From: Streptomyces sp. NBC_01210
GTDB taxonomy: Bacteria > Actinomycetota > Actinomycetes > Streptomycetales > Streptomycetaceae
DNA length: 64,000 nucleotides
Direction of reading: 5' to 3'
Assembly: GCF_036010325.1 (NCBI RefSeq)
Contig: NZ_CP108549.1
Coordinates: forward strand, 4,340,001 to 4,404,000
Positions 1-64,000 of the stretch are shown here, piece after piece; positions within the stretch are counted from its first letter, which is position 1, and the number at the start of each line of letters is the position of its first letter. Below the pieces are notes generated by a model that saw only the letters and a program-made list of their open reading frames with translations, did no database searches and had not been told where the DNA came from. A program made the translations under genes and the position numbers.

Positions 1-1
1 C

Positions 2-328
2 CCTGTCGCGGGCTTCGCCGGACCGGCCTTCTCCCGCATGATCGCCGACAGCCCCACTCTGACCGCCCGCCTGCGCGACCTCCACGACCAGCGCGAACAC
101 GCCCTCGCCCACGCTCTCGTCACCGCCACCGACGCCGCCCCCGGCGACATCACCCCCCGCGCCGCTGCCGCCCAACTCGCCGCCGCCCACCGCCTCCTGT
201 TCACCCGCATCCAGGAACTCACCCTCGCCGGCCACGACAACGACCACATCGCCGCCACCCTCACCGCCGAAGCCGCCCACGTCTTCGCCCAGCTCGAACC
301 CGCACTCGCCACCTATGCCACGCGTTGA
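2..328 (+). CDS. TetR-family regulator, C-terminal fragment
   Basis: The reading frame is open from the left edge, so this is the last ~108 residues of a gene that starts outside the window. The sequence is all-helical and Ala/His/Arg-rich with no DNA-binding domain visible. A 'TARLRDLHDQRE' stretch followed by helices is typical of the C-terminal ligand-binding half of actinobacterial TetR regulators. It ends 60 bp before the aldo/keto reductase on the same strand, and a perfect inverted repeat lies in that gap. I infer a regulator of the downstream reductase, but the missing HTH half prevents proof. Confidence 0.6.
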   Translation, partial: PVAGFAGPAFSRMIADSPTLTARLRDLHDQREHALAHALVTATDAAPGDITPRAAAAQLAAAHRLLFTRIQELTLAGHDNDHIAATLTAEAAHVFAQLEPALATYATR

Positions 329-353
329 CCCCACTGTGGGCGGATCGGGATAA

Positions 354-377
354 CGTCATGCCTCCCGTTCCATGACG
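354..377. promoter_or_regulatory. Inverted repeat, likely TetR operator for the aldo/keto reductase
   Basis: CGTCATG and CATGACG form perfect 7-bp arms around a 10-bp spacer. The repeat ends 11 bp before the reductase start and overlaps its ribosome-binding region, just after a GATAAC -10-like box. The position suits repression by the TetR protein encoded just upstream. Confidence 0.5.
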
Positions 378-388
378 AAAGGGAAGAA

Positions 389-1255
389 ATGGCCAGCGCC
401 ACCCCCGCCGGTACCCTCACGCTCGCGGACGACCTCACCATCAGCCGCATGGGCTACGGCGCCATGCAACTGGCCGGTCCCGGCGTCTTCGGGCCGCCCA
501 AGGACCGTGACCAGGCCATGGCGGTGCTCCGCGAGGCGGTCGACCTCGGCATCACCCACATCGACACCAGCGACTACTACGGCCCCGTCGTCGTGAACGA
601 GATCATCAAGGAAGCCCTGCACCCCTACCCCGAGGACCTCCACATCGTCACCAAGGTCGGCGCGCGCCGCGGCGACGACGGCTCCTGGAACGCGTCGCTG
701 GAGCCCGACGACCTCAAGGCCCAGGTCCGCGAGAACCTGGAGCACCTCGGCCTCGACACCCTCGACGTCGTCAACCTCCGCATCGACTCCTTCGAGGGCA
801 CCTCCGACGAGTCCGTCGCGGAGCAGTTCGGCGCTCTGGCAGAGCTCCGGCAGCAGGGGCTCATCCGCCACCTCGGGCTCAGCGGCGTCTCCTCGGCGCA
901 GCTGACCGAGGCTCAGGCCATCGCCCCGGTCGTCACCGTGCAGAACCTCTACAACCTCGCCACCCGGCAGGACGACGACCTGGTCGAACGGTGCGCGGCG
1001 GAGCACATCGCCTTCGCTTCGTTCTTCCCGCTCGGCGGCTTCAGCCCGCTCCAGTCCGAGACCCTCACCGGCGTCGCCGCCCGTCTCGAGGCCTCGCCGC
1101 AACAGGTTGCCCTCGCCTGGCTGCTGCAGCGATCCGCGACGACGGTCCTCATCCCCGGCACTTCGTCCGTGGCCCACCTCCGCGAGAATGTCGCCGCAGC
1201 GAGCCTCGAACTCCCGGCCGATGCGGTCGCGCAGCTCGACGCCATCGGCCGATAG
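389..1255 (+). CDS. Aldo/keto reductase (YdbC/PdxI-like)
   Basis: A 288-residue NADPH-dependent carbonyl reductase with a TIM-barrel fold. Asp59 and Tyr64 (in IDTSDYYG) and Lys89 (in VTKVG) match the AKR catalytic residues. The usual catalytic His position reads VVNLR instead, a variant I remember from E. coli YdbC (PdxI, pyridoxal reductase), whose 'LAELxQQGLxRHxGLS' region also matches. The substrate here is unknown; pyridoxal is one possibility. The ATG at 389 follows AAGGGAAG. The gene probably forms a unit with the upstream TetR gene. Confidence 0.85.
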   Translation: MASATPAGTLTLADDLTISRMGYGAMQLAGPGVFGPPKDRDQAMAVLREAVDLGITHIDTSDYYGPVVVNEIIKEALHPYPEDLHIVTKVGARRGDDGSWNASLEPDDLKAQVRENLEHLGLDTLDVVNLRIDSFEGTSDESVAEQFGALAELRQQGLIRHLGLSGVSSAQLTEAQAIAPVVTVQNLYNLATRQDDDLVERCAAEHIAFASFFPLGGFSPLQSETLTGVAARLEASPQQVALAWLLQRSATTVLIPGTSSVAHLRENVAAASLELPADAVAQLDAIGR

Positions 1256-1295
1256 CCCCCCGCCACGGTCGCCGTTGTGCGGTGCAGGTGGCCGG

Positions 1296-2135
1296 TCACC
1301 TGAAAGCCGCGATGTTGCGCACCGCCCACTCGGCGAAGGTCCTGGGCCCGCGGCCCAGGATCCGCTCGACGTCCGGGCTCACCCGCTGCTCCGCGGCCGT
1401 CGGCTCGCCCAGGATGGTGAGGGTGCCGTCCACCACGGCCTCCGGCATGAACTGCGCCATCTGCGCCCGCGCCTCGGCACGGCTCAGCTCGACGAATCGT
1501 ACGGAACTCCCCAGCGCGACCTCGATGGCGTGCGCCTGTTCGCGCGGGGAGACGGGCGCCGGGCCGGTGAGTTCGTACGTGCGGCCTGCATGACTCCCGT
1601 CGCGCAGCGCCGCGGCCGCGACCTCCGCGATGTCCGCCGGGTCGATGACCGGCAGGCCGATGTCGGCGAAGGGCGCGGCGACCGTCCGCTGCGAACGGAC
1701 CGTCTCCGCCCACGCGAAAGCGTTGGAGGCGAAGCCGCCCGGCCGCAGGACCGTCCAGTCCGGGCCCGCCTGCTGGACGGCGTGTTCGAACTCCCGCAGA
1801 TGGGCGTGGGCGAGGGAGTCCGGCCGGGTCCCCACGCCCAGGGAGGAGAGCAGGACGACCCGGCGTACCCCGCCCGCCTTCACGGCGTCGAGGATGCCCT
1901 GCGGGTTCAGGTTCTCGCCGTCGGCGGAGACGAGGAGGAAGAGCGCATCGGCTCCGTCGAGTACGGGCTTGAGCCGCTCGGGTTCGGCCAGGTCGGCCTG
2001 CCGGTGGAGTACGCCTTCCGGTGCCGATGCCTCCGAAGGCCGCCGCGAGACGGCCGTCACCTGCTCGCCGGCGGTGGTGAGGGCCTGCACGAGCGAACGT
2101 CCGACGTTCCCGGTGGCTCCTGTTACGACGATCAT
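1296..2135 (-). CDS. NmrA-like NAD(P)-binding protein
   Basis: A 279-residue atypical short-chain dehydrogenase. The N-terminus MIVVTGATGNVG is the Rossmann dinucleotide-binding motif, followed by VVLLSSLG and a WTVLRPGGF segment typical of the NmrA/azoreductase-like group. These proteins act as NAD(P)-dependent reductases or redox-sensing regulators. I chose the ATG at 2135 because GGGAG lies about 9 bp upstream; a TTG at 2141 is possible. It is divergent from the WYL regulator with a strong palindrome between them, so it is probably that regulator's target. Confidence 0.8.
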   Translation of the reverse strand: MIVVTGATGNVGRSLVQALTTAGEQVTAVSRRPSEASAPEGVLHRQADLAEPERLKPVLDGADALFLLVSADGENLNPQGILDAVKAGGVRRVVLLSSLGVGTRPDSLAHAHLREFEHAVQQAGPDWTVLRPGGFASNAFAWAETVRSQRTVAAPFADIGLPVIDPADIAEVAAAALRDGSHAGRTYELTGPAPVSPREQAHAIEVALGSSVRFVELSRAEARAQMAQFMPEAVVDGTLTILGEPTAAEQRVSPDVERILGRGPRTFAEWAVRNIAAFR

Positions 2136-2189
2136 GGTCAACTCCCGTTTCCAGTCCGAAGTTTCGGTTCTGATGCCATCCTGGAGATC

Positions 2190-2214
2190 AAACTGGCCAT
2201 CTTCTGGCCAGTTT
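2190..2214. promoter_or_regulatory. Perfect palindromic operator between nmrA-like gene and WYL regulator
   Basis: AAACTGGCCA and TGGCCAGTTT are exact 10-bp inverted arms separated by TCTTC. The site is central in the 99-bp divergent intergenic region, just before the GGAGGAGAG ribosome-binding site of the WYL gene. It is the most likely binding site of that regulator, giving autoregulation and control of the divergent gene. Confidence 0.7.
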
Positions 2215-2234
2215 CCGGAGGAGAGTGATCCGCC

Positions 2235-3182
2235 GTGAGAGCTGATCGTCTGGTGGCGACCCTGCTGTTCCTGCAGACGCGGGGACGGGTGACCGTGGCC
2301 GAGGTGGCCGCGGAGCTGGAAGTGTCCGAACGCACCGCCCGGCGCGACCTGGAGGCGCTCGCGACCTCCGGCATCCCCGTCTACTCGCAGCGCGGCCGCG
2401 GCGGCGGCTGGTCACTGGTCGGCGGGGCCCGGACCGACCTCACCGGGCTGACCGCCGACGAGATCCGGGCGCTGTTTCTCGTCGCGGGACCTTCGTCGGC
2501 CACGCCCGAGCTGCGGACGGCACTGCGCAAGCTGGTGCGGGCGCTGCCGTCGACGCTGCGGTCGGGAGCGGAGGCCGCCGCGAACGCCGGTGTCACGGAC
2601 GACACGGACTGGTCGCGCTCTCCCGTCACGGCCGCGGCGCCCCAACTCGACGCGCTCCAGAGGGCAGTGGTGGAAGGTACGCAGATCCGCCTCGGATACG
2701 CACGCCCCGGCAGGCCCGCGGGCGAGCGTACGGTCCATCCGCTCGGCCTCGCGTCCAAGGCGGGCGTCCGCTATCTCGTCGCGGGTACGGCCCACGGTCT
2801 GCGGACCTTCCGCCTCAGCCGCGTCACCTCGGTCACCCCGACCGGCGATCCGGTCGTGCGGCCGGACGGCTTCGACCTGCCCACGGCCTGGCGCTCCCTC
2901 GCGGCGGGAATGGAGGAGCGCATGCTCGCTGCGACGGTACGGGGCCGGGCGGAGAGGGGTGCCGAGCCGGTCCTGCAGGGGCTGTTCGGCGGACGGCTGC
3001 GGATCGGCCCGTCGCCCCTTGCCGACGGCCGGCTGGAGATCGAGATCGGCGGCCCGTCACCGGAGATCGTGGCGGCGCAGCTGGCGGGGCTGGGAGCGCG
3101 CGTGGAGGTCCTGGACCCGCCGGAGGCCAGGGAGCGGCTCGCGGAGCTGGCGGCCGAACTCGCGGCCGTCTACGGGCGGTGA
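2235..3182 (+). CDS. WYL-domain transcriptional regulator (YafY/DeoR-type HTH)
   Basis: A 315-residue regulator. Residues ~1-60 form a winged HTH with the 'VSERTARRDLEAL' recognition helix and the 'YSQRGRGGGWSL' wing. Residues ~135-215 form a WYL effector domain, with the HPLGL and RTFRLSRV segments typical of it. The C-terminal ~100 residues form the WCX extension. The GTG start follows GGAGGAGAG. WYL proteins sense small ligands or nucleic acid; the ligand here is unknown. It is divergent from the NmrA-like gene, which is its probable target. Confidence 0.85.
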   Translation: MRADRLVATLLFLQTRGRVTVAEVAAELEVSERTARRDLEALATSGIPVYSQRGRGGGWSLVGGARTDLTGLTADEIRALFLVAGPSSATPELRTALRKLVRALPSTLRSGAEAAANAGVTDDTDWSRSPVTAAAPQLDALQRAVVEGTQIRLGYARPGRPAGERTVHPLGLASKAGVRYLVAGTAHGLRTFRLSRVTSVTPTGDPVVRPDGFDLPTAWRSLAAGMEERMLAATVRGRAERGAEPVLQGLFGGRLRIGPSPLADGRLEIEIGGPSPEIVAAQLAGLGARVEVLDPPEARERLAELAAELAAVYGR

Positions 3183-3306
3183 ACGCAGGTGGTACTCCTC
3201 TCGTCGCACCAGCGATCAGGCAACGGACCATCAGGAGTATGCGGGAGGATCAACCAGGACGGCCGTACCGGCAATCCGCCGTATCGCCGTATCGCCGAAC
3301 CGGCAA

Positions 3307-3466
3307 ACCGCCGTCCGCCCGAACCGCCGTACCGTCGACCTCCGTACCGCCGTCCGCCCGAACCGCCGTACCGTCGACCTCCGTACCTCCGTACCTCCGT
3401 ACCTCCGTACCTCCGTACCGTCGACCTCCGTACCTCCGTACCTCCGTACCTCCGTACCTCCGTACC
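3307..3466. repeat. Nested tandem repeat: two 39-bp units then two runs of five octamers
   Basis: Two adjacent 39-bp direct repeats (3307-3345 and 3346-3384) lead into five exact copies of TCCGTACC (3380-3419). A GTCGACC interruption (3420-3426) follows, then five more copies (3427-3466). The array ends 18 bp before the start codon of the DinB-family gene. The 8-bp unit is not a multiple of three, so the array is unlikely to be coding. It looks like slippage-generated, potentially length-variable DNA in a 5' leader. Confidence 0.9.
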
Positions 3467-3484
3467 GTCGAGAGGAAATCCGCA

Positions 3485-3991
3485 GTGCCCGTCGAACGCA
3501 TAGGCCCGCCCCTGACCGGAGGCGAGCGCGAAACGCTGCGTGCCTTCCTCGACTTCCACCGCGCCACCCTCGCCATGAAGGCCGACGGCCTCTCCGACGA
3601 GGACCTGCGCCGCCGGTCCATGCCACCCTCGACGCTCTCCCTGCTCGGCCTGGTGCGGCACATGGCCGAGGTGGAGCGCACCTGGTTCCGCCGGGTGATC
3701 AACGGGGAGGACATCCCGCTCGTCTGGTCCGACGAGGGCGACTACCAAGTGGCGTACGACGCGAGCGAGTCCACCCGCTCGGAGGCTTTCGAGGCCTGGC
3801 AGACGGAGGTCGAGCACTCTCGCCGGATCGAGGAGCAGGCCACGTCCCTCGACGTGACCGGCTACCAGGCCAGGTGGGGCGAGGACGTGTCGCTCCGGCT
3901 GGTGATGCTGCACATGATCCATGAGTACGCCCGGCACAACGGCCACGCCGACTTCCTCCGCGAGGGGATCGACGGCACGGTGGGCGCGTAG
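3485..3991 (+). CDS. DinB-family protein (DUF664)
   Basis: A 168-residue protein of the DinB/YfiT four-helix-bundle superfamily. It has 'LLGLVRHMAEVERTWF' near the start and 'HMIHEYARHNGHADFLRE' near the end. The conserved His residues in those two helices normally form a metal site. Many actinobacterial members are thiol (mycothiol/bacillithiol)-dependent transferases, but the function here is not established. The GTG at 3485 follows GAGAGGAAA. A longer in-frame start at 3179 would translate the repeat array and is rejected. Confidence 0.75.
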   Translation: MPVERIGPPLTGGERETLRAFLDFHRATLAMKADGLSDEDLRRRSMPPSTLSLLGLVRHMAEVERTWFRRVINGEDIPLVWSDEGDYQVAYDASESTRSEAFEAWQTEVEHSRRIEEQATSLDVTGYQARWGEDVSLRLVMLHMIHEYARHNGHADFLREGIDGTVGA

Positions 3992-3999
3992 GGCGTGTT

Positions 4000-6018
4000 T
4001 CAGAAGTCCCGCCGCGCGAGCTCCGGCGGCAGCGGGCGGCTGTGCAGCACGTCCAGCCGGGACACGGCCCGCGTCAGCACCACGTACAACCGGTGCAGGC
4101 CGCGCGCTTCCGCGCCGGCGATCGCCGCGGGCTCGGCGACGACGACATGGTCGTACTCCAGGCCCTTGGCGAGCGTCGCGGGCAGTACGGTGACGCGCGC
4201 CCCCACCGTGAGGTCGTCGGCGGTGGCGGTCGCGATACCCGCCGTGGCGAGCGCCGCGCGCAGCCGGTCCGCCTCCGGCCCGTCCGCGATCACGCCGATC
4301 GAGCCCTCGTGGGCCAGCGCCGCCCGTACCGCGCCGACGGTCGCGGCGGCGACGTCATCGACCCGCCGGATCGTCAACTCGCCGTCACCGCGCATCGACC
4401 GGGCCTGCGGCACGTCGACGTCCAGTGCGCGGACCAGCCGGTTGGCGAGGCCCACGATCACCGCCGGGACCCGGAACCCCGTCGTCAGCGGGACCACCGC
4501 CGCCTGCTCCTTGCCGAGGTGCGCCAACTGCTCGGGCCAGCTCCGGGCCGCCCACGGCGTGGTGCCCTGTGCGAGGTCGCCGAGGACCGTCAGCGAGCCG
4601 AAGCCGGCCCGGCGGGCAATCGCGCGGCACTGCATCGGCGAGAGGTCCTGCGCCTCGTCGACGACGATATGGCCGTAGCCCTCGGGACGTTCGATCAGAC
4701 CGGCGAGCTCGTCGAGGAGTACCAGATCGGCCGCCGACCACTTCGCCGACCTGTACGAACGCGGAGGCCGGGCCCAGCGGATCGCGTCCTGCTCCGCCAC
4801 CGTGAGGAGCGGGTCGACGGGGTCGGTGAGCAGCGCGGCCAGCACCTCCTCCGGCTGCGTACGCGGCCAGACCGTGTCGACGAAGGCGGAGACCGCGCGG
4901 GCCCGGCCGACCTTCTGCACCCAGATGTTGCTCACCGGTCCGGCCCGGCGCTCCGCCTGGAGCTGGATGGCTCGGACGGCGCGGGTGCGGACGCGTTCGC
5001 GGCCGACGGCGTACGGCGGCGCCTCCGACCGCACCTCGGCGACGATCCGCTCGAGCTCGTCGAGCGGGATGCGCCAGCGGTACGAGCCGTCGGGGACGGC
5101 GACCGGCTCGGCCGGCGGCGCCACCCTGGCGTACAGCGCGCGATGCAGAACGGCGGCCATCCTGGCGTCGTGCTTGACCACCGCGGCGGCCTCGCCGTCC
5201 TGGGCCCGCACCTCGTGGCGGGCGATCTCGTCGTCGACCGTCGACTGGCGGATGCCGATCTCGCCGAGCGAGGGCAGCACCTCGGAGATGTAGGAGAGGA
5301 AGGTGCGGTTGGGGCCGAGGATCAGCAGTCCGCGGCGCTGGATGCGCTGCGGGTGGGTGTACAGGAGATACGCGGCACGGTGCAGGCCGACGGCGGTCTT
5401 CCCGGTGCCCGGGGCGCCCTGGGCGCAGACGGAATCGGCCAGCCCGGACCGTACGAGATCGTCCTGCTCGGGCTGGATGGTGGCGGCGATGTCGCGCATC
5501 GGGCCGACGCGCGGCCGCTCGATCTCGCCGGCCAGGATCGCGCTCTCGGCCGACTCGCCCGCCGTCAGGTGCTCGTCCTCGAAGCTGGTCAGATCGGCGG
5601 AGTCGCCCTTGCTCCAGGGCGCCCAGCCGAAGCGGCGGCGTACGGCGACGCCCTGCGGGTCGCGGGCGCCGGCCTGGTAGAAGGTGCGCGATACGGGGGC
5701 GCGCCAGTCGACGACCAGGGGCGGGGCGGAGGGGTGTTCGCTGATGCGGCGGCGGCCGATGTGGTAGCGCTGCCCGTCCTGGAGGTCGAGGCGGCCGAAG
5801 AACAGCGGGCTGTCCGGTTCCTCGGCCAACTCCTTGGCCCAGCTGCGCAGTTGGTAACCGAGAACCTCGGCGTCGGCACCGGAGGCGAAGGCGTTCTCGC
5901 CGGTGACGACCCGCTGCGCGGCGCCGTCGACCATGCCGGTCATGGCGGCGCGGCAGGCCTCGTGAAAGGTCCGTTCCTGAGCCAGTTCCGTGGCGAGCGC
6001 GTCATCGGGTGCCGTCAT
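4000..6018 (-). CDS. HelD-family UvrD-like ATPase/helicase
   Basis: A 672-residue superfamily 1 helicase-like protein. The N-terminal ~70 residues are helical (HelD-type arm). A Q-motif-like IQPEQDDLVR at ~181-190 precedes the Walker A GAPGTGKT at 201-208. Walker B is VVDEAQDLSPMQ at about 455, and the C-terminal LYVVLTRA is motif VI. HelD proteins bind RNA polymerase and release it from stalled or rifamycin-bound complexes. The rifamycin-linked HelR subgroup differs at the N-terminus as I remember it, so I do not use that name. The ATG at 6018 is followed upstream by a short palindrome and then a TetR gene on the same strand. Confidence 0.85.
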   Translation of the reverse strand: MTAPDDALATELAQERTFHEACRAAMTGMVDGAAQRVVTGENAFASGADAEVLGYQLRSWAKELAEEPDSPLFFGRLDLQDGQRYHIGRRRISEHPSAPPLVVDWRAPVSRTFYQAGARDPQGVAVRRRFGWAPWSKGDSADLTSFEDEHLTAGESAESAILAGEIERPRVGPMRDIAATIQPEQDDLVRSGLADSVCAQGAPGTGKTAVGLHRAAYLLYTHPQRIQRRGLLILGPNRTFLSYISEVLPSLGEIGIRQSTVDDEIARHEVRAQDGEAAAVVKHDARMAAVLHRALYARVAPPAEPVAVPDGSYRWRIPLDELERIVAEVRSEAPPYAVGRERVRTRAVRAIQLQAERRAGPVSNIWVQKVGRARAVSAFVDTVWPRTQPEEVLAALLTDPVDPLLTVAEQDAIRWARPPRSYRSAKWSAADLVLLDELAGLIERPEGYGHIVVDEAQDLSPMQCRAIARRAGFGSLTVLGDLAQGTTPWAARSWPEQLAHLGKEQAAVVPLTTGFRVPAVIVGLANRLVRALDVDVPQARSMRGDGELTIRRVDDVAAATVGAVRAALAHEGSIGVIADGPEADRLRAALATAGIATATADDLTVGARVTVLPATLAKGLEYDHVVVAEPAAIAGAEARGLHRLYVVLTRAVSRLDVLHSRPLPPELARRDF

Positions 6019-6033
6019 TCCATACAGAATAAC

Positions 6034-6046
6034 GTAACCGAGTTAC
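6034..6046. promoter_or_regulatory. Short palindrome upstream of helD-like gene
   Basis: GTAAC-CGA-GTTAC lies 16 bp upstream of the HelD-family start, between it and the TetR gene. It could be an operator, but the arms are only 5 bp and the assignment is weak. Confidence 0.3.
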
Positions 6047-6061
6047 ATTTTTAACCGAGAT

Positions 6062-6694
6062 TCACTCGAGACCGCTGCGCAGCTGGTCGAAGGCCAGTCC
6101 GGCCGCGGCGACCGCGTCGGGTCGGACCTGCTCGGCGCTCTCCCCCGCCTCGATCCGCCGCCAGTTCTCCTCGGCGAGGATTCGCTGTACGGCGATGATC
6201 TGACCGGCGGCGAGGCGCGCGCCGAGACGGCCTGCCCCGGCCGGGAGACCGGCGGCACCGAGGGCTTCGGCCAGCGCCTCCTCCGACCTGCCCTGGTACG
6301 CGTACAGCCGCGCCACCAGGCTCGGCGTCCCGTACAGCAGCCGGTGGTAGGCGAGTACGCCCTCCTCGCCACTGAGCCCGGTGATCGGGTCGCGGCGCTC
6401 CAGCCCGTCGAGGAAATGCCGGTGCAGGGCGTCCAGCGGAGAGACGCCGGCGGGCCGGGCCGCCACCACGCGGGCCGCCTCGTCCTCGTGGTCGGCGAAC
6501 CGGTGCAGCGCAAGGTCCTCCTTGGCGGGGAAGTACCGGAAGAGGGTCGGCTTGGAGACATCCGCGGCGGCCGCGATCTCCGCGACCGAGACCCGGTCGA
6601 AGCCCTTCTCCAGGAAGAGCGCGATCGCGGCATCCGAGATCGCCCGGTACGTCTGCCGCTTCTTGCGCTCCCGCAGGCCCATCTCACCGCTCAT
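6062..6694 (-). CDS. TetR-family regulator
   Basis: A 210-residue repressor. The N-terminal HTH is complete: 'AAIALFLEKGFDRVSVAEIAAAADVSKPTLFRYFPAKEDL' spans roughly residues 17-56, described here only by its landmarks VSVAEIA and TLFRYFPAKEDL. The C-terminal ~150 residues are the ligand-binding domain. The ATG at 6694 is chosen over the upstream in-frame start at 6796, which would run through the divergent promoter. It is divergent from the quinone oxidoreductase, with a clear palindrome between them. Confidence 0.85.
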   Translation of the reverse strand: MSGEMGLRERKKRQTYRAISDAAIALFLEKGFDRVSVAEIAAAADVSKPTLFRYFPAKEDLALHRFADHEDEAARVVAARPAGVSPLDALHRHFLDGLERRDPITGLSGEEGVLAYHRLLYGTPSLVARLYAYQGRSEEALAEALGAAGLPAGAGRLGARLAAGQIIAVQRILAEENWRRIEAGESAEQVRPDAVAAAGLAFDQLRSGLE

Positions 6695-6722
6695 GGCTGA
6701 GAAGCGTACGCAGTCGGAGTTG

Positions 6723-6742
6723 ACCTCAATCGCAGTTGAGGT
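6723..6742. promoter_or_regulatory. TetR-type operator between tetR and quinone oxidoreductase
   Basis: ACCTCAA and TTGAGGT are perfect 7-bp arms with a 6-bp spacer. The repeat sits in the 89-bp divergent gap, 41 bp before the oxidoreductase start. This is the classic arrangement for a TetR protein controlling itself and a divergent target. Confidence 0.6.
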
Positions 6743-6783
6743 TCCAGACTGCCGACAAGCTATCGATTTGAGGAGTGAACGGC

Positions 6784-7755
6784 ATGCGCGTGGCACAGGT
6801 GAAGGAATTCGGCGGCCCCGAGGTTCTGGTCACGACGGAGGTCCCGGATCCGGTGGCGGGTCCCGGCGAGGTGGTCGTGGCGGTCTCCGCGGTGGACACG
6901 ATCTTTGTGGAGACGCAGGTGCGGTCCGGAGCCTTCGGCGAGCACTTCGCGGTCCGGCCGCCGTACGTGCCGGGCGGCGGCATCGCCGGTACGGTGCGCG
7001 CGGTCGGCGACGGGGTGGACAAGGCGTGGACCGGCCGCCGTGTCATCACCGCGCTCGGCTTCACCGGCGGCTACGCCGAGCAGGCCATGTCCTCCGCGGC
7101 CAAGCTGGTCCCCGTCCCCGACGGCCTCGGACTGCAGGAGGCCGCCGCCCTGGTCCACGACGGCGTCACGGCCGGCGCGCTTTTGGAGTCCACCGGCCTG
7201 GGCACGGGCGAGCGCGTGCTGATCCTGGGCGCGTCGGGCGGCATGGGCACGCTGCTGGTGCAGCTCGCGAAGGCCGCCGGGGCGGAGGTGGTCGGGGTGG
7301 CCCGGGGTGAGCGGAAGACGTCCCTGGTACGGGAGTTGGGCGCGGACGTGGTCGTGGACGCGACCCGGGACGACTGGGTCGCCCAGGCCCGCGCGGCGCT
7401 GGGCCCGGCCGGCGCGGACGTGGTACTCGACGGGGTCGGCGGCGCTTCGGGCCTGGCCGCCTTCGCGCTGACGGCGGACGGCGGGCGCTTCTCGGCACAC
7501 GGGGCGCCGACGGGCGGCTTCGCCCCGGTGGATGCGGCGGAGGCGGAGCGCCGTGGGATCAAGCTGCTCGGCATCGGGGACGTACAGCTCTCGGACGAGG
7601 AGTACGTGCGCCTGGCGGCGAAGGCCCTGGAGGAGGCGGCCGCGGGCCGGCTGCGCCCGGTGATCGGCGGAACGTTCCCGCTGACGCGTGCGGCGGATGC
7701 CCACGCGGCGATCGAGGCCCGGACGCTGCGGGGGAAGGTGCTGCTGACGACGTGA
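6784..7755 (+). CDS. Zinc-independent quinone oxidoreductase (MDR family)
   Basis: A 323-residue medium-chain dehydrogenase/reductase. The N-terminal GroES-like domain lacks the zinc-ligand pattern GHE, and the coenzyme domain carries 'LGASGGMGTLLVQLAKAAGAEVV', whose GASGGMG core binds the dinucleotide. These features fit NADPH:quinone reductases. The ATG at 6784 lies 10 bp after GAGGAG; a GTG at 6775 overlaps that ribosome-binding site and is rejected. The divergent TetR protein probably represses it until a quinone or electrophile is present. Confidence 0.85.
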   Translation: MRVAQVKEFGGPEVLVTTEVPDPVAGPGEVVVAVSAVDTIFVETQVRSGAFGEHFAVRPPYVPGGGIAGTVRAVGDGVDKAWTGRRVITALGFTGGYAEQAMSSAAKLVPVPDGLGLQEAAALVHDGVTAGALLESTGLGTGERVLILGASGGMGTLLVQLAKAAGAEVVGVARGERKTSLVRELGADVVVDATRDDWVAQARAALGPAGADVVLDGVGGASGLAAFALTADGGRFSAHGAPTGGFAPVDAAEAERRGIKLLGIGDVQLSDEEYVRLAAKALEEAAAGRLRPVIGGTFPLTRAADAHAAIEARTLRGKVLLTT

Positions 7756-7772
7756 GAAGGGCTCTCGCCCCC

Positions 7773-8921
7773 TCACGCCACCCGCCGTACCTCGTCCACG
7801 TCCACCTCGTCGGCCCCGGCCCCGTCCGCCTTCTCCACCGCTGCCTTGGCGCGCTGCCAGGCGACAAGCGCCAGCGCTGTCCGCCCGGGGCTCGGCACCC
7901 GCCGCAGCCCGAGCGGTCGGCGCCCCGCGCGCAGCACCGCCTCGATCCCCGTCGCGGTCCGCTCCAGAGCGGCCCGGTCGGGATGGCGGGCGAAGGCCAG
8001 GGCCAGCCGGATCACATCGATGTAGACCGACTGCAGCCGTTCGAAGTCGAGATAGATCCGCAGTGCGCGGCGGTGCCCGGCAAGCGCTGCCGGACGGCTG
8101 TGGGCGACAGCCGTGCGCCAGGCCCTCAGCGCAGCCCGCCGCTCGGCCCGTTTCGCGTACCGCATCCGCGAGAGGTGCGAGGCAATCTCGTAGACGGGGT
8201 CACCGAAGAGGGCGAGTTCCCAGTCGATCAGGGAGAGCCGGCCGTCCGCGCCGGCGATGAGGTTGCCCCGGTGGACGTCGGTGTGAAGGAGTACGAACGG
8301 CCGCTCCCCCAGCTCCTCGGCGCGTTCCATCAGCCGTGCGAAGGCATCGTCGGGCACCTTCAGGCCGGCGAACAGCGTCCGGAAATCCTTGCCGTGCCGC
8401 CCCTTCACCTCGCTCTCGGTGAAGTCGACCAGCGTACGGAGAAAACCTGCGCAGTCGCCGTCGGCCGGCCAGCCCTCGGGACAGGGCGGCAGCAGCCGGG
8501 AGGGGACTGCTGCCGTCTGCCGGAAGAGCTCCCCGAGGGAGGCGATGTACGGGAGTGCCACCGGCCCCTCACGTCCCACGAGGTCGGACAGCGGATCGCC
8601 CTCGGCGAAGGAGTGCACGGTGAAACCGGGCCGGTCGGCCAGCACACGGGGACTTCCGTCCACCCGGCCGGCGATGGCGCCGAGCAGCTCCCCCTCGGGC
8701 CAGATCCGCAGATTGAACTGGACGGCATCGGTGATCGGCGCCCGTACCTTCACCGGCGTACCGGCAGGCAGCGCGACCGACGCGGCGAGCCCGTGCGGCA
8801 GTTCCACACAGTAGTTGCGGTGGTAGTAGCCGGTGAGGGGCGCCCCCTCACCGGCCGCTCGGTACAGCGACTCCCAGCTGTCGACGACACGTCCGGACGC
8901 GCTGCGGGCTACATCGGACAT
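7773..8921 (-). CDS. Aminoglycoside phosphotransferase-family kinase-like protein
   Basis: A 382-residue APH/choline-kinase fold protein. 'LLHTDVHRGNL' gives the catalytic Asp (HxDxxxxN pattern), and 'SLIDWELALFGDP' supplies the metal-binding Asp. The family phosphorylates small-molecule hydroxyls; nothing shows that this one confers drug resistance. The ATG at 8921 follows a GAGCGCAGGAG-like stretch; the longer frame to 9056 crosses the gap to the HAD gene. It lies downstream of HAD and GntR genes on the same strand, a grouping I remember from other streptomycetes. Confidence 0.75.
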   Translation of the reverse strand: MSDVARSASGRVVDSWESLYRAAGEGAPLTGYYHRNYCVELPHGLAASVALPAGTPVKVRAPITDAVQFNLRIWPEGELLGAIAGRVDGSPRVLADRPGFTVHSFAEGDPLSDLVGREGPVALPYIASLGELFRQTAAVPSRLLPPCPEGWPADGDCAGFLRTLVDFTESEVKGRHGKDFRTLFAGLKVPDDAFARLMERAEELGERPFVLLHTDVHRGNLIAGADGRLSLIDWELALFGDPVYEIASHLSRMRYAKRAERRAALRAWRTAVAHSRPAALAGHRRALRIYLDFERLQSVYIDVIRLALAFARHPDRAALERTATGIEAVLRAGRRPLGLRRVPSPGRTALALVAWQRAKAAVEKADGAGADEVDVDEVRRVA

Positions 8922-9098
8922 GCGGCTCCTGCGCTCTCGAGGCCGAAGACACCACTGACGGACCGTTCCGGGCCGCCGGTCACGTTCATACCCAAAGAGT
9001 AGTGACAGCACCAAACCCCTTGCGGAGAAGGAAGGTTGACACTGGGCACACGCCATATGGCCGGGGCTCGTCCGTCATACCCACCCGACCTGTCATCC

Positions 9099-9803
9099 CT
9101 ACCCGACGACAGCCGCCTGCATGACGCTCAGATCCGCGGCAAAGCAGGTGGCTCCGGCCGCCTCGAGCCGCCGCAGCTTCTCCTGGCGCGGGTGGTATCC
9201 GATGAACGGCACACCGGCCGCCGCTGCCGCCTTGGCGTCGGCGGGCGAGTCGCCGATCATCACACTGTCCGCGGCGGCCGTACCGGTGCTGTCGAGGAGT
9301 TGCCGCAGGCTGTGCGGAGCGGGTTTCATCAGGCTCAGATCATCGGGCCGGCCGACGATCCGGTCGTTGAAGTACTTCTCGAGCCCATGGCGGTGGAGAT
9401 ACGCCCGGATCGCCGCCTCACAGTTGTTCGATGCGATGGCAAGCAGCTTGCCCTCGCCGCGCAGCTGCGCCATGAGCGGCTCGGCCGCGGCGGTGGGCAC
9501 CGCCGTCTCGGCGGCTTCGGTCTCCGCCTCCTCAAGGCACTTGCGCACTGTTCCGACCAGGCCGACGGGGTCGCCCGTACGGACGGCGTGCACCTGCAGC
9601 ATCACTTGGAGGGGATCGGTCATCCCCTCGGTCCTGGCGCTCAGGTCGGCGTCGGGGCGGACGATCTCGCGCAGCGTCGCGGCGATGCTCGAGGCCGTGC
9701 GGGGGTGCGCGAAGAGATCACAGACCGGTCCGTCGAAGTCCCACAGGACGAGGGAGGCACGGGAGAGCAGATCTCGTAGCTGGGTAGGGGAGGTGAGCAA
9801 CAC
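9099..9803 (-). CDS. HAD-family hydrolase
   Basis: A 234-residue haloacid-dehalogenase-like phosphatase. Motif I is VLWDFDG (Asp22 nucleophile, Asp24), motif II is in 'LLAIASNN', motif III is the Lys in 'SLMKPAPHSL', and motif IV is 'MIGDSPADAKAAAAAG'. This resembles phosphoglycolate/pyrophosphatase-like members with a helical cap. The GTG at 9803 begins 2 bp after the TGA of the upstream GntR gene, so the two are translationally coupled. The substrate is unknown; it may dephosphorylate what the downstream kinase makes. Confidence 0.8.
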   Translation of the reverse strand: MLLTSPTQLRDLLSRASLVLWDFDGPVCDLFAHPRTASSIAATLREIVRPDADLSARTEGMTDPLQVMLQVHAVRTGDPVGLVGTVRKCLEEAETEAAETAVPTAAAEPLMAQLRGEGKLLAIASNNCEAAIRAYLHRHGLEKYFNDRIVGRPDDLSLMKPAPHSLRQLLDSTGTAAADSVMIGDSPADAKAAAAAGVPFIGYHPRQEKLRRLEAAGATCFAADLSVMQAAVVG

Positions 9804-9805
9804 GA

Positions 9806-10744
9806 TCAGTCGCCAAAGTCCGCATCTTGGGCCAGTAGCTCCCAATAGGAGTCGAAGAACGTTTGCGCTGTCTCCACCTTCAGTGCCTGGTCAGGCTTGG
9901 AGTACGGAAAGAGCGTGGCGCCGAGCCCGAGCGAGTTGAGGGTTGTACCCTCCTGCTCCTCTCCCTCGACCGGGTCGGGATCCGTGCCCTCCAGGGTGTA
10001 GTAACCCTCGAGCAGCAGATCCCTGTTCAGGAGATACATCTTGCTGGTCGGCGTGAGGCGCACGGTCCTGATCTGGACCGACACCTCGGGAACGAGCCGC
10101 TGTCGCTTGAGGGTACGCAATTCACTGCGCAACGACTTGGAACACTGGATCAGGGTGTCGCGGTGCCGCTGGCGCGGCCGCTCGTCGTCCGGGTCGTGCA
10201 AGGACACGGGGAAGGCGAGCTTGATGCCGGGGTCGGGAAGCATCAGGCGCAGAGAGATGCTCCGCGGCCGGATGCTGCCGTCGTGGATGCGGGTGATCTG
10301 TGCCCCGAGTTGCCGGTTCATCGTCTCCGAGGTGAGGGAGAAGACGTCCATGGTGATGTCATCGGCATCGAAGGCTGCTTGAAGATGGGGCTGGAGCGTC
10401 TCCAGGGCGGGCCGCGCGAAGACCTGCTGGGCCGTGGAAGCGCGGCCTCCGCCGGGCAGCACCCGGGCACCACTACCCTGACGTGACTCGATCAGGCCCT
10501 CGTCGATGAGCAGTTTCAGAGCCTTGGTCACCGTCGCCCGGGACACCTGGAAGGTGTCCCTCAACTCCCGTTGCGTAGGCAGCAACTTGCCCGCTCCGTA
10601 CGCACCGCCGCTGATGCCTTCCCTCAGCCGGGCGGCGACGATCTCGTACTTCCTGCCCTCTTCGCCTGCCAGTTCGCCAGTTGCCACCGTCCCACCGTAC
10701 AACTGCCCTCTGGGTACGCGTAATTGGCCCGTCGAATAAGACAT
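9806..10744 (-). CDS. GntR-family transcriptional regulator
   Basis: A 312-residue regulator. Residues ~35-95 form the GntR winged HTH ('LLPTQRELRDTFQVSRATVTKAL', then 'GLIESRQGSGARVL'). The C-terminal ~200 residues match no effector domain I can name and include a long insertion with acidic 'EGEEQEG'. The first gene of the GntR-HAD-kinase set, it probably autoregulates. The start is uncertain: ATG at 10744 and GTG at 10687 are both possible, and neither has a strong ribosome-binding site. Confidence 0.75.
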   Translation of the reverse strand: MSYSTGQLRVPRGQLYGGTVATGELAGEEGRKYEIVAARLREGISGGAYGAGKLLPTQRELRDTFQVSRATVTKALKLLIDEGLIESRQGSGARVLPGGGRASTAQQVFARPALETLQPHLQAAFDADDITMDVFSLTSETMNRQLGAQITRIHDGSIRPRSISLRLMLPDPGIKLAFPVSLHDPDDERPRQRHRDTLIQCSKSLRSELRTLKRQRLVPEVSVQIRTVRLTPTSKMYLLNRDLLLEGYYTLEGTDPDPVEGEEQEGTTLNSLGLGATLFPYSKPDQALKVETAQTFFDSYWELLAQDADFGD

Positions 10745-10964
10745 GTTCGGGCCACTTCAGGCCGACCGGCCAATTTCCGGTCAACCGCCCGATCCAATAG
10801 TCGTACAAGTTTGCCGGTGCCTGACGAACGGGAAGACAACAGACAGGTCAACCAGACTGATTTGCTTGCAACTTGACTGCTTGACCGACTCTGACGGGGC
10901 GCCCGAGCGGGTACAACGGCGTGCGGGCACAGGCGCTCCCCGCCATTCCGAAGGAGGGGGACCC

Positions 10965-11132
10965 ATGCCTTGGATGACCTTAGTAGTCGAACAGTTCGTG
11001 CAATGGCGGTTCGGATACGTCGCAGCGCTCGGACTCACCCTGCTGACCATCGGGGTGAAGGCCGAGAACCCCACCTGCGCCGGCGTCGGCGGCGCCCTGC
11101 TGACGGTGCCGGTCGTGGCGGCCGGCACCTGA
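10965..11132 (+). CDS. 55-residue putative membrane microprotein
   Basis: A short frame with an excellent ribosome-binding site, AAGGAGGGGG, 5 bp before ATG 10965. It encodes two hydrophobic segments, 'FGYVAALGLTLLTIGV' and 'GVGGALLTVPVVAAG', separated by a short loop with one Cys. The pattern suggests a two-pass membrane protein with short termini. It is divergent from the GntR gene, so it could be a regulatory target. I do not recognise a function. Confidence 0.6.
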   Translation: MPWMTLVVEQFVQWRFGYVAALGLTLLTIGVKAENPTCAGVGGALLTVPVVAAGT

Positions 11133-11199
11133 CGGACCTCCGCGCCTCAGCCGCCCGCCCGGACACCACGGCGCCCGCCCGGACATCACAGCGCAGGCA

Positions 11200-12431
11200 T
11201 CAGAAGATGTCCGGGCACCAAGGCCGCCTCGACGTCCGGAACAACCGGTCCGCCACCCCCGCCGCCCCCGGCGTCCCCTCCTCCACCAGGCCCAGCGCAG
11301 CCAGTCGTACCGCCGACTCGTCGCCCAGGTACAGCGCACTCAACTCCCGTACATCCAGCGTCAGATCGGGCGACCGGGTCGACGGACCACACACCGCCCC
11401 CTCCCGGCGACGCGTCCAGGCGGAAGCAGCCGGCCGCCAGGCCCGCCGCATCGCGGATGTCCAGAACCAGGGTCGCGGAAGTCCCGTACGTACGCGCCTC
11501 CAGGGCCCGTACGACATCCAGGATCCGCACCCACAAGAAGTCCGCCTGCGTCAGGATCCTCGCCGCGCGGGGGTCCGGGAGCAGCAGGGGGAGCAGGTCG
11601 TCCGGGGCGCGATAGCCCGACTTGACCGTGGTGATCCAGTCCACCGAGCACAGGTAGTGCCACAGGGCGCGCTCCGCCGCCGGCGTCAGCGCGATCATGT
11701 CGCGCACCGTCGCCGTGTTCAGCGGCTGCTTGGCATCGCCCCACGTGTCGTCCGCCTTGTAGACGAGCAGGCCCTCGACCTCGCCGGTCGCCGCGCGGTG
11801 GACCGCGTAGAACGGCTCCGTCCAGGGGTGGGCCGACAGCTCCGTCTGGCCCGTGTTGATCTGCCACCAGCGCTCGTCGCGGTTCACCGCGCCCGGCTGC
11901 CCGGCCGCGAGCCGTGCGTGCAGCTCCGGGCCGAGCTTGCGTACGTCCGTCCCGTCGACCAGGTCGATCCGGCCGCCGTCGCCCGGGCCCGACCAGCGCG
12001 GGTCCAGGCCCGTGCGCGGGACGTCGACCGCCCACTCGGTGATCCAGGCGGCCGGGCCGAAGCCGTACCGGCCGTAGATCGGGTACTCCGCGGCGATCAG
12101 CGTGGATACGACGTCGCCGCGCTCCTTGGCCTCCGCCAGGTCCGCGGTCATCATCCGGCTGAGCAGACCCCGGCGGCGGTGCGTGGGCGAGACGGTGACA
12201 TTGGAGACCGCGCTCGCCGGGAGCGCGGCGCCGCCCACCGCGGTGAGCTGCTGGGTGAAGGAGCGGTACGTCGCGACACAGCGGCCGTTGTCGAAGGCGC
12301 CGCGGACCCGCGACACGTCGGTGTGCGACCTCCTTCTCGGAGATCACCGGCGGCCTCAGGAACCCGGTGGACAACGCCCGCAGCCAGTCGGCGAATTCGG
12401 ACTCGGTGACGGTGCGGGTTTCGACACTCAT
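11200..12431 (-). pseudogene. Eis-type GNAT acetyltransferase broken by two frameshifts
   Basis: Three overlapping frames together give one ~400-residue Eis-like N-acetyltransferase. Frame 1 (from ATG 12431) gives '[15 protein letters not shown]'. Frame 2 (about 12325 to 11400) carries the acetyl-CoA core '[15 protein letters not shown]', '[10 protein letters not shown]' and the sterol-carrier-like C-domain. Frame 3 (to 11200) gives the family C-terminus ending '[11 protein letters not shown]'. The shifts lie near 12320-12335 and at a run of five C at 11397-11401, where one base fewer restores the frame. Either the gene is inactivated or the assembly has homopolymer errors; the intact coding of all three parts favours recent change or error. 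Confidence 0.75.
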
Positions 12432-12480
12432 ACGTCTCACGCTAGGCCGAACGCCGATCCGCCCGCATCCGGGTTTCCGG

Positions 12481-12620
12481 CAGTCCCGTACGGCTCAGTC
12501 CCGTACGGCTCAGCCCCGTACGGCTCCGAATGCGTGCGGCTCAGAACGCCGCGCGGCTCAGCCCTGTACGGCTCGGAACGCCGCGCGGCTCAGCCCTGTA
12601 CGGCTCAGAACGCCGCGCGG
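12481..12620. repeat. 15-bp and 32-bp tandem repeats downstream of asparaginase
   Basis: Three 15-bp copies of a CAGTCCCGTACGGCT-type unit (12481-12525) are followed by a 32-bp unit starting at 12542, 12574 and 12606. The 32-bp unit contains CAGAACGCCGCGCGG, and its third copy is the 3' end of the asparaginase gene. The terminal codons Arg-Ala-Ala-Phe-stop have therefore been copied downstream. Confidence 0.85.
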
Positions 12621-13564
12621 ATCTCGCCGACCTCCACTCCGCCGCCCAGCAGCGGCGCGTGCCCGATCCGCGCCACCACCGGAGCATCCACACCCAGCAG
12701 TTCGAGGGCACGGGCCAGCACCGGGCCCAGCGCGCGGGTCGAGCCGTCGTCCACCTTGAAGGCCAGCGCACGGCCGTCCGCCAGCGCCACCGCCTGGACC
12801 GCCTCCGCGCCCATCTTCGACAGCGTGCCCGGCACCTCGCGCATCAGCCAGGTGTCGGGGCGGCGCGTGCCGGCGACGTACTCGGGGTGGGCGCGCATCG
12901 CGTCCGCGACCCGGCGCTCGGCCGAACCCGGCTCGGCGAGTACGAAGTGGCGGAAGGCGCGGGCCAGTCCGGTCAGGCTGACCGCCATCAGCGGAGCGCC
13001 GCAGCCGTCCGTGCCGACCGCCGTGACCCGCTCGCCGGACGCGTCCTCGACCACCTCGTGGACCAGCTGCTGCAGCGGATGCCCGGGGTCCAGGTAGTTC
13101 GTCCGGTCCCAGCCGTTCAGCGCGCAGGCCGCCAGCATCGCAGCGTGCTTGCCGGAGCAGTTCATCGTGACCTTGTCCCGGACCTGGCCCGTCGCGAGAT
13201 ACGTCTCGACCTCGGCCGGGTCCAGCGGCAGGTCCGGCGGAGTCTGCAGGTCATCGGCCGACAGTGTGTGCTCGGCGAGCATCTTCCGTACGAGATCGAG
13301 GTGGAAGCCCTCACCGGAGTGGCTCGCGGCGGCCAGCGCCAGCCGCTCCCCGGAGAGGCCGAGCCCGGCGCGGAGTACCGCCGCGGCCTGCATCGGCTTG
13401 TTGCTGGAGCGCGGGAAGACCGGCACTGCCGGGTCTCCGAGCGCGAGTTCCACACTGCCGTCCGCCGCCAGGACGACGAGCGACCCCCGGTGACGGCCCT
13501 CGACAAAGCCGGATCGTACGACTTCGGCGAGGACCGGGGGTATGGCGGTGGTGGGGGTGCTCAT
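12605..13564 (-). CDS. L-asparaginase (thermolabile/ReAV-type, PF06089 family)
   Basis: A 319-residue protein. 'FPRSSNKPMQAAAVL' and 'NCSGKHAAMLAAC' are signature segments of this asparaginase class, which resembles serine-lysine/beta-lactamase-fold amidases rather than type I/II asparaginases. It would hydrolyse asparagine to aspartate and ammonia in the cytoplasm; no signal peptide is present. The ATG at 13564 has GGGAAGG upstream. It lies 44 bp downstream of rsiG on the same strand. Its last codons are duplicated in the tandem repeat beyond the stop. Confidence 0.85.
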   Translation of the reverse strand: MSTPTTAIPPVLAEVVRSGFVEGRHRGSLVVLAADGSVELALGDPAVPVFPRSSNKPMQAAAVLRAGLGLSGERLALAAASHSGEGFHLDLVRKMLAEHTLSADDLQTPPDLPLDPAEVETYLATGQVRDKVTMNCSGKHAAMLAACALNGWDRTNYLDPGHPLQQLVHEVVEDASGERVTAVGTDGCGAPLMAVSLTGLARAFRHFVLAEPGSAERRVADAMRAHPEYVAGTRRPDTWLMREVPGTLSKMGAEAVQAVALADGRALAFKVDDGSTRALGPVLARALELLGVDAPVVARIGHAPLLGGGVEVGEIRAAF

Positions 13565-13608
13565 CGTGGGCCTTCCCGGGGCGTGTGCCCGCTCCCGGAA
13601 GGATCGCT

Positions 13609-14337
13609 TCAGGTGAGCAGGTCGTCTACTTGTGCTTCACCTTCACGGTACCTGCGGGCGATCTCGGCACTGCAATCGTCCGCCGTGCGTTGCAGCAACT
13701 GACGGCTGTGCGACACCTGCTGTTCGTAGCGGATCAGCCGGCCCATCGCCGCGTGCAACTCCTCGTCGGTACGGGCGTCGAGGTCGGAGAGCTCGACCTC
13801 GGAGAGCATGTCCGAGGCCAGCCGCCGGTACTCCTCGCTGTGCGGCGTGGAGAGCGTCACATGCCGGGCCGACGAGCGGTGCCGCGAAGGGGCATCGGCC
13901 AGGATCTTCGACAGACGGTCCACGACGGTTGTCTCCGGGACGACCGGCGCCTGTGGGGCCGTACGCCGCGCCAGCTCGGCCCGCAGAATGTCGATGCGGC
14001 CCTGCAGCAGCCGCCGCACATAGCTGAGGTCCGCCTCGTCGCGATGCGAGTCGCGGCGGAGATTGCGCAGCTCAGGCAGGCGCAGTGCCGCGAGATCGTG
14101 CTGCGGGGGCTCAGGCAGGGCGTCCCCGGAACGCTGCTGGGGCGGTCGCGCGGCACGTGAGCGGCCGGTACGGGTCGGCGCGGAAGGTGGCACGGAAGGT
14201 GGCACGGAAGGTGGCACGGAAGACGGTGCGGTACGCGGCACGGAAGGCGACGCGGGAAGCGACGCGGAAATCGCTGTGGGCAGCGATGTGGGAAGCGATA
14301 CGGGACCGGGCGGCTGTCCGGCGCCAGATGTGCTCAT
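13609..14337 (-). CDS. rsiG: RsiG, c-di-GMP-dependent anti-sigma factor for WhiG
   Basis: A 242-residue protein with two long antiparallel helices. The c-di-GMP motif E(X)3S(X)2R(X)3Q(X)3D occurs twice and intact: E101-S105-R108-Q112-D116, and E205-S209-R212-Q216-D220. In Streptomyces, RsiG bound to c-di-GMP sequesters sporulation sigma WhiG, so this gene links second-messenger level to spore formation. The N-terminal ~70 residues are Ser/Pro-rich and include three SVPP units encoded by a 12-bp DNA repeat near 14186-14221. The ATG at 14337 is divergent from dtd. Confidence 0.92.
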
Positions 14338-14441
14338 GTGCGTATGTCCGTCCCCTCGACCGGTGCGGCTGCACCGCCTCCGTGCATGGTGCCACTCCCG
14401 AAGGTCCCGACGCAGGTGCTCTGCACCCGTTCAGCCCCAGA

Positions 14442-14447
14442 TAGGTT
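14442..14447 (+). promoter_or_regulatory. -10 box of a likely leaderless dtd transcript
   Basis: TAGGTT is followed by exactly 7 bp and then the ATG at 14455, with no ribosome-binding site. This spacing puts the transcription start on the A of the start codon. Confidence 0.5.
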
Positions 14448-14454
14448 GGTCTGT

Positions 14455-14880
14455 ATGCGTGCAGTGGTGCAGAGGGTCGACGGCGCGAGCGTCGTGGTGG
14501 CGGGCGAGACGGTCGGCGAAATCGTCGGCGAAGGGCTGTGTGTGCTGGTGGGAGTGACCCACGAGGACACCAAGGAGAAGGCGGCGCAGCTGGCCCGCAA
14601 GCTCTGGTCGGTCCGCATTCTGGAGGGCGAGAAGTCCTGCTCGGACGTGAACGCGCCGTTGCTGGTGATTTCGCAGTTCACTCTCTACGGGGACGCCCGC
14701 AAGGGCCGCCGCCCCACCTGGAACGCCGCTGCGCCCGGCGATGTGGCCGAACCACTGGTCGACGAAGTGGTGGCGCAGCTGCGGGCGCTGGGGGCACGGG
14801 TGGAGACGGGCCGGTTCGGGGCGGACATGCGCGTCTCGCTCACCAATCACGGCCCGTTCACCGTACTGATCGAAATCTGA
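14455..14880 (+). CDS. dtd: D-aminoacyl-tRNA deacylase
   Basis: A 141-residue enzyme that hydrolyses D-amino acids mischarged on tRNA and recycles the tRNA. It starts MRAVVQRV and contains the two family signatures: 'SQFTLYGD' near the middle and 'NHGPF' near the C-terminus, whose Gly-Pro gives chiral proofreading. Length is typical. The ATG at 14455 lacks an SD and is preceded by a leaderless-type -10 box. It is convergent with ygfZ, with a 4-bp gap. Confidence 0.95.
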
Positions 14881-14884
14881 GGAG

Positions 14885-15850
14885 CTACGGCTCGACCACG
14901 AGCTCCTGCGCGGCCGCCGTGTCGCCCGCCAGCAGCTCCGCGTCCATCGGCACATTGCGCTTGACCAGCGCCAGTGCGATCGGGCCGAGCTCGTGATGAC
15001 GGGCTGACGTGGTGATGAAGCCCAGCTGGCGGCCCTCCTCACCGTCCGCGGCGAGCCGCACCGGAGTGCCGTGGCCCGGCAGGTGCACCTCACTGCCGTC
15101 GAGGTGCAGGAAGACCAGCCGACGCGGCGGCTTCCCCAGGTTGTGGACGCGCGCGACGGTCTCCTGGCCGCGGTAGCAGCCCTTCTGCAGGTGGACCGCG
15201 CTGCCGATCCAGCCCAGCTCGTGCGGGATGGTGCGGTGGTCGGTCTCGAAGCCGAGGCGGGGGCGGTGGGTCTCGACGCGCAGTGCCTCGTACGCCAGGA
15301 TCCCGGCGACCGGGCCGTTCGCGGCGGCGTACGTTTCGAGGTCGGCACGCGGCAGGAACAGATCGCGGCCGTACGGAGTCTCCCGTACGACAACGCCCTC
15401 GGGTACCTCGGCGATGGAACCCGCAGGCAGGTGGACGACCGCGAACTCCCCGGTCCGGTCGGCGACTTCGACCCGGTAGAAGAACTTCATCGACTCCAGG
15501 TACCCGATGAGTTCCTGCTGTGTGCCCGGTTCGACATGCGCCCAGACCGTCTCGCCGTCGTCGACGAGATACAGGGCATGCTCGATATGGCCGTGCGCGG
15601 AGAGGATCAGCGCCTCGGTCGCCCGGCCGGCCGGGAGCTCGCTCACATGCTGGGTGAGCAGAAGATGCAGCCAGCTCAGGCGGTCGTCGCCGGTGACGGT
15701 GACGACGCCGCGGTGCGAGAGATCGACAAGGCCGGCGCCGTCCGCGAGGGCGCGCTGCTCGCGGAACAGATCGCCGTAGTGCGCGGCGACGCCTTCGTCA
15801 TGGCCTTCGGCGGCGACCGCACCGGGCAGGGACAGCAGGGGGCTCTTCAT
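14885..15850 (-). CDS. ygfZ: YgfZ/GcvT-like folate-binding Fe-S maintenance protein
   Basis: A 321-residue protein related to the GcvT aminomethyltransferase. The YgfZ hallmark 'KGCYRGQE' is present, including the conserved Cys, and the N-terminus has the folate-binding fold ('LVDLSHRG'). YgfZ proteins support Fe-S cluster enzymes using tetrahydrofolate. It is likely co-oriented with nur, which ends 9 bp before on the same strand but has its own promoter. Confidence 0.88.
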   Translation of the reverse strand: MKSPLLSLPGAVAAEGHDEGVAAHYGDLFREQRALADGAGLVDLSHRGVVTVTGDDRLSWLHLLLTQHVSELPAGRATEALILSAHGHIEHALYLVDDGETVWAHVEPGTQQELIGYLESMKFFYRVEVADRTGEFAVVHLPAGSIAEVPEGVVVRETPYGRDLFLPRADLETYAAANGPVAGILAYEALRVETHRPRLGFETDHRTIPHELGWIGSAVHLQKGCYRGQETVARVHNLGKPPRRLVFLHLDGSEVHLPGHGTPVRLAADGEEGRQLGFITTSARHHELGPIALALVKRNVPMDAELLAGDTAAAQELVVEP

Positions 15851-15859
15851 GCGCTAAGC

Positions 15860-16297
15860 CTACGACTCGGTGGTCGGGGCCTCAGCGGTGCACTTCTTGC
15901 AGCGGCCGAAGATCGCGAAGTGCTTCATGTCCGTCTCGAAACCGAAGGTCTCGCGGAGCTTGGAGGTGAACTCGGCGGCGACGGAGACATCCGCCTCGAT
16001 CACATTCGTACAGTCGCGGCAGACCAGGTGGATGTGGTGGTGCCGGTCGGCGAGGTGGTACGTCGGGGCGCCGTGGCCGAGGTGGGCGTGGGAGACCAGG
16101 CCGAGCTCCTCGAGGAGCTCCAGGGTCCGGTAGACGGTGGAGATGTTCACGCCGGAGGCGGTCTTGCGCACCTCGGAGAGGATGTCGTCGGGCGTCGCGT
16201 GCTCGAGCGTGTCGACGGCCTCGAGGACAAGCTGGCGCTGCGGAGTCAGCCGGTAGCCGCGCTGCCGCAGATCACTCTTCCAGTCGGTGCTCACCAC
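15860..16297 (-). CDS. nur: Nur, nickel-responsive Fur-family repressor
   Basis: A 145-residue Fur-family regulator. From the GTG at 16297, the histidines fall at 33, 70, 72, 86, 88, 90 and 126. As I remember it, these are the positions of the metal-site residues in S. coelicolor Nur. Two Cys pairs (C93/C96 in VCRDC and the C-terminal CKKC) are also present. Nur represses nickel uptake genes and, indirectly, iron SOD when nickel is present. The matching numbering supports the start, and a -10 box 7 bp upstream suggests a leaderless mRNA. The nitrobindin gene lies just upstream. Confidence 0.88.
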   Translation of the reverse strand: MVSTDWKSDLRQRGYRLTPQRQLVLEAVDTLEHATPDDILSEVRKTASGVNISTVYRTLELLEELGLVSHAHLGHGAPTYHLADRHHHIHLVCRDCTNVIEADVSVAAEFTSKLRETFGFETDMKHFAIFGRCKKCTAEAPTTES

Positions 16298-16303
16298 GCA
16301 CCC

Positions 16304-16309
16304 AGTGTA
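16304..16309 (-). promoter_or_regulatory. -10 box of a leaderless nur transcript
   Basis: On the minus strand TACACT is followed by 6 bp and then GTG at 16297. No SD sequence precedes the start, so transcription probably begins at or next to the start codon. Confidence 0.55.
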
Positions 16310-16381
16310 GGCAGGCGCTTCCACCGCGGGGAGCGGTTGTCGGCCTTGATCCTTCGGCGGGGCGTGGCGAGAGCCGGCGGG

Positions 16382-16954
16382 CTACTTGAAGAAAGCGATG
16401 CCGTCGTCCGGGAGGTCGCCGAGGTCCTTGGCCCACTCCTCGACCTGCTCCGGGGAGACGACCTTCTTCAGATGCGCCGACATGTACGGGCGCAGCGGGA
16501 CCTCCGGAGTGGCCTTCTCGCCCACCCACATCAGGTCGCTCTTCACATAACCGTAGAGCCGCTTGCCACCGGTGTACGGACCCGAGACCCCGGTGCGCGC
16601 GACCGCGTCCGTCACCAGGTCGATCTGCGGCTTCTGGTCGGCGAGCTCGCCGTACCAGATCTCGACGATGCCCTGGTCACGTGCCATGACGACCTCGACC
16701 TTGCGGTCGGAGTCGATGCGCCAGTAGCCGGTCTCGGACTCCAGCGGGCGGACCTTCTTGCCTTCGGCGTCGAGCACCCAGGTGTGCGAGATGTACTCGA
16801 GGAAGTCCCGGCCGTCGTGGCTGAAGGTGACTTCCTGGCCGAAGTTGCACTTCTCGGCGCCGGGGAAGTCGGAAACGCCCGCGCCCTCCCAGGTACCGAG
16901 GAGGAAGGCGAGGGGGACGAGGCCCGGGTTCAGGTCGGACGGAATCTCGATCAT
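16382..16954 (-). CDS. Nitrobindin-like heme-binding protein (DUF1794/FABP-like)
   Basis: A 190-residue beta-barrel protein. 'GTWEGAG' (20-26) is the conserved entry motif of the nitrobindin/THAP4-like family, and 'GKRLYGYVKSDLMWVGE' and 'YMSAHLKKV' (with the likely heme-ligand His) lie in the second half. Related proteins bind ferric heme and isomerise peroxynitrite to nitrate. It is cytosolic with no signal peptide. The neighbouring gene upstream encodes a 33-residue membrane peptide. I remember many streptomycetes having this order. Confidence 0.8.
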   Translation of the reverse strand: MIEIPSDLNPGLVPLAFLLGTWEGAGVSDFPGAEKCNFGQEVTFSHDGRDFLEYISHTWVLDAEGKKVRPLESETGYWRIDSDRKVEVVMARDQGIVEIWYGELADQKPQIDLVTDAVARTGVSGPYTGGKRLYGYVKSDLMWVGEKATPEVPLRPYMSAHLKKVVSPEQVEEWAKDLGDLPDDGIAFFK

Positions 16955-17009
16955 GAGCAGCTCTGGCGATCTGTAGAGATACGGAGGTGACGAGCGCGAG
17001 GGGCGCTGA

Positions 17010-17111
17010 CTAGCGCTGACCCTGGTACAGCTTCTTCACGGTCAGACCGGCGAAGGCGGCGACGCCGACGCAGACCAGGACCAGCAGGGCTTCGAAGAAT
17101 GCCTCAAGCAC
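17010..17111 (-). CDS. 33-residue single-pass membrane microprotein
   Basis: A GTG at 17111 preceded by GAGGAG at 8 bp opens a frame of 33 codons. The product has one hydrophobic helix, about residues 6-24 ('EALLVLVCVGVAAFAGL'), then the basic tail VKKLYQGQR. The strong ribosome-binding site and uninterrupted hydrophobic helix support a real gene that automated callers tend to miss. The function is unknown; it may be co-transcribed with nitrobindin 55 bp downstream. Confidence 0.65.
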   Translation of the reverse strand: MLEAFFEALLVLVCVGVAAFAGLTVKKLYQGQR

Positions 17112-17195
17112 GGGGTGCTCCTCGGATGTGCGGTGTGGGCGGTCAAGGGCCGGGTCCCCAGCCTAGTGGGTGGGACTACGGGCATCTCTGCGAGG

Positions 17196-18116
17196 TCAGC
17201 CAAGCAGCTGATTCTGCAGGACCACCGTCTGGTGGAAGGGGACGGCCAAGGCCTTGCCCTTCCGGGACTGGATGATCAGCGCCACCGTGTCGCCCGCGGT
17301 GATGTATGCGTGCCGGACATGCACCGACCCCGGTTGTGACTCGTCGTACACATAGCGTTCGGTGGAGGGGACGACCGCCTGGGACGGGTACGTCTCGTCG
17401 ACCGGAGCGACCTGGTCCACCCCGTTCAGCTGTGCGACCGCCTCCGGCTCCCCGCCCAGATGCTCCGAGAAGAACTCGTCGGCGAACGTGGCCGAGTGGA
17501 AGCGCAGCAGATAGATCCGGGTGCTGGTGGAGTCGGCCGTGGTCCAGCCATGCGCCACGACGTGCCGCAGCCCGCCGTCGGCGAGGTCCTGGCCCAGGTT
17601 CTCCCGCAGGCCCTCGGGGAATTCACCGAGGAACCTGCCGACCGGCACCCGCTGCCCCTGGCCCTGGAGCTTCTTGTCGGGCCGCGCGCCCGCGGGCGCC
17701 GGGAGCAGCAGCGCGCTCAGGTCCGCGTAGTGGACGTGCCCCGGGTTCGTCCGGTCGAACGGATCCACCGCACCGGCCGGCAACACCGGCTTCTCCAGCT
17801 CCGGATACGCCCAGCGGCCGTCGCTCCGGGTGGAGAGCCCGGGAACATCGGTGCGCCGCTGCTCCGTGATGCCGTATGCGACGGCCACACCGAACGAGGC
17901 GAAGGCCAGTACTGCCGCCGAGGAGCGCAGCGCGGTCCGCAGGCGGCGTCGGCAAGACGGGACAGCAGGCGCCGGATCCTCCGGCGGGAAGCCGCCCTCG
18001 GCCTGTGACGCGATCAGATGCACCTCGTGCACGTCGTGCAGCTCCTGTACGTCGTGCACGTTGTGCAGGTCCTGTACGTCGTGCACCTCGGGTGCCGTAT
18101 GCGTTTCGTCGGTCAC
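17196..18116 (-). CDS. Single-pass membrane protein, third of three related genes
   Basis: 306 residues. The N-terminal ~35 residues are a His/Asp/Val-rich cytoplasmic repeat (VHDVQDL, VHDVQEL, VHEVH) encoded by near-identical DNA units. A TM helix follows at about 62-80 and then an extracytoplasmic domain. The GTG overlaps the upstream stop as GTGA. The C-terminus ('YITAGDTVALIIQ...LQNQLLG') resembles the ends of the two upstream proteins, so the three are probably diverged paralogues. The repeat could bind metal; that is inference. No known family recognised. Confidence 0.7.
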   Translation of the reverse strand: MTDETHTAPEVHDVQDLHNVHDVQELHDVHEVHLIASQAEGGFPPEDPAPAVPSCRRRLRTALRSSAAVLAFASFGVAVAYGITEQRRTDVPGLSTRSDGRWAYPELEKPVLPAGAVDPFDRTNPGHVHYADLSALLLPAPAGARPDKKLQGQGQRVPVGRFLGEFPEGLRENLGQDLADGGLRHVVAHGWTTADSTSTRIYLLRFHSATFADEFFSEHLGGEPEAVAQLNGVDQVAPVDETYPSQAVVPSTERYVYDESQPGSVHVRHAYITAGDTVALIIQSRKGKALAVPFHQTVVLQNQLLG

Positions 18117-18904
18117 ACGGACTCCCCAGGAGATTTCAGACGGTCCAGCTGAAGCCGCAGGAGCTCGGCGGCCGCCGCGGTGTCCAGCGGCTTGGGGCCG
18201 TACGCGGTCACATTCACCAGCACGTCGCCCTCGTAGGCGCTGCAGAACATCGCGTCGAAGTTTTTCGATGCGCTCTTGGGCAGCAGGAAGCACTTGGCGT
18301 TCTTGAAGTCGGGGACCGCCGGTCCCTTGCGGAAGATGCCGAGCGCGTCCGCGACCTCGGACTGGAACCGAGCCAGCTTCCGGCCGTCCTTGGCATTGTC
18401 GATCTGCGCGAGCTGCATCTCGACGATCAGGTGATGGTCGACGGACACATAGCTGCGCATCGCGAGGCCCTGCAACCGCAGCTTGTCGATCGCCTTGCTG
18501 CGCGCCTTGCGCTGGGCGGACGGCAGGCTGCGCGTGCCCTCCTTGAACGTGACGATCGCCTGCTTCCTGCCGAGGACCGTGTTGTTGCCCACGCCGTCGA
18601 CGTCCGGCCCCAGCTCGTACGCGTACGGCACCGGCGGCAGCTTGGCGGCAAGCCCCATGGGCTCGGCCGCCGGGTTCTCCGGCCGCTGCGGGGGCTCGGC
18701 CCAGACGACGGTGGGCGCGGTGCGGTCGGCGTTGCCGAGCCGGTCGAGCGCGAGGACACCGAGGCCGGCGACGGCCGCGAGGGCGAGAACTCCCGACATC
18801 GCGACGACCGTCCTGCGGTTCGGGCGACGCGGCTCCTTGAGCGTGCCGAGGATCTCGGGGACGGGCGCCCGGAACTCCGGGGTGGTGGTCGGCTGATCAC
18901 TCAC
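18113..18904 (-). CDS. Single-pass membrane protein, second of three related genes
   Basis: 263 residues. A short cytoplasmic N-terminus ending in RRPNRR is followed by one TM helix ('TVVAMSGVLALAAVAGLGVLAL', about residues 32-53) and a ~200-residue external domain. That domain has 'GRKQAIVTFKEG' and a C-terminal 'YEGDVLVNVTAYG' plus helix. It overlaps both neighbours by 4 bp (GTGA), so all three are translationally coupled. Two Cys in the external domain may pair. The function is unknown. Confidence 0.7.
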   Translation of the reverse strand: MSDQPTTTPEFRAPVPEILGTLKEPRRPNRRTVVAMSGVLALAAVAGLGVLALDRLGNADRTAPTVVWAEPPQRPENPAAEPMGLAAKLPPVPYAYELGPDVDGVGNNTVLGRKQAIVTFKEGTRSLPSAQRKARSKAIDKLRLQGLAMRSYVSVDHHLIVEMQLAQIDNAKDGRKLARFQSEVADALGIFRKGPAVPDFKNAKCFLLPKSASKNFDAMFCSAYEGDVLVNVTAYGPKPLDTAAAAELLRLQLDRLKSPGESV

Positions 18905-19686
18905 AGGCGCCCCAGTTGCTGCTCGGCAAGGGCCGTCACGGCCTTCTCGGAGACCTTGCGAGTGTTGTTGATGTACCAGATCTCCATGGCGACATCGCCG
19001 CGGTAGGCGATGGCCCGGGCCTGGTACAACGGCTCATAGCCGGCTTCGCGATGCGGCTCGTTGTAGACGTAGACCCGTCCGTTGCCACTGCCGGCGATCA
19101 GTTCGCCGGCGTTTCCGGCGAACTCCTGTCGGGGCATATAGGCCTGCTGGCCCCGGGCCCACTCGGCGGCCGCGGTCCTGGTCTCGTCCCGGAACTGGAG
19201 CAGGTTGACCGTGACGAAGACCTCGCCGCGCTGCTCCCAGGTGGTCGTCGCGATCCGGCGGATCTCGGACTCGACCAGGTCGGTGAACGACTCGTCGGGC
19301 TCGTTGTAGCCGTCGGCGAAGGACATGACGCTCGTCCAGCCCTCGGACATCGCCTTGCTCGCTTGCGCGCCCTTCGGCTTTTTGACCAGCAACTTGCGCA
19401 GATCGCCGTCCGTCTTGTGTCGGCGGTTCGCGCTGATGGTCAGCGGTGTGGTGTCCGGTCCCGCCGGGACCGTCTTCGGTGTCCGCAGCTCCGGCTGGGA
19501 CAGCGGCGACAGCGGCGTCGGCCGGCGGTCGTACTGCACGGCATAGCCGGTGACCGTGCCGGCGAGCACGCCCAGCACGGCGGCCCCGGCGACGATCAGC
19601 GCCGTCCGGCCCCATCGGTGCGGAGCCGGTGCCTCGGGGACATCGTGCTCACCCCGAGGTTTCTCGTGGTCCTCCTGTATTTGCAC
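18901..19686 (-). CDS. Single-pass membrane protein, first of three related genes
   Basis: 261 residues. The cytoplasmic N-terminus is charged, a TM helix lies at about residues 27-48 ('TALIVAGAAVLGVLAGTVTGY'), and the external domain ends in 'YRGDVAMEIWYINNTRKVSEKAV...EQQLGRL'. The last segment, beta-strand GDV then a helix with LxxQL, recurs in the two downstream genes. The start (GTG 19686) is uncertain because the only strong SD-like sequence (AGGAGG) lies inside the frame. The envelope role is unknown. Confidence 0.65.
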   Translation of the reverse strand: MQIQEDHEKPRGEHDVPEAPAPHRWGRTALIVAGAAVLGVLAGTVTGYAVQYDRRPTPLSPLSQPELRTPKTVPAGPDTTPLTISANRRHKTDGDLRKLLVKKPKGAQASKAMSEGWTSVMSFADGYNEPDESFTDLVESEIRRIATTTWEQRGEVFVTVNLLQFRDETRTAAAEWARGQQAYMPRQEFAGNAGELIAGSGNGRVYVYNEPHREAGYEPLYQARAIAYRGDVAMEIWYINNTRKVSEKAVTALAEQQLGRL

Positions 19687-19732
19687 ACCCAGCAGACCAA
19701 CGATGGCGGAACGAGGTTGTGGCCACGACCAT

Positions 19733-19738
19733 TACAGT
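19733..19738 (+). promoter_or_regulatory. -10 box of a leaderless transcript for the DsrE-like gene
   Basis: TACAGT is followed by 7 bp and then the ATG at 19746 without an SD sequence, the usual geometry of streptomycete leaderless mRNAs. Confidence 0.5.
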
Positions 19739-19745
19739 TCGGTAC

Positions 19746-20108
19746 ATGGCGAAGAAGCTCGTGATCAAGGTGACCGCCGGGGCCGATGCGCCCGAGCGCT
19801 GCTCGCAGGCCTTCACGGTGGCGGCCGTCGCCGCGGCCAGCGGTGTGGAGGTCTCGCTCTGGCTGACCGGTGAGTCCGCGTGGTTCGCGCTGCCGGGGCG
19901 CGCGGCCGAGTTCGAACTGCCGCATGCGGCGCCGCTGCCGGATCTGATCGAGTCGATCCAGGCGGCCGGGCAGATCACGCTCTGCACGCAGTGCGCGGTC
20001 CGTCGGGACATCGCGGAGAAGGATGTGCTCGACGGCGTACGGATCGCGGGCGCGCAGGTCTTCGTCAGCGAGATCATGCCGGACGACGTTCAGGCGCTCG
20101 TCTACTGA
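19746..20108 (+). CDS. DsrE/DsrF-family protein
   Basis: A 120-residue alpha/beta protein of the DsrE-like sulfur-relay superfamily. It has 'LVIKVTAGADAPERCSQAFTVAAVA' at the start and 'LCTQCAVRRDIA' at ~82-93, whose CxxC-like Cys pair could carry sulfur. The C-terminus 'VFVSEIMPDDVQALVY' is typical. It sits between the membrane triad and genes for sulfur transfer at 20.5-21.9 kb, which fits a sulfur-related role, but this is inference from family and context. Confidence 0.75.
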   Translation: MAKKLVIKVTAGADAPERCSQAFTVAAVAAASGVEVSLWLTGESAWFALPGRAAEFELPHAAPLPDLIESIQAAGQITLCTQCAVRRDIAEKDVLDGVRIAGAQVFVSEIMPDDVQALVY

Positions 20109-20155
20109 CGTCCAGGCGCTCGTCTACTAGGGGACTCGCCCGTCAGCTGCACGGC

Positions 20156-20419
20156 TTACTGCGACCGGCGCTTCTTGCCGTCCAGCTCGTCCCACCACTC
20201 GTCGGACTTCGGGTCCCCTGACGGGTCGTCCCACCAGCGGTCCTCGGGGCCGCGCGCGTTGGCGAACATCGCGGCGAGCGGCGGGATGACCATGGCGACG
20301 ACGCACATGCCGACGGCGACGGGGATCGACCAGAGACGCACGACGGCCCACGCGGAGACGAAGAGGAAGACGCATCCGCCCATCAGCAGGAAGTAACCAC
20401 GCCGGCGTCGCGCGTACAT
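20156..20419 (-). CDS. DUF3099-type small membrane protein
   Basis: 87 residues from ATG 20419. A basic start (MYARRRRGYF) leads into two adjacent TM helices (~9-30 and ~34-53), and the C-terminal tail is charged and Trp-rich ('RWWDDPSGDP', 'DEWWDELDGKKRR'). This is the layout of actinobacterial DUF3099 proteins. Function unknown. The longer frame upstream to 20731 has no conserved features and is rejected. Confidence 0.7.
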   Translation of the reverse strand: MYARRRRGYFLLMGGCVFLFVSAWAVVRLWSIPVAVGMCVVAMVIPPLAAMFANARGPEDRWWDDPSGDPKSDEWWDELDGKKRRSQ

Positions 20420-20522
20420 ACCTCCAGCGTACGACCGGCGACGCGGACGACCGAAGGGCCGCACCCCGATCAGGAAGCGTCCAACCCCCTGGGGTGCGGC
20501 CCTTCGGCCAGTACGTGATGAA

Positions 20523-20810
20523 TCAGACCGCGATCGCGACCTCGGCGAGGCCACCGGTCTGCGCGACGACCGTACGGTCCGCCGTGCCACCCGGGACGAG
20601 CGCGCGCACCGTCCACGTGCCCTCGGCCGCGTAGAAGCGGAACTGTCCGGTCGCCGAGGTCGGGACCTCGGCGGTGAATTCGCCCGTCGAGTCCAGCAGG
20701 CGGACGTATCCGGTGACGGGCTCGCCGTCACGCGTCACGCTGCCCTGGATGGTCGTCTCACCGGGCTTGATCGTCGAAGCGTCGGGGCCGCCGGCCTTTG
20801 CTCCACACAT
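20523..20810 (-). CDS. sseC: DUF1416/SseC-like protein of the sulfurtransferase operon
   Basis: A 95-residue protein starting MCGAKAGG, with a carboxypeptidase-regulatory-like beta fold ('TTIQGSVTRDGEPVTGYVRLLD', 'FRFYAAEGTWTVRAL'). In mycobacteria the homologue sseC is likewise paired with a thiosulfate sulfurtransferase (cysA/sseA); its exact function is not settled. The start codon is 32 bp downstream of the sulfurtransferase stop, so they form one operon. The N-terminal Cys2 is conserved in the family. Confidence 0.8.
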   Translation of the reverse strand: MCGAKAGGPDASTIKPGETTIQGSVTRDGEPVTGYVRLLDSTGEFTAEVPTSATGQFRFYAAEGTWTVRALVPGGTADRTVVAQTGGLAEVAIAV

Positions 20811-20842
20811 AGGGTCGTCCTTCGGGGGTCGGGAGGAGGGGT

Positions 20843-21688
20843 TTACTTGCCGGCGCCGAGCTCGATCGGCACGCCGACCAAGGAGCCGTACTCGGTCCAC
20901 GAGCCGTCGTAGTTCTTGACGTTGGGCTGGTCGAGCAGCTCGTGCAGCACGAACCAGGTGAGCGAGGAACGCTCACCGATGCGGCACAGGGCGATGGTGT
21001 CCTTCGCGAGGTCGACGTCCTCGTCCTCGTAGAGCGCCTTGAGCTCGTCGTCGGACTTGAAGGTGCCGTCGTCGTTGGCGTTCTTCGACCACGGAATGTT
21101 GCGGGAGGTCGGGATGTGGCCCGCCTTCTGCGACTGTTCCTGCGGGAGGTGGGCCGGGGCGAGGAGCTTGCCCGAGAACTCGTCGGGCGAGCGGACGTCG
21201 ACCAGGTTCAGCTTGCCGATCGAGGCGATGACCTCGTCGCGGAAGGCGCGGATCGAGGTGTCCTGGGGCTTGGCCTTGTACTCGGTGGCCGGGCGGCTGG
21301 GGACCTCGGAGCCGTCGACCAGGTCGCGGGAGTCGAGCTCCCACTTCTTGCGGCCGCCGTCGAGGAGCTTGACGCTGTCGTGACCGTAGAGCTTGAAGTA
21401 CCAGTAGGCGTACGAGGCGAACCAGTTGTTGTTGCCGCCGTAGAGAACGACGGTGTCGTCGTTGGCGATGCCCTTCGCCGACAGGAGCTTGTCGAAGCCC
21501 TCCTGGTCGACGAAGTCGCGGCGGACCGGGTCCTGGAGGTCGCTCTTCCAGTCGATCCGTACGGCGTTCTTGATGTGGTTCTTGTCGTACGCGGAGGTGT
21601 CCTCGTCGACCTCGACGATGACGACCTTCGGGTCCTCGATGTGGGCCTCGACCCAGTCGGCGTCTACCAGGACGTCGCTGCGGCTCAT
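20843..21688 (-). CDS. Thiosulfate sulfurtransferase (rhodanese, CysA/SseA type)
   Basis: 281 residues with two rhodanese domains. The N-terminal one is non-catalytic; the C-terminal active loop is 'ALCRIGERSS', whose Cys carries the persulfide. The 'CRIGERSS' loop is that of actinobacterial CysA2-type enzymes, which transfer sulfane sulfur. The ATG at 21688 has GGAGGAG-like sequence upstream. A 26-codon leader peptide and hairpin precede it, suggesting attenuation. Confidence 0.9.
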   Translation of the reverse strand: MSRSDVLVDADWVEAHIEDPKVVIVEVDEDTSAYDKNHIKNAVRIDWKSDLQDPVRRDFVDQEGFDKLLSAKGIANDDTVVLYGGNNNWFASYAYWYFKLYGHDSVKLLDGGRKKWELDSRDLVDGSEVPSRPATEYKAKPQDTSIRAFRDEVIASIGKLNLVDVRSPDEFSGKLLAPAHLPQEQSQKAGHIPTSRNIPWSKNANDDGTFKSDDELKALYEDEDVDLAKDTIALCRIGERSSLTWFVLHELLDQPNVKNYDGSWTEYGSLVGVPIELGAGK

Positions 21689-21810
21689 GCTCTTTCTCCT
21701 CCGGGGCAGTGTGCGGCGGGTGGTGCGAAGAGGGGTGCGCGGGTACGCGGAACGAACGGCGTACGTACACGGGGGTGGCCCTGACAACGGTCAAAGGGCC
21801 CGGGGGATAC

Positions 21811-21825
21811 GGGAGCCGGGCTCCC
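21811..21825 (-). terminator. Hairpin after the leader peptide, possible attenuator
   Basis: GGGAGC-CGG-GCTCCC forms a 6-bp stem 3 bp after the leader-peptide stop on the minus-strand transcript and 122 bp before the sulfurtransferase start. There is no U-run, so it may act in anti-termination or mRNA folding rather than as a simple terminator. Confidence 0.4.
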
Positions 21826-21827
21826 GC

Positions 21828-21908
21828 TCAGAAAGTGCGACAGAGCATGGCGGCGACGCGGCACAGGTCTACTGCCCGCCGCTTCGTGAGGTCCGCCTGT
21901 CGCTTCAT
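21828..21908 (-). CDS. 26-residue Cys-containing leader peptide of the sulfurtransferase operon
   Basis: The frame reads MKRQADLTKRRAVDLCRVAA then MLCRTF and stop. The two Cys, spaced seven apart inside 'DLCRVAAMLCRT', match a class of streptomycete putative leader peptides I remember upstream of sulfur-metabolism genes. A promoter ends 7 bp before its ATG, so it is the first translated element of the operon. Ribosome stalling at the Cys codons would let cysteine supply tune expression of the sulfurtransferase and DUF1416 genes. Confidence 0.75.
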   Translation of the reverse strand: MKRQADLTKRRAVDLCRVAAMLCRTF

Positions 21909-21915
21909 GGGTCCG

Positions 21916-21945
21916 ATCGTAGGGACGAATCCGCCGCGATGTCAC
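21916..21945 (-). promoter_or_regulatory. Promoter of the leader peptide-sulfurtransferase operon
   Basis: Minus strand: GTGACA (21940-21945) and TACGAT (21916-21921) are separated by 18 bp (or TGACAT with 17). The -10 box is 7 bp before the leader-peptide ATG, which implies a leaderless transcript. The boxes fit a HrdB-type housekeeping promoter. Confidence 0.6.
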
Positions 21946-22124
21946 CGGTGTGTCGAATACTGAGACGCGATCATCCACTATGCGGGACGAGTGCCCCGTG
22001 GCCGGTCTCCGCCCGGCCGACACGGCCGTGTGCGCGCTCATTCCTTCTACCCACCGGACACGGCCGTCTCACCATGCGGCCGGGGAGACGAGCGGACGGC
22101 GAATCCTGCCCCTCCCCGCCCCTT

Positions 22125-22186
22125 CCCGTTTCTCTCCTCAAGCGCCGGCGGGCCGCCTTTCAGCAAGCCCCGGACGGGCTGAATTC
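22125..22186. repeat. Dispersed intergenic element downstream of the LmeA-like gene
   Basis: The stretch contains CTCAAGCGCCGGCGGGCC and CCCGGACGGGCTGAATTC. These resemble a short element I remember between many Streptomyces genes ('CAGCCCGTCCGG...' with 'GCCGGCG...TTGAGG'). It may serve as a transcription end. The assignment is from memory, not from a search. Confidence 0.4.
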
Positions 22187-22936
22187 TCAGCCCGCCAGCG
22201 ACACGTTCCTGCCCGTGCCCGAGAACTGCAGTCCGCCGTCCGCCGCCCGGACCTTGTCCAGCTTGATGCTCGACGGCATCCCGGCGATCTTCAGGTCGTA
22301 GTCGATGGCCTTGCGGAGCTTCTCGTCGAAGCCCGGCACCGGCAGCTTCGGCAGCGACTCGGCCCGCAGCTGGACCGTGTCGCCGCCCTTGAGCACGACG
22401 GTGCTGTACGTGGTGACCATGCGGCCCGCGAGCAGGCCCTTGAAGGCGCCCGGCACCCGGATGCCGGCTCCGTCGAGCAGGTCGGTGAGCGGTCCCGTGA
22501 CCTTGACCTGGCCCTTGGCTGCCCGGTCGGCGCCGGCGTAGGTGACGGTGGCGCCCTTGGGCGCGGCCTTCGTCAGATCGGCGTAGGAGATCCGGGCGGA
22601 ACCGTCGGCCCGGTCGGCGACGGCGGAGGAGAAGGAGCTGTCGATCTTCACGTTGCGCAGCTCGGCCTTGACCTCGGTGACATTGACCGAGTGGCCGCCC
22701 GCGGTGGCGGTGATGCCGGCGAGGCTGACGTCGACCTCGTCGAGTTCCTTGCCCATGACCTGGGTGAGGAAGGGGAAGCCCTTGATGGAGATCTCCGGCG
22801 TCGAGCTCAGCCCCTGGTTGCTCTTGATCTTGTCGGCTGCCTCCGACTCGGCCAGGTTCACGGCGATCCGGTCCGCGGCGACGAAGATGCCGCCGAGGAT
22901 CACGGCGATGATCAGCAGTATTCGCAGTGCGCGCAT
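22187..22936 (-). CDS. LmeA-family lipid-binding envelope protein (DUF2993)
   Basis: 249 residues. An N-terminal signal anchor ('LRILLIIAVILGGIFVAA') is followed by a repeat-like beta-rich domain beginning 'INLAESEAADKIKSNQGLS'-style sequence and 'ISIKGFPFLTQVMGKELDEV', the core signature of DUF2993. The mycobacterial member LmeA binds phospholipids and supports lipomannan elongation. Here an envelope lipid-binding role is likely. The ATG at 22936 is chosen because the hydrophobic anchor starts there. Confidence 0.8.
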   Translation of the reverse strand: MRALRILLIIAVILGGIFVAADRIAVNLAESEAADKIKSNQGLSSTPEISIKGFPFLTQVMGKELDEVDVSLAGITATAGGHSVNVTEVKAELRNVKIDSSFSSAVADRADGSARISYADLTKAAPKGATVTYAGADRAAKGQVKVTGPLTDLLDGAGIRVPGAFKGLLAGRMVTTYSTVVLKGGDTVQLRAESLPKLPVPGFDEKLRKAIDYDLKIAGMPSSIKLDKVRAADGGLQFSGTGRNVSLAG

Positions 22937-23057
22937 TGCTCGGTGTCCCCCACCTTGGTCTGTCCGGCCCCCCGTGACGCCCGCGAGCCTAAACGAATCC
23001 GGACGACGACCTCTGTCCAATGATCGACGAGTGACGCCCGTCATTGGTTCCTGGGGG

Positions 23058-24170
23058 TCACACGAGCGCGCGGCCGATCAGATAGACCGCAGGGGCAGCG
23101 GCGGTCAGCGGCAGGGCCACGCCCGCCGTCATATGGACGAAGCGGGACGGGTAGTCGTAGCTCGCCACCCGCAGGCCGACCAGCGCGCAGACACCCGCGG
23201 CGAGACCCAGCAGCGCACCCGCGGAGCCGATGTCGGTCAGACCGCCGGCCGCGATGCCCGCACCGGCCGCGGCCAGCAGCGACAGGACGACGGAGGCGAG
23301 GCCGGGCAGCGGCAGCGCGCGGACCAGGACGGCCACGGCGACCGCGATCCCGCCCACCACCACGGCGTCGTCCGCGGCCGCGAGATGCCCGGCCGCGAGG
23401 ATCGTCAGCGCGGCCGACGCGACGGTCGCCATCAGTCCGTACATCCGCTCGTCGGCGTCCGCGTGGCTGCGCAGCTGCAGCACGAGGGTGAGCAGCACCC
23501 AGACACCGAGCGTGCCGATGATCGCGGCGGGCGCGTTCTCCCGGCCGACGCCGAGCAGTACGGCGTCGGCGGCGAGGCCGCCCGCGAAGGCGAGCGCGAT
23601 GCCCTGCCGGGCGGGCCACATGCCGTTGAGCCGGAACCATCCGGCCGCGGTGACGGCCTGCAGCAGCACGAGCGGTACGAGCAGAGCGTACGAGCCGATG
23701 GCCGCGCCGCCGGCGAGCAGCAGTCCGAGGACGGCGGTCAGCCCGGCGGGCTGCATGCCCGGCGCGATGATCGGCGAACGGCCCTCGGCGCGGGCGCGCT
23801 GGGCGTCGGTGATCCGGGCGTTCCCGACGGTGGTGGGGGCGCTGTACCCGGCACTGCCGGTCGCGGCGGCGCCTGTCGCAGCCAGGCCGACGGCTGCGGT
23901 CGGCGGCTCGTACGCGGCGGGCGCCGGCTCCGGCGCCGGTGCCGGTGCCTCGGGCGGCAGGGGGTACGCGCCCTGCGGCGGCAGATACACGGCGTCGGCC
24001 GCGGCGGCGGACTGCGCGGGCCGCACGGTCGGCTGGTACTGCGTGTCCCAGGTCTCGGCCTCCCACGTCTGTGCCGCGCCTGGGTCGTGGAACGGCTGCT
24101 GGTAGGGCTGCTGATACGGCTCCTGGTACGGCTGCTGCTGTTCGTACGGATACTGCTGATCGCTGCTCAT
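23058..24170 (-). CDS. Multi-pass membrane protein with Q/P/Y-rich N-terminus
   Basis: 370 residues. The first ~45 residues are low-complexity, with repeats of PYQQ/PYQE, and ~80 further residues are Pro/Ala-rich. About eight TM helices then fill residues ~150-370. No transporter motif is recognised. The start (ATG 24170) is set by the onset of the Gln-rich tail; the next gene upstream, MoaD-like, ends 10 bp before, suggesting an operon. A Pro/Gln tail of this kind is common on streptomycete membrane proteins and may mediate protein contacts. Confidence 0.7.
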   Translation of the reverse strand: MSSDQQYPYEQQQPYQEPYQQPYQQPFHDPGAAQTWEAETWDTQYQPTVRPAQSAAAADAVYLPPQGAYPLPPEAPAPAPEPAPAAYEPPTAAVGLAATGAAATGSAGYSAPTTVGNARITDAQRARAEGRSPIIAPGMQPAGLTAVLGLLLAGGAAIGSYALLVPLVLLQAVTAAGWFRLNGMWPARQGIALAFAGGLAADAVLLGVGRENAPAAIIGTLGVWVLLTLVLQLRSHADADERMYGLMATVASAALTILAAGHLAAADDAVVVGGIAVAVAVLVRALPLPGLASVVLSLLAAAGAGIAAGGLTDIGSAGALLGLAAGVCALVGLRVASYDYPSRFVHMTAGVALPLTAAAPAVYLIGRALV

Positions 24171-24180
24171 GTTGTGCGGT

Positions 24181-24435
24181 TCACCCTCCTGCGAACGGCG
24201 GGAGCACCTCGACCGTGCCGCCCTCGGCAAGCCGTACGGTCTCATGGCCGCGGGTCCCGACGGGGGCACCGTCGACGAGGAACGAACACCGTTGCAGTAC
24301 CCGCGTCAGCTCACCGGGGTGCCGTTCGCGCACCGCGGTCAGCGCCTCCGCGAGCGTTCCCGCGGCGTACGGCTCCTCCGCGATGCCGGCCGCCGCCTTG
24401 GCCGCGGCCCAGTAGCGGATGGTTCCCGCTGCCAT
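24181..24435 (-). CDS. MoaD/ThiS-family ubiquitin-like sulfur carrier
   Basis: 84 residues ending in Phe-Ala-Gly-Gly, the C-terminal Gly-Gly that is adenylated and thiocarboxylated in this family. 'TIRYWAAAKAAAGI' and 'LVDGAPV' match the beta-grasp core. Without a neighbouring MoaE, ThiG or MoeB homologue the pathway cannot be fixed (molybdopterin or another sulfur transfer). It is in an operon with the membrane protein and perhaps the hydrolase 33 bp upstream. Confidence 0.8.
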   Translation of the reverse strand: MAAGTIRYWAAAKAAAGIAEEPYAAGTLAEALTAVRERHPGELTRVLQRCSFLVDGAPVGTRGHETVRLAEGGTVEVLPPFAGG

Positions 24436-24468
24436 GTCGGCACTCCTTTCGTCGGCTTCCATGATGGG

Positions 24469-25284
24469 CTACTCGCCGGCCAGCCAGTCCGCGAGGCGGC
24501 CGAGCAGCACCTCGTCCGCGGCGTTCTCGGCGTGGCCCATGCCCGGCTCCAGCCACAGCTCGGCCTGCCCCTCGCCGGCTGCGGCGGCGAGCATGCGCGG
24601 ATGGTCCAGCGGGAAGTACGGGTCGCGGTCGCCGTGCACGATCAACAGCGGCGTCGGGGCGATCAGCGGCACGGACTCGACCGGGGAGAGCGGTACGGGA
24701 TTCCACTCCTCGGGGTGGATACGGGTGCCGAGGCCGAAGCGGCCGACGACACGGCCGAGCGGCCTGCTGACCACCCAGTGCAGCCGCCGCATCGGGGCCG
24801 TACCCCGGTAGTACCAGCGCGCGGGGGCGCTGACGGCGGCGACCGCGTCGGTATGCGCTTCTTTGCGCCCCCCGTGCATCGCGGCGTGCCGGAGCACCAC
24901 CGAGCCGCCCATCGAGAAACCGACGGTCACCACACGCGTATGACCGAAGGAACGTGCCCACTCGACCGCCGCCGCGAGATCCAGCACCTCACGGTCGCCG
25001 ACCGTGGAGCGGCCGCCCGAGCCGCCGTGCCCGCGGAAAGAGAAAGTGACCACGGCAGCACGCTGCGCGAACACCTGTGCAGCGCGCCGCACGGCGGGCC
25101 GGTCCACGGACCCCGTGAAGCCGTGTGCGACGACAATCGCGGTGGCGGCGGAACCGGCCGTACACGGCTCGTACACCGCCTCGATACATACCCCGTCGTC
25201 CGTGCGGAGCATCGTCCTGAGGGGTGCCGGCGTGAGCGAGGAAACAATTGATCTGCGGAAGGGACCCTCTACCACGGAGCTCAT
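24469..25284 (-). CDS. Alpha/beta hydrolase
   Basis: 271 residues. The nucleophile elbow is GFSMGG (Ser in 'VVTVGFSMGGSVVLRHAA'), the oxyanion region is 'VVAHGFTGS', the acid is in 'LLIVHGDRDPYFP', and the catalytic His is in 'GMGHAENA'. This matches intracellular serine esterase/lipase-like hydrolases. Substrate unknown. The ATG at 25284 is in the divergent region shared with glnR and lies opposite a TATTCT box on the other strand. Confidence 0.8.
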   Translation of the reverse strand: MSSVVEGPFRRSIVSSLTPAPLRTMLRTDDGVCIEAVYEPCTAGSAATAIVVAHGFTGSVDRPAVRRAAQVFAQRAAVVTFSFRGHGGSGGRSTVGDREVLDLAAAVEWARSFGHTRVVTVGFSMGGSVVLRHAAMHGGRKEAHTDAVAAVSAPARWYYRGTAPMRRLHWVVSRPLGRVVGRFGLGTRIHPEEWNPVPLSPVESVPLIAPTPLLIVHGDRDPYFPLDHPRMLAAAAGEGQAELWLEPGMGHAENAADEVLLGRLADWLAGE

Positions 25285-25290
25285 GTGGGC

Positions 25291-25345
25291 TATTCTGCTG
25301 GGAAGAGGATCCGGGCAACGAAGCCCCCGGATCCTTTTGTGTTTT
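25291..25345 (+). terminator. TATTCT box plus strong hairpin and U-run upstream of glnR
   Basis: TATTCT (25291-25296) precedes AGGATCCGGG and CCCGGATCCT (25306-25315 and 25326-25335), a perfect 10-bp stem, followed by TTTGTGTTTT. If the box is a promoter, it would yield a ~40-nt terminated RNA, or a leader attenuated before glnR. As a plain terminator it faces glnR from the left, although no plus-strand gene lies upstream to need one. Confidence 0.55.
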
Positions 25346-25503
25346 CTGCCCGTTGTTACAGGCAGGTGAACGGCGGGCCCCAGGGCGCGGGGGCCGCCAC
25401 GTGAAGCAGTGCCGCAACGTCCTCGCAGGGACCGAGGAGGAACCGACGTTATGGGCCAGCGAACCGTGCACGACCGTAGGACGATCCGGGCAGGTGGGGC
25501 GCG

Positions 25504-26319
25504 ATGAGCTCACTTCTGCTTCTGACCAATGCCCTCCAGCCGTCGACGGAGGTGCTCCCCGCCCTCGGACTGCTGCTGCACAACGTGCGGGTCGCCCCCG
25601 CCGAAGGCCCGGCTCTCGTCGACACCCCGGGTGCCGACATCATCCTGATCGACGGCCGCCGCGACCTGCCACAGGTGCGGTCGCTGTGCCAGCTGCTGCG
25701 GTCCACCGGACCCGGCTGCCCGCTGATCCTCGTCGTGACGGAGGGCGGTCTCGCGGCCGTCACCGCGGACTGGGGCATCGACGACGTACTGCTGGACACG
25801 GCTGGTCCGGCCGAGGTCGAGGCCCGGCTGCGGCTCGCGATGGGCCGCCAGCAGATCACCTCGGACGACAGCCCGATGGAGATCCGCAACGGTGATCTGT
25901 CGGTCGACGAGGCGACGTACAGCGCGAAGCTGAAGGGGCGGGTCCTGGACCTGACCTTCAAGGAGTTCGAGCTGCTCAAGTACCTCGCGCAGCACCCTGG
26001 GCGGGTCTTCACCCGGGCCCAGCTGCTCCAGGAGGTCTGGGGCTACGACTACTTCGGCGGTACGCGGACGGTCGACGTCCACGTACGGCGGCTGCGCGCG
26101 AAGCTCGGCCCGGAGCACGAGTCTCTGATCGGGACCGTACGCAACGTCGGCTACCGCTTTGTCACGCCGGAGAAGGTCGAACGCGCGGCCGAGGAAGCGA
26201 AGGCGAAGGCGGCGGCGCAGACCGCGGCGGAGGCCGCGGCACGGGCGGCGGACTCCGTCGCTCGTACGGAGGACACGGCCGAGCCGCAGGAAGCGGGCGT
26301 ACGCCCTGCCCAGAGGTAG
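25504..26319 (+). CDS. glnR: GlnR, global nitrogen response regulator
   Basis: 271 residues. It starts [20 protein letters not shown] as I remember for S. coelicolor GlnR. Residues ~1-115 form an OmpR-type receiver-like domain with an atypical phosphorylation pocket, and ~125-222 form the winged HTH ('[28 protein letters not shown]'). The C-terminal ~45 residues are Lys/Ala/Glu-rich. GlnR controls glutamine synthetase, ammonium and nitrate genes, and is the nitrogen counterpart of PhoP. The ATG at 25504 follows AGGTGGGG. Confidence 0.95.
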
Positions 26320-26330
26320 GTCACCCCGCG

Positions 26331-26336
26331 TAGACT
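26331..26336 (+). promoter_or_regulatory. -10 box of a leaderless lacI-type transcript
   Basis: TAGACT, then 7 bp, then GTG 26344 with no SD. The gap to the glnR stop is only 24 bp, so this promoter lies immediately after glnR. Confidence 0.5.
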
Positions 26337-26343
26337 GCCGCGC

Positions 26344-27366
26344 GTGGCCAAGGTGACGCGGGACGATGTGGCACGACTGGCGGGGACTTCGACCGCGGTC
26401 GTCAGCTACGTCATCAACAACGGACCCCGGCCGGTCGCCCCGGCCACGCGCGAGCGGGTACTCGCAGCGATCAAGGAGCTGGGGTACCGGCCCGATCGGG
26501 TTGCCCAGGCGATGGCCTCGCGGCGGACCGACCTGATAGGCATGATCGTGCCGGACGCGCGGCAGCCGTTCTTCGCGGAGATGGCGCACGCGGTCGAACA
26601 GGCCGCGGCGGACCGCGGAAAAATGGTGCTCGTCGGCAACTCCGACTACCGCGACGAGCGCGAGGTCCACTATCTGCGGGCCTTCCTCGGGATGCGGGTC
26701 TCCGGGCTGATCCTGGTCAGCCAGGGCCCGAGCGAACGGGCGGCCGCGGAGATCGAGGCGTGGGACGCGCGGGTGGTGCTGCTGCACGAGCGCCCGGAGG
26801 CCATCGACGACGTGGCCGTCGTCACGGACGACATCGGCGGCGCGCAGCTGGCGACACGGCATCTGCTGGAGCACGGGCACCCGTACGTCGCCTGCCTCGG
26901 CGGCGTCGAGTCGACCCCGGCGGTCGGCGACCCGGTGGCGGACCACGTCGAGGGCTGGCGCCGGGCCATGCTGGAGTCGGGCCGGTCGGTGGAGGGACGG
27001 CTGTTCCAGGCGCCGTACAACCGCTACGACGCGTATCAGGTGGCGTTGAAGCTACTGGCGGGCCCGGAGAGGCCGCCGGCGATCTTCTGCTCGACGGACG
27101 ACCAGGCGTTCGGTGTGCTGCGGGCGGCCCGGGAGCTGCGGATAGATGTGCCGGGCGAGCTGGCGGTGGCGGGCTTCGACGACGTCAAGGAGGCGGCGCT
27201 GACGGACCCGCCGCTGACGACGATCTCCTCGGACCGCCCGGCGATGGCGCGGGCGGCGGTGGATCTGGTGCTGGACGACGGGTTGCGGGTGGCGGGTTCT
27301 CGCCGGGAACGGGTGAAGCAGTTCCCGTCGGGCTTGGTGATCCGCCGATCCTGCGGCTGCGGGTAG
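26344..27366 (+). CDS. LacI-family transcriptional regulator
   Basis: 340 residues. The HTH '[27 protein letters not shown]' spans residues ~4-31, the hinge helix is near '[14 protein letters not shown]', and the periplasmic-binding-like effector domain fills the rest ('[15 protein letters not shown]', '[20 protein letters not shown]'). The C-terminus ends in a Cys-containing RRSCGCG. Ligand and targets are unknown. The GTG at 26344 appears leaderless. It is followed by a repeat-rich region with no gene. Confidence 0.88.
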
Positions 27367-27600
27367 CCTCCGGCGGGCGACGGGTTCATGTGGCCCGGGC
27401 CCGTGCCTCCGGCGGGGTGCGGGTTGCCTCCGGCGGGGTACGGGGTCTTGTTGCCCGGGCCCGGGGGTTCTTGTGGCCCGGGCCCAGGGTCGTCCGGTCT
27501 TGTCGGGTGCGGGCTCCGGTGCCCCTCCGGGCTCGACTCCTCGGGGTCGGCGGCGTACAGGGCCTTGGTGCGTGACCCCGGTCTTGCCGCCAATCCCCCC
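27367..27600. other. Gene-free GC-rich stretch with short direct repeats
   Basis: The region after lacI contains repeated GCCTCCGGCGGGGTGCGGG-like units and GTGGCCCGGGCCC-like units. No frame has a ribosome-binding site, and apparent long frames are shadows of skewed composition. I see no RNA gene. Confidence 0.6.
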
Positions 27601-27612
27601 ACGGTTCGCCGG

Positions 27613-28115
27613 TGGAAACCACCCACTGAAGAGCAACCACCAACGCCCCCGGCCCACCCTGACCACATGACCGGGCAACTGACGGGGACGACACTGCACG
27701 GCACCTCCCCACCCGTACGACACGAGTGCGGCCCGCCGCGGGGGTACAGCAGTCCGCCGGAGGAAACCACCCACCGGACAGCAACCACCAACGCCCCCGG
27801 CCCACGCTCACCACATGACCGAGCAACTGAGGAAACCACCCACCGGACAGCAACCACCAACGCCCCCGGCCCACCCCGACCACATGACCGAGCAACTGAC
27901 GGGGACGACACTGCACGGCACCTCCCCACCCGAACGACACGAGTGCGGCCCGCCGCGGGGGTACAGCAGTCCGCCGGAGGAAACCACCCACCGGACAGCA
28001 ACCACCAACGCCCCCGGCCCACGCTCACCACATGACCGAGCAACTGAGGAAACCACCCACCGAAGAGCAACCACCAACGCCCCCGGCCCACCTCAACCAC
28101 AAGACCGAGCAACTG
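27613..28115. repeat. Higher-order tandem array of 69-bp (A) and ~79-bp (B) units
   Basis: Five copies of a 69-bp unit A begin at 27613, 27762, 27831, 27979 and 28048. Each starts GGAAACCACCCAC and includes AACCACCAACGCCCCCGGCCCA and ACATGACCG. Two copies of unit B (about 27683-27761 and 27900-27978) give the order A-B-A-A-B-A-A with a 217-bp super-period. Unit A recurs in reverse at 44.8 kb. There are no conserved short repeats with unique spacers, so this is not CRISPR. Confidence 0.9.
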
Positions 28116-28120
28116 GTTCT

Positions 28121-28157
28121 GTCAGGCTTCTCAGGGCCTCCTCAGCCCGCTCTCATC
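28121..28157 (+). promoter_or_regulatory. CTCAG-type direct repeats upstream of the HtrA-like gene
   Basis: GTCAG (28121), CTCAG (28130), CTCAG (28141) and CTCAT (28152) recur, the last three at 11-bp intervals on one DNA face. OmpR-family regulators bind such direct repeats. The OmpR-type regulator encoded two genes downstream is the natural candidate. Confidence 0.4.
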
Positions 28158-28179
28158 TACGCGCCCGACAGTCATTGCC

Positions 28180-29271
28180 ATGACGGACTACTACCGCCGC
28201 AGCGGCGACGAGGGCCAGCAGCAGCCGTACACCACCGGCGGATCCCCCCCGCCTCCTACCCATGAGCCCACCCCGCCCGTCACCGTATGGCCCGGAGACG
28301 GCGGCGCCGGGTATCAGCCGCCGGGCGGCGTCGTGCAGGCCGGTCCCGGCGGGGGGCCCGCGCACCGGGCCAGGGCCAAGCGGCCCGTCGCGCTCATCGC
28401 CGCCGTTGCCATCGTCGCCGCGGCCATCGGCGGCGGCGCGTCCGTCCTGGTCCAGCGGCTCACCGACAACGGCACCGGCAGCAGCGGCACCGGCGTGACG
28501 GGCACCAATGTGTCGCAGAGCAGCACCGGCACCGTCGCCGGCGTCGCGCAGGCCGTGTCGCCGAGCATCGTCGAGATCAGCGCGACCTCCTCCGCCGGGC
28601 AGTCCACCGGTTCCGGCGTGATCATCACCGGCGACGGCGAGATCATCACCAACAACCACGTCGTCTCCGGGGCCGACTCCGTCAAGGTGCGGCTCAGCAG
28701 CGGCAAGACGTACACCGCCAAGGTCGTCGGCACCGACCCGGACAAGGATCTGGCTCTGATCAAGCTGGCGGGCGCTGGGGGTACCTCCCAGGCCGAAGGC
28801 TCTGGGGGAGGCCTGAAGGCGGCGGCACTCGGCGACTCCAGCAAGGTCAAGGTCGGCGACGAGGTCGTCGCCATCGGCTCGCCCGAGGGCCTGACCGGCA
28901 CCGTGACCAGCGGAATCGTCTCCGCGCTCAACCGTGATGTCACCGTCGCGAAGCAGCAGGACCAAGGTCAGCAGCAACAGCAGCCGGGCGGCGGCTGGCC
29001 CTTCGAGTTCGGCGGGCAGCAGTTCAACGGCGACACGGGCTCGTCGAAGACGACGTACAAGGCCCTCCAGACGGACGCCTCCCTCAACCCCGGCAACTCC
29101 GGCGGCGCCCTCATCAACATGAACGGCGAGATAATCGGTATCAACTCCGCGATGTACTCGCCCAGTTCGGGCTCCGGCTCCACCGCGGGCAGCGTCGGCC
29201 TCGGCTTCGCCATCCCCGTCGACACGGTCAAGGCCGACCTGGACGACCTGCGCTCCGGCGGCAGCAGCTGA
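28180..29271 (+). CDS. HtrA/DegP-like trypsin-family serine protease, membrane-anchored, no PDZ
   Basis: 363 residues. A cytoplasmic Pro/Gly/Gln-rich N-terminus (1-68) is followed by one TM helix (~70-92) and an extracytoplasmic S1C protease domain. The catalytic triad is visible: His160 (TNNHVV), Asp190 (KDLALIKL), Ser307 (NPGNSGGA). The chain ends right after the protease core with no PDZ domain. It precedes a two-component pair, an arrangement like the mycobacterial MprAB-PepD envelope-stress module, so the protease probably handles misfolded secreted proteins. Confidence 0.85.
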
Positions 29272-29291
29272 GCGCATGCGAGGCTGATGCC

Positions 29292-30014
29292 ATGACGACC
29301 TCCCGTGAAGGCGACCGCATCCTCATCGTCGACGACGAACCCGCCGTCCGTGAGGCGCTCCAGCGGTCTCTCGCCTTCGAGGGGTACGGGACCGAGGTCG
29401 CCGTCGACGGTGTCGACGCCCTCGCGCGGGCGGAGGCGTACGCGCCCGATCTGATCGTGCTCGACATCCAGATGCCCCGGATGGACGGACTGACCGCGGC
29501 CCGTCGGCTGCGCGCCGCCGGATCGACGACGCCGATCCTGATGCTGACCGCGCGGGACACGGTCGGCGACCGGGTGACGGGGCTGGACGCGGGGGCCGAC
29601 GACTATCTGGTCAAGCCGTTCGAGCTGGACGAGCTGTTTGCCCGGGTGCGGGCGCTGCTGCGGCGCAGTTCGTACGCGACGGCCGGGAGCGCCGCCACCG
29701 ACGACGATGTGCTGGCCTTCGCCGATCTGCGGATGGACCTGGTGACCCGCGAGGTCATGCGCGGCACACGCCGGGTGGAGCTGACGCGTACGGAGTTCAC
29801 GCTCCTGGAGATGTTCCTCGCGCACCCGCGTCAGGTGCTCACCCGGGAACAGATCCTCAAGGCCGTGTGGGGCTTCGACTTCGAGCCCAGTTCGAATTCG
29901 CTGGATGTGTATGTGATGTATCTGCGTCGCAAGACGGAGGCGGCCGGCGAGCCGCGGCTGGTCCACACGGTGCGTGGCGTGGGCTACGCGCTGCGGTCGG
30001 GCGGCGCGGAGTGA
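29292..30014 (+). CDS. OmpR-family response regulator (MprA-like)
   Basis: 240 residues. The receiver has acidic Asp13-14 (LIVDDEP), the phospho-acceptor Asp58 ([13 protein letters not shown]), Thr and Lys (DDYLVKPFE). The C-terminal winged HTH includes '[26 protein letters not shown]' and '[14 protein letters not shown]'. Its TGA overlaps the kinase start as GTGA, so the pair is translationally coupled. Lies 20 bp after the protease gene, suggesting one operon. Confidence 0.9.
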
Positions 30015-31414
30015 TCAGAAGGTTCCGTACGCTGCCGCTGCGGTCCCGGCTGGCGCTGCTGGTGGCGTTGGCGGTCGCGGTGGCGGTCGCGGCGGTGTCC
30101 GTCGCCTGCTGGCTGCTGACCAGCTCCCAGCTGCGCGCCGAACTCGACACCTCTCTGCGGAACACCGGCGCTCCGGAAGGCACGGTGCAGCAGGCCCTGA
30201 TCGCCTGTCGCACCCCGCGGAACGAGACCGTCGACGCTCACGCCTCGGGGTTCGCGTACATCCAGATCGTCGGGGCGCGCGGGGACCGCTGTGTCGCGCC
30301 GGACTCGCAGCCGGTGAAGGTCCAGGCTGCGGACGTCGCCGTCGCGGCGGGCACCAGGACCGACACACTGCACGAAGGCGTCACCGACAGGGGTGCCGCG
30401 GTACGCGTCCGCACCACCCTGGTTCCTCTCGGCCCGCAGTGGGGCACCGTCGCCGTGTCGGTCTCGCGTCCGCTGGCGGAGATCGAAGCGTCGCTGAACC
30501 GGCTCGCGCTGCTGCTCACCGTCCTCGCGGGGATCGGCGTGCTCGGCGCGGGCGCCGCCGGTCTCTGGGTCGCGCGGGCCGGCCTCAAGCCCGTCGACCA
30601 GCTCACCGAAACTGTCGAGCATGTCGCCCGTACCGAGGATCTGACCGTGCGTATCCCGGTCGAGGGCGAGGACGAGATCGCCCGGCTGTCCCGGTCCTTC
30701 AACTCCATGACCGCCGCGCTCGCCTCCTCGCGGGACCGGCAGGCGCAGCTGATCGCGGACGCCGGGCACGAGCTGCGTACGCCGCTGACCTCGCTGCGTA
30801 CGAATATCGAGCTGCTGGCGCGCAGCGAGGAGACGGGCCGGGCGCTCCCGCCCGCGGACCGTACGGCGCTGATGGCCTCGGTCACGGCGCAGATGACCGA
30901 ACTGGCCGTGCTCATCGGTGACTTGCAGGAGCTGTCCCGGCCTGACGCCGTCCACCCCGAGCCGCTGAAGGTCGTCGCGATGCACGAGATCGCCGAGGCC
31001 GCGCTGGAGCGGGCCCGGCTGCGCGGCCCCGAGCTGACCTTCACGGCGGAGCTGGCGCCCTGGTACGTACGGGCGGAGCCGGCCGCGCTGCAGCGGGCGG
31101 TGGTCAATGTCCTGGACAACGCGGTGAAGTTCTCGCCGCCGGGCGGGACGGTCGAGGTGGCTCTCAGCGGCGGTGAGCTGACGGTACGGGACCACGGTCC
31201 CGGTATCCCCGCCGATGAACTCCCGTATGTCTTCGAGCGGTTCTGGCGCTCGCCGTCCGCGCGTGCGCTGCCGGGATCGGGGCTCGGGCTGTCGATCGTG
31301 GCCCGTACGGTCCAGCAGTCGGGCGGCGAGGTCGCGCTCGTTCCGGCGGCGGGCGGCGGAACGCGCGCGGTGATCCGGTTGCCGGGGGCGGCGACCCCGC
31401 CGCCTGCCGCCTAG
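30011..31414 (+). CDS. Sensor histidine kinase (MprB-like)
   Basis: 467 residues. TM1 is ~15-40, followed by an extracytoplasmic sensor of ~125 residues with two Cys, TM2 at ~165-187, HAMP, and a HisKA domain with His253 ([14 protein letters not shown]). HATPase motifs are the N box [15 protein letters not shown]1 RDHGPGIP and G2 GSGLGLSIV. The GTG at 30011 overlaps the regulator stop. It probably senses envelope stress and controls the adjacent protease; that is inference from context. Confidence 0.9.
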
Positions 31415-31418
31415 CCGG

Positions 31419-32285
31419 TCAGTTGTGCCGGATGAGTGAATCGACCAGGCCCGATCGGGTGTTGGGGAAGTCGAGCGGCACGATGCCGAGCCCCTTCCAC
31501 CCACTCGCCTCGGAGCCGTCGATGAAGGAGTGAACCCTCGGGTTGAGGTTGTCGGAGTTCCAGCGCGGCGGCAGATACGCGGAGGTGCTGACAAAGTTGA
31601 TGTACAGCTTGCCGGGCTGCTGGGCCGCCTTGCGGAAGTGCGCCTCGGTCTTGGGGTACTTGGCGTTCGGCGCGGCGTTCCAGTCGTCCTGGATGTCGAA
31701 GAGGTTCCCGTCGCCGTAGCGGACGCCGGGCAGTCCGCCGTTGTCGCCGAGCAGCACGACCTTGCCGCGTGCCTGGCCCAGCGTCGGCAGCCCGTCGCCG
31801 ATGCGGAACAGCGAGCGCCAGCCCTTGCCGTCCAGATACAGGTCGAAGACCCGACGGAAGGCGGCGTCGCTCTCCTGCGAGTACTCCTGCTTGACGCGCA
31901 TCAGGACCGTCTCGGAGGGGTGGGCGGCGAGGAAGTCCCGGCAGGCGATGAGCACATCGCCGAACATCAGATTCTGGTAGAACGCCCCGTGGTGGATGGC
32001 GAAGGAGTCGCCGGTGACCCGGCACCGTACGTCCAGGAAGCGGATACCGCTGTTCAACTGGTCGGCGACGGTGGTGTTCTGGCACTCCGTCCAGAGGCCG
32101 CCGAAGCGTGCGCCAGAGTCATGGGTGCCGGGGATCGTCAGCCGCGCCAGGGCGGTCGAGTCGCCGGCGCCCGCCATCCAGTCCTGCGCGGACAGAGTGC
32201 GCCGCGGCGCGGCGAACGCCGGTGCGCCGATGAGGGCGGTCGCGGAGACGGCTGCCGCACCCGCGAGAAAGCTCCGTCGGTCCAT
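31419..32285 (-). CDS. Secreted phosphatidylinositol-specific phospholipase C
   Basis: 288 residues. A Tat-like signal (MDRRSFLAGAAAVSA, with cleavage after AFA) is followed by the PI-PLC X domain. 'IPGTHDSGA' and 'FAIHHGAFYQ' provide the two catalytic His, and 'FLDVRCR' and 'LMRVKQE' are further family motifs. The enzyme would cleave inositol phospholipids outside the cell. It is convergent with the sensor kinase (4-bp gap). Its place beside a 5'-nucleotidase suggests a role in scavenging phosphate. Confidence 0.85.
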   Translation of the reverse strand: MDRRSFLAGAAAVSATALIGAPAFAAPRRTLSAQDWMAGAGDSTALARLTIPGTHDSGARFGGLWTECQNTTVADQLNSGIRFLDVRCRVTGDSFAIHHGAFYQNLMFGDVLIACRDFLAAHPSETVLMRVKQEYSQESDAAFRRVFDLYLDGKGWRSLFRIGDGLPTLGQARGKVVLLGDNGGLPGVRYGDGNLFDIQDDWNAAPNAKYPKTEAHFRKAAQQPGKLYINFVSTSAYLPPRWNSDNLNPRVHSFIDGSEASGWKGLGIVPLDFPNTRSGLVDSLIRHN

Positions 32286-32391
32286 GGTCCGGCATTATGG
32301 CGGGGTCACGTCAAGAATGAACAGGGTCGCGCACCCGTCGGTCGGGAGTGGCCGAATCCCGCCTCAGAGGTCCGCCACGCTCCCACAACGC

Positions 32392-32428
32392 CGGTGGGGC
32401 GGCAGGCACTTGGCCCACCGCCCCACCG
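32392..32428 (-). terminator. Terminator of the 5'-nucleotidase gene
   Basis: CGGTGGGGCGG and CCGCCCCACCG form a perfect 11-bp stem with a 15-nt loop, 19 bp downstream of the 5'-nucleotidase stop on the minus strand. There is no clear U-run, as is usual for streptomycete hairpin terminators. Confidence 0.6.
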
Positions 32429-32446
32429 TCAACGTGCCGGTACCTG

Positions 32447-34273
32447 CTACTGCACGACCGTGATCCGGTCGGCGGCCGGCGGCGTGATCGGCTTGGCCGC
32501 CGTCGAGTTCGCCACCAGGTAGGCGTTGAAGACATCCAGGTCGGAGGCGCCGACCAGCTTGTTCTTGTGCTCCTTCAGCACCGGGAAGCCGTCACCGCCG
32601 CCCGCCAGGAACTCGTTCATCGCGACCCGGTAGGTCTTCGCCGGGTCGATCGCGACGCCGTTCAGCTTCACCGAGGCCACATCGATCCGGGCCGCACCCG
32701 TCTTCTTCAGATCCAGGGTGTAGGTGAAGCCCTTCGAGACCTGAAGGATCTTCGGAGAGGCCTCGTTCGGGCCGCTGACCTGCTGCTGGAGCGTGGTGAT
32801 CAGCTGGGCGCCGGTCAGGTCGACGACGTTCATCATGTTGGTGAACGGCTGCACGGTGAACGACTCGCCGTACGTCACCACCCCGTCGCCCTCACTGCCC
32901 GAGGCCTTGAAGACCAGGTCGGACCTGATCCCGCCCGGGTTCATCAGCGCGAGCTGCGCCCCGCCCTTGTCCGCCGGGGCCAGGCCCTCGAGCTGCGCGT
33001 CCGCGATCAGGTCGCCGAGCGGCTTCTCGGGCGCCGTCGAGCCACGGCCGTTGATGTCGGCGGAGATCCAGCCCTGCGGGCGGTTCGCGACCGGCGCGGC
33101 AAGCTTGTTCCAGCGCGCGATGAGTGCCGTCATGTCCTCGGCCTTGGCCTGGTCACGGCTGACGATGCGGTTCGCCGACTTCACCGACGTACGGACGATG
33201 TCCTTGGTGCGACGGTCGTACGTGAGCGTGGTGTCCGTGTAGAGCTTGCCGTACGAGGCCGCCGAAGTGACCATGCGCGGCTTGCCGGACGGGTCCGGAA
33301 CCGTGCACACGTACGCCTGGTGGGTGTGGCCGGTGACCAGCGCGTCCACCTTGGGCGTGATGTTCTTGGCGATATCGACGATCGGGCCGGAAATGCCGTC
33401 GCCCGCGCCCGGCGAGTCGCAGTCGTAGTTGTACGAGGAGGAGGCCGGCGAGCCGCCCTCGTGGATCAGCGCGACGATCGACTTCACGCCCTGGCGGTCG
33501 AGCTCCTTGGCGTACTTGTTGATCGTCTCGACCTCGTCGTTGAACTTGAGGCCCTTGATGCCGTTGGCGTTGACGATGTCCGGCGTGCCCTCGAGGGTCA
33601 CACCGATGAAGCCGATCTTGACGCCGTTCTTCTTCCAGACCGTGTACGGCTTGAGGATCGGCTTGCCGGTCGTCTCCTTGGTGACGTTGGCCGCGAGGTA
33701 GGGGAAGTCCGCGCCCTTGAACTTCTTCCCCTTCTCGTAGCAGCCCTCGACCGGGTGGCAGCCACCCTTCTGGAGCCGGGCGAGCTCGACCGCGCCCTCG
33801 TCGAACTCGTGGTTGCCCACGGCCGTCACATCGAGGTCGATCTTGTTGAGCGCCTCGATGGTCGGCTCGTCGTGGAAGAGCCCGGAGAGCAGCGGGCTGG
33901 CACCGACCATGTCGCCGCCGGCGGCAGTGATGGAGTACGGGTGCCCCTTGCGCGCACCGCGCAGCGAGGTCGCCAGATACTCGGCACCACCGGCCGGGAT
34001 GGCCTTGACGGTGCCGTCGGCCTGCTTCTCACTGACCGTCCCGGCCGAGCCGGCGGGCGGCTCCAGGTTCCCGTGCAGGTCATTGAAGGAGAGCAGCTGT
34101 ACATCGACCGTGCGCGCGGGCGTGTGGTGACGGTCGCCGTGGCGGTCGCTGCTGCTGGTGGCATTGGCCGGCATCGCGGCGACGAGTGCGCCGACGGTGG
34201 CCAGTCCGGCGGCGGTGGCGAGTATCCGCCGGGTCCGCCGGGTCGCGCGGTTCTTCTGTTGTGTCGCTGACAT
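32447..34273 (-). CDS. Secreted 5'-nucleotidase / 2',3'-cyclic phosphodiesterase (UshA-like)
   Basis: 608 residues. An N-terminal signal (RR-containing, ending ANA) is followed by a calcineurin-like metallophosphatase domain: 'LSFNDLHGNLEP', 'GGDMVGASPLLSGLFHDE', 'VGNHEFDEG', 'GHTHQAYVC'. The C-terminal 5_nucleotid_C domain (~residue 390 onward) binds the nucleoside ('NPGGIRSDL', 'EFLAGGGDGF'). It releases phosphate from extracellular nucleotides. The ATG at 34273 follows AGGGGAC. I could not find a convincing PHO box, though phosphate control is expected. Confidence 0.92.
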   Translation of the reverse strand: MSATQQKNRATRRTRRILATAAGLATVGALVAAMPANATSSSDRHGDRHHTPARTVDVQLLSFNDLHGNLEPPAGSAGTVSEKQADGTVKAIPAGGAEYLATSLRGARKGHPYSITAAGGDMVGASPLLSGLFHDEPTIEALNKIDLDVTAVGNHEFDEGAVELARLQKGGCHPVEGCYEKGKKFKGADFPYLAANVTKETTGKPILKPYTVWKKNGVKIGFIGVTLEGTPDIVNANGIKGLKFNDEVETINKYAKELDRQGVKSIVALIHEGGSPASSSYNYDCDSPGAGDGISGPIVDIAKNITPKVDALVTGHTHQAYVCTVPDPSGKPRMVTSAASYGKLYTDTTLTYDRRTKDIVRTSVKSANRIVSRDQAKAEDMTALIARWNKLAAPVANRPQGWISADINGRGSTAPEKPLGDLIADAQLEGLAPADKGGAQLALMNPGGIRSDLVFKASGSEGDGVVTYGESFTVQPFTNMMNVVDLTGAQLITTLQQQVSGPNEASPKILQVSKGFTYTLDLKKTGAARIDVASVKLNGVAIDPAKTYRVAMNEFLAGGGDGFPVLKEHKNKLVGASDLDVFNAYLVANSTAAKPITPPAADRITVVQ

Positions 34274-34745
34274 CTGTCCCCTTGTCAGTTCAGCGTGGTG
34301 TGAGGGCTGCGAGCGGCAGCCTAGAGTCAACGCGCGTAGCACGACAGGGGCTAGCGGGTTACAACCTGGTTGCCTTCGTTCGTCAACGGGTAGTTCTCCG
34401 CGTTTCACCCGCACTGCGGACATATACGAGCAGGAACATCAGAAGGCGGCCGAACTGTCCTCGGACTTCTTGGAGTTGACCGGCAAGCTGAAGCCGGTCG
34501 CGCGGGGCGCGCGGGTGCGGAGCGCGCAGTGGGGCGCGCAGATGTGGGGCCCGCTCAAGGTGAACACCGGGATGATCGTCACGGAGTTCCCGGACCCGCG
34601 GGCTTCGACCGCGCCCATCTCCACTGCGTGCGGCAGACGGCATGCTCCGGCCCGATCCCACCGTCCAACAATCTGTTGAACAACTTCCACCGACCTGCGG
34701 GGCAAATGCCGAGCCGCGCAGATCCCGCACCCCCACCCCCCGCCG
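34274..34745. other. 472-bp intergenic region with no confident gene
   Basis: The region lies between two divergent genes. A plus-strand frame to 34679 has high third-position GC but no start codon in its plausible part. A minus-strand frame, 34439-34618 (59 codons), has an ATG with only a weak ribosome-binding site and two TTG codons. A CAACA-ATC-TGTTG palindrome sits near 34668-34680. I leave the region unassigned. Confidence 0.4.
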
Positions 34746-34751
34746 TACCCT
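34746..34751 (+). promoter_or_regulatory. -10 box of a leaderless mshD transcript
   Basis: TACCCT, 6 bp, then the mshD ATG at 34758. There is no SD sequence. Confidence 0.45.
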
Positions 34752-34757
34752 CGACCC

Positions 34758-35681
34758 ATGACAGACGCAACAGCCGCACTCGAGCCCGGCCGGCAGATTC
34801 AGACCCTCGAGGAGCTCACGCCCGAGCAGGCCCAGGCCGTACTCGGCATGCTCGGTCACGCCGCCCGGTCCGACGGGATGCAGGCCGTCTCCGAGCAGGG
34901 GCGGCTGCAGCTGCGCGGCGGGAAGCGGGAGGGCGTTCGGCATCTCCTTCTCACCGTCGCCAACGAGCTCGTCGGGTACGCGCAGCTGGAGGACACCGAC
35001 CCCGTCGAGGCCCCGGCCGCCGAGCTGGTCGTGCATCCCTCGCACCGCGGGCGCGGTCACGGGCGGGCGCTCGGGACCGCGTTGCTGGCGGCGTCCGGTA
35101 AGCGGCTGCGGGTGTGGGCGCACGGCGGGAAGTCAGCCGCGCGGCATCTGGCCCAGGTGCTCGGGCTGACCCTCTTCCGTGAACTGCGCCAGCTGCGGCG
35201 GCCGTTGAACCCGCTGAACATCCCCGAGCCGGTGTTCCCGCCCGGCGTCACCGTACGCACCTTCGTGCCCGGGCAGGACGACGCCGCCTGGCTCGCCGTG
35301 AACGCCGCCGCGTTTGCCCACCACCCCGAGCAGGGGTCCCTGACACAGCGGGACCTCGACGACCGCAAGGCCGAGCCGTGGTTCGACCCCAAGGGCTTCT
35401 TCCTCGCCGAGCGCGAGGGGGAACTCATCGGCTTCCACTGGACGAAGGTGCACGCCGCGGAGCACCTCGGCGAGGTGTACGTCGTCGGCATCCGGCCCGA
35501 GGCGCAGGGCGGCGGCCTCGGCAAGGCCCTCACCGCGCTCGGGCTGCGCCATCTCGCCGCCGAGGGGCTGCCGACCGCGATGCTCTACGTCGACGCGGAC
35601 AACACGGCCGCGCTGACGGTGTACGAGCGCCTCGGCTTTGTCACCCACGAGGTGGATCTCATGTACCGGACCGAGTCCTGA
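34758..35681 (+). CDS. mshD: Mycothiol synthase
   Basis: 307 residues with two tandem GNAT domains. The C-terminal, catalytic one has the acetyl-CoA loop 'RPEAQGGGLGKAL' and 'YVDADNTAALTVYERLGFVTH'; the N-terminal one has 'HPSHRGRGHGRALGTALL'. MshD transfers acetyl from acetyl-CoA to Cys-GlcN-Ins, the last step of mycothiol synthesis, the actinobacterial thiol. Length and end match the family. The transcript appears leaderless. Confidence 0.95.
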   Translation: MTDATAALEPGRQIQTLEELTPEQAQAVLGMLGHAARSDGMQAVSEQGRLQLRGGKREGVRHLLLTVANELVGYAQLEDTDPVEAPAAELVVHPSHRGRGHGRALGTALLAASGKRLRVWAHGGKSAARHLAQVLGLTLFRELRQLRRPLNPLNIPEPVFPPGVTVRTFVPGQDDAAWLAVNAAAFAHHPEQGSLTQRDLDDRKAEPWFDPKGFFLAEREGELIGFHWTKVHAAEHLGEVYVVGIRPEAQGGGLGKALTALGLRHLAAEGLPTAMLYVDADNTAALTVYERLGFVTHEVDLMYRTES

Positions 35682-35727
35682 CCGGGATCCCGCCGACGGA
35701 GTCCCGAGCGACCGAAAGGCCAGGGGC

Positions 35728-35749
35728 CGGGAGCAGTTGACTGCTCCCG
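35728..35749 (+). terminator. Terminator after mshD
   Basis: CGGGAGCAGT and ACTGCTCCCG pair perfectly around TG, an extended hairpin 47 bp downstream of the mshD stop. Confidence 0.6.
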
Positions 35750-35769
35750 CCGAGGGCGGAGGTGGCGGC

Positions 35770-36393
35770 GGTATGAGCTCACTCGCCCCAAGGGGCTGAC
35801 CTGGTCGGTCCTCCGGCTGCACCGCGCGCTGCTCGTCACCGCCGCCTTCCTCGCCGCCTCGGTGGCAGCCCCGGCCCGGTTCCGCGCGGTCGGGCTCGAG
35901 GCCGCGCGGGCCGGCGGCCCCTGCGGCTCCCCCGACTCGGGACTGCTGCGTGCCTCGAGGACTTCGCCTCGTCCCCGGCGTTCGAGTACAGCGGGAACAT
36001 GAGCCCCGCCGCCACTGTGATCGCGTGGCTGCCGCTCGCCGTCGCCGTCCACGTCGGCGGTGTCCGCACCGGCCGCGAGCTGGAGCGCGGCACGGCCGCC
36101 CCGTCCTGGACCCAGTCCGTCACGCCGTCACGCCGGCCCGCCGCCAGGCCGACCCTCCCGGCCCTGCTGATCACCGCGGGCTTTTCACCATGCTGTCGCT
36201 GATGCACCGGGTCCGTCGCGCCCTGCCCGCCGCCGGGTTCGCCCTCGTCGTCACCGGGTCCCCGATGGTGGCCGCCGCGCGTTACCGGGAGCAGCTCCGG
36301 CCGCTCCAACGGGTCGAGACGGGCATCGTCCCGGCCCTCACGGCAGCGGCGACGGCTGCGGTGTTTCTGATCCTGCGCCGCCGCCACGCCTGA
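35770..36393 (+). pseudogene. Decayed ABC-2 type permease
   Basis: Fragments in different frames resemble one streptomycete ABC-2 membrane protein. First comes 'LTWSVLRLHRALLVTAAFLA' with 'FRAVGLEAA...GGPCGSP', then 'FEYSGNMSPAATVIAWLPLAVAVHVGGVRTGRELERGTAAPSWTQSV' (landmarks GRELERGTA and WTQSVTP), then a last helix ending FLILRRRHA. 'GRELExGTAxxxWTQSVTP' is typical of these permeases as I remember. At least two frameshifts, and length about half of normal, show an inactive remnant. No ATPase partner is nearby. Confidence 0.65.
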
Positions 36394-36401
36394 GCCGTCC
36401 T

Positions 36402-36437
36402 CCCAGGCGTGGTGGACGAGGGGTCTCCACGCCTGGG
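36402..36437. terminator. Hairpin after the permease remnant
   Basis: CCCAGGCGTGG and CCACGCCTGGG form a perfect 11-bp stem with a 14-nt loop just after the pseudogene and upstream of ppk. It probably terminated the former permease gene and still insulates ppk. Confidence 0.6.
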
Positions 36438-36649
36438 GGCCCTCGGCCGGGGGCTGCGTAAAGCCCCGGCCGACCTCCGCTCATCACGACCGCGCCTGCA
36501 TGTCATGTCGTCGTTACCGGGCATTCAGACACCCTTGCGACCCTCTCTCAATGCAGCCCGCTGTGCCCGCCTCCCCCAACGGCAAGATCCCCCTCACCCC
36601 GGCCCCTTCCGACGCGCCCGTTTTCCTCTCCGCGCGGAACAATGGGTTC

Positions 36650-38878
36650 ATGAGCCACCAGCCCGCCGAGGTACCGGTCCAGCACCCCCAGCCGTCCGTC
36701 GGTTCCATCGCCGCGCACCGGCCGCACACCGTCGCGGCCACGGTGTCCGATCTCGAGCCCGACATCGATGCCGACCTCGACGCCTACGAGGAAGATCACG
36801 ACGGCGACGGCGCCGAATTGCCCCAGGGACGCTTCCTCGACCGCGAACGAAGCTGGCTCGCGTTCAACGAGCGCGTCCTGGAGCTCGCCGAGGATCCCGC
36901 CACCCCGCTGCTCGAACGGGCGAACTTCCTCGCGATCTTCGCGTCCAACCTGGACGAGTTCTTCATGGTCCGGGTGGCCGGCCTGAAGCGCCGTATCGCG
37001 ACCGGCGTCGCCACCCGCTCCGCGTCCGGTCTGCAGCCCCGCGAGGTCCTGGACCTGATCTGGAACCGCTCCCGCGAGCTCATGGCCCGGCACGCCGCCT
37101 GCTACCAGCAGGACGTCGCCCCGGCGCTCGCCGAGGAGTCCATCCACCTCATCCGCTGGCCCGACCTCACCGAGAAGGAGCAGGCCCGCCTCTTCACGCT
37201 CTTCCGGCAGCAGATCTTCCCGGTCCTGACCCCGCTGGCCGTGGACCCGGCGCACCCCTTCCCCTATATCTCCGGCCTCTCGCTGAACCTCGCGGTCGTC
37301 GTGCGCAACCCGGTCAGCGGCCACCGCCACTTCGCGCGGGTGAAGGTCCCGCCGCTGCTGTCCCGCTTCCTGGAGGCCTCCCCGCAGCGGTACGTCCCTC
37401 TCGAGGACGTCATCGCCGCGCATCTGGAGGAGCTGTTCCCCGGCATGGAGGTGCTCGCGCACCATATGTTCCGGGTGACCAGGAACGAGGACCTGGAGGT
37501 GGAGGAGGACGACGCGGAGAACCTTCTGCAGGCGCTGGAGAAGGAGCTCATGCGGCGCCGCTTCGGGCCGCCGGTGCGGCTCGAGGTCGAGGAGTCCATC
37601 GATCCGTACGTGCTCGATCTGCTGGTCCGCGAGCTGAAGGTGTCCGACGCCGAGGTCTATCCGCTGCCCGGTCCGCTGGACCTGACGGGCCTCTTCGGCA
37701 TCGCGAAGCTGGACCGGCCCGAGCTGAAGTACCCGAAGTTCATCGCGGGCACCCACCGGGATCTCGCCGAGGTCGAGTCGGCCTCCGCGCCGGACATATT
37801 CATGGCGCTGCGCGAGCGTGACGTACTGCTGCACCACCCGTACGACTCGTTCTCGACGTCCGTACAGGCCTTCCTGGAGCAGGCCGCGGCCGACCCGGAC
37901 GTGCTCGCCATCAAGCAGACGCTGTACCGCACCTCCGGCGACTCCCCGATTGTCGACGCGCTGATCGACGCCGCCGAATCGGGCAAGCAGGTCCTGGTAC
38001 TGGTGGAGATCAAGGCCCGCTTCGACGAGCAGGCCAACATCAAGTGGGCGCGCAAGCTGGAGGAGTCCGGCTGCCATGTCGTCTACGGTCTTGTCGGCCT
38101 GAAGACCCACTGCAAACTGTCGCTGGTGGTCCGCCAGGAGGGCGACACACTGCGCCGCTACTCGCACGTCGGCACCGGCAACTACCACCCGAAGACGGCC
38201 CGCCTGTACGAGGACCTGGGGCTGCTGACCGCGGACCCGCAGGTCGGGGCGGACCTCTCGGACCTGTTCAACCGGCTCTCGGGCTACTCGCGCCGCGAGA
38301 CGTACCGCCGTCTGCTGGTCGCACCCAAGTCCCTGCGCGACGGCCTGATCGCGCGAATAAACAAGGAAGCCGCACACCACCGCGCCGGACGGCCCGCCTA
38401 CGTACGCATCAAGGTCAACTCGATGGTGGACGAGGCGATCATCGACGCCTGCTACCGGGCGGCGATGGCGGGCGTGCGGGTGGACATCTGGGTCCGCGGC
38501 ATCTGCGCGCTGCGCCCCGGAGTCCCCGGCCTCTCGGAGAACATCCGGGTGCGCTCGATCCTCGGCCGCTTCCTGGAGCACTCCCGGATCTTCGCCTTCG
38601 GCAACGGCGGCGAGCCCGAGGTGTGGTTCGGCAGCGCCGACATGATGCACCGCAACCTCGACCGCCGTATCGAGGCACTGGTACGGGTCACCGACCCGGC
38701 CCACCGCGCGGCCCTCACCCGGCTGCTGGAGACCGGCATGTCCGACAGCACGTCCTCCTGGCATCTCGGCCCGGACGGCGCGTGGATCCGGCACTCCACG
38801 GACTCGGAAGGCCAACCGCTGCGGCACATACAGGAGATGCTCATAGACGCCCGGAGGCGCCGGCGTGCACAGCCCTGA
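36650..38878 (+). CDS. ppk: Polyphosphate kinase 1
   Basis: 742 residues from ATG 36650; an in-frame ATG at 36551 would add 33 residues and cannot be excluded. PPK1 domains are in order: N domain ('[15 protein letters not shown]'), head, and two C domains. The autophosphorylated His is His506 in '[12 protein letters not shown]'; '[19 protein letters not shown]' is also conserved. The enzyme reversibly makes polyphosphate from ATP. The acidic ~60-residue N-terminus is usual in Streptomyces. Overlaps the CHAD gene by 14 bp. Confidence 0.95.
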
Positions 38879-40004
38879 TATCTCCCGGCAGGACACTGCC
38901 GCCGTCCCGGCCGGTCTCCCGGCCGCGGTCACGGCGGGAGAGGCCCTTGCCCGGTATCTCCATGCGCAGGCGGGCGACTTCCTGCGCAGTCTGCGGCTGC
39001 ACAGCGAGAGCGGCGCGGACACGGTGGGCGTGGCGGCGGCCGCCCGCGCGCTGCGCCAGGCGTCCCGGCGGATCAGCGGAACGCTGCACACCTTCCGGCC
39101 GCTGCTCGACCCCGCCTGGGCGGACGGTCTGCGCACCGAGCTGGCCTGGCTCTCCGCCACTCTGGCCCAGGAGCACGCCTGCACCTCACGGCTCGGCCGG
39201 CTGCTGGAGGCGCTGTCCCGGCTATCGGGTGCGGTACCGCTGCCGCCCGCGAGGGGTCAGCTCGGCCCGCTCGAGGCCGCCACTTCCGAAGCCGCCACTT
39301 CGGAGGCCGGCGCTTCCGAGGCCGCCACTTCCGAGCCCGGCGCTTCCGAGCCCGGCGCCGAGACGCCCCGCAGTACCGGCACGCTCACGGTCGGTGCCGC
39401 ACGGGCCGGGGCCCTGCTGGAGCGGCAGCTGACCCTCGCCCGGACCCGCGCCCACTCCGCCGCGCTCCAGGCGCTCGGCTCCTCCCGCTTCCACGCGGTC
39501 GCCGACGCCGTCGCGGTACTCGCCTCCGAGCTGCCGCTCGGCCCGCCGGCCGGCGCCCCGGCCGCCGAGGCCCTGACGCTGCCCGCGGAGCTCGCCGAGC
39601 GCCGGTTCCTGGAGGCGGTGGCCGCACTGCCGCTGGCCCGCGCGGCACATCCGTACAACGCGGAGGCCCTGGTGCACGGCCTCGCCGCCGCATCGGCCGG
39701 AGAGGCGCAGGACGCGCCCTGGCACCAGGTGCGGCTGCTGCTGCGACTTCACCGGTACGCACAGGAGGTGCTGCACCCGAAGACGGATCCGGTGCTGTGC
39801 CATGCGGGGCTGGTCCTCGACCGCCACCGCGACGCCGCGGAGGCCGCTGATGCGGCCGCCACCGCAGCCCGTACGCCGCGGATCGCCCCGGCCACCGCGT
39901 ACGCCCTGGGTGTGCTGCACGCCGATCAGCGGCACGAGGTCGAGGCAGCCCGTTTCGCCTTCCAGCAGGTGTGGCAGAGGGCCGCGGCGGTGACGGCACC
40001 GTGA
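38865..40004 (+). CDS. CHAD-domain protein linked to ppk
   Basis: 379 residues. CHAD domains are helical with conserved His/Arg faces that bind polyphosphate; here '[31 protein letters not shown]' and '[16 protein letters not shown]' carry the basic positions. Residues ~138-168 are an insertion of near-repeats ([15 protein letters not shown]) encoded by repeated GCCGCCACTTCCGA-like DNA. The GTG start lies inside the ppk 3' end, giving translational coupling and strongly linking it to polyphosphate. Confidence 0.8.
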
Positions 40005-40014
40005 GGGCGGCGTC

Positions 40015-40440
40015 GTGAATCGCCTGGGGGACGACGTCGTGCCGGCCGCCGGCTGTGTGCTGTGGCGCCGCTCCCCGTACGGGGACGACGGTATCGAGAT
40101 CTGCCTCGTACACCGTCCCAAGTACGACGACTGGTCGCACCCGAAGGGCAAGCTGAAGCGCGGCGAGGACGCCCTTTTCGGCGCGCTGCGCGAAGTACTC
40201 GAGGAGACCGGCCACCAGTGCGTCCCCGGTGCCCGCCTCCCCACCGCGCACTACATTGCGAACGGACGCCCCAAGCAGGTCAGCTACTGGGCCGCCGAGG
40301 CGACCACGGGAACCTTCACCCCGAACGAGGAGGTCGACCGCATCCTCTGGCTCTCCCCGACAGCAGCCCGCAACCGCCTCACCCAGCCGCGCGACCGCAC
40401 GCTCCTGGACGCGCTGCTCGCGGCCCTCCACTCGGCGTGA
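40015..40440 (+). CDS. Nudix hydrolase (MutT1-like)
   Basis: 141 residues. The Nudix box is complete: G45 ... E51 ... R59-E60-V61, E63-E64, G66 (in 'GKLKRGED' and 'REVLEETGH'). 'HRPKYDDWSHPKGKL' preceding it is the pattern of mycobacterial MutT1-type diadenosine-polyphosphate or 8-oxo-dGTP hydrolases; the C-terminal histidine phosphatase domain of MutT1 is absent. It starts 10 bp after the CHAD gene, so it is third in the ppk operon. Confidence 0.88.
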   Translation: MNRLGDDVVPAAGCVLWRRSPYGDDGIEICLVHRPKYDDWSHPKGKLKRGEDALFGALREVLEETGHQCVPGARLPTAHYIANGRPKQVSYWAAEATTGTFTPNEEVDRILWLSPTAARNRLTQPRDRTLLDALLAALHSA

Positions 40441-40499
40441 ACCGCATGAACCGGCACGCCGAGTGGCGACACGGCGACAGGCACCAGGCCGCCCGACAC

Positions 40500-40543
40500 G
40501 GTTCACCTCCCGTTCACTCTCTCCCGTTGGCCGCTTCACCTGA
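40500..40543 (+). promoter_or_regulatory. PHO box upstream of pstS
   Basis: Four consecutive 11-bp units: GGTTCACCTCC, CGTTCACTCTC, TCCCGTTGGCC and GCTTCACCTGA. Three match the streptomycete PhoP direct-repeat unit (GTTCAYYYRCG-like), and the third is degenerate. TAATTT follows at 40550. The site lies 124 bp before the pstS start. It predicts PhoP-dependent induction under phosphate starvation. Confidence 0.8.
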
Positions 40544-40666
40544 TCTGCCTAATTTCGGCCCTACACGGTGACCGGCACAGGCTGGCCCCCCACCCCGAAC
40601 CACGCCGCCATGAACGCCAAAGACACCCGGTCAGCGTCCGGCGGCTCCTGGAAGGAAACACCCGAA

Positions 40667-41800
40667 GTGAAGCTTCAGCGCAAGAACGGGCTTCGCGCCA
40701 CCGCGCTCGGTGCCATCGCCGTGACCGGCGCCCTGGTTCTCACGGCGTGTGGCTCGGACGACAACGCAGGCGGCACCGGCGGCACGGGCGAGCAGACCAA
40801 CGCGGCGTCGAACATCAAGTGCGACGGCGCCAAGGGCAAGCTCCTGGCTTCCGGTTCCAGCGCGCAGAAGAACGCCATGGACCTGTGGGTCAAGAACTAC
40901 ATGGCCGGCTGCAAGGGCGTGGAGATCAACTACAAGGCCTCCTCGTCCGGTGAGGGCATCATCGCCTTCAACCAGGGCACCGTCGGCTTCGCCGGCTCCG
41001 ACTCGGCGCTCAAGCCCGAAGAGGTCACCGAGTCCAAGAAGATCTGCAAGGGCGGCCAGGGCATCAACCTGCCCATGGTCGGCGGCCCGATCGCCATCGG
41101 CTACAACGTGCCGGGCGTCGACAACCTGACCCTGGACGCCTCGACGATCGCCAAGATCTTCAACGGCAAGATCAAGAACTGGAACGACCCGGCGATCGCC
41201 GCCCTGAACAAGGGTGCCAAGCTCCCGGACAAGGCGATCCAGGCCTTCCACCGCTCCGAGGACTCCGGCACCACGGCGAACCTCGGCAAGTACCTCGGCG
41301 CCACCGCCAAGGCCGACTGGCCCTACGAGGCCGAGAAGAAGTGGCCGGCCCCGGGCGGCCAGGCCGCCTCCGGCTCCGCCGGTGTCGCCGCGCAGGTCAA
41401 GCAGGCCGAGGGCTCGATCGGCTACTTCGAGCTCTCGTACGCGACCTCGCAGTCCATCCCGACCGTCAAGATCAACACGGGTGCTGCCGCCCCGGTCGAG
41501 GCCAGCTCCGAGAACGCCTCCAAGGCGATCGCCGCCGCCAAGATCAAGGGCACCGGCAAGGACCTGGCCCTCGGTCTCGACTACACCACCAAGGCCGACG
41601 GCGCCTACCCGATCGTCCTGGTGACCTACGAGGTCGTCTGCGACACCGGCAACAAGGCCGACACCCTGGGCACGGTCAAGTCCTTCCTGACCTACACCGC
41701 CGGCGACGAGGGCCAGAAGCTCCTCTCCGGCGCCGGCTACGCCCCGATCCCGGCCGAGATCAACACCAAGGTCCGCGAGACCGTCGCGGGTCTGAAGTAA
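40667..41800 (+). CDS. pstS: Phosphate-binding lipoprotein PstS
   Basis: 377 residues. The signal peptide ends in the lipobox Leu-Thr-Ala-Cys. The mature domain has phosphate-binding loops 'LASGSSAQ', 'GFAGSDSALKPEE' and 'HRSEDSGTTANL'. It captures extracellular phosphate for PstCAB. The GTG at 40667 is chosen because the hydrophobic signal follows directly and GAAGGAAA lies upstream. AAG/GAC/GCC-rich codon use is extremely biased, consistent with high expression. Confidence 0.95.
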   Translation: MKLQRKNGLRATALGAIAVTGALVLTACGSDDNAGGTGGTGEQTNAASNIKCDGAKGKLLASGSSAQKNAMDLWVKNYMAGCKGVEINYKASSSGEGIIAFNQGTVGFAGSDSALKPEEVTESKKICKGGQGINLPMVGGPIAIGYNVPGVDNLTLDASTIAKIFNGKIKNWNDPAIAALNKGAKLPDKAIQAFHRSEDSGTTANLGKYLGATAKADWPYEAEKKWPAPGGQAASGSAGVAAQVKQAEGSIGYFELSYATSQSIPTVKINTGAAAPVEASSENASKAIAAAKIKGTGKDLALGLDYTTKADGAYPIVLVTYEVVCDTGNKADTLGTVKSFLTYTAGDEGQKLLSGAGYAPIPAEINTKVRETVAGLK

Positions 41801-41807
41801 CGCAACA

Positions 41808-41838
41808 GGCCGGCGGGGGCCCTGCGCTCCCGCCGGCC
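41808..41838 (+). terminator. Hairpin between pstS and pstC
   Basis: GGCCGGCGGG and CCCGCCGGCC form a perfect 10-bp stem with an 11-nt loop directly after the pstS stop. Such a hairpin would partly terminate transcription or protect pstS mRNA, giving excess binding protein over the permease. Confidence 0.6.
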
Positions 41839-41900
41839 ACCCATCCGGTGCACCGCCGCCAGGGGAGTCCCACAGCTCCCCGCCACAGACCGGAAAGATC

Positions 41901-42902
41901 ATGGCTTCCACTACACCGATAGATTCCCCTCCCCCAACGCCGGCTCCGCCGGTCAACAGGAGGCGCGGAACGTCCACCGGCCGCGTCGGCGACAAGGTCT
42001 TTCTCGGCCTGTCCCGCGGTTCGGGCATCCTGCTCCTGGTGATCATGGCGTCGATCGCCGCGTTCCTCACCTACCGCGCGACGCTTGCCCTCTCGAAGGA
42101 CGAGGGCAACTTCCTCACCACCTTCGACTGGAACCCGGCGGGCAACCCGCCGGTATTCGGCATTGCGGTCCTGCTCTTCGGCACGGTCGTCAGCTCGATC
42201 ATCGCGATGGTGATCGCCGTACCGGTCGCCGTCGGCATCGCGCTGTTCATCTCGCACTACGCGCCACGTCGCCTCGCCGCCCCCCTCGCCTACGTCGTGG
42301 ATCTGCTGGCCGCCGTGCCGTCGATCATCTACGGAATCTGGGGCGCCCTCTTCCTCGTCCCGTACATGGAGGGCCTCAACCTCTGGCTGGACGAGTTCTT
42401 CGGCTGGACGTACATCTTCGAGAAGACCGAAGTCGGCGTCGCCCGCTCGCTGTTCACCGTGGGCGTGCTGCTGGCGATCATGATCCTGCCGATCGTGACC
42501 AGCGTCAGCCGCGAGGTCTTCCTGCAGGTCCCGCGTATGAACGAAGAGGCCGCGCTCGCCCTCGGCGCCACCCGCTGGGAAGTCATCCGGCTCTCGGTGC
42601 TCCCCTTCGGCCGCTCGGGCGTGATCTCCGCCTCGATGCTGGGCCTGGGCCGCGCGCTCGGCGAGACGATGGCCGTCGCCACGGTCCTCTCTCCAAGCTT
42701 CCTGATCTCTTTCCATCTGCTCAATCCGGGCGGCGGAACCTTCGCCCAGAACATCGCAGCGAAGTTCGACGAGGCCAATGAGCTCGGGCGCGACGCCCTG
42801 ATCGCCTCCGGTCTGGTCCTCTTCATCCTCACACTGCTGGTCAACGGCGCGGCCCGCCTGATCATCGCGCGCCGCAAGGAGTACTCGGGGGCCAACGCAT
42901 GA
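41901..42902 (+). CDS. pstC: Phosphate ABC permease PstC
   Basis: 333 residues with six TM helices. The permease EAA loop is 'MNEEAALALGATRWEVIRLSVLPFGRSG', containing the invariant ALGATxWE. The cytoplasmic N-terminus is Pro/Thr-rich. It pairs with PstA; the pstA start overlaps its stop (ATGA). Confidence 0.95.
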   Translation: MASTTPIDSPPPTPAPPVNRRRGTSTGRVGDKVFLGLSRGSGILLLVIMASIAAFLTYRATLALSKDEGNFLTTFDWNPAGNPPVFGIAVLLFGTVVSSIIAMVIAVPVAVGIALFISHYAPRRLAAPLAYVVDLLAAVPSIIYGIWGALFLVPYMEGLNLWLDEFFGWTYIFEKTEVGVARSLFTVGVLLAIMILPIVTSVSREVFLQVPRMNEEAALALGATRWEVIRLSVLPFGRSGVISASMLGLGRALGETMAVATVLSPSFLISFHLLNPGGGTFAQNIAAKFDEANELGRDALIASGLVLFILTLLVNGAARLIIARRKEYSGANA

Positions 42903-43975
42903 GCCAGGCAGCCATCAAGGACAGGCCCACGCCGACCCCGCCCTCCCGCAGGGGAAGCCTCAGCGGCCGGTCGCTCCCCCGCTGGGCACCCGCAGGATTC
43001 GCGGTCGTCTCCATCGCGCTCGGCGTCGGCATCGGCATGGGGGCCGGCTGGGAGAGCCGCGTTCAGTGGGGCCTGATCTCGGCCCTGCTCTTCGTGAGCA
43101 TCTCGTACGTGGTGACCACGGCCGTCGAGAACAAGCGCCAGGCCAAGGACCGTCTCGCCACCAGCCTCGTGTGGGTGTGCTTCATCCTCGCCGTGATCCC
43201 GCTGTTCTCGCTGATCTGGGTGACCATCAGCCGCGGTGTGAAGGTGCTCAACGGCTACTTCCTCAGCCACTCCATGGCCGGCGTCCCCGGCTTCGAGGCG
43301 GGCGGCGGCGTCTATCACGCCATCATCGGCACGCTGGAGCAGGTCGGCCTCGCCACCGCGATCTCGGTGCCGATCGGTCTGCTGACCGCGGTCTACCTGG
43401 TCGAGTACGGCAAGGGCGCGCTGGCCAAGGCCGTCACCTTCTTCGTCGACGTCATGACGGGTATCCCGTCGATCGTCGCGGGTCTGTTCATCCTCTCGAT
43501 CATGCTCATCCTCGAGCTGCAGCCCTCCGGCCTGATGGGCGCGCTGGCGCTGTCGATCCTGATGATCCCGGTCGTGGTCCGCTCCACCGAGGAGATGCTC
43601 AAGCTCGTACCCAACGAGCTGCGCGAGGCCTCGCTGGCCCTCGGCGTACCGAAGTACCGAACGATCCTCAAGGTGGTTATCCCGACCGCGCTCGGCGGTA
43701 TCACCACTGGTGTGATGCTCGCCATCGCACGTATCGCCGGTGAGACCGCCCCGATCATGCTGCTGGTCTTCGGCAGCCAGCTGATCAACACGAACCCGTT
43801 CGAAGGCGCCCAGTCCTCGCTCCCCTTCTACGTCTGGGAGCAGTACCGGGTCGGCAGCGAGGCGTCGTACGACCGCGCCTGGGCCGCCGCCCTGGTCCTG
43901 ATCGCCTTCGTCATGATCCTCAATCTGGTGGCCCGGGGCATCGCCCGCTGGAAGGCCCCGAAGACCGGTCGCTGA
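42899..43975 (+). CDS. pstA: Phosphate ABC permease PstA
   Basis: 358 residues with six to seven TM helices. '[27 protein letters not shown]' is the EAA loop, and '[13 protein letters not shown]' is a conserved family segment. The ATG overlaps the pstC stop by 4 bp. Completes the membrane channel for PstS-delivered phosphate. Confidence 0.95.
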
Positions 43976-44004
43976 CGCGACCACGTGAAAGCGAAGTGAT
44001 TCAC

Positions 44005-44781
44005 ATGGCCAAGCGCATCGACGTCAGCGGCCTCTCTGCCTTCTACGGCTCCCACAAGGCGATCGAGGACATCTCGATGACCGTGGAGCCCCGCTCCGTG
44101 ACGGCCTTCATCGGCCCGTCCGGCTGCGGCAAGTCCACCTTCCTGCGCACCCTGAACCGGATGCACGAGGTCACTCCCGGTGGCCGCGTCGAGGGCAAGG
44201 TGCTGCTGGACGACGAGAACCTGTACGGCTCGAGCGTCGACCCGGTCGCCGTGCGCCGCACGGTCGGCATGGTCTTCCAGCGGCCGAACCCCTTTCCGAC
44301 GATGTCGATCTTCGACAATGTCGCGGCGGGCCTGCGCCTGAACGGTTCGTACAAGAAGAACCAGCTGGCGGACGTCGTCGAGAAGTCCCTGAAGGGCGCC
44401 AACCTCTGGAACGAGGTCAAGGACCGCCTGAACAAGCCCGGCTCCAGTCTCTCCGGCGGCCAGCAGCAGCGTCTGTGCATCGCCCGCGCGATCGCGGTCG
44501 AGCCGGATGTGCTGCTGATGGACGAGCCGTGCTCGGCGCTCGACCCGATCTCGACCCTCGCGATCGAGGACCTGATCGGCGAGCTGAAGGAGCGCTTCAC
44601 GATCGTCATCGTGACGCACAACATGCAGCAGGCGGCGCGGGTCTCGGACCGTACGGCGTTCTTCAACCTGTCGGCGGTCGGCCAGCCCGGCAAGCTCATC
44701 GAGATAGACGAGACCGAGCGGATCTTCGCCAACCCGTCGGTGCAGGCTACGGAGGACTACATCTCCGGCCGCTTCGGTTAG
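44005..44781 (+). CDS. pstB: Phosphate ABC transporter ATPase PstB
   Basis: 258 residues. Walker [10 protein letters not shown] (37-45), Q-loop VFQRPNPFP, signature [14 protein letters not shown], Walker [14 protein letters not shown] and H-loop VTHNMQQA are all intact. 'RTLNRMHEV' is typical of PstB. Starts 29 bp after pstA. It is followed by a reverse copy of the 27.6-kb repeat element and no phoU. Confidence 0.96.
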
Positions 44782-44784
44782 GAC

Positions 44785-44852
44785 CCGGTCATGTGGTCAT
44801 CGTGGGCCGGGGGCGTTGGTGGTTGCTCTTGGTGGGTGGTTTCCACCGGCGA
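44785..44852 (-). repeat. Reverse-strand copy of the dispersed repeat unit A
   Basis: Read on the minus strand, this matches the first unit at 27.6 kb almost throughout: GGAAACCACCCACC, GAGCAACCACCAACGCCCCC, GGCCCA, then GACCACATGACCGGG. It starts 4 bp after the pstB stop. The two loci are 17 kb apart in opposite orientation. Confidence 0.85.
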
Positions 44853-45075
44853 ACCGCCGAACCCTCCGGCATACCGGCCACAGGCACGTGGGCGAACCGC
44901 CGAACCCTCCGGCGTACCGGTCGCGGACAGGCGGGCGAACCGCCGCACTCCTCCGGCATACCGGTCGCGGACAGGCGGGCGAACCGCCGAACCCTCCGGC
45001 GTATCGGTCGCGGGCTCGTGGGCGGACCGCTGTGCCCTCCGGCGTATCGGTCGCGGACGGGCGGGCAAACCGCTG
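44851..45075. repeat. Six-copy tandem array of a ~43-bp unit
   Basis: GAACCGCCGAACCCTCCGGC-type units begin at about 44851, 44894, 44937, 44981, 45024 and 45067, each followed by a CGGTCGCGGAC-like segment. Copies have diverged by a few bases. No frame has start signals; the array fills the 3' region of the pst operon. Confidence 0.85.
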
Positions 45076-45138
45076 AAACTCCCCGCGGCCCCCTAACACG
45101 TCTCGCGGTGCTGCATGGCGGTGCCACCGCAAGGCGAA

Positions 45139-45169
45139 GGGCCCGCCCCCTCTCCCAGGGGGCGGGCCC
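45139..45169. terminator. Bidirectional terminator between pstB and the PiT gene
   Basis: GGGCCCGCCCCCT and AGGGGGCGGGCCC form a perfect 13-bp stem with a 5-nt loop (CTCCC) between the convergent operons. The stem serves both directions. Confidence 0.8.
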
Positions 45170-45208
45170 ACTTGCGTTCCAGCGCGAACGGCGGCACCGC
45201 CGCGAGGG

Positions 45209-46207
45209 TCAGCCGAAGATCAGGTAGACCACGCCATAGCTCAACGCAGCGACCGCCGCCGCCGCCGGCATGGTGATGAACCAGCCCAGAACGATGTTCT
45301 TGGCAACACCCCAGCGGACCGCGTTGACCCGCTTTGTCGCACCCACACCCATGATCGCCGAGGTGATCACATGCGTGGTCGAGATCGGCGCCTGGAAGAG
45401 GAACGCCGAGCCGAACATGATCGACGCACCGGTCGTCTCGGCCGCGAAGCCCTGCGGCGGGTCCAGCTCGATGATCTTGCGGCCGAGCGTCCGCATGATG
45501 CGCCAGCCGCCCGCGTACGTACCGAGCGAGAGCATCATCGCGCAGGCGATCTTCACCCAGACCGGGATCGCGTCGCCCTGGTCCTCAACGTCGGCGATGA
45601 CCAGCGCCATCACCACGATGCCCATCGTCTTCTGCGCGTCCTGCAGACCATGACCGAGCGCCATGCCGGCCGCCGAGACCGTCTGCGCTATCCGGAAACC
45701 GCGCTTGGCCTTGGACGGGTTGGACCTACGGAACATCCACATGATCGCGACCATCACCAGATAGCCGACGACCAGACCGACGAAGGGCGAGACAAGCATC
45801 GGGATGACGATCTTCTCGAGCACGCCGCTCCAGATGACCTCGGTCCCGCCGGCCAGCGCCGCGCCCACCATGCCGCCGAACAGCGCATGGGAAGAGGACG
45901 ACGGCAGACCGAAGTACCAGGTGACCAGGTTCCAGACGATCGCGCCGAGCAGCGCCGCGAAGAGAATGCCCATGCCGCGCGGGCCCTGGGGCGTCTCGAT
46001 GATCCCCTCGCTGACGGTCTTGGCGACGCCCTGGCCGAGGAACGCACCGGCAAGGTTCATCACCGCGGCCATCGCCAGCGCCGCACGCGGCGTCAGCGCC
46101 CGCGTGGAGACCGAGGTCGCGATCGCGTTCGCCGAGTCGTGAAAGCCATTGGTGTACGTGAATCCGAGCGCGACACCAATGGTCACGATCAGCGCAAAGG
46201 TGTCCAC
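45209..46207 (-). CDS. pitH1: PiT-family low-affinity phosphate transporter
   Basis: 332 residues with about ten TM helices. The duplicated PiT signatures are present: 'TNGFHDSANAIATSVSTRAL' near the N-terminus and 'GASIMFGSAFLFQAPISTTHVITSAIMGVG' near the C-terminus. Transports divalent-metal phosphate with protons. The GTG start is 5 bp after the stop of the PhoU-like gene, a standard pair. The name pitH1 follows my memory of the S. coelicolor gene order next to pst. Confidence 0.88.
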   Translation of the reverse strand: MDTFALIVTIGVALGFTYTNGFHDSANAIATSVSTRALTPRAALAMAAVMNLAGAFLGQGVAKTVSEGIIETPQGPRGMGILFAALLGAIVWNLVTWYFGLPSSSSHALFGGMVGAALAGGTEVIWSGVLEKIVIPMLVSPFVGLVVGYLVMVAIMWMFRRSNPSKAKRGFRIAQTVSAAGMALGHGLQDAQKTMGIVVMALVIADVEDQGDAIPVWVKIACAMMLSLGTYAGGWRIMRTLGRKIIELDPPQGFAAETTGASIMFGSAFLFQAPISTTHVITSAIMGVGATKRVNAVRWGVAKNIVLGWFITMPAAAAVAALSYGVVYLIFG

Positions 46208-46212
46208 GAGGT

Positions 46213-46833
46213 TCAGGACTCCTTGACCGCAATGGTCTCCACGGTGTTCGCGACATGCTCGAAGGCGTCGGCGGCCTCTTCCAGCACATCCACGATCTGC
46301 TTGAGCTTGAGCACCTCGATGGCGTCGTACTTACCGTTGAAGAGCGTCGCAAGGAGCTTGCGGTGAATCTGGTCGGCCTGGTTCTCGAGGCGGTTGACCT
46401 CGATCCAGTACTCGGTGAGGTTGTCCATGGTCCGCAGATGCGGCATCGCCTCGGCGGTCAGCTCCGCGGCCCGCGCCAGTACCTCGATCTGCTGCTCGAC
46501 ACCCTTGGGCAGCTCCTCGACCTGGTAGAGCACGACCAGGTCGACGGCCTCCTCCATGAAGTCCATGATGTCGTCGAGCGACGAAGCGAGTTTGTAGATG
46601 TCCTCGCGGTCGAACGGCGTGATGAACGAGGAGTTCAGCTGGTGGAAGATCGCGTGGGTGGCGTCGTCCCCCGCATGCTCCGCTGCCCGCATCCGCTCCG
46701 CGATCTCGGCCCGGGCGGAGGCATCCGCACCGAGCAGTTCCATCAGGAGCTTCGAGCCCGTGACGATGTTGTCCGCGGACGCGGCAAACATGTCATAGAA
46801 GCTCGTCTCCCTGGGGGTCAGACGAAATCGCAC
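46213..46833 (-). CDS. PhoU-like DUF47 protein partner of the PiT transporter
   Basis: 206 residues, all helical. DUF47/PhoU-like motifs include 'MRAAEHAGDDATHAIFHQLNSSFITPFDREDIYKLASSLDDIMDF', with conserved acidic clusters (E/D-x3-D) that bind metal, seen here as FDREDIYKL and LDDIMDF. These proteins associate with PiT transporters and regulate them. The GTG at 46833 has GAGGA upstream. First gene of the pair. Confidence 0.88.
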   Translation of the reverse strand: MRFRLTPRETSFYDMFAASADNIVTGSKLLMELLGADASARAEIAERMRAAEHAGDDATHAIFHQLNSSFITPFDREDIYKLASSLDDIMDFMEEAVDLVVLYQVEELPKGVEQQIEVLARAAELTAEAMPHLRTMDNLTEYWIEVNRLENQADQIHRKLLATLFNGKYDAIEVLKLKQIVDVLEEAADAFEHVANTVETIAVKES

Positions 46834-46980
46834 GTGGGGTCCTCGGGGTGCTTTGGATTTGGTCAGGCTGATGGTAGGCGCATCATCCGGCCACAGCTAA
46901 CCGGCGTTGTTCAGTCTCGCCCATCGGGCACAGTGGTCATCACGGGCCCCCGCCCCCGATCTCGCGCGATTCGTTACCAT
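46834..46980. other. Divergent promoter region of phoU-like and csoR genes
   Basis: No gene or clear PHO box was found. The region presumably holds the minus-strand promoter for the phoU-like/PiT operon and the upstream part of the csoR promoter. Confidence 0.4.
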
Positions 46981-46997
46981 ATACCCACGAGGGGTAT
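46981..46997. promoter_or_regulatory. CsoR operator
   Basis: ATACCC-ACGAG-GGGTAT is a perfect 6-bp inverted repeat with the G/C tracts typical of CsoR/RcnR operators. It lies 59 bp before the csoR start and probably mediates copper-relieved autorepression. Confidence 0.75.
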
Positions 46998-47055
46998 GTA
47001 GTCCCTTTCTGGACAAGCGCAGTCGACAAGGACAGACGGACAACGGGAGGACGCG

Positions 47056-47388
47056 ATGACGACCACCGAGGCGGCCGGCCCCCCGGTCACGGACCATGAC
47101 CACGGTGTGCACGGCTACCACAAGCAGAAGGACGAGCACCTCAAGCGGCTGCGCCGGATCGAGGGCCAGATCCGCGGGCTGCAGCGGATGGTCGACGAGG
47201 ACGTCTACTGCATCGACATACTCACCCAGGTCTCCGCGTCCACCAAGGCTCTGCAGTCCTTCGCGCTCCAGCTGCTGGAGGAGCATCTGCGGCACTGCGT
47301 CGCCGACGCTGCGGTGAAGGGCGGCGAGGAGATCGACGCGAAGGTCGAGGAGGCGACGAAGGCGATCGCGCGCCTTCTGCGCACCTAG
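47056..47388 (+). CDS. csoR: CsoR copper-sensing repressor
   Basis: 110 residues, the small all-helical CsoR/RcnR fold. The Cu(I) triad is Cys52 (VYCIDILTQ), His77 and Cys81 (EEHLRHC), spaced 25 and 4 as in S. lividans CsoR. The His-rich N-terminal tail ('DHDHGVHGYHKQKDEH') is also usual. The ATG at 47056 follows GGGAGGA. No copper chaperone or ATPase gene is nearby, so it regulates genes elsewhere and itself. Confidence 0.92.
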   Translation: MTTTEAAGPPVTDHDHGVHGYHKQKDEHLKRLRRIEGQIRGLQRMVDEDVYCIDILTQVSASTKALQSFALQLLEEHLRHCVADAAVKGGEEIDAKVEEATKAIARLLRT

Positions 47389-47394
47389 TACATG

Positions 47395-47432
47395 CACGGG
47401 GCGCAGCGACCGCGTCCCGGCCGCGCCCCGTG
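47395..47432 (+). terminator. Terminator between csoR and the 63-residue gene
   Basis: CACGGGGCGC and a GCGCCCCGTG arm close an 18-nt loop just after csoR and before the convergent small gene. Confidence 0.6.
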
Positions 47433-47439
47433 TTTCCGG

Positions 47440-47631
47440 TCACTCCTGCCGCGAGGGGCCTGAGAGCGCGGACCGCTCGGCCACCACCTTCAGCACCTCG
47501 TCGATACGGTCCGGGCTGAGCCGCTCCTCGTCCGCGGCCGACGCCGCGATGATCAACTCACCACACAGCTCGATCTCCGCGAGGGCCACGTGGTCCTGGA
47601 CCGTCGCAGTACTGGGCGGAGCCACGTGCAT
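47440..47631 (-). CDS. 63-residue conserved hypothetical protein
   Basis: A small acidic, probably helical protein ('LAEIELCGELIIAASAADEERLSPDRIDEVLKVV'; landmarks ERLSPDRIDEVL). High third-position GC and a compact helix pattern support coding. An ATG at 47631 is preceded by [12 protein letters not shown] remember similar short proteins in other streptomycetes beside csoR, but assign no function. Confidence 0.65.
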   Translation of the reverse strand: MHVAPPSTATVQDHVALAEIELCGELIIAASAADEERLSPDRIDEVLKVVAERSALSGPSRQE

Positions 47632-47706
47632 TCACCTCTTCCTGCCGGTGTCGACTTCCTAGCGTAGGGAGTGATACACGGACCGCGCATGGCACGTCCG
47701 GACCAT

Positions 47707-48537
47707 TTAGGCCCTGATCTTCCCGGCGTAAATGTCCCGTTGGTCGGGGAGACGCACAGCCACCGGCGTCCCGAAGTCGTACAGCAGGGTGGTCGACGCG
47801 ACGGCGACCGGGCGGCCCTGATTGGTGAAACTGAACCGGTGGCGCACCTTGCGAAGCCGGCCTTGTTCGTCGAGGTACACGTCGAACGGCACGATGTCCT
47901 TGGCGAACCCTTTCGCCGCGGCGGCCAGTGAGGCCCGCGCATGGGGTTCGGCCACCCGCGCCGCCTGCGCGATGTCCGTGGTGCCCCGGTAGTGACGCAC
48001 CTTCGTCCCGGCCAGCTCCTCCTCGCCGACGTACGTCACGTCCCGCGCGCCGCGCAGCAGTTCGGCTGCGGCGAGCGGATCGGTCGCGCCGCCGGTGACC
48101 AGGTTGCCGTCCTCGAGGGTGGTCGTGTCGACCCGCACCCACTTGTCGGCCGGTACGCCGGCGCCCCGGTTCTTCATGTACAGCGCCCCGGGCGTCAGCA
48201 GCTCGGTGATCGGACGGTGCTCGTCGGCGCCCGCTGGATCCTTGGGCAGTACGACCCTCAGCTCACCGGCCCGCCGCTTGAAGTCATATCCGCCCTCGCC
48301 CCGGATGATCACCCGGGTCCCGCCGGTCGCCATCTCCATGGACGTTCGGGCCTTGGAGCTGCCGGCCCCCGCCAGTACATCGGCGGCCTTCCGTACGTCG
48401 TCGACTCTGCCGCCACCCCGCAGGTCGTCGGCCGCGGCACCGCCGCCGACGGAACACCCGCTGCTCGCCACCGCCCCCAGTACGACGGCCGCGACGGCGA
48501 ACGCCCCGCCCCTGTGCCTGTGCTGCTGCACCACCAT
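47707..48537 (-). CDS. Putative lipoprotein (LppX/LprG-like)
   Basis: 276 residues from ATG 48537. The signal peptide ends in the lipobox Ala-Ser-Ser-Gly-Cys. The mature domain ('SKARTSMEMATGGTRVIIRGEGGYDFKRRAGELRVVL' style beta-strands, then 'FDVYLDEQGRLRKVRHRFSF') resembles the LppX/LolA-like half-barrels that carry lipids in the envelope; landmarks are VYLDEQGRLRKV and TTLLYDFGTPV. Family-level assignment only. Divergent from the small gene at 48662. Confidence 0.7.
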   Translation of the reverse strand: MVVQQHRHRGGAFAVAAVVLGAVASSGCSVGGGAAADDLRGGGRVDDVRKAADVLAGAGSSKARTSMEMATGGTRVIIRGEGGYDFKRRAGELRVVLPKDPAGADEHRPITELLTPGALYMKNRGAGVPADKWVRVDTTTLEDGNLVTGGATDPLAAAELLRGARDVTYVGEEELAGTKVRHYRGTTDIAQAARVAEPHARASLAAAAKGFAKDIVPFDVYLDEQGRLRKVRHRFSFTNQGRPVAVASTTLLYDFGTPVAVRLPDQRDIYAGKIRA

Positions 48538-48649
48538 CGCCTGCCAACCCCCAACACGGGACCGCTGCTTGTACGAGACCCCACCCGTCCCGCATAACGA
48601 CTGCCCTGGCCCCTCGTCACGCGGGGGTCCGTCCTCGACGCGGCCCCAG

Positions 48650-48655
48650 TACCGT
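48650..48655 (+). promoter_or_regulatory. -10 box of a leaderless transcript for the 58-residue gene
   Basis: TACCGT, 6 bp, then GTG at 48662, with no SD; a second GTG at 48659 is adjacent. Confidence 0.4.
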
Positions 48656-48661
48656 GGAGTG

Positions 48662-48838
48662 GTGCCCCAGCAAGACCCGACCAGCGACACCTCGCCACAC
48701 CGAGCCACCACCACCGAACGCGGCTCATTCGCCACCGCCCGCTGCACCTGCGGTTGGGCCGGGCCTGCCCGACGTTCCCGCGAACGGGCGCGTACGGATG
48801 CCGAGTTGCACACATCGACACCTGCGACGGAACACTGA
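48662..48838 (+). CDS. 58-residue hypothetical protein with a Cys pair
   Basis: The product reads VPQQDPTSDTSPHR then 'FATARCTCGWAGPARRSRERARTDAELH'. The RCTCGW core with following Arg-rich helix is a pattern I remember in short streptomycete proteins and may bind zinc. The apparent leaderless promoter and high third-position GC support coding. Confidence is limited because the frame is short and no SD is present. Confidence 0.5.
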   Translation: MPQQDPTSDTSPHRATTTERGSFATARCTCGWAGPARRSRERARTDAELHTSTPATEH

Positions 48839-48931
48839 CGCAGCCCTTTGCCCCTGCGGCAGAGGGAAAGCCGCCGCCCACCCCCGGGAACCCCCCGCCC
48901 CCAGGAACCGTCTCGTTCCCCAGGAGGCCCC

Positions 48932-50506
48932 ATGGACCGGCGCGCACTGCTCACCACTGCTGTAGTTCTCACCGCTGCCGCCTGCACAGGCAAGAACGGC
49001 AGCGGCGCAACGGCAGCTCCTGCCGGCACGCCCGGCGCCGGCCGCTCACCGGCCGGATCCGCGTCCGCCACCACCATCACCACCGCCGCGGCGCCCGACT
49101 GGACCGCGCTCGCGCGCGGCCTCGACGGGAAGCTCGTACGCCCCGGTGACGCCGCGTACCGCTCCGCCCGGCAGCTCTACAACACCCGCTTCGACTCACT
49201 GAAGCCCGCCGCCGTCGCCTATGTCGCAGGCGAGGACGACGTCAAGGAGTGCCTGGCCTACGCCAGAGCCCACCGCGTCCCCGTCTCCATCCGGAACGGC
49301 GGCCATTCCTATGCGGGCTGGTCCTCAGGCAACGGCCGCCTCGTCATCGATGTGTCCTCGCTGAACCGCGTCGGACAGGACGGCTCCATCGGCGCCGGCG
49401 CCAAGCTCATCGACGTCTACGCCGGTCTCGCCCGGAACAACCGCACCATCCCCGCGGGCTCGTGCCCCTCCGTCGGCGTGTCCGGTCTCACCCTCGGCGG
49501 CGGTCACGGCGTCACCTCACGCGCGTACGGTCTGACCTGCGACAGCCTCACCGCGGCGACCATCGTCACAGCCGACGGCAAGCAGCTGACCGTGAGCGCC
49601 ACCGAGAACAAGGAGCTCTTCTGGGCGCTGCGCGGCGCCGGCAACGGCAACTTCGGCGTCGTGACCCGGCTCCACTTCCGTACCCATCCCACGCCGCCGA
49701 CCGTCACCGCCTATCTCACCTGGCCCTGGGCGAAGGCCGCGGCCGTCCTCAGCGCCTGGCAGCAGTGGGGCCCGGACCAGCCGGACGAGATATGGTCGTC
49801 CGCGCATCTCGCCGCCGGGCCCGGCGGCACGCCGACCCTCTCCATAGCCGCGTTCTCCCTCGGCAGCGAGGGCGACCTCAAGAACGCGCTCGACCGCCTC
49901 GCCGACAAGGCCGGCTCGCCCGCCCGCTCGGTCTCGGTGCGCCGCCGCAGCTATCGGGAGGCGATGCTCGGCTACGCGAACTGCACGACGATCACCCAAT
50001 CGCAGTGCCATCTGCCGGGCACCACTCCGGGCCGTACGCCCCAGGGCGCGCTGCAGCGCGAGACATACACCGCGGCCTCCGACTTCTTCGACCACAACCT
50101 CTCCCCGGCCGGAGTGCGCGCACTGATCTCCGCGACCGAGGCGTTCACCCGGATCAAGCCCGGCCAGGGCGGGGGCGGCGGCTCCATCGCGCTCACCGCG
50201 CTCGGTGGAGCGGTCAACCGCGTGGACCCGCTGGCGACGTCGTTCGTCCACCGGCGGTCCCGGATGCTCGCGCAGTACATCGGCTCCTGGCAGGCCGGCA
50301 CCTCGGGCACCGCCCAGCAGGCCTGGCTCAAAAATGCCCATGCGTCGATGCGCCGTTATGCGTCGGGAGCCGCGTACCAGAACTACATCGATCCCACGCT
50401 GACCGACTGGCGCCGGGCGTACTACGGGCCTGCCGCGGACCGCCTCACCCGGCTGAAGAAGCAGTACGACCCGGACAGGGTCTTCAACTTCCCGCAGGCG
50501 CTGTAG
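48932..50506 (+). CDS. Secreted FAD-linked oxidase (berberine-bridge type)
   Basis: 524 residues. An N-terminal signal with a lipobox-like AAAC is followed by a Thr/Ala-rich linker, the FAD-binding PCMH domain and the C-terminal BBE motif ('YQNYIDPTLTDWRRAYYG', 'FNFPQAL'). His125 (NGGHSYAG) and Cys178 (AGSCPSVGVSG) are in the positions that bind FAD bicovalently in GOOX/BBE enzymes. It would oxidise an extracellular sugar or alcohol using oxygen. The ATG at 48932 follows CAGGAGG. Confidence 0.88.
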   Translation: MDRRALLTTAVVLTAAACTGKNGSGATAAPAGTPGAGRSPAGSASATTITTAAAPDWTALARGLDGKLVRPGDAAYRSARQLYNTRFDSLKPAAVAYVAGEDDVKECLAYARAHRVPVSIRNGGHSYAGWSSGNGRLVIDVSSLNRVGQDGSIGAGAKLIDVYAGLARNNRTIPAGSCPSVGVSGLTLGGGHGVTSRAYGLTCDSLTAATIVTADGKQLTVSATENKELFWALRGAGNGNFGVVTRLHFRTHPTPPTVTAYLTWPWAKAAAVLSAWQQWGPDQPDEIWSSAHLAAGPGGTPTLSIAAFSLGSEGDLKNALDRLADKAGSPARSVSVRRRSYREAMLGYANCTTITQSQCHLPGTTPGRTPQGALQRETYTAASDFFDHNLSPAGVRALISATEAFTRIKPGQGGGGGSIALTALGGAVNRVDPLATSFVHRRSRMLAQYIGSWQAGTSGTAQQAWLKNAHASMRRYASGAAYQNYIDPTLTDWRRAYYGPAADRLTRLKKQYDPDRVFNFPQAL

Positions 50507-50534
50507 TACGTACGGGCGGACGCCGAGCCGGGCG

Positions 50535-51257
50535 TCAGGCCGCCAGGTCCTTGTCCCCGGCGCCGGACCCCTCGGTCCTCGGCTCCGGCACGCCGAGCGT
50601 CCCCGGCAGATCCGCCGACCCCGCCGCCGCCCGCCTCGACCGTACGAGCCACGCCACCCGCCCCGACCCGGCGACCGCCGACATGAGCGGTGTCAGCAGC
50701 GCCAGCGCGAGTGGCGCGAGCAGCAGCGTCACCGCCGTCCCGAGCGCGAATCCACCGACGACGTCGGTCGGGTAGTGCACGCCCATGTAAACGCGGCAGA
50801 AGCCCTCGGCCAGCGCGAGACCGATCGCGGCGAGCCCGAACTTCCGGTGCGCGACGAAGAGTCCGGCGCCGAGGGCCATCGCCATCGTCGCGTGGTCGCT
50901 CACGAAGGAGTAGTCGGTCTTTCCGGCCACCAGGCCTTCAATGCCCTGGTGGTCCAGGAACGGCCGCGGCCGTTCGACGAATCCGCGGATGGGGATGTTG
51001 ACCAGCAGCGCGAGTCCGGCGGCGAGCGGCGCCCAGATGAGCCCGGCGACCGCCGCGACCGAGTCCTCGGTGGTGCCGCGCCGGCGCACGCTCCACCAGC
51101 ACCAGAGCACCACCAGCACCATCGCGAGCATGATTCCGTACTCGCCGATGAATTCCATGGTGCCGTCGAGCCACGACGGGGCGTCCTTGGCCAGGCCGTT
51201 GATGTCGTAGAGCAGGCTGAGATCGGGGTTCGACCCATCCGATGCGAGTCCAGCCAT
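50535..51257 (-). CDS. PAP2-family membrane phosphatase
   Basis: 240 residues with five to six TM helices. The PAP2 signature is present: 'VERPRPF' (K/RxxxxxxRP region), 'SFVSDHATMA' (PSGH-like, here SDHA) and 'RVYMGVHYPTDVVGG' (SRxxxxxHxxxD-like). It may act on undecaprenyl or lipid phosphates. In the second motif the usual PSGH reads VSDH, keeping the catalytic His. The ATG at 51257 has AAGGGG upstream. Confidence 0.82.
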   Translation of the reverse strand: MAGLASDGSNPDLSLLYDINGLAKDAPSWLDGTMEFIGEYGIMLAMVLVVLWCWWSVRRRGTTEDSVAAVAGLIWAPLAAGLALLVNIPIRGFVERPRPFLDHQGIEGLVAGKTDYSFVSDHATMAMALGAGLFVAHRKFGLAAIGLALAEGFCRVYMGVHYPTDVVGGFALGTAVTLLLAPLALALLTPLMSAVAGSGRVAWLVRSRRAAAGSADLPGTLGVPEPRTEGSGAGDKDLAA

Positions 51258-51502
51258 CTGCTGCGGCCCCTTGCCTTGTCGCCTGCCGACGCACCTCCGA
51301 GTGCGCCGCATCTGCCAACCCCCGTGGTCAGTGCGGTGTCTGCTCCATGGTCAGTGCGCCGTCCCAGTCCAGGGAACGCCCCGCTCCCCGTATACGTTCC
51401 ACTCTCCACCGAACGATCACCATGACGTTATCGAAGAGTGACACATCGTTGCAGCTCAGAGACGTGGCTCAGCGGAGGGTTCCGGCCACGCCCGACGGCT
51501 CG
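51258..51502. other. 245-bp spacer between two minus-strand envelope genes
   Basis: No gene seen. A GGAACG/CGTTCC inverted pair (16-17 bp apart) lies near 51375-51405 in the presumed PAP2 promoter. GGAAC resembles an ECF-sigma -35, but no matching -10 was convincing. Confidence 0.35.
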
Positions 51503-52513
51503 TCAGGCTTCCGGCAACGAGGTCGGCAGCGCCTTCGCGCCGTCCTTGGTGACCCTGGTCGCACCGAAGTAGTCCGGAGTGTCGATCTTGTCGAAGCGGA
51601 TCACGGCGCCGGTGTACGGAGCGTCGATCATGTACCCGCCGCCGACATAGAGCCCGACGTGCCGGATCGCCCGCGAGTTGGTGAGGTCGTCGGAGAAGAA
51701 GACCAGATCGCCGGGGAGCAGCTCGTCCCGCGACGGATGCTCGCCGGCGTTGTACTGGTCGTTCGCGACGCGCGGCAGCTCGATCCCGACGGTCCGGTAC
51801 GCGGCCTGGGTCAGCCCGGAACAGTCGAAGCGTCCGCCCTGCTCGGGCGTGCCGTTGCCGCCCCACAAATACTCGGTACCGAGCCTCTTCTGCGCGAAGT
51901 AGATCGCCGCGGCCGCCTGCCGCGACGGCTGGACCCGCCCGACAGGCCTGGCGAAGCTCTTCTCCAGGGTGCGGATGACCTTCACATAGTTCTGTGTCTC
52001 GCGGTACGGCGGTACGCCTTGGTACTTGATGACGGCGTAGGCGCCGGCGTTGTACGCGGCGAGCATGTTGTCGGTCGCGTTGCCGGGCGCTTTCTTTACA
52101 TATCCGGCCAGTTCGCAGTCGTACGAGGCAGCGGACGGAATCGCGTCGGCCGGATCCCAGACGTCGCGGTCGCCGTCCTTGTCGCCGTCGACGCCGTGCG
52201 CGGCCCAGGTACCGGGGATGAACTGCGCGATGCCCTGGGCCGCGGCGGGGCTCTGCGCCTTGGGGTTCCAGCCGCTCTCCTGGTAGAGCTGGGCAGCGAG
52301 CAGAGCGGGGTTGATGGCCGGGCAGAGGTTGCCCCACTTCTGTACGAGCGGCTGATAGAGCGCGGGCACGGCACCCTTGGCAAGGCCGACCGCACGCCCG
52401 CCGCTTCCGCCCATGAGCCCGGCGGCCGCGGAGTAGGTACCGACGACGAGCAGCACGACGAAGCTCAGGCACAGCCCGATCCCGACTCCACCGGCCATCC
52501 AGACTTTTCGCAC
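51503..52513 (-). CDS. Bifunctional cell-wall hydrolase: SLT lysozyme + NlpC/P60
   Basis: 336 residues. A signal anchor (~10-32) precedes a lytic transglycosylase domain with Glu79 (QLYQESGWNP, then 'GIAQFIPGTWAAHG' and 'NMLAAYNAGAYAV'). A C-terminal NlpC/P60 endopeptidase follows, with catalytic Cys in FDCSGL and His in RHVGLYVGG. It would cut both glycan strands and stem peptides. The combination and position next to T4SS-like genes resemble the VirB1/VirB-associated wall hydrolases that open the wall for secretion machines. Confidence 0.88.
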   Translation of the reverse strand: MRKVWMAGGVGIGLCLSFVVLLVVGTYSAAAGLMGGSGGRAVGLAKGAVPALYQPLVQKWGNLCPAINPALLAAQLYQESGWNPKAQSPAAAQGIAQFIPGTWAAHGVDGDKDGDRDVWDPADAIPSAASYDCELAGYVKKAPGNATDNMLAAYNAGAYAVIKYQGVPPYRETQNYVKVIRTLEKSFARPVGRVQPSRQAAAAIYFAQKRLGTEYLWGGNGTPEQGGRFDCSGLTQAAYRTVGIELPRVANDQYNAGEHPSRDELLPGDLVFFSDDLTNSRAIRHVGLYVGGGYMIDAPYTGAVIRFDKIDTPDYFGATRVTKDGAKALPTSLPEA

Positions 52514-52567
52514 GCTCTCAACCCTCCCCCATCCAAGCCGCGTTCCTGCCCGTCTCCACTCGCGAGC

Positions 52568-53362
52568 CTAGGGTTTGCGTCCCACGCCGCCGAACATGGC
52601 GACCTCCTCGGCAGGCACCTCGGGCCGCCAGCGGGAACACGACACCACGCCGGGCTCCGCCATCTCGAGACCGTCGAAGTACCGGGTGAGCTGCTGCGGG
52701 GTGCGCTGGGTGAGCCGGGGCGTGCCGTGCTCGTTCCAGAACGCGACGGCGGCGTCCACATCCGGCATCGCCGGGCTGGTGATGGTGTGGGACAGAACGA
52801 GATGACTGCCGGCGGGCAGCGCGTCCATGAGGCGGCGGACGATGCCGTACGACTCCTCGTCGTCCTCAATGAAGATCACGACACCGAGCAGCATCAGCGC
52901 GACGGGCCGGGTGAGGTCGAGCGTCCGGGCGGCGCTCTCCAGGATCGTGTCGACATCGCGCAGATCGGCGTCGAGATAGTCGGTGCAGCCCTCGGGCGTA
53001 CTGGTGAGCAGGGCGCGGGCGTGCGCGAGGACCAGGGGATCGTTGTCCACGTACACGACGCGCGCCTCGGGCGCGGCACGCTGGGCCACCTCGTGGGTGT
53101 TGTCGGCGCTGGGCAGCCCGGTCCCGATGTCGAGGAACTGCCGGATCCCCACCTCGGCGGCGAGATGATGCACGGCCCGCCCCAGGAACAGCCGGTCCGC
53201 GAGGGCGTAGTCGCCGATTCCGGGATGGAGCGCGCGGATCTGGTCCCCGGCTTCGCGGTCGACGGAGTAGTTGTCCTTGCCGCCGGTCCAGTAGTTCCAG
53301 ATCCGGGCGGTGTGGGGGCGCGTCGTGTCGATCCTTGCGAGTAAGTGCGCGTTGTCGGTCAC
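52568..53362 (-). CDS. SAM-dependent methyltransferase (DUF574 family)
   Basis: 264 residues. 'TARIWNYWTGGKDNYSVDREAG' is the family hallmark (landmark WNYWTGGKDNY), and 'FLDIGTGLPSADNTHEVAQ' with 'VVYVDNDPLVLAHARALL' binds SAM. Streptomycetes carry dozens of paralogues; substrates are mostly unknown. The GTG at 53362 is a conservative start; upstream in-frame sequence QHQPSQAELDILDRV may also be translated. It separates the wall hydrolase from the secretion-like cluster. Confidence 0.8.
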   Translation of the reverse strand: MTDNAHLLARIDTTRPHTARIWNYWTGGKDNYSVDREAGDQIRALHPGIGDYALADRLFLGRAVHHLAAEVGIRQFLDIGTGLPSADNTHEVAQRAAPEARVVYVDNDPLVLAHARALLTSTPEGCTDYLDADLRDVDTILESAARTLDLTRPVALMLLGVVIFIEDDEESYGIVRRLMDALPAGSHLVLSHTITSPAMPDVDAAVAFWNEHGTPRLTQRTPQQLTRYFDGLEMAEPGVVSCSRWRPEVPAEEVAMFGGVGRKP

Positions 53363-53728
53363 ACGGTCCAAGATATCCAACTCGGCTTGGGACGGCTGGT
53401 GTTGGGTCAGACGGTGCTTCTGTCCAGTGGCGGGCCGACGTCGGACGGGAGCAACGCGGCCAGGGCGAGAAGGGCGGCAGCGCCCAGATGGGGGCACAAC
53501 GACAGTTATTGCCCGGAGTCACGCTCCGTGATACACAGAGTGACCGTACACGCTCCTCGCGCCTTCTCCGGTCCATGCCGCCGCAGGTCAGGACGGCTGG
53601 ACCGGTCATACGTGCGGAGATCGGGTAAAGAGACCCGCCAAGTCGGCTTACGGGGGCGGTTTCATCAGCGAAGATAGAGCGACGACCCCTGCCGAGCGGC
53701 AGGGGTACTGAACAACCCAACAGGGGCG
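53363..53728. other. Divergent intergenic region with a hairpin before the cmd-like cluster
   Basis: Contains ACCCCTGCC-GAGC-GGCAGGGGT (53685-53706), a perfect 9-bp stem 22 bp before the first gene of the cluster. No other gene is supported here; short frames are composition shadows. Confidence 0.5.
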
Positions 53729-54046
53729 GTGAGTTACATGATCCTGGCAGCCGAAAAGGGCGACATCACCACCATCATCGGCGGAATCGCCCCGAACTGG
53801 GGGCCTTTCGGGAGCCTGGGTAACGAGGCCAGAGTGATGATCGAGGTCGTGATGGCCGTGGCCATCCTCCTCTGCCTCGGCATCGCGATCTGGGGCGCGG
53901 CGAAACAGCGCATCGGAGCGACGGCACTCCGCGACACCTTCAGCGCCGAACAGGGCAAGGGCCTGATCGTCGCCGGTCTGACCGGCGTCTTCATCATCGG
54001 GTCGCTGGGGACCTTGTTCACCATCGTGTACGGGATGGCTGTCTGA
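53729..54046 (+). CDS. Small integral membrane protein, first gene of the secretion-like cluster
   Basis: 105 residues from GTG 53729 (an ATG at 53738 is alternative). It has two TM helices, 'MIEVVMAVAILLCLGIAIWGAA' and 'GLIVAGLTGVFIIGSLGTLFTIV', with a short positively charged loop. Size and topology resemble VirB2/PrgI-like pilin or scaffold subunits encoded at the head of Gram-positive T4SS operons. I believe this is the last-lettered member of the S. coelicolor cmdABCDEF cluster (membrane proteins affecting differentiation), by order from memory. Confidence 0.72.
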   Translation: MSYMILAAEKGDITTIIGGIAPNWGPFGSLGNEARVMIEVVMAVAILLCLGIAIWGAAKQRIGATALRDTFSAEQGKGLIVAGLTGVFIIGSLGTLFTIVYGMAV

Positions 54047-54246
54047 CCCCCCGCCGGTCCTCTCCGGGCTTGCCCGGCCCACCCTTTGAGGTTGCGTTTC
54101 CCTGATGTCGAGTCACCACACCACGCCCGCAAGGGAAGCAGCACGACTACCGTCGTACTACGTGACGGAATACGCGTCGTACTACGCGGAACTGCAAACG
54201 GTTGAGGTATGGGGTCTCCCCAGTGGAGCGAGGGGAAGTACGCGAG

Positions 54247-55107
54247 ATGAGCCTCGGTGACGAGCACGGCTACGGCGGCGAGTCGGGCAGCCGTACGGAG
54301 GAGGGCTTCGGCGGCTCGGGCCAGACGCGTACGCGCCTGCCGGGCAACGGCGACACCGACGTATACGGCGGCGCGCGCCGACCCGTGCGGAACTCACGCT
54401 CCCTCATCACGGTGGTGGGCGTGGTGGTGCTGCTGATCGCGGCTATCGCGTTCGCGAACCAGGGCGGCGCCGGGGGCGAGGACGACCCGTCGGGGGGCGG
54501 AGGCAAGGGGGCGGCCGGGGCTCCGACGGCGGCGACGGGCGTGAAACCGGTGAGGGAGAAGGACGGGGGGATTCCTTCGGGGTACGCGAAGGATGAGCAG
54601 GGGGCGCAGAGTGCGGCGGCGAACTATGCGGTTGCGCTCGTGTCCGCCGACATCCTGAAGCCCGCCCGGCGGCGCGAAATCGTGCGACAGCTCTTCGTCG
54701 CCGCGAAGGGCGGGGAGCTGGAAGCCAAACTCGACAAGGCGTACAACCAAGAGTTCCTCGACAAGATCGGCCTCGACGCGAATGGCAACGCTGCCAAGGG
54801 GCTGACCTACGTGTCCCGCACAGCACCTGTTGGGACCAAGGTCACGCAGTACACAGACACGTCAGCCACGGTGGAGGTCTGGTGCACCGGCGTCTTCGGC
54901 ACGGCCGGAGTCAGCTCCACCAACCCGGTGACCAATGACTGGTTCACCATGACTCTCAAGCTCCAGTGGGCAGACGGCGGCTGGAAGGTCGACAGCTTCT
55001 CCCAGAAGGACGGCCCGGCACCGGTGAACGCCGACCGTACGGCCTCCAGCGCCGACGAGATCGCCAAGGCAGTCGAGCAGTACGGAGGGTTCACGTATGC
55101 CCGATAG
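54247..55107 (+). CDS. Single-pass TcpC/VirB8-like protein
   Basis: 286 residues. Cytoplasmic Gly-rich tail, TM helix at about 60-78 ('SLITVVGVVVLLIAAIAFA'), then a low-complexity linker and an NTF2-like beta domain ('YTDTSATVEVWCTGVFG', 'WFTMTLKLQWADGGWKVDSFSQKDGPAP'; landmarks TVEVWCTG and WADGGWKV). The NTF2-like fold after one TM is the plan of VirB8/TcpC assembly proteins. The ATG at 54247 has GAGGGGAAG upstream; earlier in-frame starts lack it. Overlaps the next gene by 11 bp. Confidence 0.7.
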   Translation: MSLGDEHGYGGESGSRTEEGFGGSGQTRTRLPGNGDTDVYGGARRPVRNSRSLITVVGVVVLLIAAIAFANQGGAGGEDDPSGGGGKGAAGAPTAATGVKPVREKDGGIPSGYAKDEQGAQSAAANYAVALVSADILKPARRREIVRQLFVAAKGGELEAKLDKAYNQEFLDKIGLDANGNAAKGLTYVSRTAPVGTKVTQYTDTSATVEVWCTGVFGTAGVSSTNPVTNDWFTMTLKLQWADGGWKVDSFSQKDGPAPVNADRTASSADEIAKAVEQYGGFTYAR

Positions 55108-56413
55108 CCGACGCCACGCGCTCAAGCTCACAGCCGCTTTTACAACCGTGCAGACAACAGCGGTGCTCACGGCATCGAGAGCCTTCGCGGCGCCGACGCC
55201 CAAGCCGACGCCGTCCAACAAGGACAACTGCGACCTCATCGTCGGCCCCGCACGTGACTACTGCGACAACGGCGCCCCCGGCGGCGCCCCCCGCTCCACC
55301 CCCCTCGACCCCGCCAACGCCCTCGACCCCCTCTCCTCCCTCGCCCGCGGCTGCGCCGACGCCGCCGTCTGGACCATCGACCAGCTCTCCAAAGCGGTGA
55401 ATTCGACCGCCACCGTCGACTTCACCAACTCCGCCTTCCGCGCCCAGTACGCCATCGTCTTCGCCGCTTCCACCATCCTCACCCTCGTCCTCTGGCTCCT
55501 CGCCGTCGCCAAGCGCGCCGTCCGCGGTGTCCCCCTCACCACCGCTATCTCCGAAGCCGTCGGCTTCCTCTGGCTCACCGTCCTCGCGTCCGCCTTCACC
55601 CCGCTGATCCTCTACACCCTTGTCTCCGCGACCGACGGCGTCACCGAGGTCATCGCAGGCGGCACCAGCGGGCAGACCGACCAGTTCTTCGGGAACTTCT
55701 CCGGTGCCCTGAAGAAGGGGACCGACATCGGCGGCGGGCCGATCATGCTGATCGTCGTCTCACTCGTCACGATCCTCGCCGCCGGCGTCCTCTTCCTCGA
55801 GCTGTTCATCCGCGCGATCCTTCTCTACGTCGGCGCCCTCCTCGGCGTCGTCGTCTACTCCGGACTCGTCGACAAGAACATGTGGGGACGGGTCCGCCGC
55901 TGGGCCGGAATCATGATCGCGATCATCATGGTCAAGCCAGTGATCGCGATCGTCCTGGGTCTCGCGGGCGCGCTCTCCGCCGAGAACGGACCCAACTCCT
56001 TCTCCGCGGTCGTCTCCGGCCTCGCGATCATCCTGCTCGCCATCTTCGCCTCCGCGGTGATCTACCGTTTCGTCCCGGGTTTCGGCGACGAGATCGTCGC
56101 CTCCCGCAACAACCGCCTGCAGAACGGCGCCGAGAACGCCGCAGCCGCCGTCATCAGCTCGCCCGCCAACCTTGTTACCCAGGGCATCAAGACCCATAGC
56201 AGCCGCGGCAACCAGGGCGGCGGCGACAGCAACCACGGCAGCGCCCCACGCCCCGCCAACCCCATCAGCGGAGGCGTCGCCGCGCACAGCAGCCGCCCCT
56301 CCGGCGGGGGCACCGCAGGCGGCGGATCCGCCGCGCCCCCGCCCCGTAACAGCAGTCCCGGATCCAGCACCCCGCACAGCAACCGCAAGAGCACAGGAGG
56401 TGGAGGGCGTTGA
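55097..56413 (+). CDS. VirB6/TrbL-like polytopic membrane protein
   Basis: 438 residues. A signal-like N-terminus (ending AFAAP) and Cys-containing region are followed by six to seven TM helices between ~115 and 330, and a Ser/Gly/Asn-rich cytoplasmic tail. The central helices and glycine-rich loop ('GGGPIMLIVVSLVTILAAGVLFLELFIR' in outline; landmark ELFIRAILLY) match the VirB6/TrbL channel subunit pattern. It starts within the previous gene after GGAGGG and overlaps the next by TTGA. Confidence 0.72.
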   Translation: MPDSRRHALKLTAAFTTVQTTAVLTASRAFAAPTPKPTPSNKDNCDLIVGPARDYCDNGAPGGAPRSTPLDPANALDPLSSLARGCADAAVWTIDQLSKAVNSTATVDFTNSAFRAQYAIVFAASTILTLVLWLLAVAKRAVRGVPLTTAISEAVGFLWLTVLASAFTPLILYTLVSATDGVTEVIAGGTSGQTDQFFGNFSGALKKGTDIGGGPIMLIVVSLVTILAAGVLFLELFIRAILLYVGALLGVVVYSGLVDKNMWGRVRRWAGIMIAIIMVKPVIAIVLGLAGALSAENGPNSFSAVVSGLAIILLAIFASAVIYRFVPGFGDEIVASRNNRLQNGAENAAAAVISSPANLVTQGIKTHSSRGNQGGGDSNHGSAPRPANPISGGVAAHSSRPSGGGTAGGGSAAPPPRNSSPGSSTPHSNRKSTGGGGR

Positions 56414-57960
56414 CGACCCAGTCCCAAGCGATCACGCCCCGCCGTACGTATCTCATCGGCCGTGCCCGGCCGAACGCGATCGTCGGCAAGAACCGCGAGA
56501 CCGGCGAGATCGCGCTGATCATCGCCGGCGCGTTCCTCGGCATGATGAGCGGGCTGCTGGTCCCCGTCCTGTCCCTGCGGATCGTGCTCCTGATGGGCTT
56601 CCCGCTCCTCGCTCTCGCCGCTGTGTACGTCCCGTTCAGGCACCGCACCTTCTACAAGTGGTTCGAGATCAACCGCAGTTACAAGCGCACCCTGCGCAGC
56701 GGCACCCACTACCGCTCCTCCGCCACCGAGGCCGGTATCCGTCTCGACGGCCGTGAGATCGAGGTCGGCCCTCCCCCGGGCATCGGCAGGATCAACTGGC
56801 TCGCCGCGCCCTTCGGCCCGGACGAGATCGCCGTACTGCTGCATGCCGACCGCCGTACCGTCACCGCCGCCATCGAGATCGAGGGCCCAGGCGTCGGACT
56901 GCGCGACAGCGAGGACCAGGAGGCGCTCGTCGATCGCTTCGGCACGCTGCTGAAGCATGTGGCCAACGGCGACGGCTTTGTCACGCGCCTTCAGATGCTC
57001 GCCCGTACGCTCCCCGCCGACCCCGACGCACACGCCAAGGACGTTGCCCAGCGCGGCGACCAGCAGACGCCGATGTGGCTGCGCGACTCCTACGACCAGC
57101 TGCAGTCGATGGTCTCCACCTCCAGCGAGCAGCACCGCGCGTACCTCGTCGCCTGCATGCACTACACCCGTGAACTGGCCGCCGAGGCCCACACCATGGC
57201 CCGTGCCGCCCGCCCGCAGTCCGGCCGCAAGCTCGACAAGGACGCGGGCCTCGCCGTCGTCATGGCCCGCGAGCTCACCGACATCTGTGCGCGCCTCGCC
57301 GAGGCGGACATCCGGGTCCGCCAGCCGCTCGGCCAGGGCCGTCTTGCCTCCCTCGTCCACTCGATGTACGACCCCGACCACCCCATCGACCACATCCAGG
57401 CGATGACGAAACGGAACGCCTGGCCGGCCGAACTGGACGCGATGCAGCCGACGTATCTGCAGGCGAAGACCCGTGAGTCGTCCACCCGCGCGCCCTGGTG
57501 CCACTCCACCGCCTGGGTGAAGGAGTGGCCGATGACGCCGGTCGGCGTCAACTTCCTGGCGCCGCTGCTCGTCCACACGCCCGATGTGATCCGTACCGTC
57601 GCGGTCTGCATGGACCTGGAGCCGACCGAGGTCGCCATCGAGCGGATGCTCACCGAGAAGACGAACGACGAGGCGGACGCGAGCCGCGCCGCCAAGATGA
57701 ACCGGACCGTCGACCCGCGCGACATCGCCGCGCACGGACGGCTCGACCAGCGGGGTGAAGATCTGGCGAGCGGTGCGGCAGGGGTCAACCTCGTCGGGTA
57801 CATCACTGTGTCATCGCGTTCGCCCGAAGCCCTGGCCCGGGACAAGCGCACGATCAGGGCCTCGGCCGGCAAGTCCTATCTGAAGCTGGAGTGGTGCGAT
57901 CGTGAGCACCACCGGGCTTTTGTGAACACCTTGCCGTTCGCGACCGGCATCCGACGCTGA
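56410..57960 (+). CDS. SCO6880-family protein (VirB4-associated membrane component)
   Basis: 516 residues. Two TM helices (~34-77, 'LIIAGAFLGMMSGLLVPVL' and 'LLMGFPLLALAAVYVP') lead into a long cytoplasmic domain with no P-loop ('YRSSATEAG', 'VDRFGTLLKHVA', 'YLVACMHYTRELAAEA'). This is the layout of the 'SCO6880 family', found beside VirB4-type ATPases in actinobacterial secretion clusters; it resembles a VirB3 plus VirB4 N-terminal half. The TTG start overlaps the previous stop (TTGA) after GGAGG. Confidence 0.75.
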   Translation: MTTQSQAITPRRTYLIGRARPNAIVGKNRETGEIALIIAGAFLGMMSGLLVPVLSLRIVLLMGFPLLALAAVYVPFRHRTFYKWFEINRSYKRTLRSGTHYRSSATEAGIRLDGREIEVGPPPGIGRINWLAAPFGPDEIAVLLHADRRTVTAAIEIEGPGVGLRDSEDQEALVDRFGTLLKHVANGDGFVTRLQMLARTLPADPDAHAKDVAQRGDQQTPMWLRDSYDQLQSMVSTSSEQHRAYLVACMHYTRELAAEAHTMARAARPQSGRKLDKDAGLAVVMARELTDICARLAEADIRVRQPLGQGRLASLVHSMYDPDHPIDHIQAMTKRNAWPAELDAMQPTYLQAKTRESSTRAPWCHSTAWVKEWPMTPVGVNFLAPLLVHTPDVIRTVAVCMDLEPTEVAIERMLTEKTNDEADASRAAKMNRTVDPRDIAAHGRLDQRGEDLASGAAGVNLVGYITVSSRSPEALARDKRTIRASAGKSYLKLEWCDREHHRAFVNTLPFATGIRR

Positions 57961-57978
57961 ACGAGAGGGCAGTCCGCC

Positions 57979-59391
57979 ATGCGAGATCCGCTGTCCGTCT
58001 TCACGGATGCCTTCACCGCCTTCCTCTTCGGGAAGGTCGAGACGACCCGCCTGCCCGTCCGTACGTCGACGGGGCAGGCGCAGGCCGTCTACCTCCCCAC
58101 CGCCGCGCCCGGCCTCGGCGACTCGGGCGTGATCATCGGCCGCGAGGTGTACAGCGGCAAGGGCTATATCTACGACCCCTTCCAGCTGTACGGCCAGCAG
58201 CTCCCGGCCCCCCACTGGCTGGTGCTCGGTGAGTCCGGCAACGGCAAGTCGGCACTCGAGAAGACGTACGTACTACGGCAGTTGCGGTTCCGCGACCGCC
58301 AAGTGGTGGTGCTGGACGCCCAGGGCGAGGACGGGGTGGGCGAGTGGAACCTCGTCGCCCAGGAACTGGGCATCACACCCATCCGGCTGGACCCGATGAC
58401 AGCGCTGGACGGCGGCATACGGCTCAATCCGCTCGACCCCGCGATCACGACGACGGGACAGCTGGCTCTGCTCCGCACGATCATCGAGGTCGCCATGGGG
58501 CACGGACTCGACGAGCGGTCGGGCTTCGCGCTGAAGGTGGCGCACGCGTACGTCAACGAGGCGATCGTCGACCGGCAGCCGGTTCTGACCGACATCGTGG
58601 ACCAGCTGCGGCACCCGGAGGCGGAGTCCGCCGAGTCGATGAACGTCGACCTGGACGACGTACGGGCATGGGGCCTCGATGTCGCCCTCGTCCTGGACCG
58701 ACTGGTCGACGGTGACCTGCGCGGCATGTTCGACGGGCCGACGACGGTCGGGATCGATCTGGACGCGCCGCTGATCGTCTTCGACCTCTCGCACATCGAC
58801 CGGAACTCGATCGCGATGCCGATCCTGATGGCGATCGTGGGGGTGTGGCTGGAGCACACCTGGATCCGCCCGGACCGAAAGAAACGCATCTTCCTGGTGG
58901 AGGAGGCGTGGCACATCATCAACTCGCCCTTTGTGGCCCAGCTCTTCCAGCGCCTGCTGAAGTTCGGCCGCCGACTGGGCCTGTCCTTCGTGGCCGTCGT
59001 CCACCATCTCTCGGACGTGGTCGACGGGGCTGCGGCGCGGGAGGCGGCGGCGATCCTGAAGATGGCGTCGACGAGGACGATCTACGCGCAGAAGGCGGAC
59101 GAGGCACGGGCTACGGGCCGAGTGCTCGGCCTGCCGCGATGGGCGGTGGAAATCATTCCCACGCTCACTCCCGGAATCGCGGTCTGGGACGTCAACGGCA
59201 ATGTCCAGGTGGTCAAACACCTGGTGACGGAGGCGGAGAGACCGCTGGTCTTCACGGACCGGGCGATGACGGAATCCTCGGGGCCTGCGCTGCCCGAGGA
59301 CGTGGCCGCCGCGGAGTGGGAGGCGGAGCAGCGCGCGGCCCTGATCGAACAGCATCAGCTGGACGAGTCCTCCGAGTCAACGGTGGCATGA
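57979..59391 (+). CDS. cmdB: VirB4-like ATPase of the cmd cluster
   Basis: 470 residues. Walker A is GESGNGKS (84-91), Walker B is 'KRIFLVEEAWHII' with Glu-Glu, and 'VHHLSDVVDG' and 'STRTIYAQKADEARATGRVLGLP' follow as in VirB4/TraC ATPases. The N-terminal half of a normal VirB4 is supplied by the preceding gene. In S. coelicolor the ATP-binding member of this cluster is, as I recall, cmdB (SCO4127), needed for normal differentiation and antibiotic control. Energises assembly or transport. Confidence 0.8.
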   Translation: MRDPLSVFTDAFTAFLFGKVETTRLPVRTSTGQAQAVYLPTAAPGLGDSGVIIGREVYSGKGYIYDPFQLYGQQLPAPHWLVLGESGNGKSALEKTYVLRQLRFRDRQVVVLDAQGEDGVGEWNLVAQELGITPIRLDPMTALDGGIRLNPLDPAITTTGQLALLRTIIEVAMGHGLDERSGFALKVAHAYVNEAIVDRQPVLTDIVDQLRHPEAESAESMNVDLDDVRAWGLDVALVLDRLVDGDLRGMFDGPTTVGIDLDAPLIVFDLSHIDRNSIAMPILMAIVGVWLEHTWIRPDRKKRIFLVEEAWHIINSPFVAQLFQRLLKFGRRLGLSFVAVVHHLSDVVDGAAAREAAAILKMASTRTIYAQKADEARATGRVLGLPRWAVEIIPTLTPGIAVWDVNGNVQVVKHLVTEAERPLVFTDRAMTESSGPALPEDVAAAEWEAEQRAALIEQHQLDESSESTVA

Positions 59392-59392
59392 C

Positions 59393-61276
59393 ATGCGCGA
59401 CCGCCGTCACTACCAGCACGCTCACGAGCGGGACGAGCGCGGCATTCCCGACGGCCTGCTGGTGGGCCTGCTCGGTTTTCTACTCGGGCTGAGCCTGCTG
59501 GTCTGGACGGCCACGGGGCTGGCGGGCGTGATCACGCACGGCTCATGGCCGACGGGTGTCACCTACGCCGGTACACCGCTGGCCATACGCGCGCTGGCGT
59601 CCAAGCCGCACGACCTCCAGGCCGCATGGCCGGACACTCCGCCTGCGGAGCTGTCGGGGTACGGGCTGTTCTGGGGCCTGGCCATAGGCGAGTTGATGGT
59701 GCTGGTGGTGGTGACGGTGTTCGTCCTCGGCACGGTCGCCCGCTGGCACGTGGGCCGCGCGGGCCGCGTATCCGACACTCCCTCGCCCCGGACCGCCCCC
59801 GCCGCGAAGACGGAGGACCGGGACCCGGCGGGTTCCTCGACCGCGGGCTCCTCGACCGCGAGTTCCCCGACCGCGGGCGCGCACACGGGAAGCCCGGACC
59901 CGACGAAGCCGGCTGACGGCCGCCTCGGGCAGCCGCGGGATGTCGGCCAGGGAGCGAGCGGCCGGGACCCCCGCGCCGCCTCCGGCCCCGGCACCCCCTC
60001 GCCGGGAGCGCCCACAGGCCCGTACGCCGGGGCCACAAGCCCCGACCCCGCTAGGGAGCAAGGCGCGGGCGGAGGGGCCGACGCCCAGGGCTCCGGCATT
60101 CCCACAGGCTCGTACGCCGCAGCCGCAAGCCAGGACGCGCACGCGTACCCGGGAACCGGGTACCAGCCCGGCGAGTCCAGACACCCATCAGCCGCAGCCC
60201 CGGGCGACGGCGCAGCGGCGAGCCCGCACCCGGCCCATCCCCCGGCGAGCCGGGGCGCTGCCACGAGCCCGCACACCCGGCCCGCAGGCGCCAACCCCCT
60301 TATGGGGCAAGGCACGGGCGGATGGGACCCGCACGCCGCCCTGCCCGCACCCCGCACCCCCCGTATCCTCTACGGCGACCCCGCCACCCGCCGGCCCGTC
60401 ACCGTTCAGGCCGTCCTCGACGCCGAAGGGCCGGCGCTCGTCGTCACCTCCGATCCCACCGTGTGGGCCGAGACGAAGGGCGCGCGGGCCAAGCTCGGCC
60501 CTGTTCTCGTCTACGACCCCGGGCATCTCTGCGACACCCCCGCCCGCCTCCACTGGTCGCCCACCGCGCACTGCGAGGACGCCGCCACCGCCGCCGCCCG
60601 CGCCGTCGCCCTCCTCGCGCCCATAAGGCCCCGCGCCCTCCTCGACGCCGCCATGGCAGACACCGCGGAGACACTCCTGCGCTGCTGGCTGCATGCCGCC
60701 GCGGTGGACGGACGCCCGTTCAAGCAGCTCCACCGCTGGGCACAGGGCGGCGGCGCCCACGACGCCGTACGCATCCTCCGTACGCATCCCAAGGCCACCG
60801 CCGGACTCGCCGGGCTGCTCGAGTCCACGCTCACCGGGCATCCCGAACGCCGGGAGATCGCCCAGCAGTTGGTGGTGCGCGCCCTCTCCGTGCTCTCCTC
60901 GATCCACATCCGTGAGGCTTGCACCCCGAACCGAACCGATTCCCTCACCTTGGAATCATTCATAAACGAAGGGGGAACCCTTTATGTGGTGGGTGAACCG
61001 ATCGAGGACCCCAGAACCCACCCCGGCGCAATGCCTCTGCTCACCGCACTCGCCTCAGACGTGGTCGAGCACGGCCGCCGCATGGCCGCACGGTCATCCG
61101 ACGGCCGGCTCGACCCACCAATGACGCTCGTCCTGGACGACGTCGCGGCCGTGGCTCCCCTTCCCAGCCTTCCGGAGCTGCTGGCAACCGGTCAGGACCA
61201 GGGACTGCCGACCCTGGTCCTGCTCCGTTCCGCCGAACAGGCGCGCGCCCGCTGGCCCGAGCCGCTCACCCAGTAA
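59393..61276 (+). CDS. VirD4/TraG-like coupling protein lacking a P-loop
   Basis: 627 residues. Two TM helices (~20-45 and ~95-115) precede a ~190-residue Pro/Gly/Ser-rich linker with PTGPYAGATS and PTGSYAAAAS-type repeats. The C-terminal domain follows: 'GPALVVTSDPTVWAETKGARAKLGPVLVYDP' and 'LVLDDVAAVAPLPSLPELLATGQDQGLPTLVLLRSAEQARARW' (landmarks LVLDDVAA, ATGQDQGL) match VirD4/TraG after its P-loop. The P-loop itself is missing at the expected position, so nucleotide binding is doubtful. Starts 1 bp after cmdB's stop. Confidence 0.72.
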   Translation: MRDRRHYQHAHERDERGIPDGLLVGLLGFLLGLSLLVWTATGLAGVITHGSWPTGVTYAGTPLAIRALASKPHDLQAAWPDTPPAELSGYGLFWGLAIGELMVLVVVTVFVLGTVARWHVGRAGRVSDTPSPRTAPAAKTEDRDPAGSSTAGSSTASSPTAGAHTGSPDPTKPADGRLGQPRDVGQGASGRDPRAASGPGTPSPGAPTGPYAGATSPDPAREQGAGGGADAQGSGIPTGSYAAAASQDAHAYPGTGYQPGESRHPSAAAPGDGAAASPHPAHPPASRGAATSPHTRPAGANPLMGQGTGGWDPHAALPAPRTPRILYGDPATRRPVTVQAVLDAEGPALVVTSDPTVWAETKGARAKLGPVLVYDPGHLCDTPARLHWSPTAHCEDAATAAARAVALLAPIRPRALLDAAMADTAETLLRCWLHAAAVDGRPFKQLHRWAQGGGAHDAVRILRTHPKATAGLAGLLESTLTGHPERREIAQQLVVRALSVLSSIHIREACTPNRTDSLTLESFINEGGTLYVVGEPIEDPRTHPGAMPLLTALASDVVEHGRRMAARSSDGRLDPPMTLVLDDVAAVAPLPSLPELLATGQDQGLPTLVLLRSAEQARARWPEPLTQ

Positions 61277-61856
61277 GCCGAGCAGCCGGCCGCGGGAGCT
61301 GACGCTTGACCTCGAGCTCCACGTCCCGTGCCGTGGAATCCCCCGGCACGGGTACGGAGTCCCCGCTCGCCACAAACCCGATGCGCCGGTAGAACGCCTC
61401 GGCACGCGCATTGCGCTCGTCCACATACAGCCGCACCCGCTCCACAGGCGGCCCCGCCAGCGACCAGGACCACTCCAGAGCCGCCTCGAACAGCGCCTCC
61501 GCAAGCCCCGCACCACGCACCTCGGGCCGTACGAACACCCCGACCACATGCGTCTGGTCGGTCTTTGCCGCCTCCCCGAACCGCACCTCTCCGGCCGGCC
61601 GCTCGACGAGGACGGTGAGTGTGCCGCCCCACCGCCCGTCCGCCAGCTCAGCGATGAACTGGCGCGCGACAACCCCCTCCGCCGCCGCGGAGGTTCGGTC
61701 CTGCCAGAAGCCGTCCGGCCGCTCCAGGGCCTGCTCGTACGTCTCCAGAAATGCGAGGGGCGCGACCGGGTCCTGCAGAGCGGCGAGCCGGATCTCCCTG
61801 GCCTTCGCCCACTCCTCGGCGCCCACCGCACGGATGACATAGTCGATCTGATCCAT
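61266..61856 (-). CDS. GNAT-family N-acetyltransferase
   Basis: 196 residues. The acetyl-CoA loop is 'VRPEVRGAGLAEALFEAALEW' (landmark RPEVRGAGLA) and the C-terminal 'YVDERNARAEAFYRRIGFV' is standard GNAT. Acceptor unknown. It is convergent with the last cmd-like gene and overlaps its 3' end by 11 bp. It lies just downstream of the rRNA operon terminator on the same strand. Confidence 0.85.
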   Translation of the reverse strand: MDQIDYVIRAVGAEEWAKAREIRLAALQDPVAPLAFLETYEQALERPDGFWQDRTSAAAEGVVARQFIAELADGRWGGTLTVLVERPAGEVRFGEAAKTDQTHVVGVFVRPEVRGAGLAEALFEAALEWSWSLAGPPVERVRLYVDERNARAEAFYRRIGFVASGDSVPVPGDSTARDVELEVKRQLPRPAARLTG

Positions 61857-61912
61857 CTGCCGATACTGACCGGGCCGGGGCGCTTGAGCAAGCAATGGGT
61901 CCTGAACGCAGA

Positions 61913-61943
61913 AAAGCCCCGCACCATAACGGTGCGGGGCTTT
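61913..61943 (-). terminator. rRNA operon terminator
   Basis: AAAGCCCCGCACC and GGTGCGGGGCTTT are a perfect 13-bp inverted repeat with a 5-nt loop, ending in T residues on the minus strand, 13 bp after the 5S gene. Confidence 0.85.
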
Positions 61944-61955
61944 CCCACAATGATT

Positions 61956-62074
61956 GTTCGGCGGCGTCCTACTCTCCCACAGGGTCCCCCCTGCAGTACC
62001 ATCGGCGCTGAAAGGCTTAGCTTCCGGGTTCGGAATGTAACCGGGCGTTTCCCTAACGCTATGACCACCGAAAC
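61956..62074 (-). rRNA. rrf: 5S ribosomal RNA
   Basis: On the minus strand the gene begins GTTTCGGTGGTCATAGCG and ends GGACGCCGCCGAAC, the characteristic actinobacterial 5S sequence of ~117-119 nt. The ends pair as helix I. The exact mature ends may differ by 1-3 nt. Confidence 0.95.
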
Positions 62075-62160
62075 TCTATGAAGATGTACGACCCGGAATC
62101 CCCACAGGGGACTCGACAGTTCGTTGCTTCAGAACTAACACAGTGGACGCGAGCAACTGA

Positions 62161-64000
<1,840 letters not shown>

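Follow-up and report, generated by a model that had tools for sequence, protein, structure and literature searches.

What does a type IV secretion system (T4SS) do in a chromosome where no relaxase accompanies it? The question is raised by six genes in the 64-kb stretch of Streptomyces DNA analysed here (the window), which lie with their neighbors as follows, in window positions.

51503..52513, − strand: wall hydrolase with SLT (Pfam, 4.5e-16) and NlpC/P60 (NLPC_P60, 1.4e-24) domains
52568-53497: SAM methyltransferase gene, between the hydrolase gene and the cmd cluster in this genome
53729..54046, + strand: cmdF, 105 aa, two hydrophobic (transmembrane, TM) segments
54247..55107, + strand: cmdE, VirB8-like bitopic protein, 286 aa from its ATG
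55097..56413, + strand: cmdD, polytopic membrane protein, putatively VirB6-like, about five hydrophobic segments
56410..57960, + strand: cmdC, two TM helices (probably in the VirB3 position) and a VirB4 N-terminal domain
57979..59391, + strand: cmdB, VirB4 ATPase half (AAA_10, 7.8e-13)
58228..58251, + strand: intact Walker A of CmdB, GESGNGKS, its lysine being residue 90
59393..61276, + strand: cmdA, degenerate VirD4-type coupling protein with 2 TM, no P-loop and a truncated C-terminus
60341..60448, + strand: CmdA residues 317-352, aligned opposite the P-loop of intact coupling proteins; P-loop missing
61118..61162, + strand: Walker B of CmdA, L-D-D against D-E in intact homologues, with the protein end shortly after
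61956-64000, − strand: 5S-23S rRNA operon, 3′ of the cluster

The six open reading frames were confirmed at 53729-61276, all on the + strand, with successive gaps or overlaps of 200, −11, −4, 18 and 1 bases, as tightly coupled as the initial annotation had described them. The mechanical ORF start of cmdE is a TTG at 54202. Chance reading frames are excluded by close relatives of the CmdB and CmdF products in hundreds of genomes. By gene content and order, with six genes for these products running in one direction next to an SLT protein gene, the cluster is the counterpart of cmdABCDEF (SCO4126-4131) of S. coelicolor (Xie et al. 2009, PMC2782261), the letters being reversed so that the window reads cmdF to cmdA. 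The initial annotation had pointed to this cluster and to differentiation defects of its mutants; gene content and order do match, and the phenotype is published.

The part of the 2009 paper on which we draw already gives the VirB4 likeness and the developmental phenotype. Null mutants have phenotypes in three species; cmdB-F are required for normal development and sporulation; among the null mutants only ΔSCO4126 (cmdA) resembles the wild type, the others being light grey. Loss of cmd disturbs branching, septation and chromosome partition, with anucleate spores at 8% and 6% in mutants versus 0.1% (PMC2782261). Mutants of tgdA and of cmdBCDEF are listed with a common actinorhodin (pigment) phenotype, and cmdA does not appear in that list. 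The sporulation phenotype could be indirect. Deletion of the cluster had no effect on transfer of an SLP2-derived plasmid (2009 authors, data not shown; PMC2782261); that plasmid bears related genes of its own. The dead coupling protein, the VirB8 and VirB3/VirB4 N-terminal assignments, the plasmid capture and the distribution past a few Streptomyces described below go beyond what that part of the paper reports.

The six genes encode the minimal core of a Gram-positive type IV secretion system. Profiles and models back VirB4 (CmdC plus CmdB), VirB8 (CmdE) and a VirD4 relative (CmdA), in agreement with the split VirB4 (membrane half and ATPase half) and the TcpC/VirB8-like protein that had been proposed. 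The VirB4-type ATPase is plain: whole CmdB matches PDB 4ag5 VirB4 at 1.6e-6, and its residue 90 is one of two positions where substitution abolished complementation in S. coelicolor (PMC2782261); at the second, 404, the window protein has a residue other than lysine. The fold match of CmdC to VirB4 excludes its two-TM N-terminus, which has no family match. CmdE fits a VirB8-like scaffold; its top two Foldseek matches are plastid ARC6 domains and a T4SS protein comes third, and the CmdE and CmdC profiles found nothing in PDB sequences. Neither CmdD nor CmdF has a Pfam or NCBIfam match. CmdD, which has a single distant match on a plasmid, annotated TrbL (H122, 8e-6), is a putative VirB6-like channel, judging from topology, position and elimination. 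The two-TM small subunit that had been noted is CmdF, by topology and elimination a putative VirB2/pilin-like or other small channel subunit; among 120 listed of its 510 relatives in a homology search none has a Pfam domain.

The SLT/NlpC gene, a wall hydrolase gene linked to the cluster, encodes the VirB1-like partner and occupies the position of S. coelicolor SCO4132/tgdA. It had been placed just upstream; its domains and its linkage stand, but the gene is divergent from the cluster and the methyltransferase gene intervenes. Outside Streptomyces it also adjoins cmdF (loci L042-L046 and L068, 50-59% identity).

By the genes in and around it, cmd does not look like a conjugation system. No relaxase and no integrase were found by Pfam among the 20 cmd-flanking proteins (25.5-61.9 kb). 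A family was assigned to 19 of the 20, which include proteins of phosphate uptake, a polyphosphate kinase, regulators and enzymes. There is no tRNA gene within the 64-kb window and no direct repeat of at least 20 bases in 46000-62150. The initial annotation, which saw no relaxase, integrase or att repeats and took the locus not to be a mobile element, is thereby borne out. The cluster is near-universal in our genus and order samples and so lacks the sporadic distribution and mobility of an integrative conjugative element; the integrase and att repeats of such an element did not show up among these flanking proteins and at this repeat length.

The coupling protein has decayed. The initial annotation called CmdA VirD4-like; it is a VirD4 relative (2 TM; Pfam TraG-D_C at only 0.0027, below cut-off), but one with no recognisable ATP-binding site. 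We confirmed 511 cmd loci in a search seeded with a Catenulispora CmdB, and scored P-loops by profile alignment in the best 80 (the named loci). A canonical P-loop occurs in none of the 57 alignable CmdA orthologues among these 80, and their tails are short; cmdA is absent at 16 of the 80 and its matches are weak or cut at seven. GK in the P-loop columns is found in 0/48 Streptomyces CmdA rows (45 distinct) versus 20/20 coupling proteins of plasmids and other T4SSs. Judged by its sequence, then, CmdA is a dead coupling protein, and the cluster should have no functional VirD4 coupling ATPase of the kind that conjugation systems use. Decay is incomplete across the order, since L042, the single genome examined from a different family of that order, retains GPARSGKA and an untruncated C-terminus. 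Reading a lesion into L042 from its GKA was considered and dropped; GKG is found in the coupling proteins of L071, L076 and L077.

The rest of the cluster is conserved. Of 151 Streptomyces genomes, 149 encode a nearly complete CmdB, at 89-97% identity to that of the window, and in the remaining two it is cut by a contig end; a match occurs in 147/147 genomes of the order, 13 of them outside Streptomyces at 81-84%, so that identity across the order spans 81-97%. With four candidates per genome scored, an orthologue turned up in one of 349 other genomes of the class. CmdF has a match in 383 of 392 Streptomyces genomes and is 78-99% identical among the order loci compared. Polyphosphate kinase, CHAD and NUDIX genes lie near cmd in the window and at two of three Catenulispora-family loci (L044 and L045; not L043). 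The cluster is vertically inherited, and would have become a chromosomal resident in an ancestor of Streptomyces and Catenulispora. One genome carries it twice, with parts broken.

We therefore read Cmd as a minimal chromosomal T4SS that has come to do without a coupling protein and serves development as a domesticated envelope channel driven by VirB4, and give this reading a probability of about three in four. The VirB3/VirB4 ATPase base would consist of CmdB and CmdC, the channel through the inner membrane of CmdD, and the extracytoplasmic scaffold of CmdE, with CmdF as a small channel or filament subunit; the SLT/NlpC protein would open the wall, and ATP hydrolysis by CmdB would assemble or drive an envelope-spanning channel in aerial hyphae. 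We infer this assembly, the roles of CmdF and CmdD, and the presence of a cargo. Lacking a P-loop in CmdA, Cmd should not load relaxosomes by itself, and since the DNA-loading motor has been given up while CmdB has stayed at about 90% identity, the host would be expected to use the machine independently of VirD4. T4SSs without VirD4 exist in archaeal Ced DNA import and in H. pylori ComB, where VirB4 is kept and the coupling protein is absent. Unlike these, Cmd has no import activity that we know of.

Related systems keep an intact motor. A sister T4SS found on large plasmids and on chromosome arms in Streptomyces (pMDJK44.2, where a transglycosylase/C40 gene adjoins; the 1.7-Mb linear plasmid of Kitasatospora sp. 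NBC_01519; L088, L087, L060, L079 and L080) has the same order, cmdF-E-D-C-B-A, with CmdB 39-50% identical to that of the window. Its coupling protein is intact, with a GK P-loop, a DE Walker B and a full C-terminus, and the CmdF loop has diverged in the three systems aligned. S. coelicolor SCO6878-6881 and a T4SS of the window's own genome (G000:C1, 3.91 Mb) share with Cmd a SCO6880-family VirB4 N-half and a VirD4-type protein, but there the coupling protein is canonical (L066, MAPRAGKS). Mutants of SCO6878 and SCO6881 showed no defect in sporulation, according to unpublished data cited in PMC2782261.

Parts of Cmd also occur on plasmids: cmdD, cmdE and/or cmdF are found on Streptomyces plasmids that encode a relaxase and an intact coupling protein of their own but no VirB4. 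Two plasmid families were defined by coupling protein (6 + 6 plasmids), seeded with two plasmids found through cmd genes. VirB4 is absent from 11 of the 12 in whole-record searches, which rest on the CmdB profile, Pfam AAA_10 being below cut-off even for two T4SS-bearing controls. Seven of these 11 carry cmdD, cmdE and/or cmdF and four carry none; the twelfth has its own T4SS and no captured part. With the two query plasmids removed, 9/10 lack VirB4 and 5/9 have cmd parts. Because the plasmids were identified by their cmd genes and the families were seeded, we give no P value. Among 14 cmdD plasmids (the two larger read in part only), relaxase and VirD4-type coupling protein were both detected in nine and neither in three linear ones. 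No CmdB or CmdC was found on plasmids with cmd parts. Plasmid cmdD falls inside the chromosomal Streptomyces clade (100/100, in a tree where several rows from other T4SSs have long branches and are flagged unsure) and thus came from hosts; cmdE agrees (92/90), and monophyly of plasmid cmdD has only 62/75. Relics of a lost plasmid T4SS were rejected, the CmdD of other T4SS loci falling outside (97/90), and the idea that cmdF plasmids are phage-plasmids was dropped, since a search of 50,697 phage records gave no match to cmdF. For the two extra cmdF copies, L123 and L124, the 20 kb read gave no match to MobF or to a coupling protein. The window CmdF inter-TM loop GAAKQRIGATALRDTFSAEQGKG recurs in the three plasmid CmdFs, one of which has a single substitution. 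Copied cmd parts, in plasmids whose own coupling motor is what the host lacks, suggest that these plasmids may plug into the host's own Cmd machine.

Such plasmids might conjugate through Cmd, bringing relaxase, coupling protein and captured VirB6/VirB8/CmdF-type subunits and relying on the chromosome for CmdB, CmdC and the wall hydrolase. This would be compatible with the developmental channel, and from the gene inventories we put it at somewhat less than even odds. The missing VirB4, the two trees and the kept CmdF loop speak for it, as does the precedent of the mobilizable SGI1, whose few mating-pore subunits replace those of its IncC helper plasmid (PMC5389848); that helper is a conjugative plasmid, whereas in Streptomyces the helper's part would fall to a chromosomal locus passed on vertically. 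Against it stand the four VirB4-less plasmids without any cmd part, the three linear plasmids, the unchanged transfer of the SLP2-derived plasmid, and a second VirB4, albeit with an in-frame stop, in G741, the one host of a named plasmid that was checked. The same subunits could instead be decoys that block or tune host Cmd, for exclusion or delayed sporulation, with no role in transfer. That only a subset is carried, with no CmdB or CmdC found, would fit, and so would the absence of the conserved C-terminal tail from the three plasmid CmdE copies aligned; we consider it unlikely, because nine of the 14 cmdD plasmids pair relaxase and coupling protein with no channel ATPase, which fits use better than sabotage.

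For the chromosomal cluster, the 2009 authors proposed a role like that of FtsK/SpoIIIE, in which CmdB would pump chromosomal DNA through sporulation septa (PMC2782261). The anucleate spores agree with such a pump, and a review groups VirB4 with SpoIIIE/FtsK/HerA motors; it also has VirB4 ATPases not shown to act directly in substrate recruitment. The part lost from Cmd is the DNA-loading coupling ATPase, and abnormal branching and septation mean that missegregation may be secondary, so we think a pump rather improbable. Chance retention of a decayed integrative conjugative element we regard as scarcely credible. An ICE survey did place a 'defective ICE', which may be cmd, mid-chromosome in all 11 strains (PMC9513070), and the duplicated, broken copy would suit decay; yet only CmdA decays while CmdB holds its identity in 149 Streptomyces genomes, null mutants have phenotypes in three species, and neither an integrase, a relaxase nor a long direct repeat was found at the flanks.

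The role of a T4SS without a relaxase in core genomes can now be put to the test. If our reading and the plasmid proposal are both true, Cmd would be a T4SS that is passed on vertically, is needed for development and also serves plasmids as a common conjugation chassis. Several of the Streptomyces elements concerned are labelled 'non-mobilizable' by typing tools. Plasmids with their own T4SS, with cmd parts or with neither form a natural part-swap series for T4SS compatibility. The plasmid findings suggest a way of conjugation for Streptomyces elements that has gone unrecognised, and this would matter for gene-cluster movement in antibiotic producers.

The six coupled genes described in the initial annotation were confirmed at 53729–61276 on the + strand, where they nearly abut or overlap except for a 200-base gap behind the first. 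Of the cluster, just two parts, cmdC and cmdB, receive a Pfam or NCBIfam name above cut-off; they are listed here with the neighboring features.

51503–52513, minus strand, wall hydrolase gene (SLT and NlpC/P60)
52568–53497, minus strand, SAM methyltransferase (PF04672), between the wall hydrolase gene and cmdF
56410–57960, plus strand, SCO6880-family protein (cmdC), 6.8e-54 (Pfam/NCBIfam)
57979–59391, plus strand, VirB4-type ATPase (cmdB), Pfam AAA_10 7.8e-13
61956–64000, minus strand, rRNA operon downstream of the cluster

The methyltransferase occupies the same junction at locus L057 and was not seen in the remaining loci compared. The parts list proposed earlier stands for the VirB4-type ATPase; the last gene (cmdA), taken to be VirD4-like, gave a TraG-D_C match only below threshold (0.0027, Pfam), and its P-loop is gone. 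The likeness to cmdABCDEF of S. coelicolor was borne out by gene content and order, the window order cmdF, E, D, C, B, A being that of SCO4126–4131 reversed (PMC2782261). As had been read from the sequence, the cluster does not resemble a mobile element: a Pfam scan of 20 flanking proteins found neither relaxase nor integrase, and no direct repeats of at least 20 bases (possible att sites) occur within 46000–62150.

A core-genome setting had also been proposed. Of 151 Streptomyces genomes, 149 have a CmdB match covering at least 430 of 470 residues, at 874 bits or more and 89–97% identity, and in the other two (L127, L128) the contig terminates within the cluster; CmdF matched in 383 of 392. 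Some genomes appear to have an incomplete cluster because many draft contigs stop within a few kb of cmd. The order sample gave a CmdB match in all 147 genomes, with 13 non-Streptomyces at 81–84% identity and weak, split or partial hits in four (G120, G225, G241 and G270). The class sample comprised 393 genomes, 44 listed as the same genus and 349 others, with four candidates scored in each; a single orthologue appeared among the 349 (748 bits), in G288, a draft assembly in 970 contigs that is 6% contaminated. The best score in the remaining other-genus genomes was at most 205 bits. By name, the best 80 of 511 loci belong to Streptomyces, Kitasatospora, Streptacidiphilus, Embleya, Peterkaempfera and Catenulispora, apart from one Saccharothrix and a few loci under broader labels. 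The polyphosphate kinase, CHAD and NUDIX genes (36.5–40.4 kb) also lie near cmd at two of three Catenulispora-family loci (L044 and L045, not L043). Judged from this distribution, the cluster is core genome and vertically inherited.

A few chromosomes depart from the usual arrangement. One Streptomyces genome (G812:C1; L125, L126) carries the cluster in duplicate, about 18 kb apart, each copy partly broken-looking. At L129 (G281) three unrelated genes, one reading as an O-methyltransferase, are inserted between cmdF and cmdE. L123 (G056:C9) and L124 (G677:C4) are additional lone cmdF genes (89% identity) away from any cmd cluster, with no MobF or coupling-protein match within the 20 kb read.

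The 20 coupling proteins of plasmids and of other T4SS loci all carry GK followed by S, T or G in the P-loop, DE in the Walker B motif, and 115–126 residues counted from the last motif. Chromosomal CmdA of Streptomyces has GK in the P-loop columns in none of 48 aligned rows (45 distinct); its Walker B is mostly L-D-D, and the protein ends shortly afterwards where the stretch is long enough. Among the best 80 of 511 loci, CmdA could be aligned at 57, with no canonical P-loop, a chance GK in the linker in two, and tails of 0–33 residues; it was weak or cut at seven and gave no match at 16 (four Catenulispora or Catenulisporales and 12 others, nine of them named Kitasatospora). The sole genome examined from another family of the order (L042) has a full-length CmdA with GPARSGKA and LDD, possibly an intermediate. 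By its motifs, then, chromosomal CmdA is a dead coupling protein. This is consistent with the published single mutants (PMC2782261): deletion of SCO4126 (cmdA) resembles wild type, and a light grey color with seemingly fewer spores marks the remaining null mutants. The same source reports that CmdB substitutions at positions 90 and 404 each abolished complementation; residue 90 is the Walker A lysine of the window CmdB, and residue 404 is other than lysine. Since the Walker A lysine of CmdB is needed and the P-loop of CmdA is lost, the host retains a VirB4-driven machine and drops its DNA-loading motor.

Parts of the cluster also occur on plasmids. CmdF searched against 72,556 plasmids (tblastn) gave 13 records: ten plasmids of 88 kb–1.7 Mb that match CmdB and CmdC too, and three circular plasmids of Streptomyces on which cmdF stands alone (82–93% identity). 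CmdC matches of at least 38% were confined to those ten, among 25 listed of 95 records. CmdD gave 29 records, the best 16 (42–58%) being Streptomyces plasmids of 24–130 kb. Fourteen of these were examined; the CmdB profile detected no VirB4 across the whole record in 13, and NZ_CP109398 matched twice, weakly (23.8 and 13.7 bits), against 249–555 bits for three control plasmids bearing a T4SS. Pfam AAA_10, run on 15 plasmid records, matched only two controls and CP108176 (15.8 bits), all under cut-off. A MobF relaxase together with an intact VirD4-type coupling protein is present in nine of the 14 (TrwC 1.5e-41 and T4SS-DNA_transf 7e-17 in NZ_CP109058); in three linear plasmids neither was detected, and two further plasmids were read in part. 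In linear plasmids of 24–28 kb (L137, L140, L141), with no MobF match, the captured cmdD is close to the genes of a large protein bearing a P-loop-like motif and of a second protein annotated as ATP-binding; neither pair scanned (L137, L141) gave a Pfam family above cut-off.

When 43 CmdD proteins were placed in a maximum-likelihood tree, the 11 plasmid copies nested within the chromosomal clade of Streptomyces, which has 25 rows and 100/100 support, and 12 proteins from other T4SS loci fell outside it (97/90); this rules out that the plasmid parts are remnants of a plasmid T4SS. The CmdE tree gives the same placement more weakly (92/90). The loop between the two TM segments of CmdF is conserved on plasmids, where one of three copies differs by a single substitution, and is not kept in the three sister systems aligned. 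These trees place the origin of the plasmid parts in host chromosomes. Behind the sister systems of G134 and G090 (L060, L080, L082) the next ORF begins like a DNA methylase-helicase; that of G134 stays open for more than 5,600 codons.

Coupling proteins provided a test of the link between captured parts and a missing motor. Two families, NZ_CP109058 with five relatives at 53% or more and NZ_CP108823 with five at 70% or more, total 12 plasmids; VirB4 is absent in 11, seven of which carry cmd parts.

Captured cmd parts and VirB4 in the two plasmid families
NZ_CP109058, NZ_CP107781: cmdD, E, F; no VirB4
NZ_CP109138, NZ_CP108823, NZ_CP108979: cmdD, E; no VirB4
NZ_CP063809: cmdD; no VirB4
NZ_CP108355: cmdF; no VirB4
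CP107817, NZ_CP149448, NZ_CP089537, NZ_CP043961: no cmd part; no VirB4
S. malaysiensis NZ_CP023993: no captured cmd part; complete T4SS of its own

The two query plasmids had themselves come to light by way of their cmd genes; excluding them, VirB4 is absent in nine of 10 and cmd parts are present in five of those nine. Of two plasmids that belong to neither family, NZ_CP108170 encodes a VirB4 of its own with no captured part along the stretch that was scanned, and NZ_CP117711 lacks both.

Most likely, host Cmd is a VirB4-powered envelope channel or filament, built with local opening of the wall and required in aerial hyphae. Plasmids without a channel motor supply a relaxase, a coupling protein and variants of certain channel subunits, and they may employ host CmdB and CmdC. 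A precedent is SGI1, which uses subunits of its own to remodel its helper plasmid's mating pore (PMC5389848). Alternatively, the plasmid copies may interfere with Cmd.

The cmd cluster itself is already known, and it may be the 'defective ICE' near the chromosome middle of every strain reported by a survey of ICEs in 11 Streptomyces (PMC9513070). A search by title and abstract start, with few subscription journals covered and hence weak, found no paper on CmdA decay or plasmid-captured cmd genes, and as far as could be seen in that literature both are new. Together they recast a core T4SS that had lacked an explanation as a testable case of domestication, in which mobile elements may borrow the machine.
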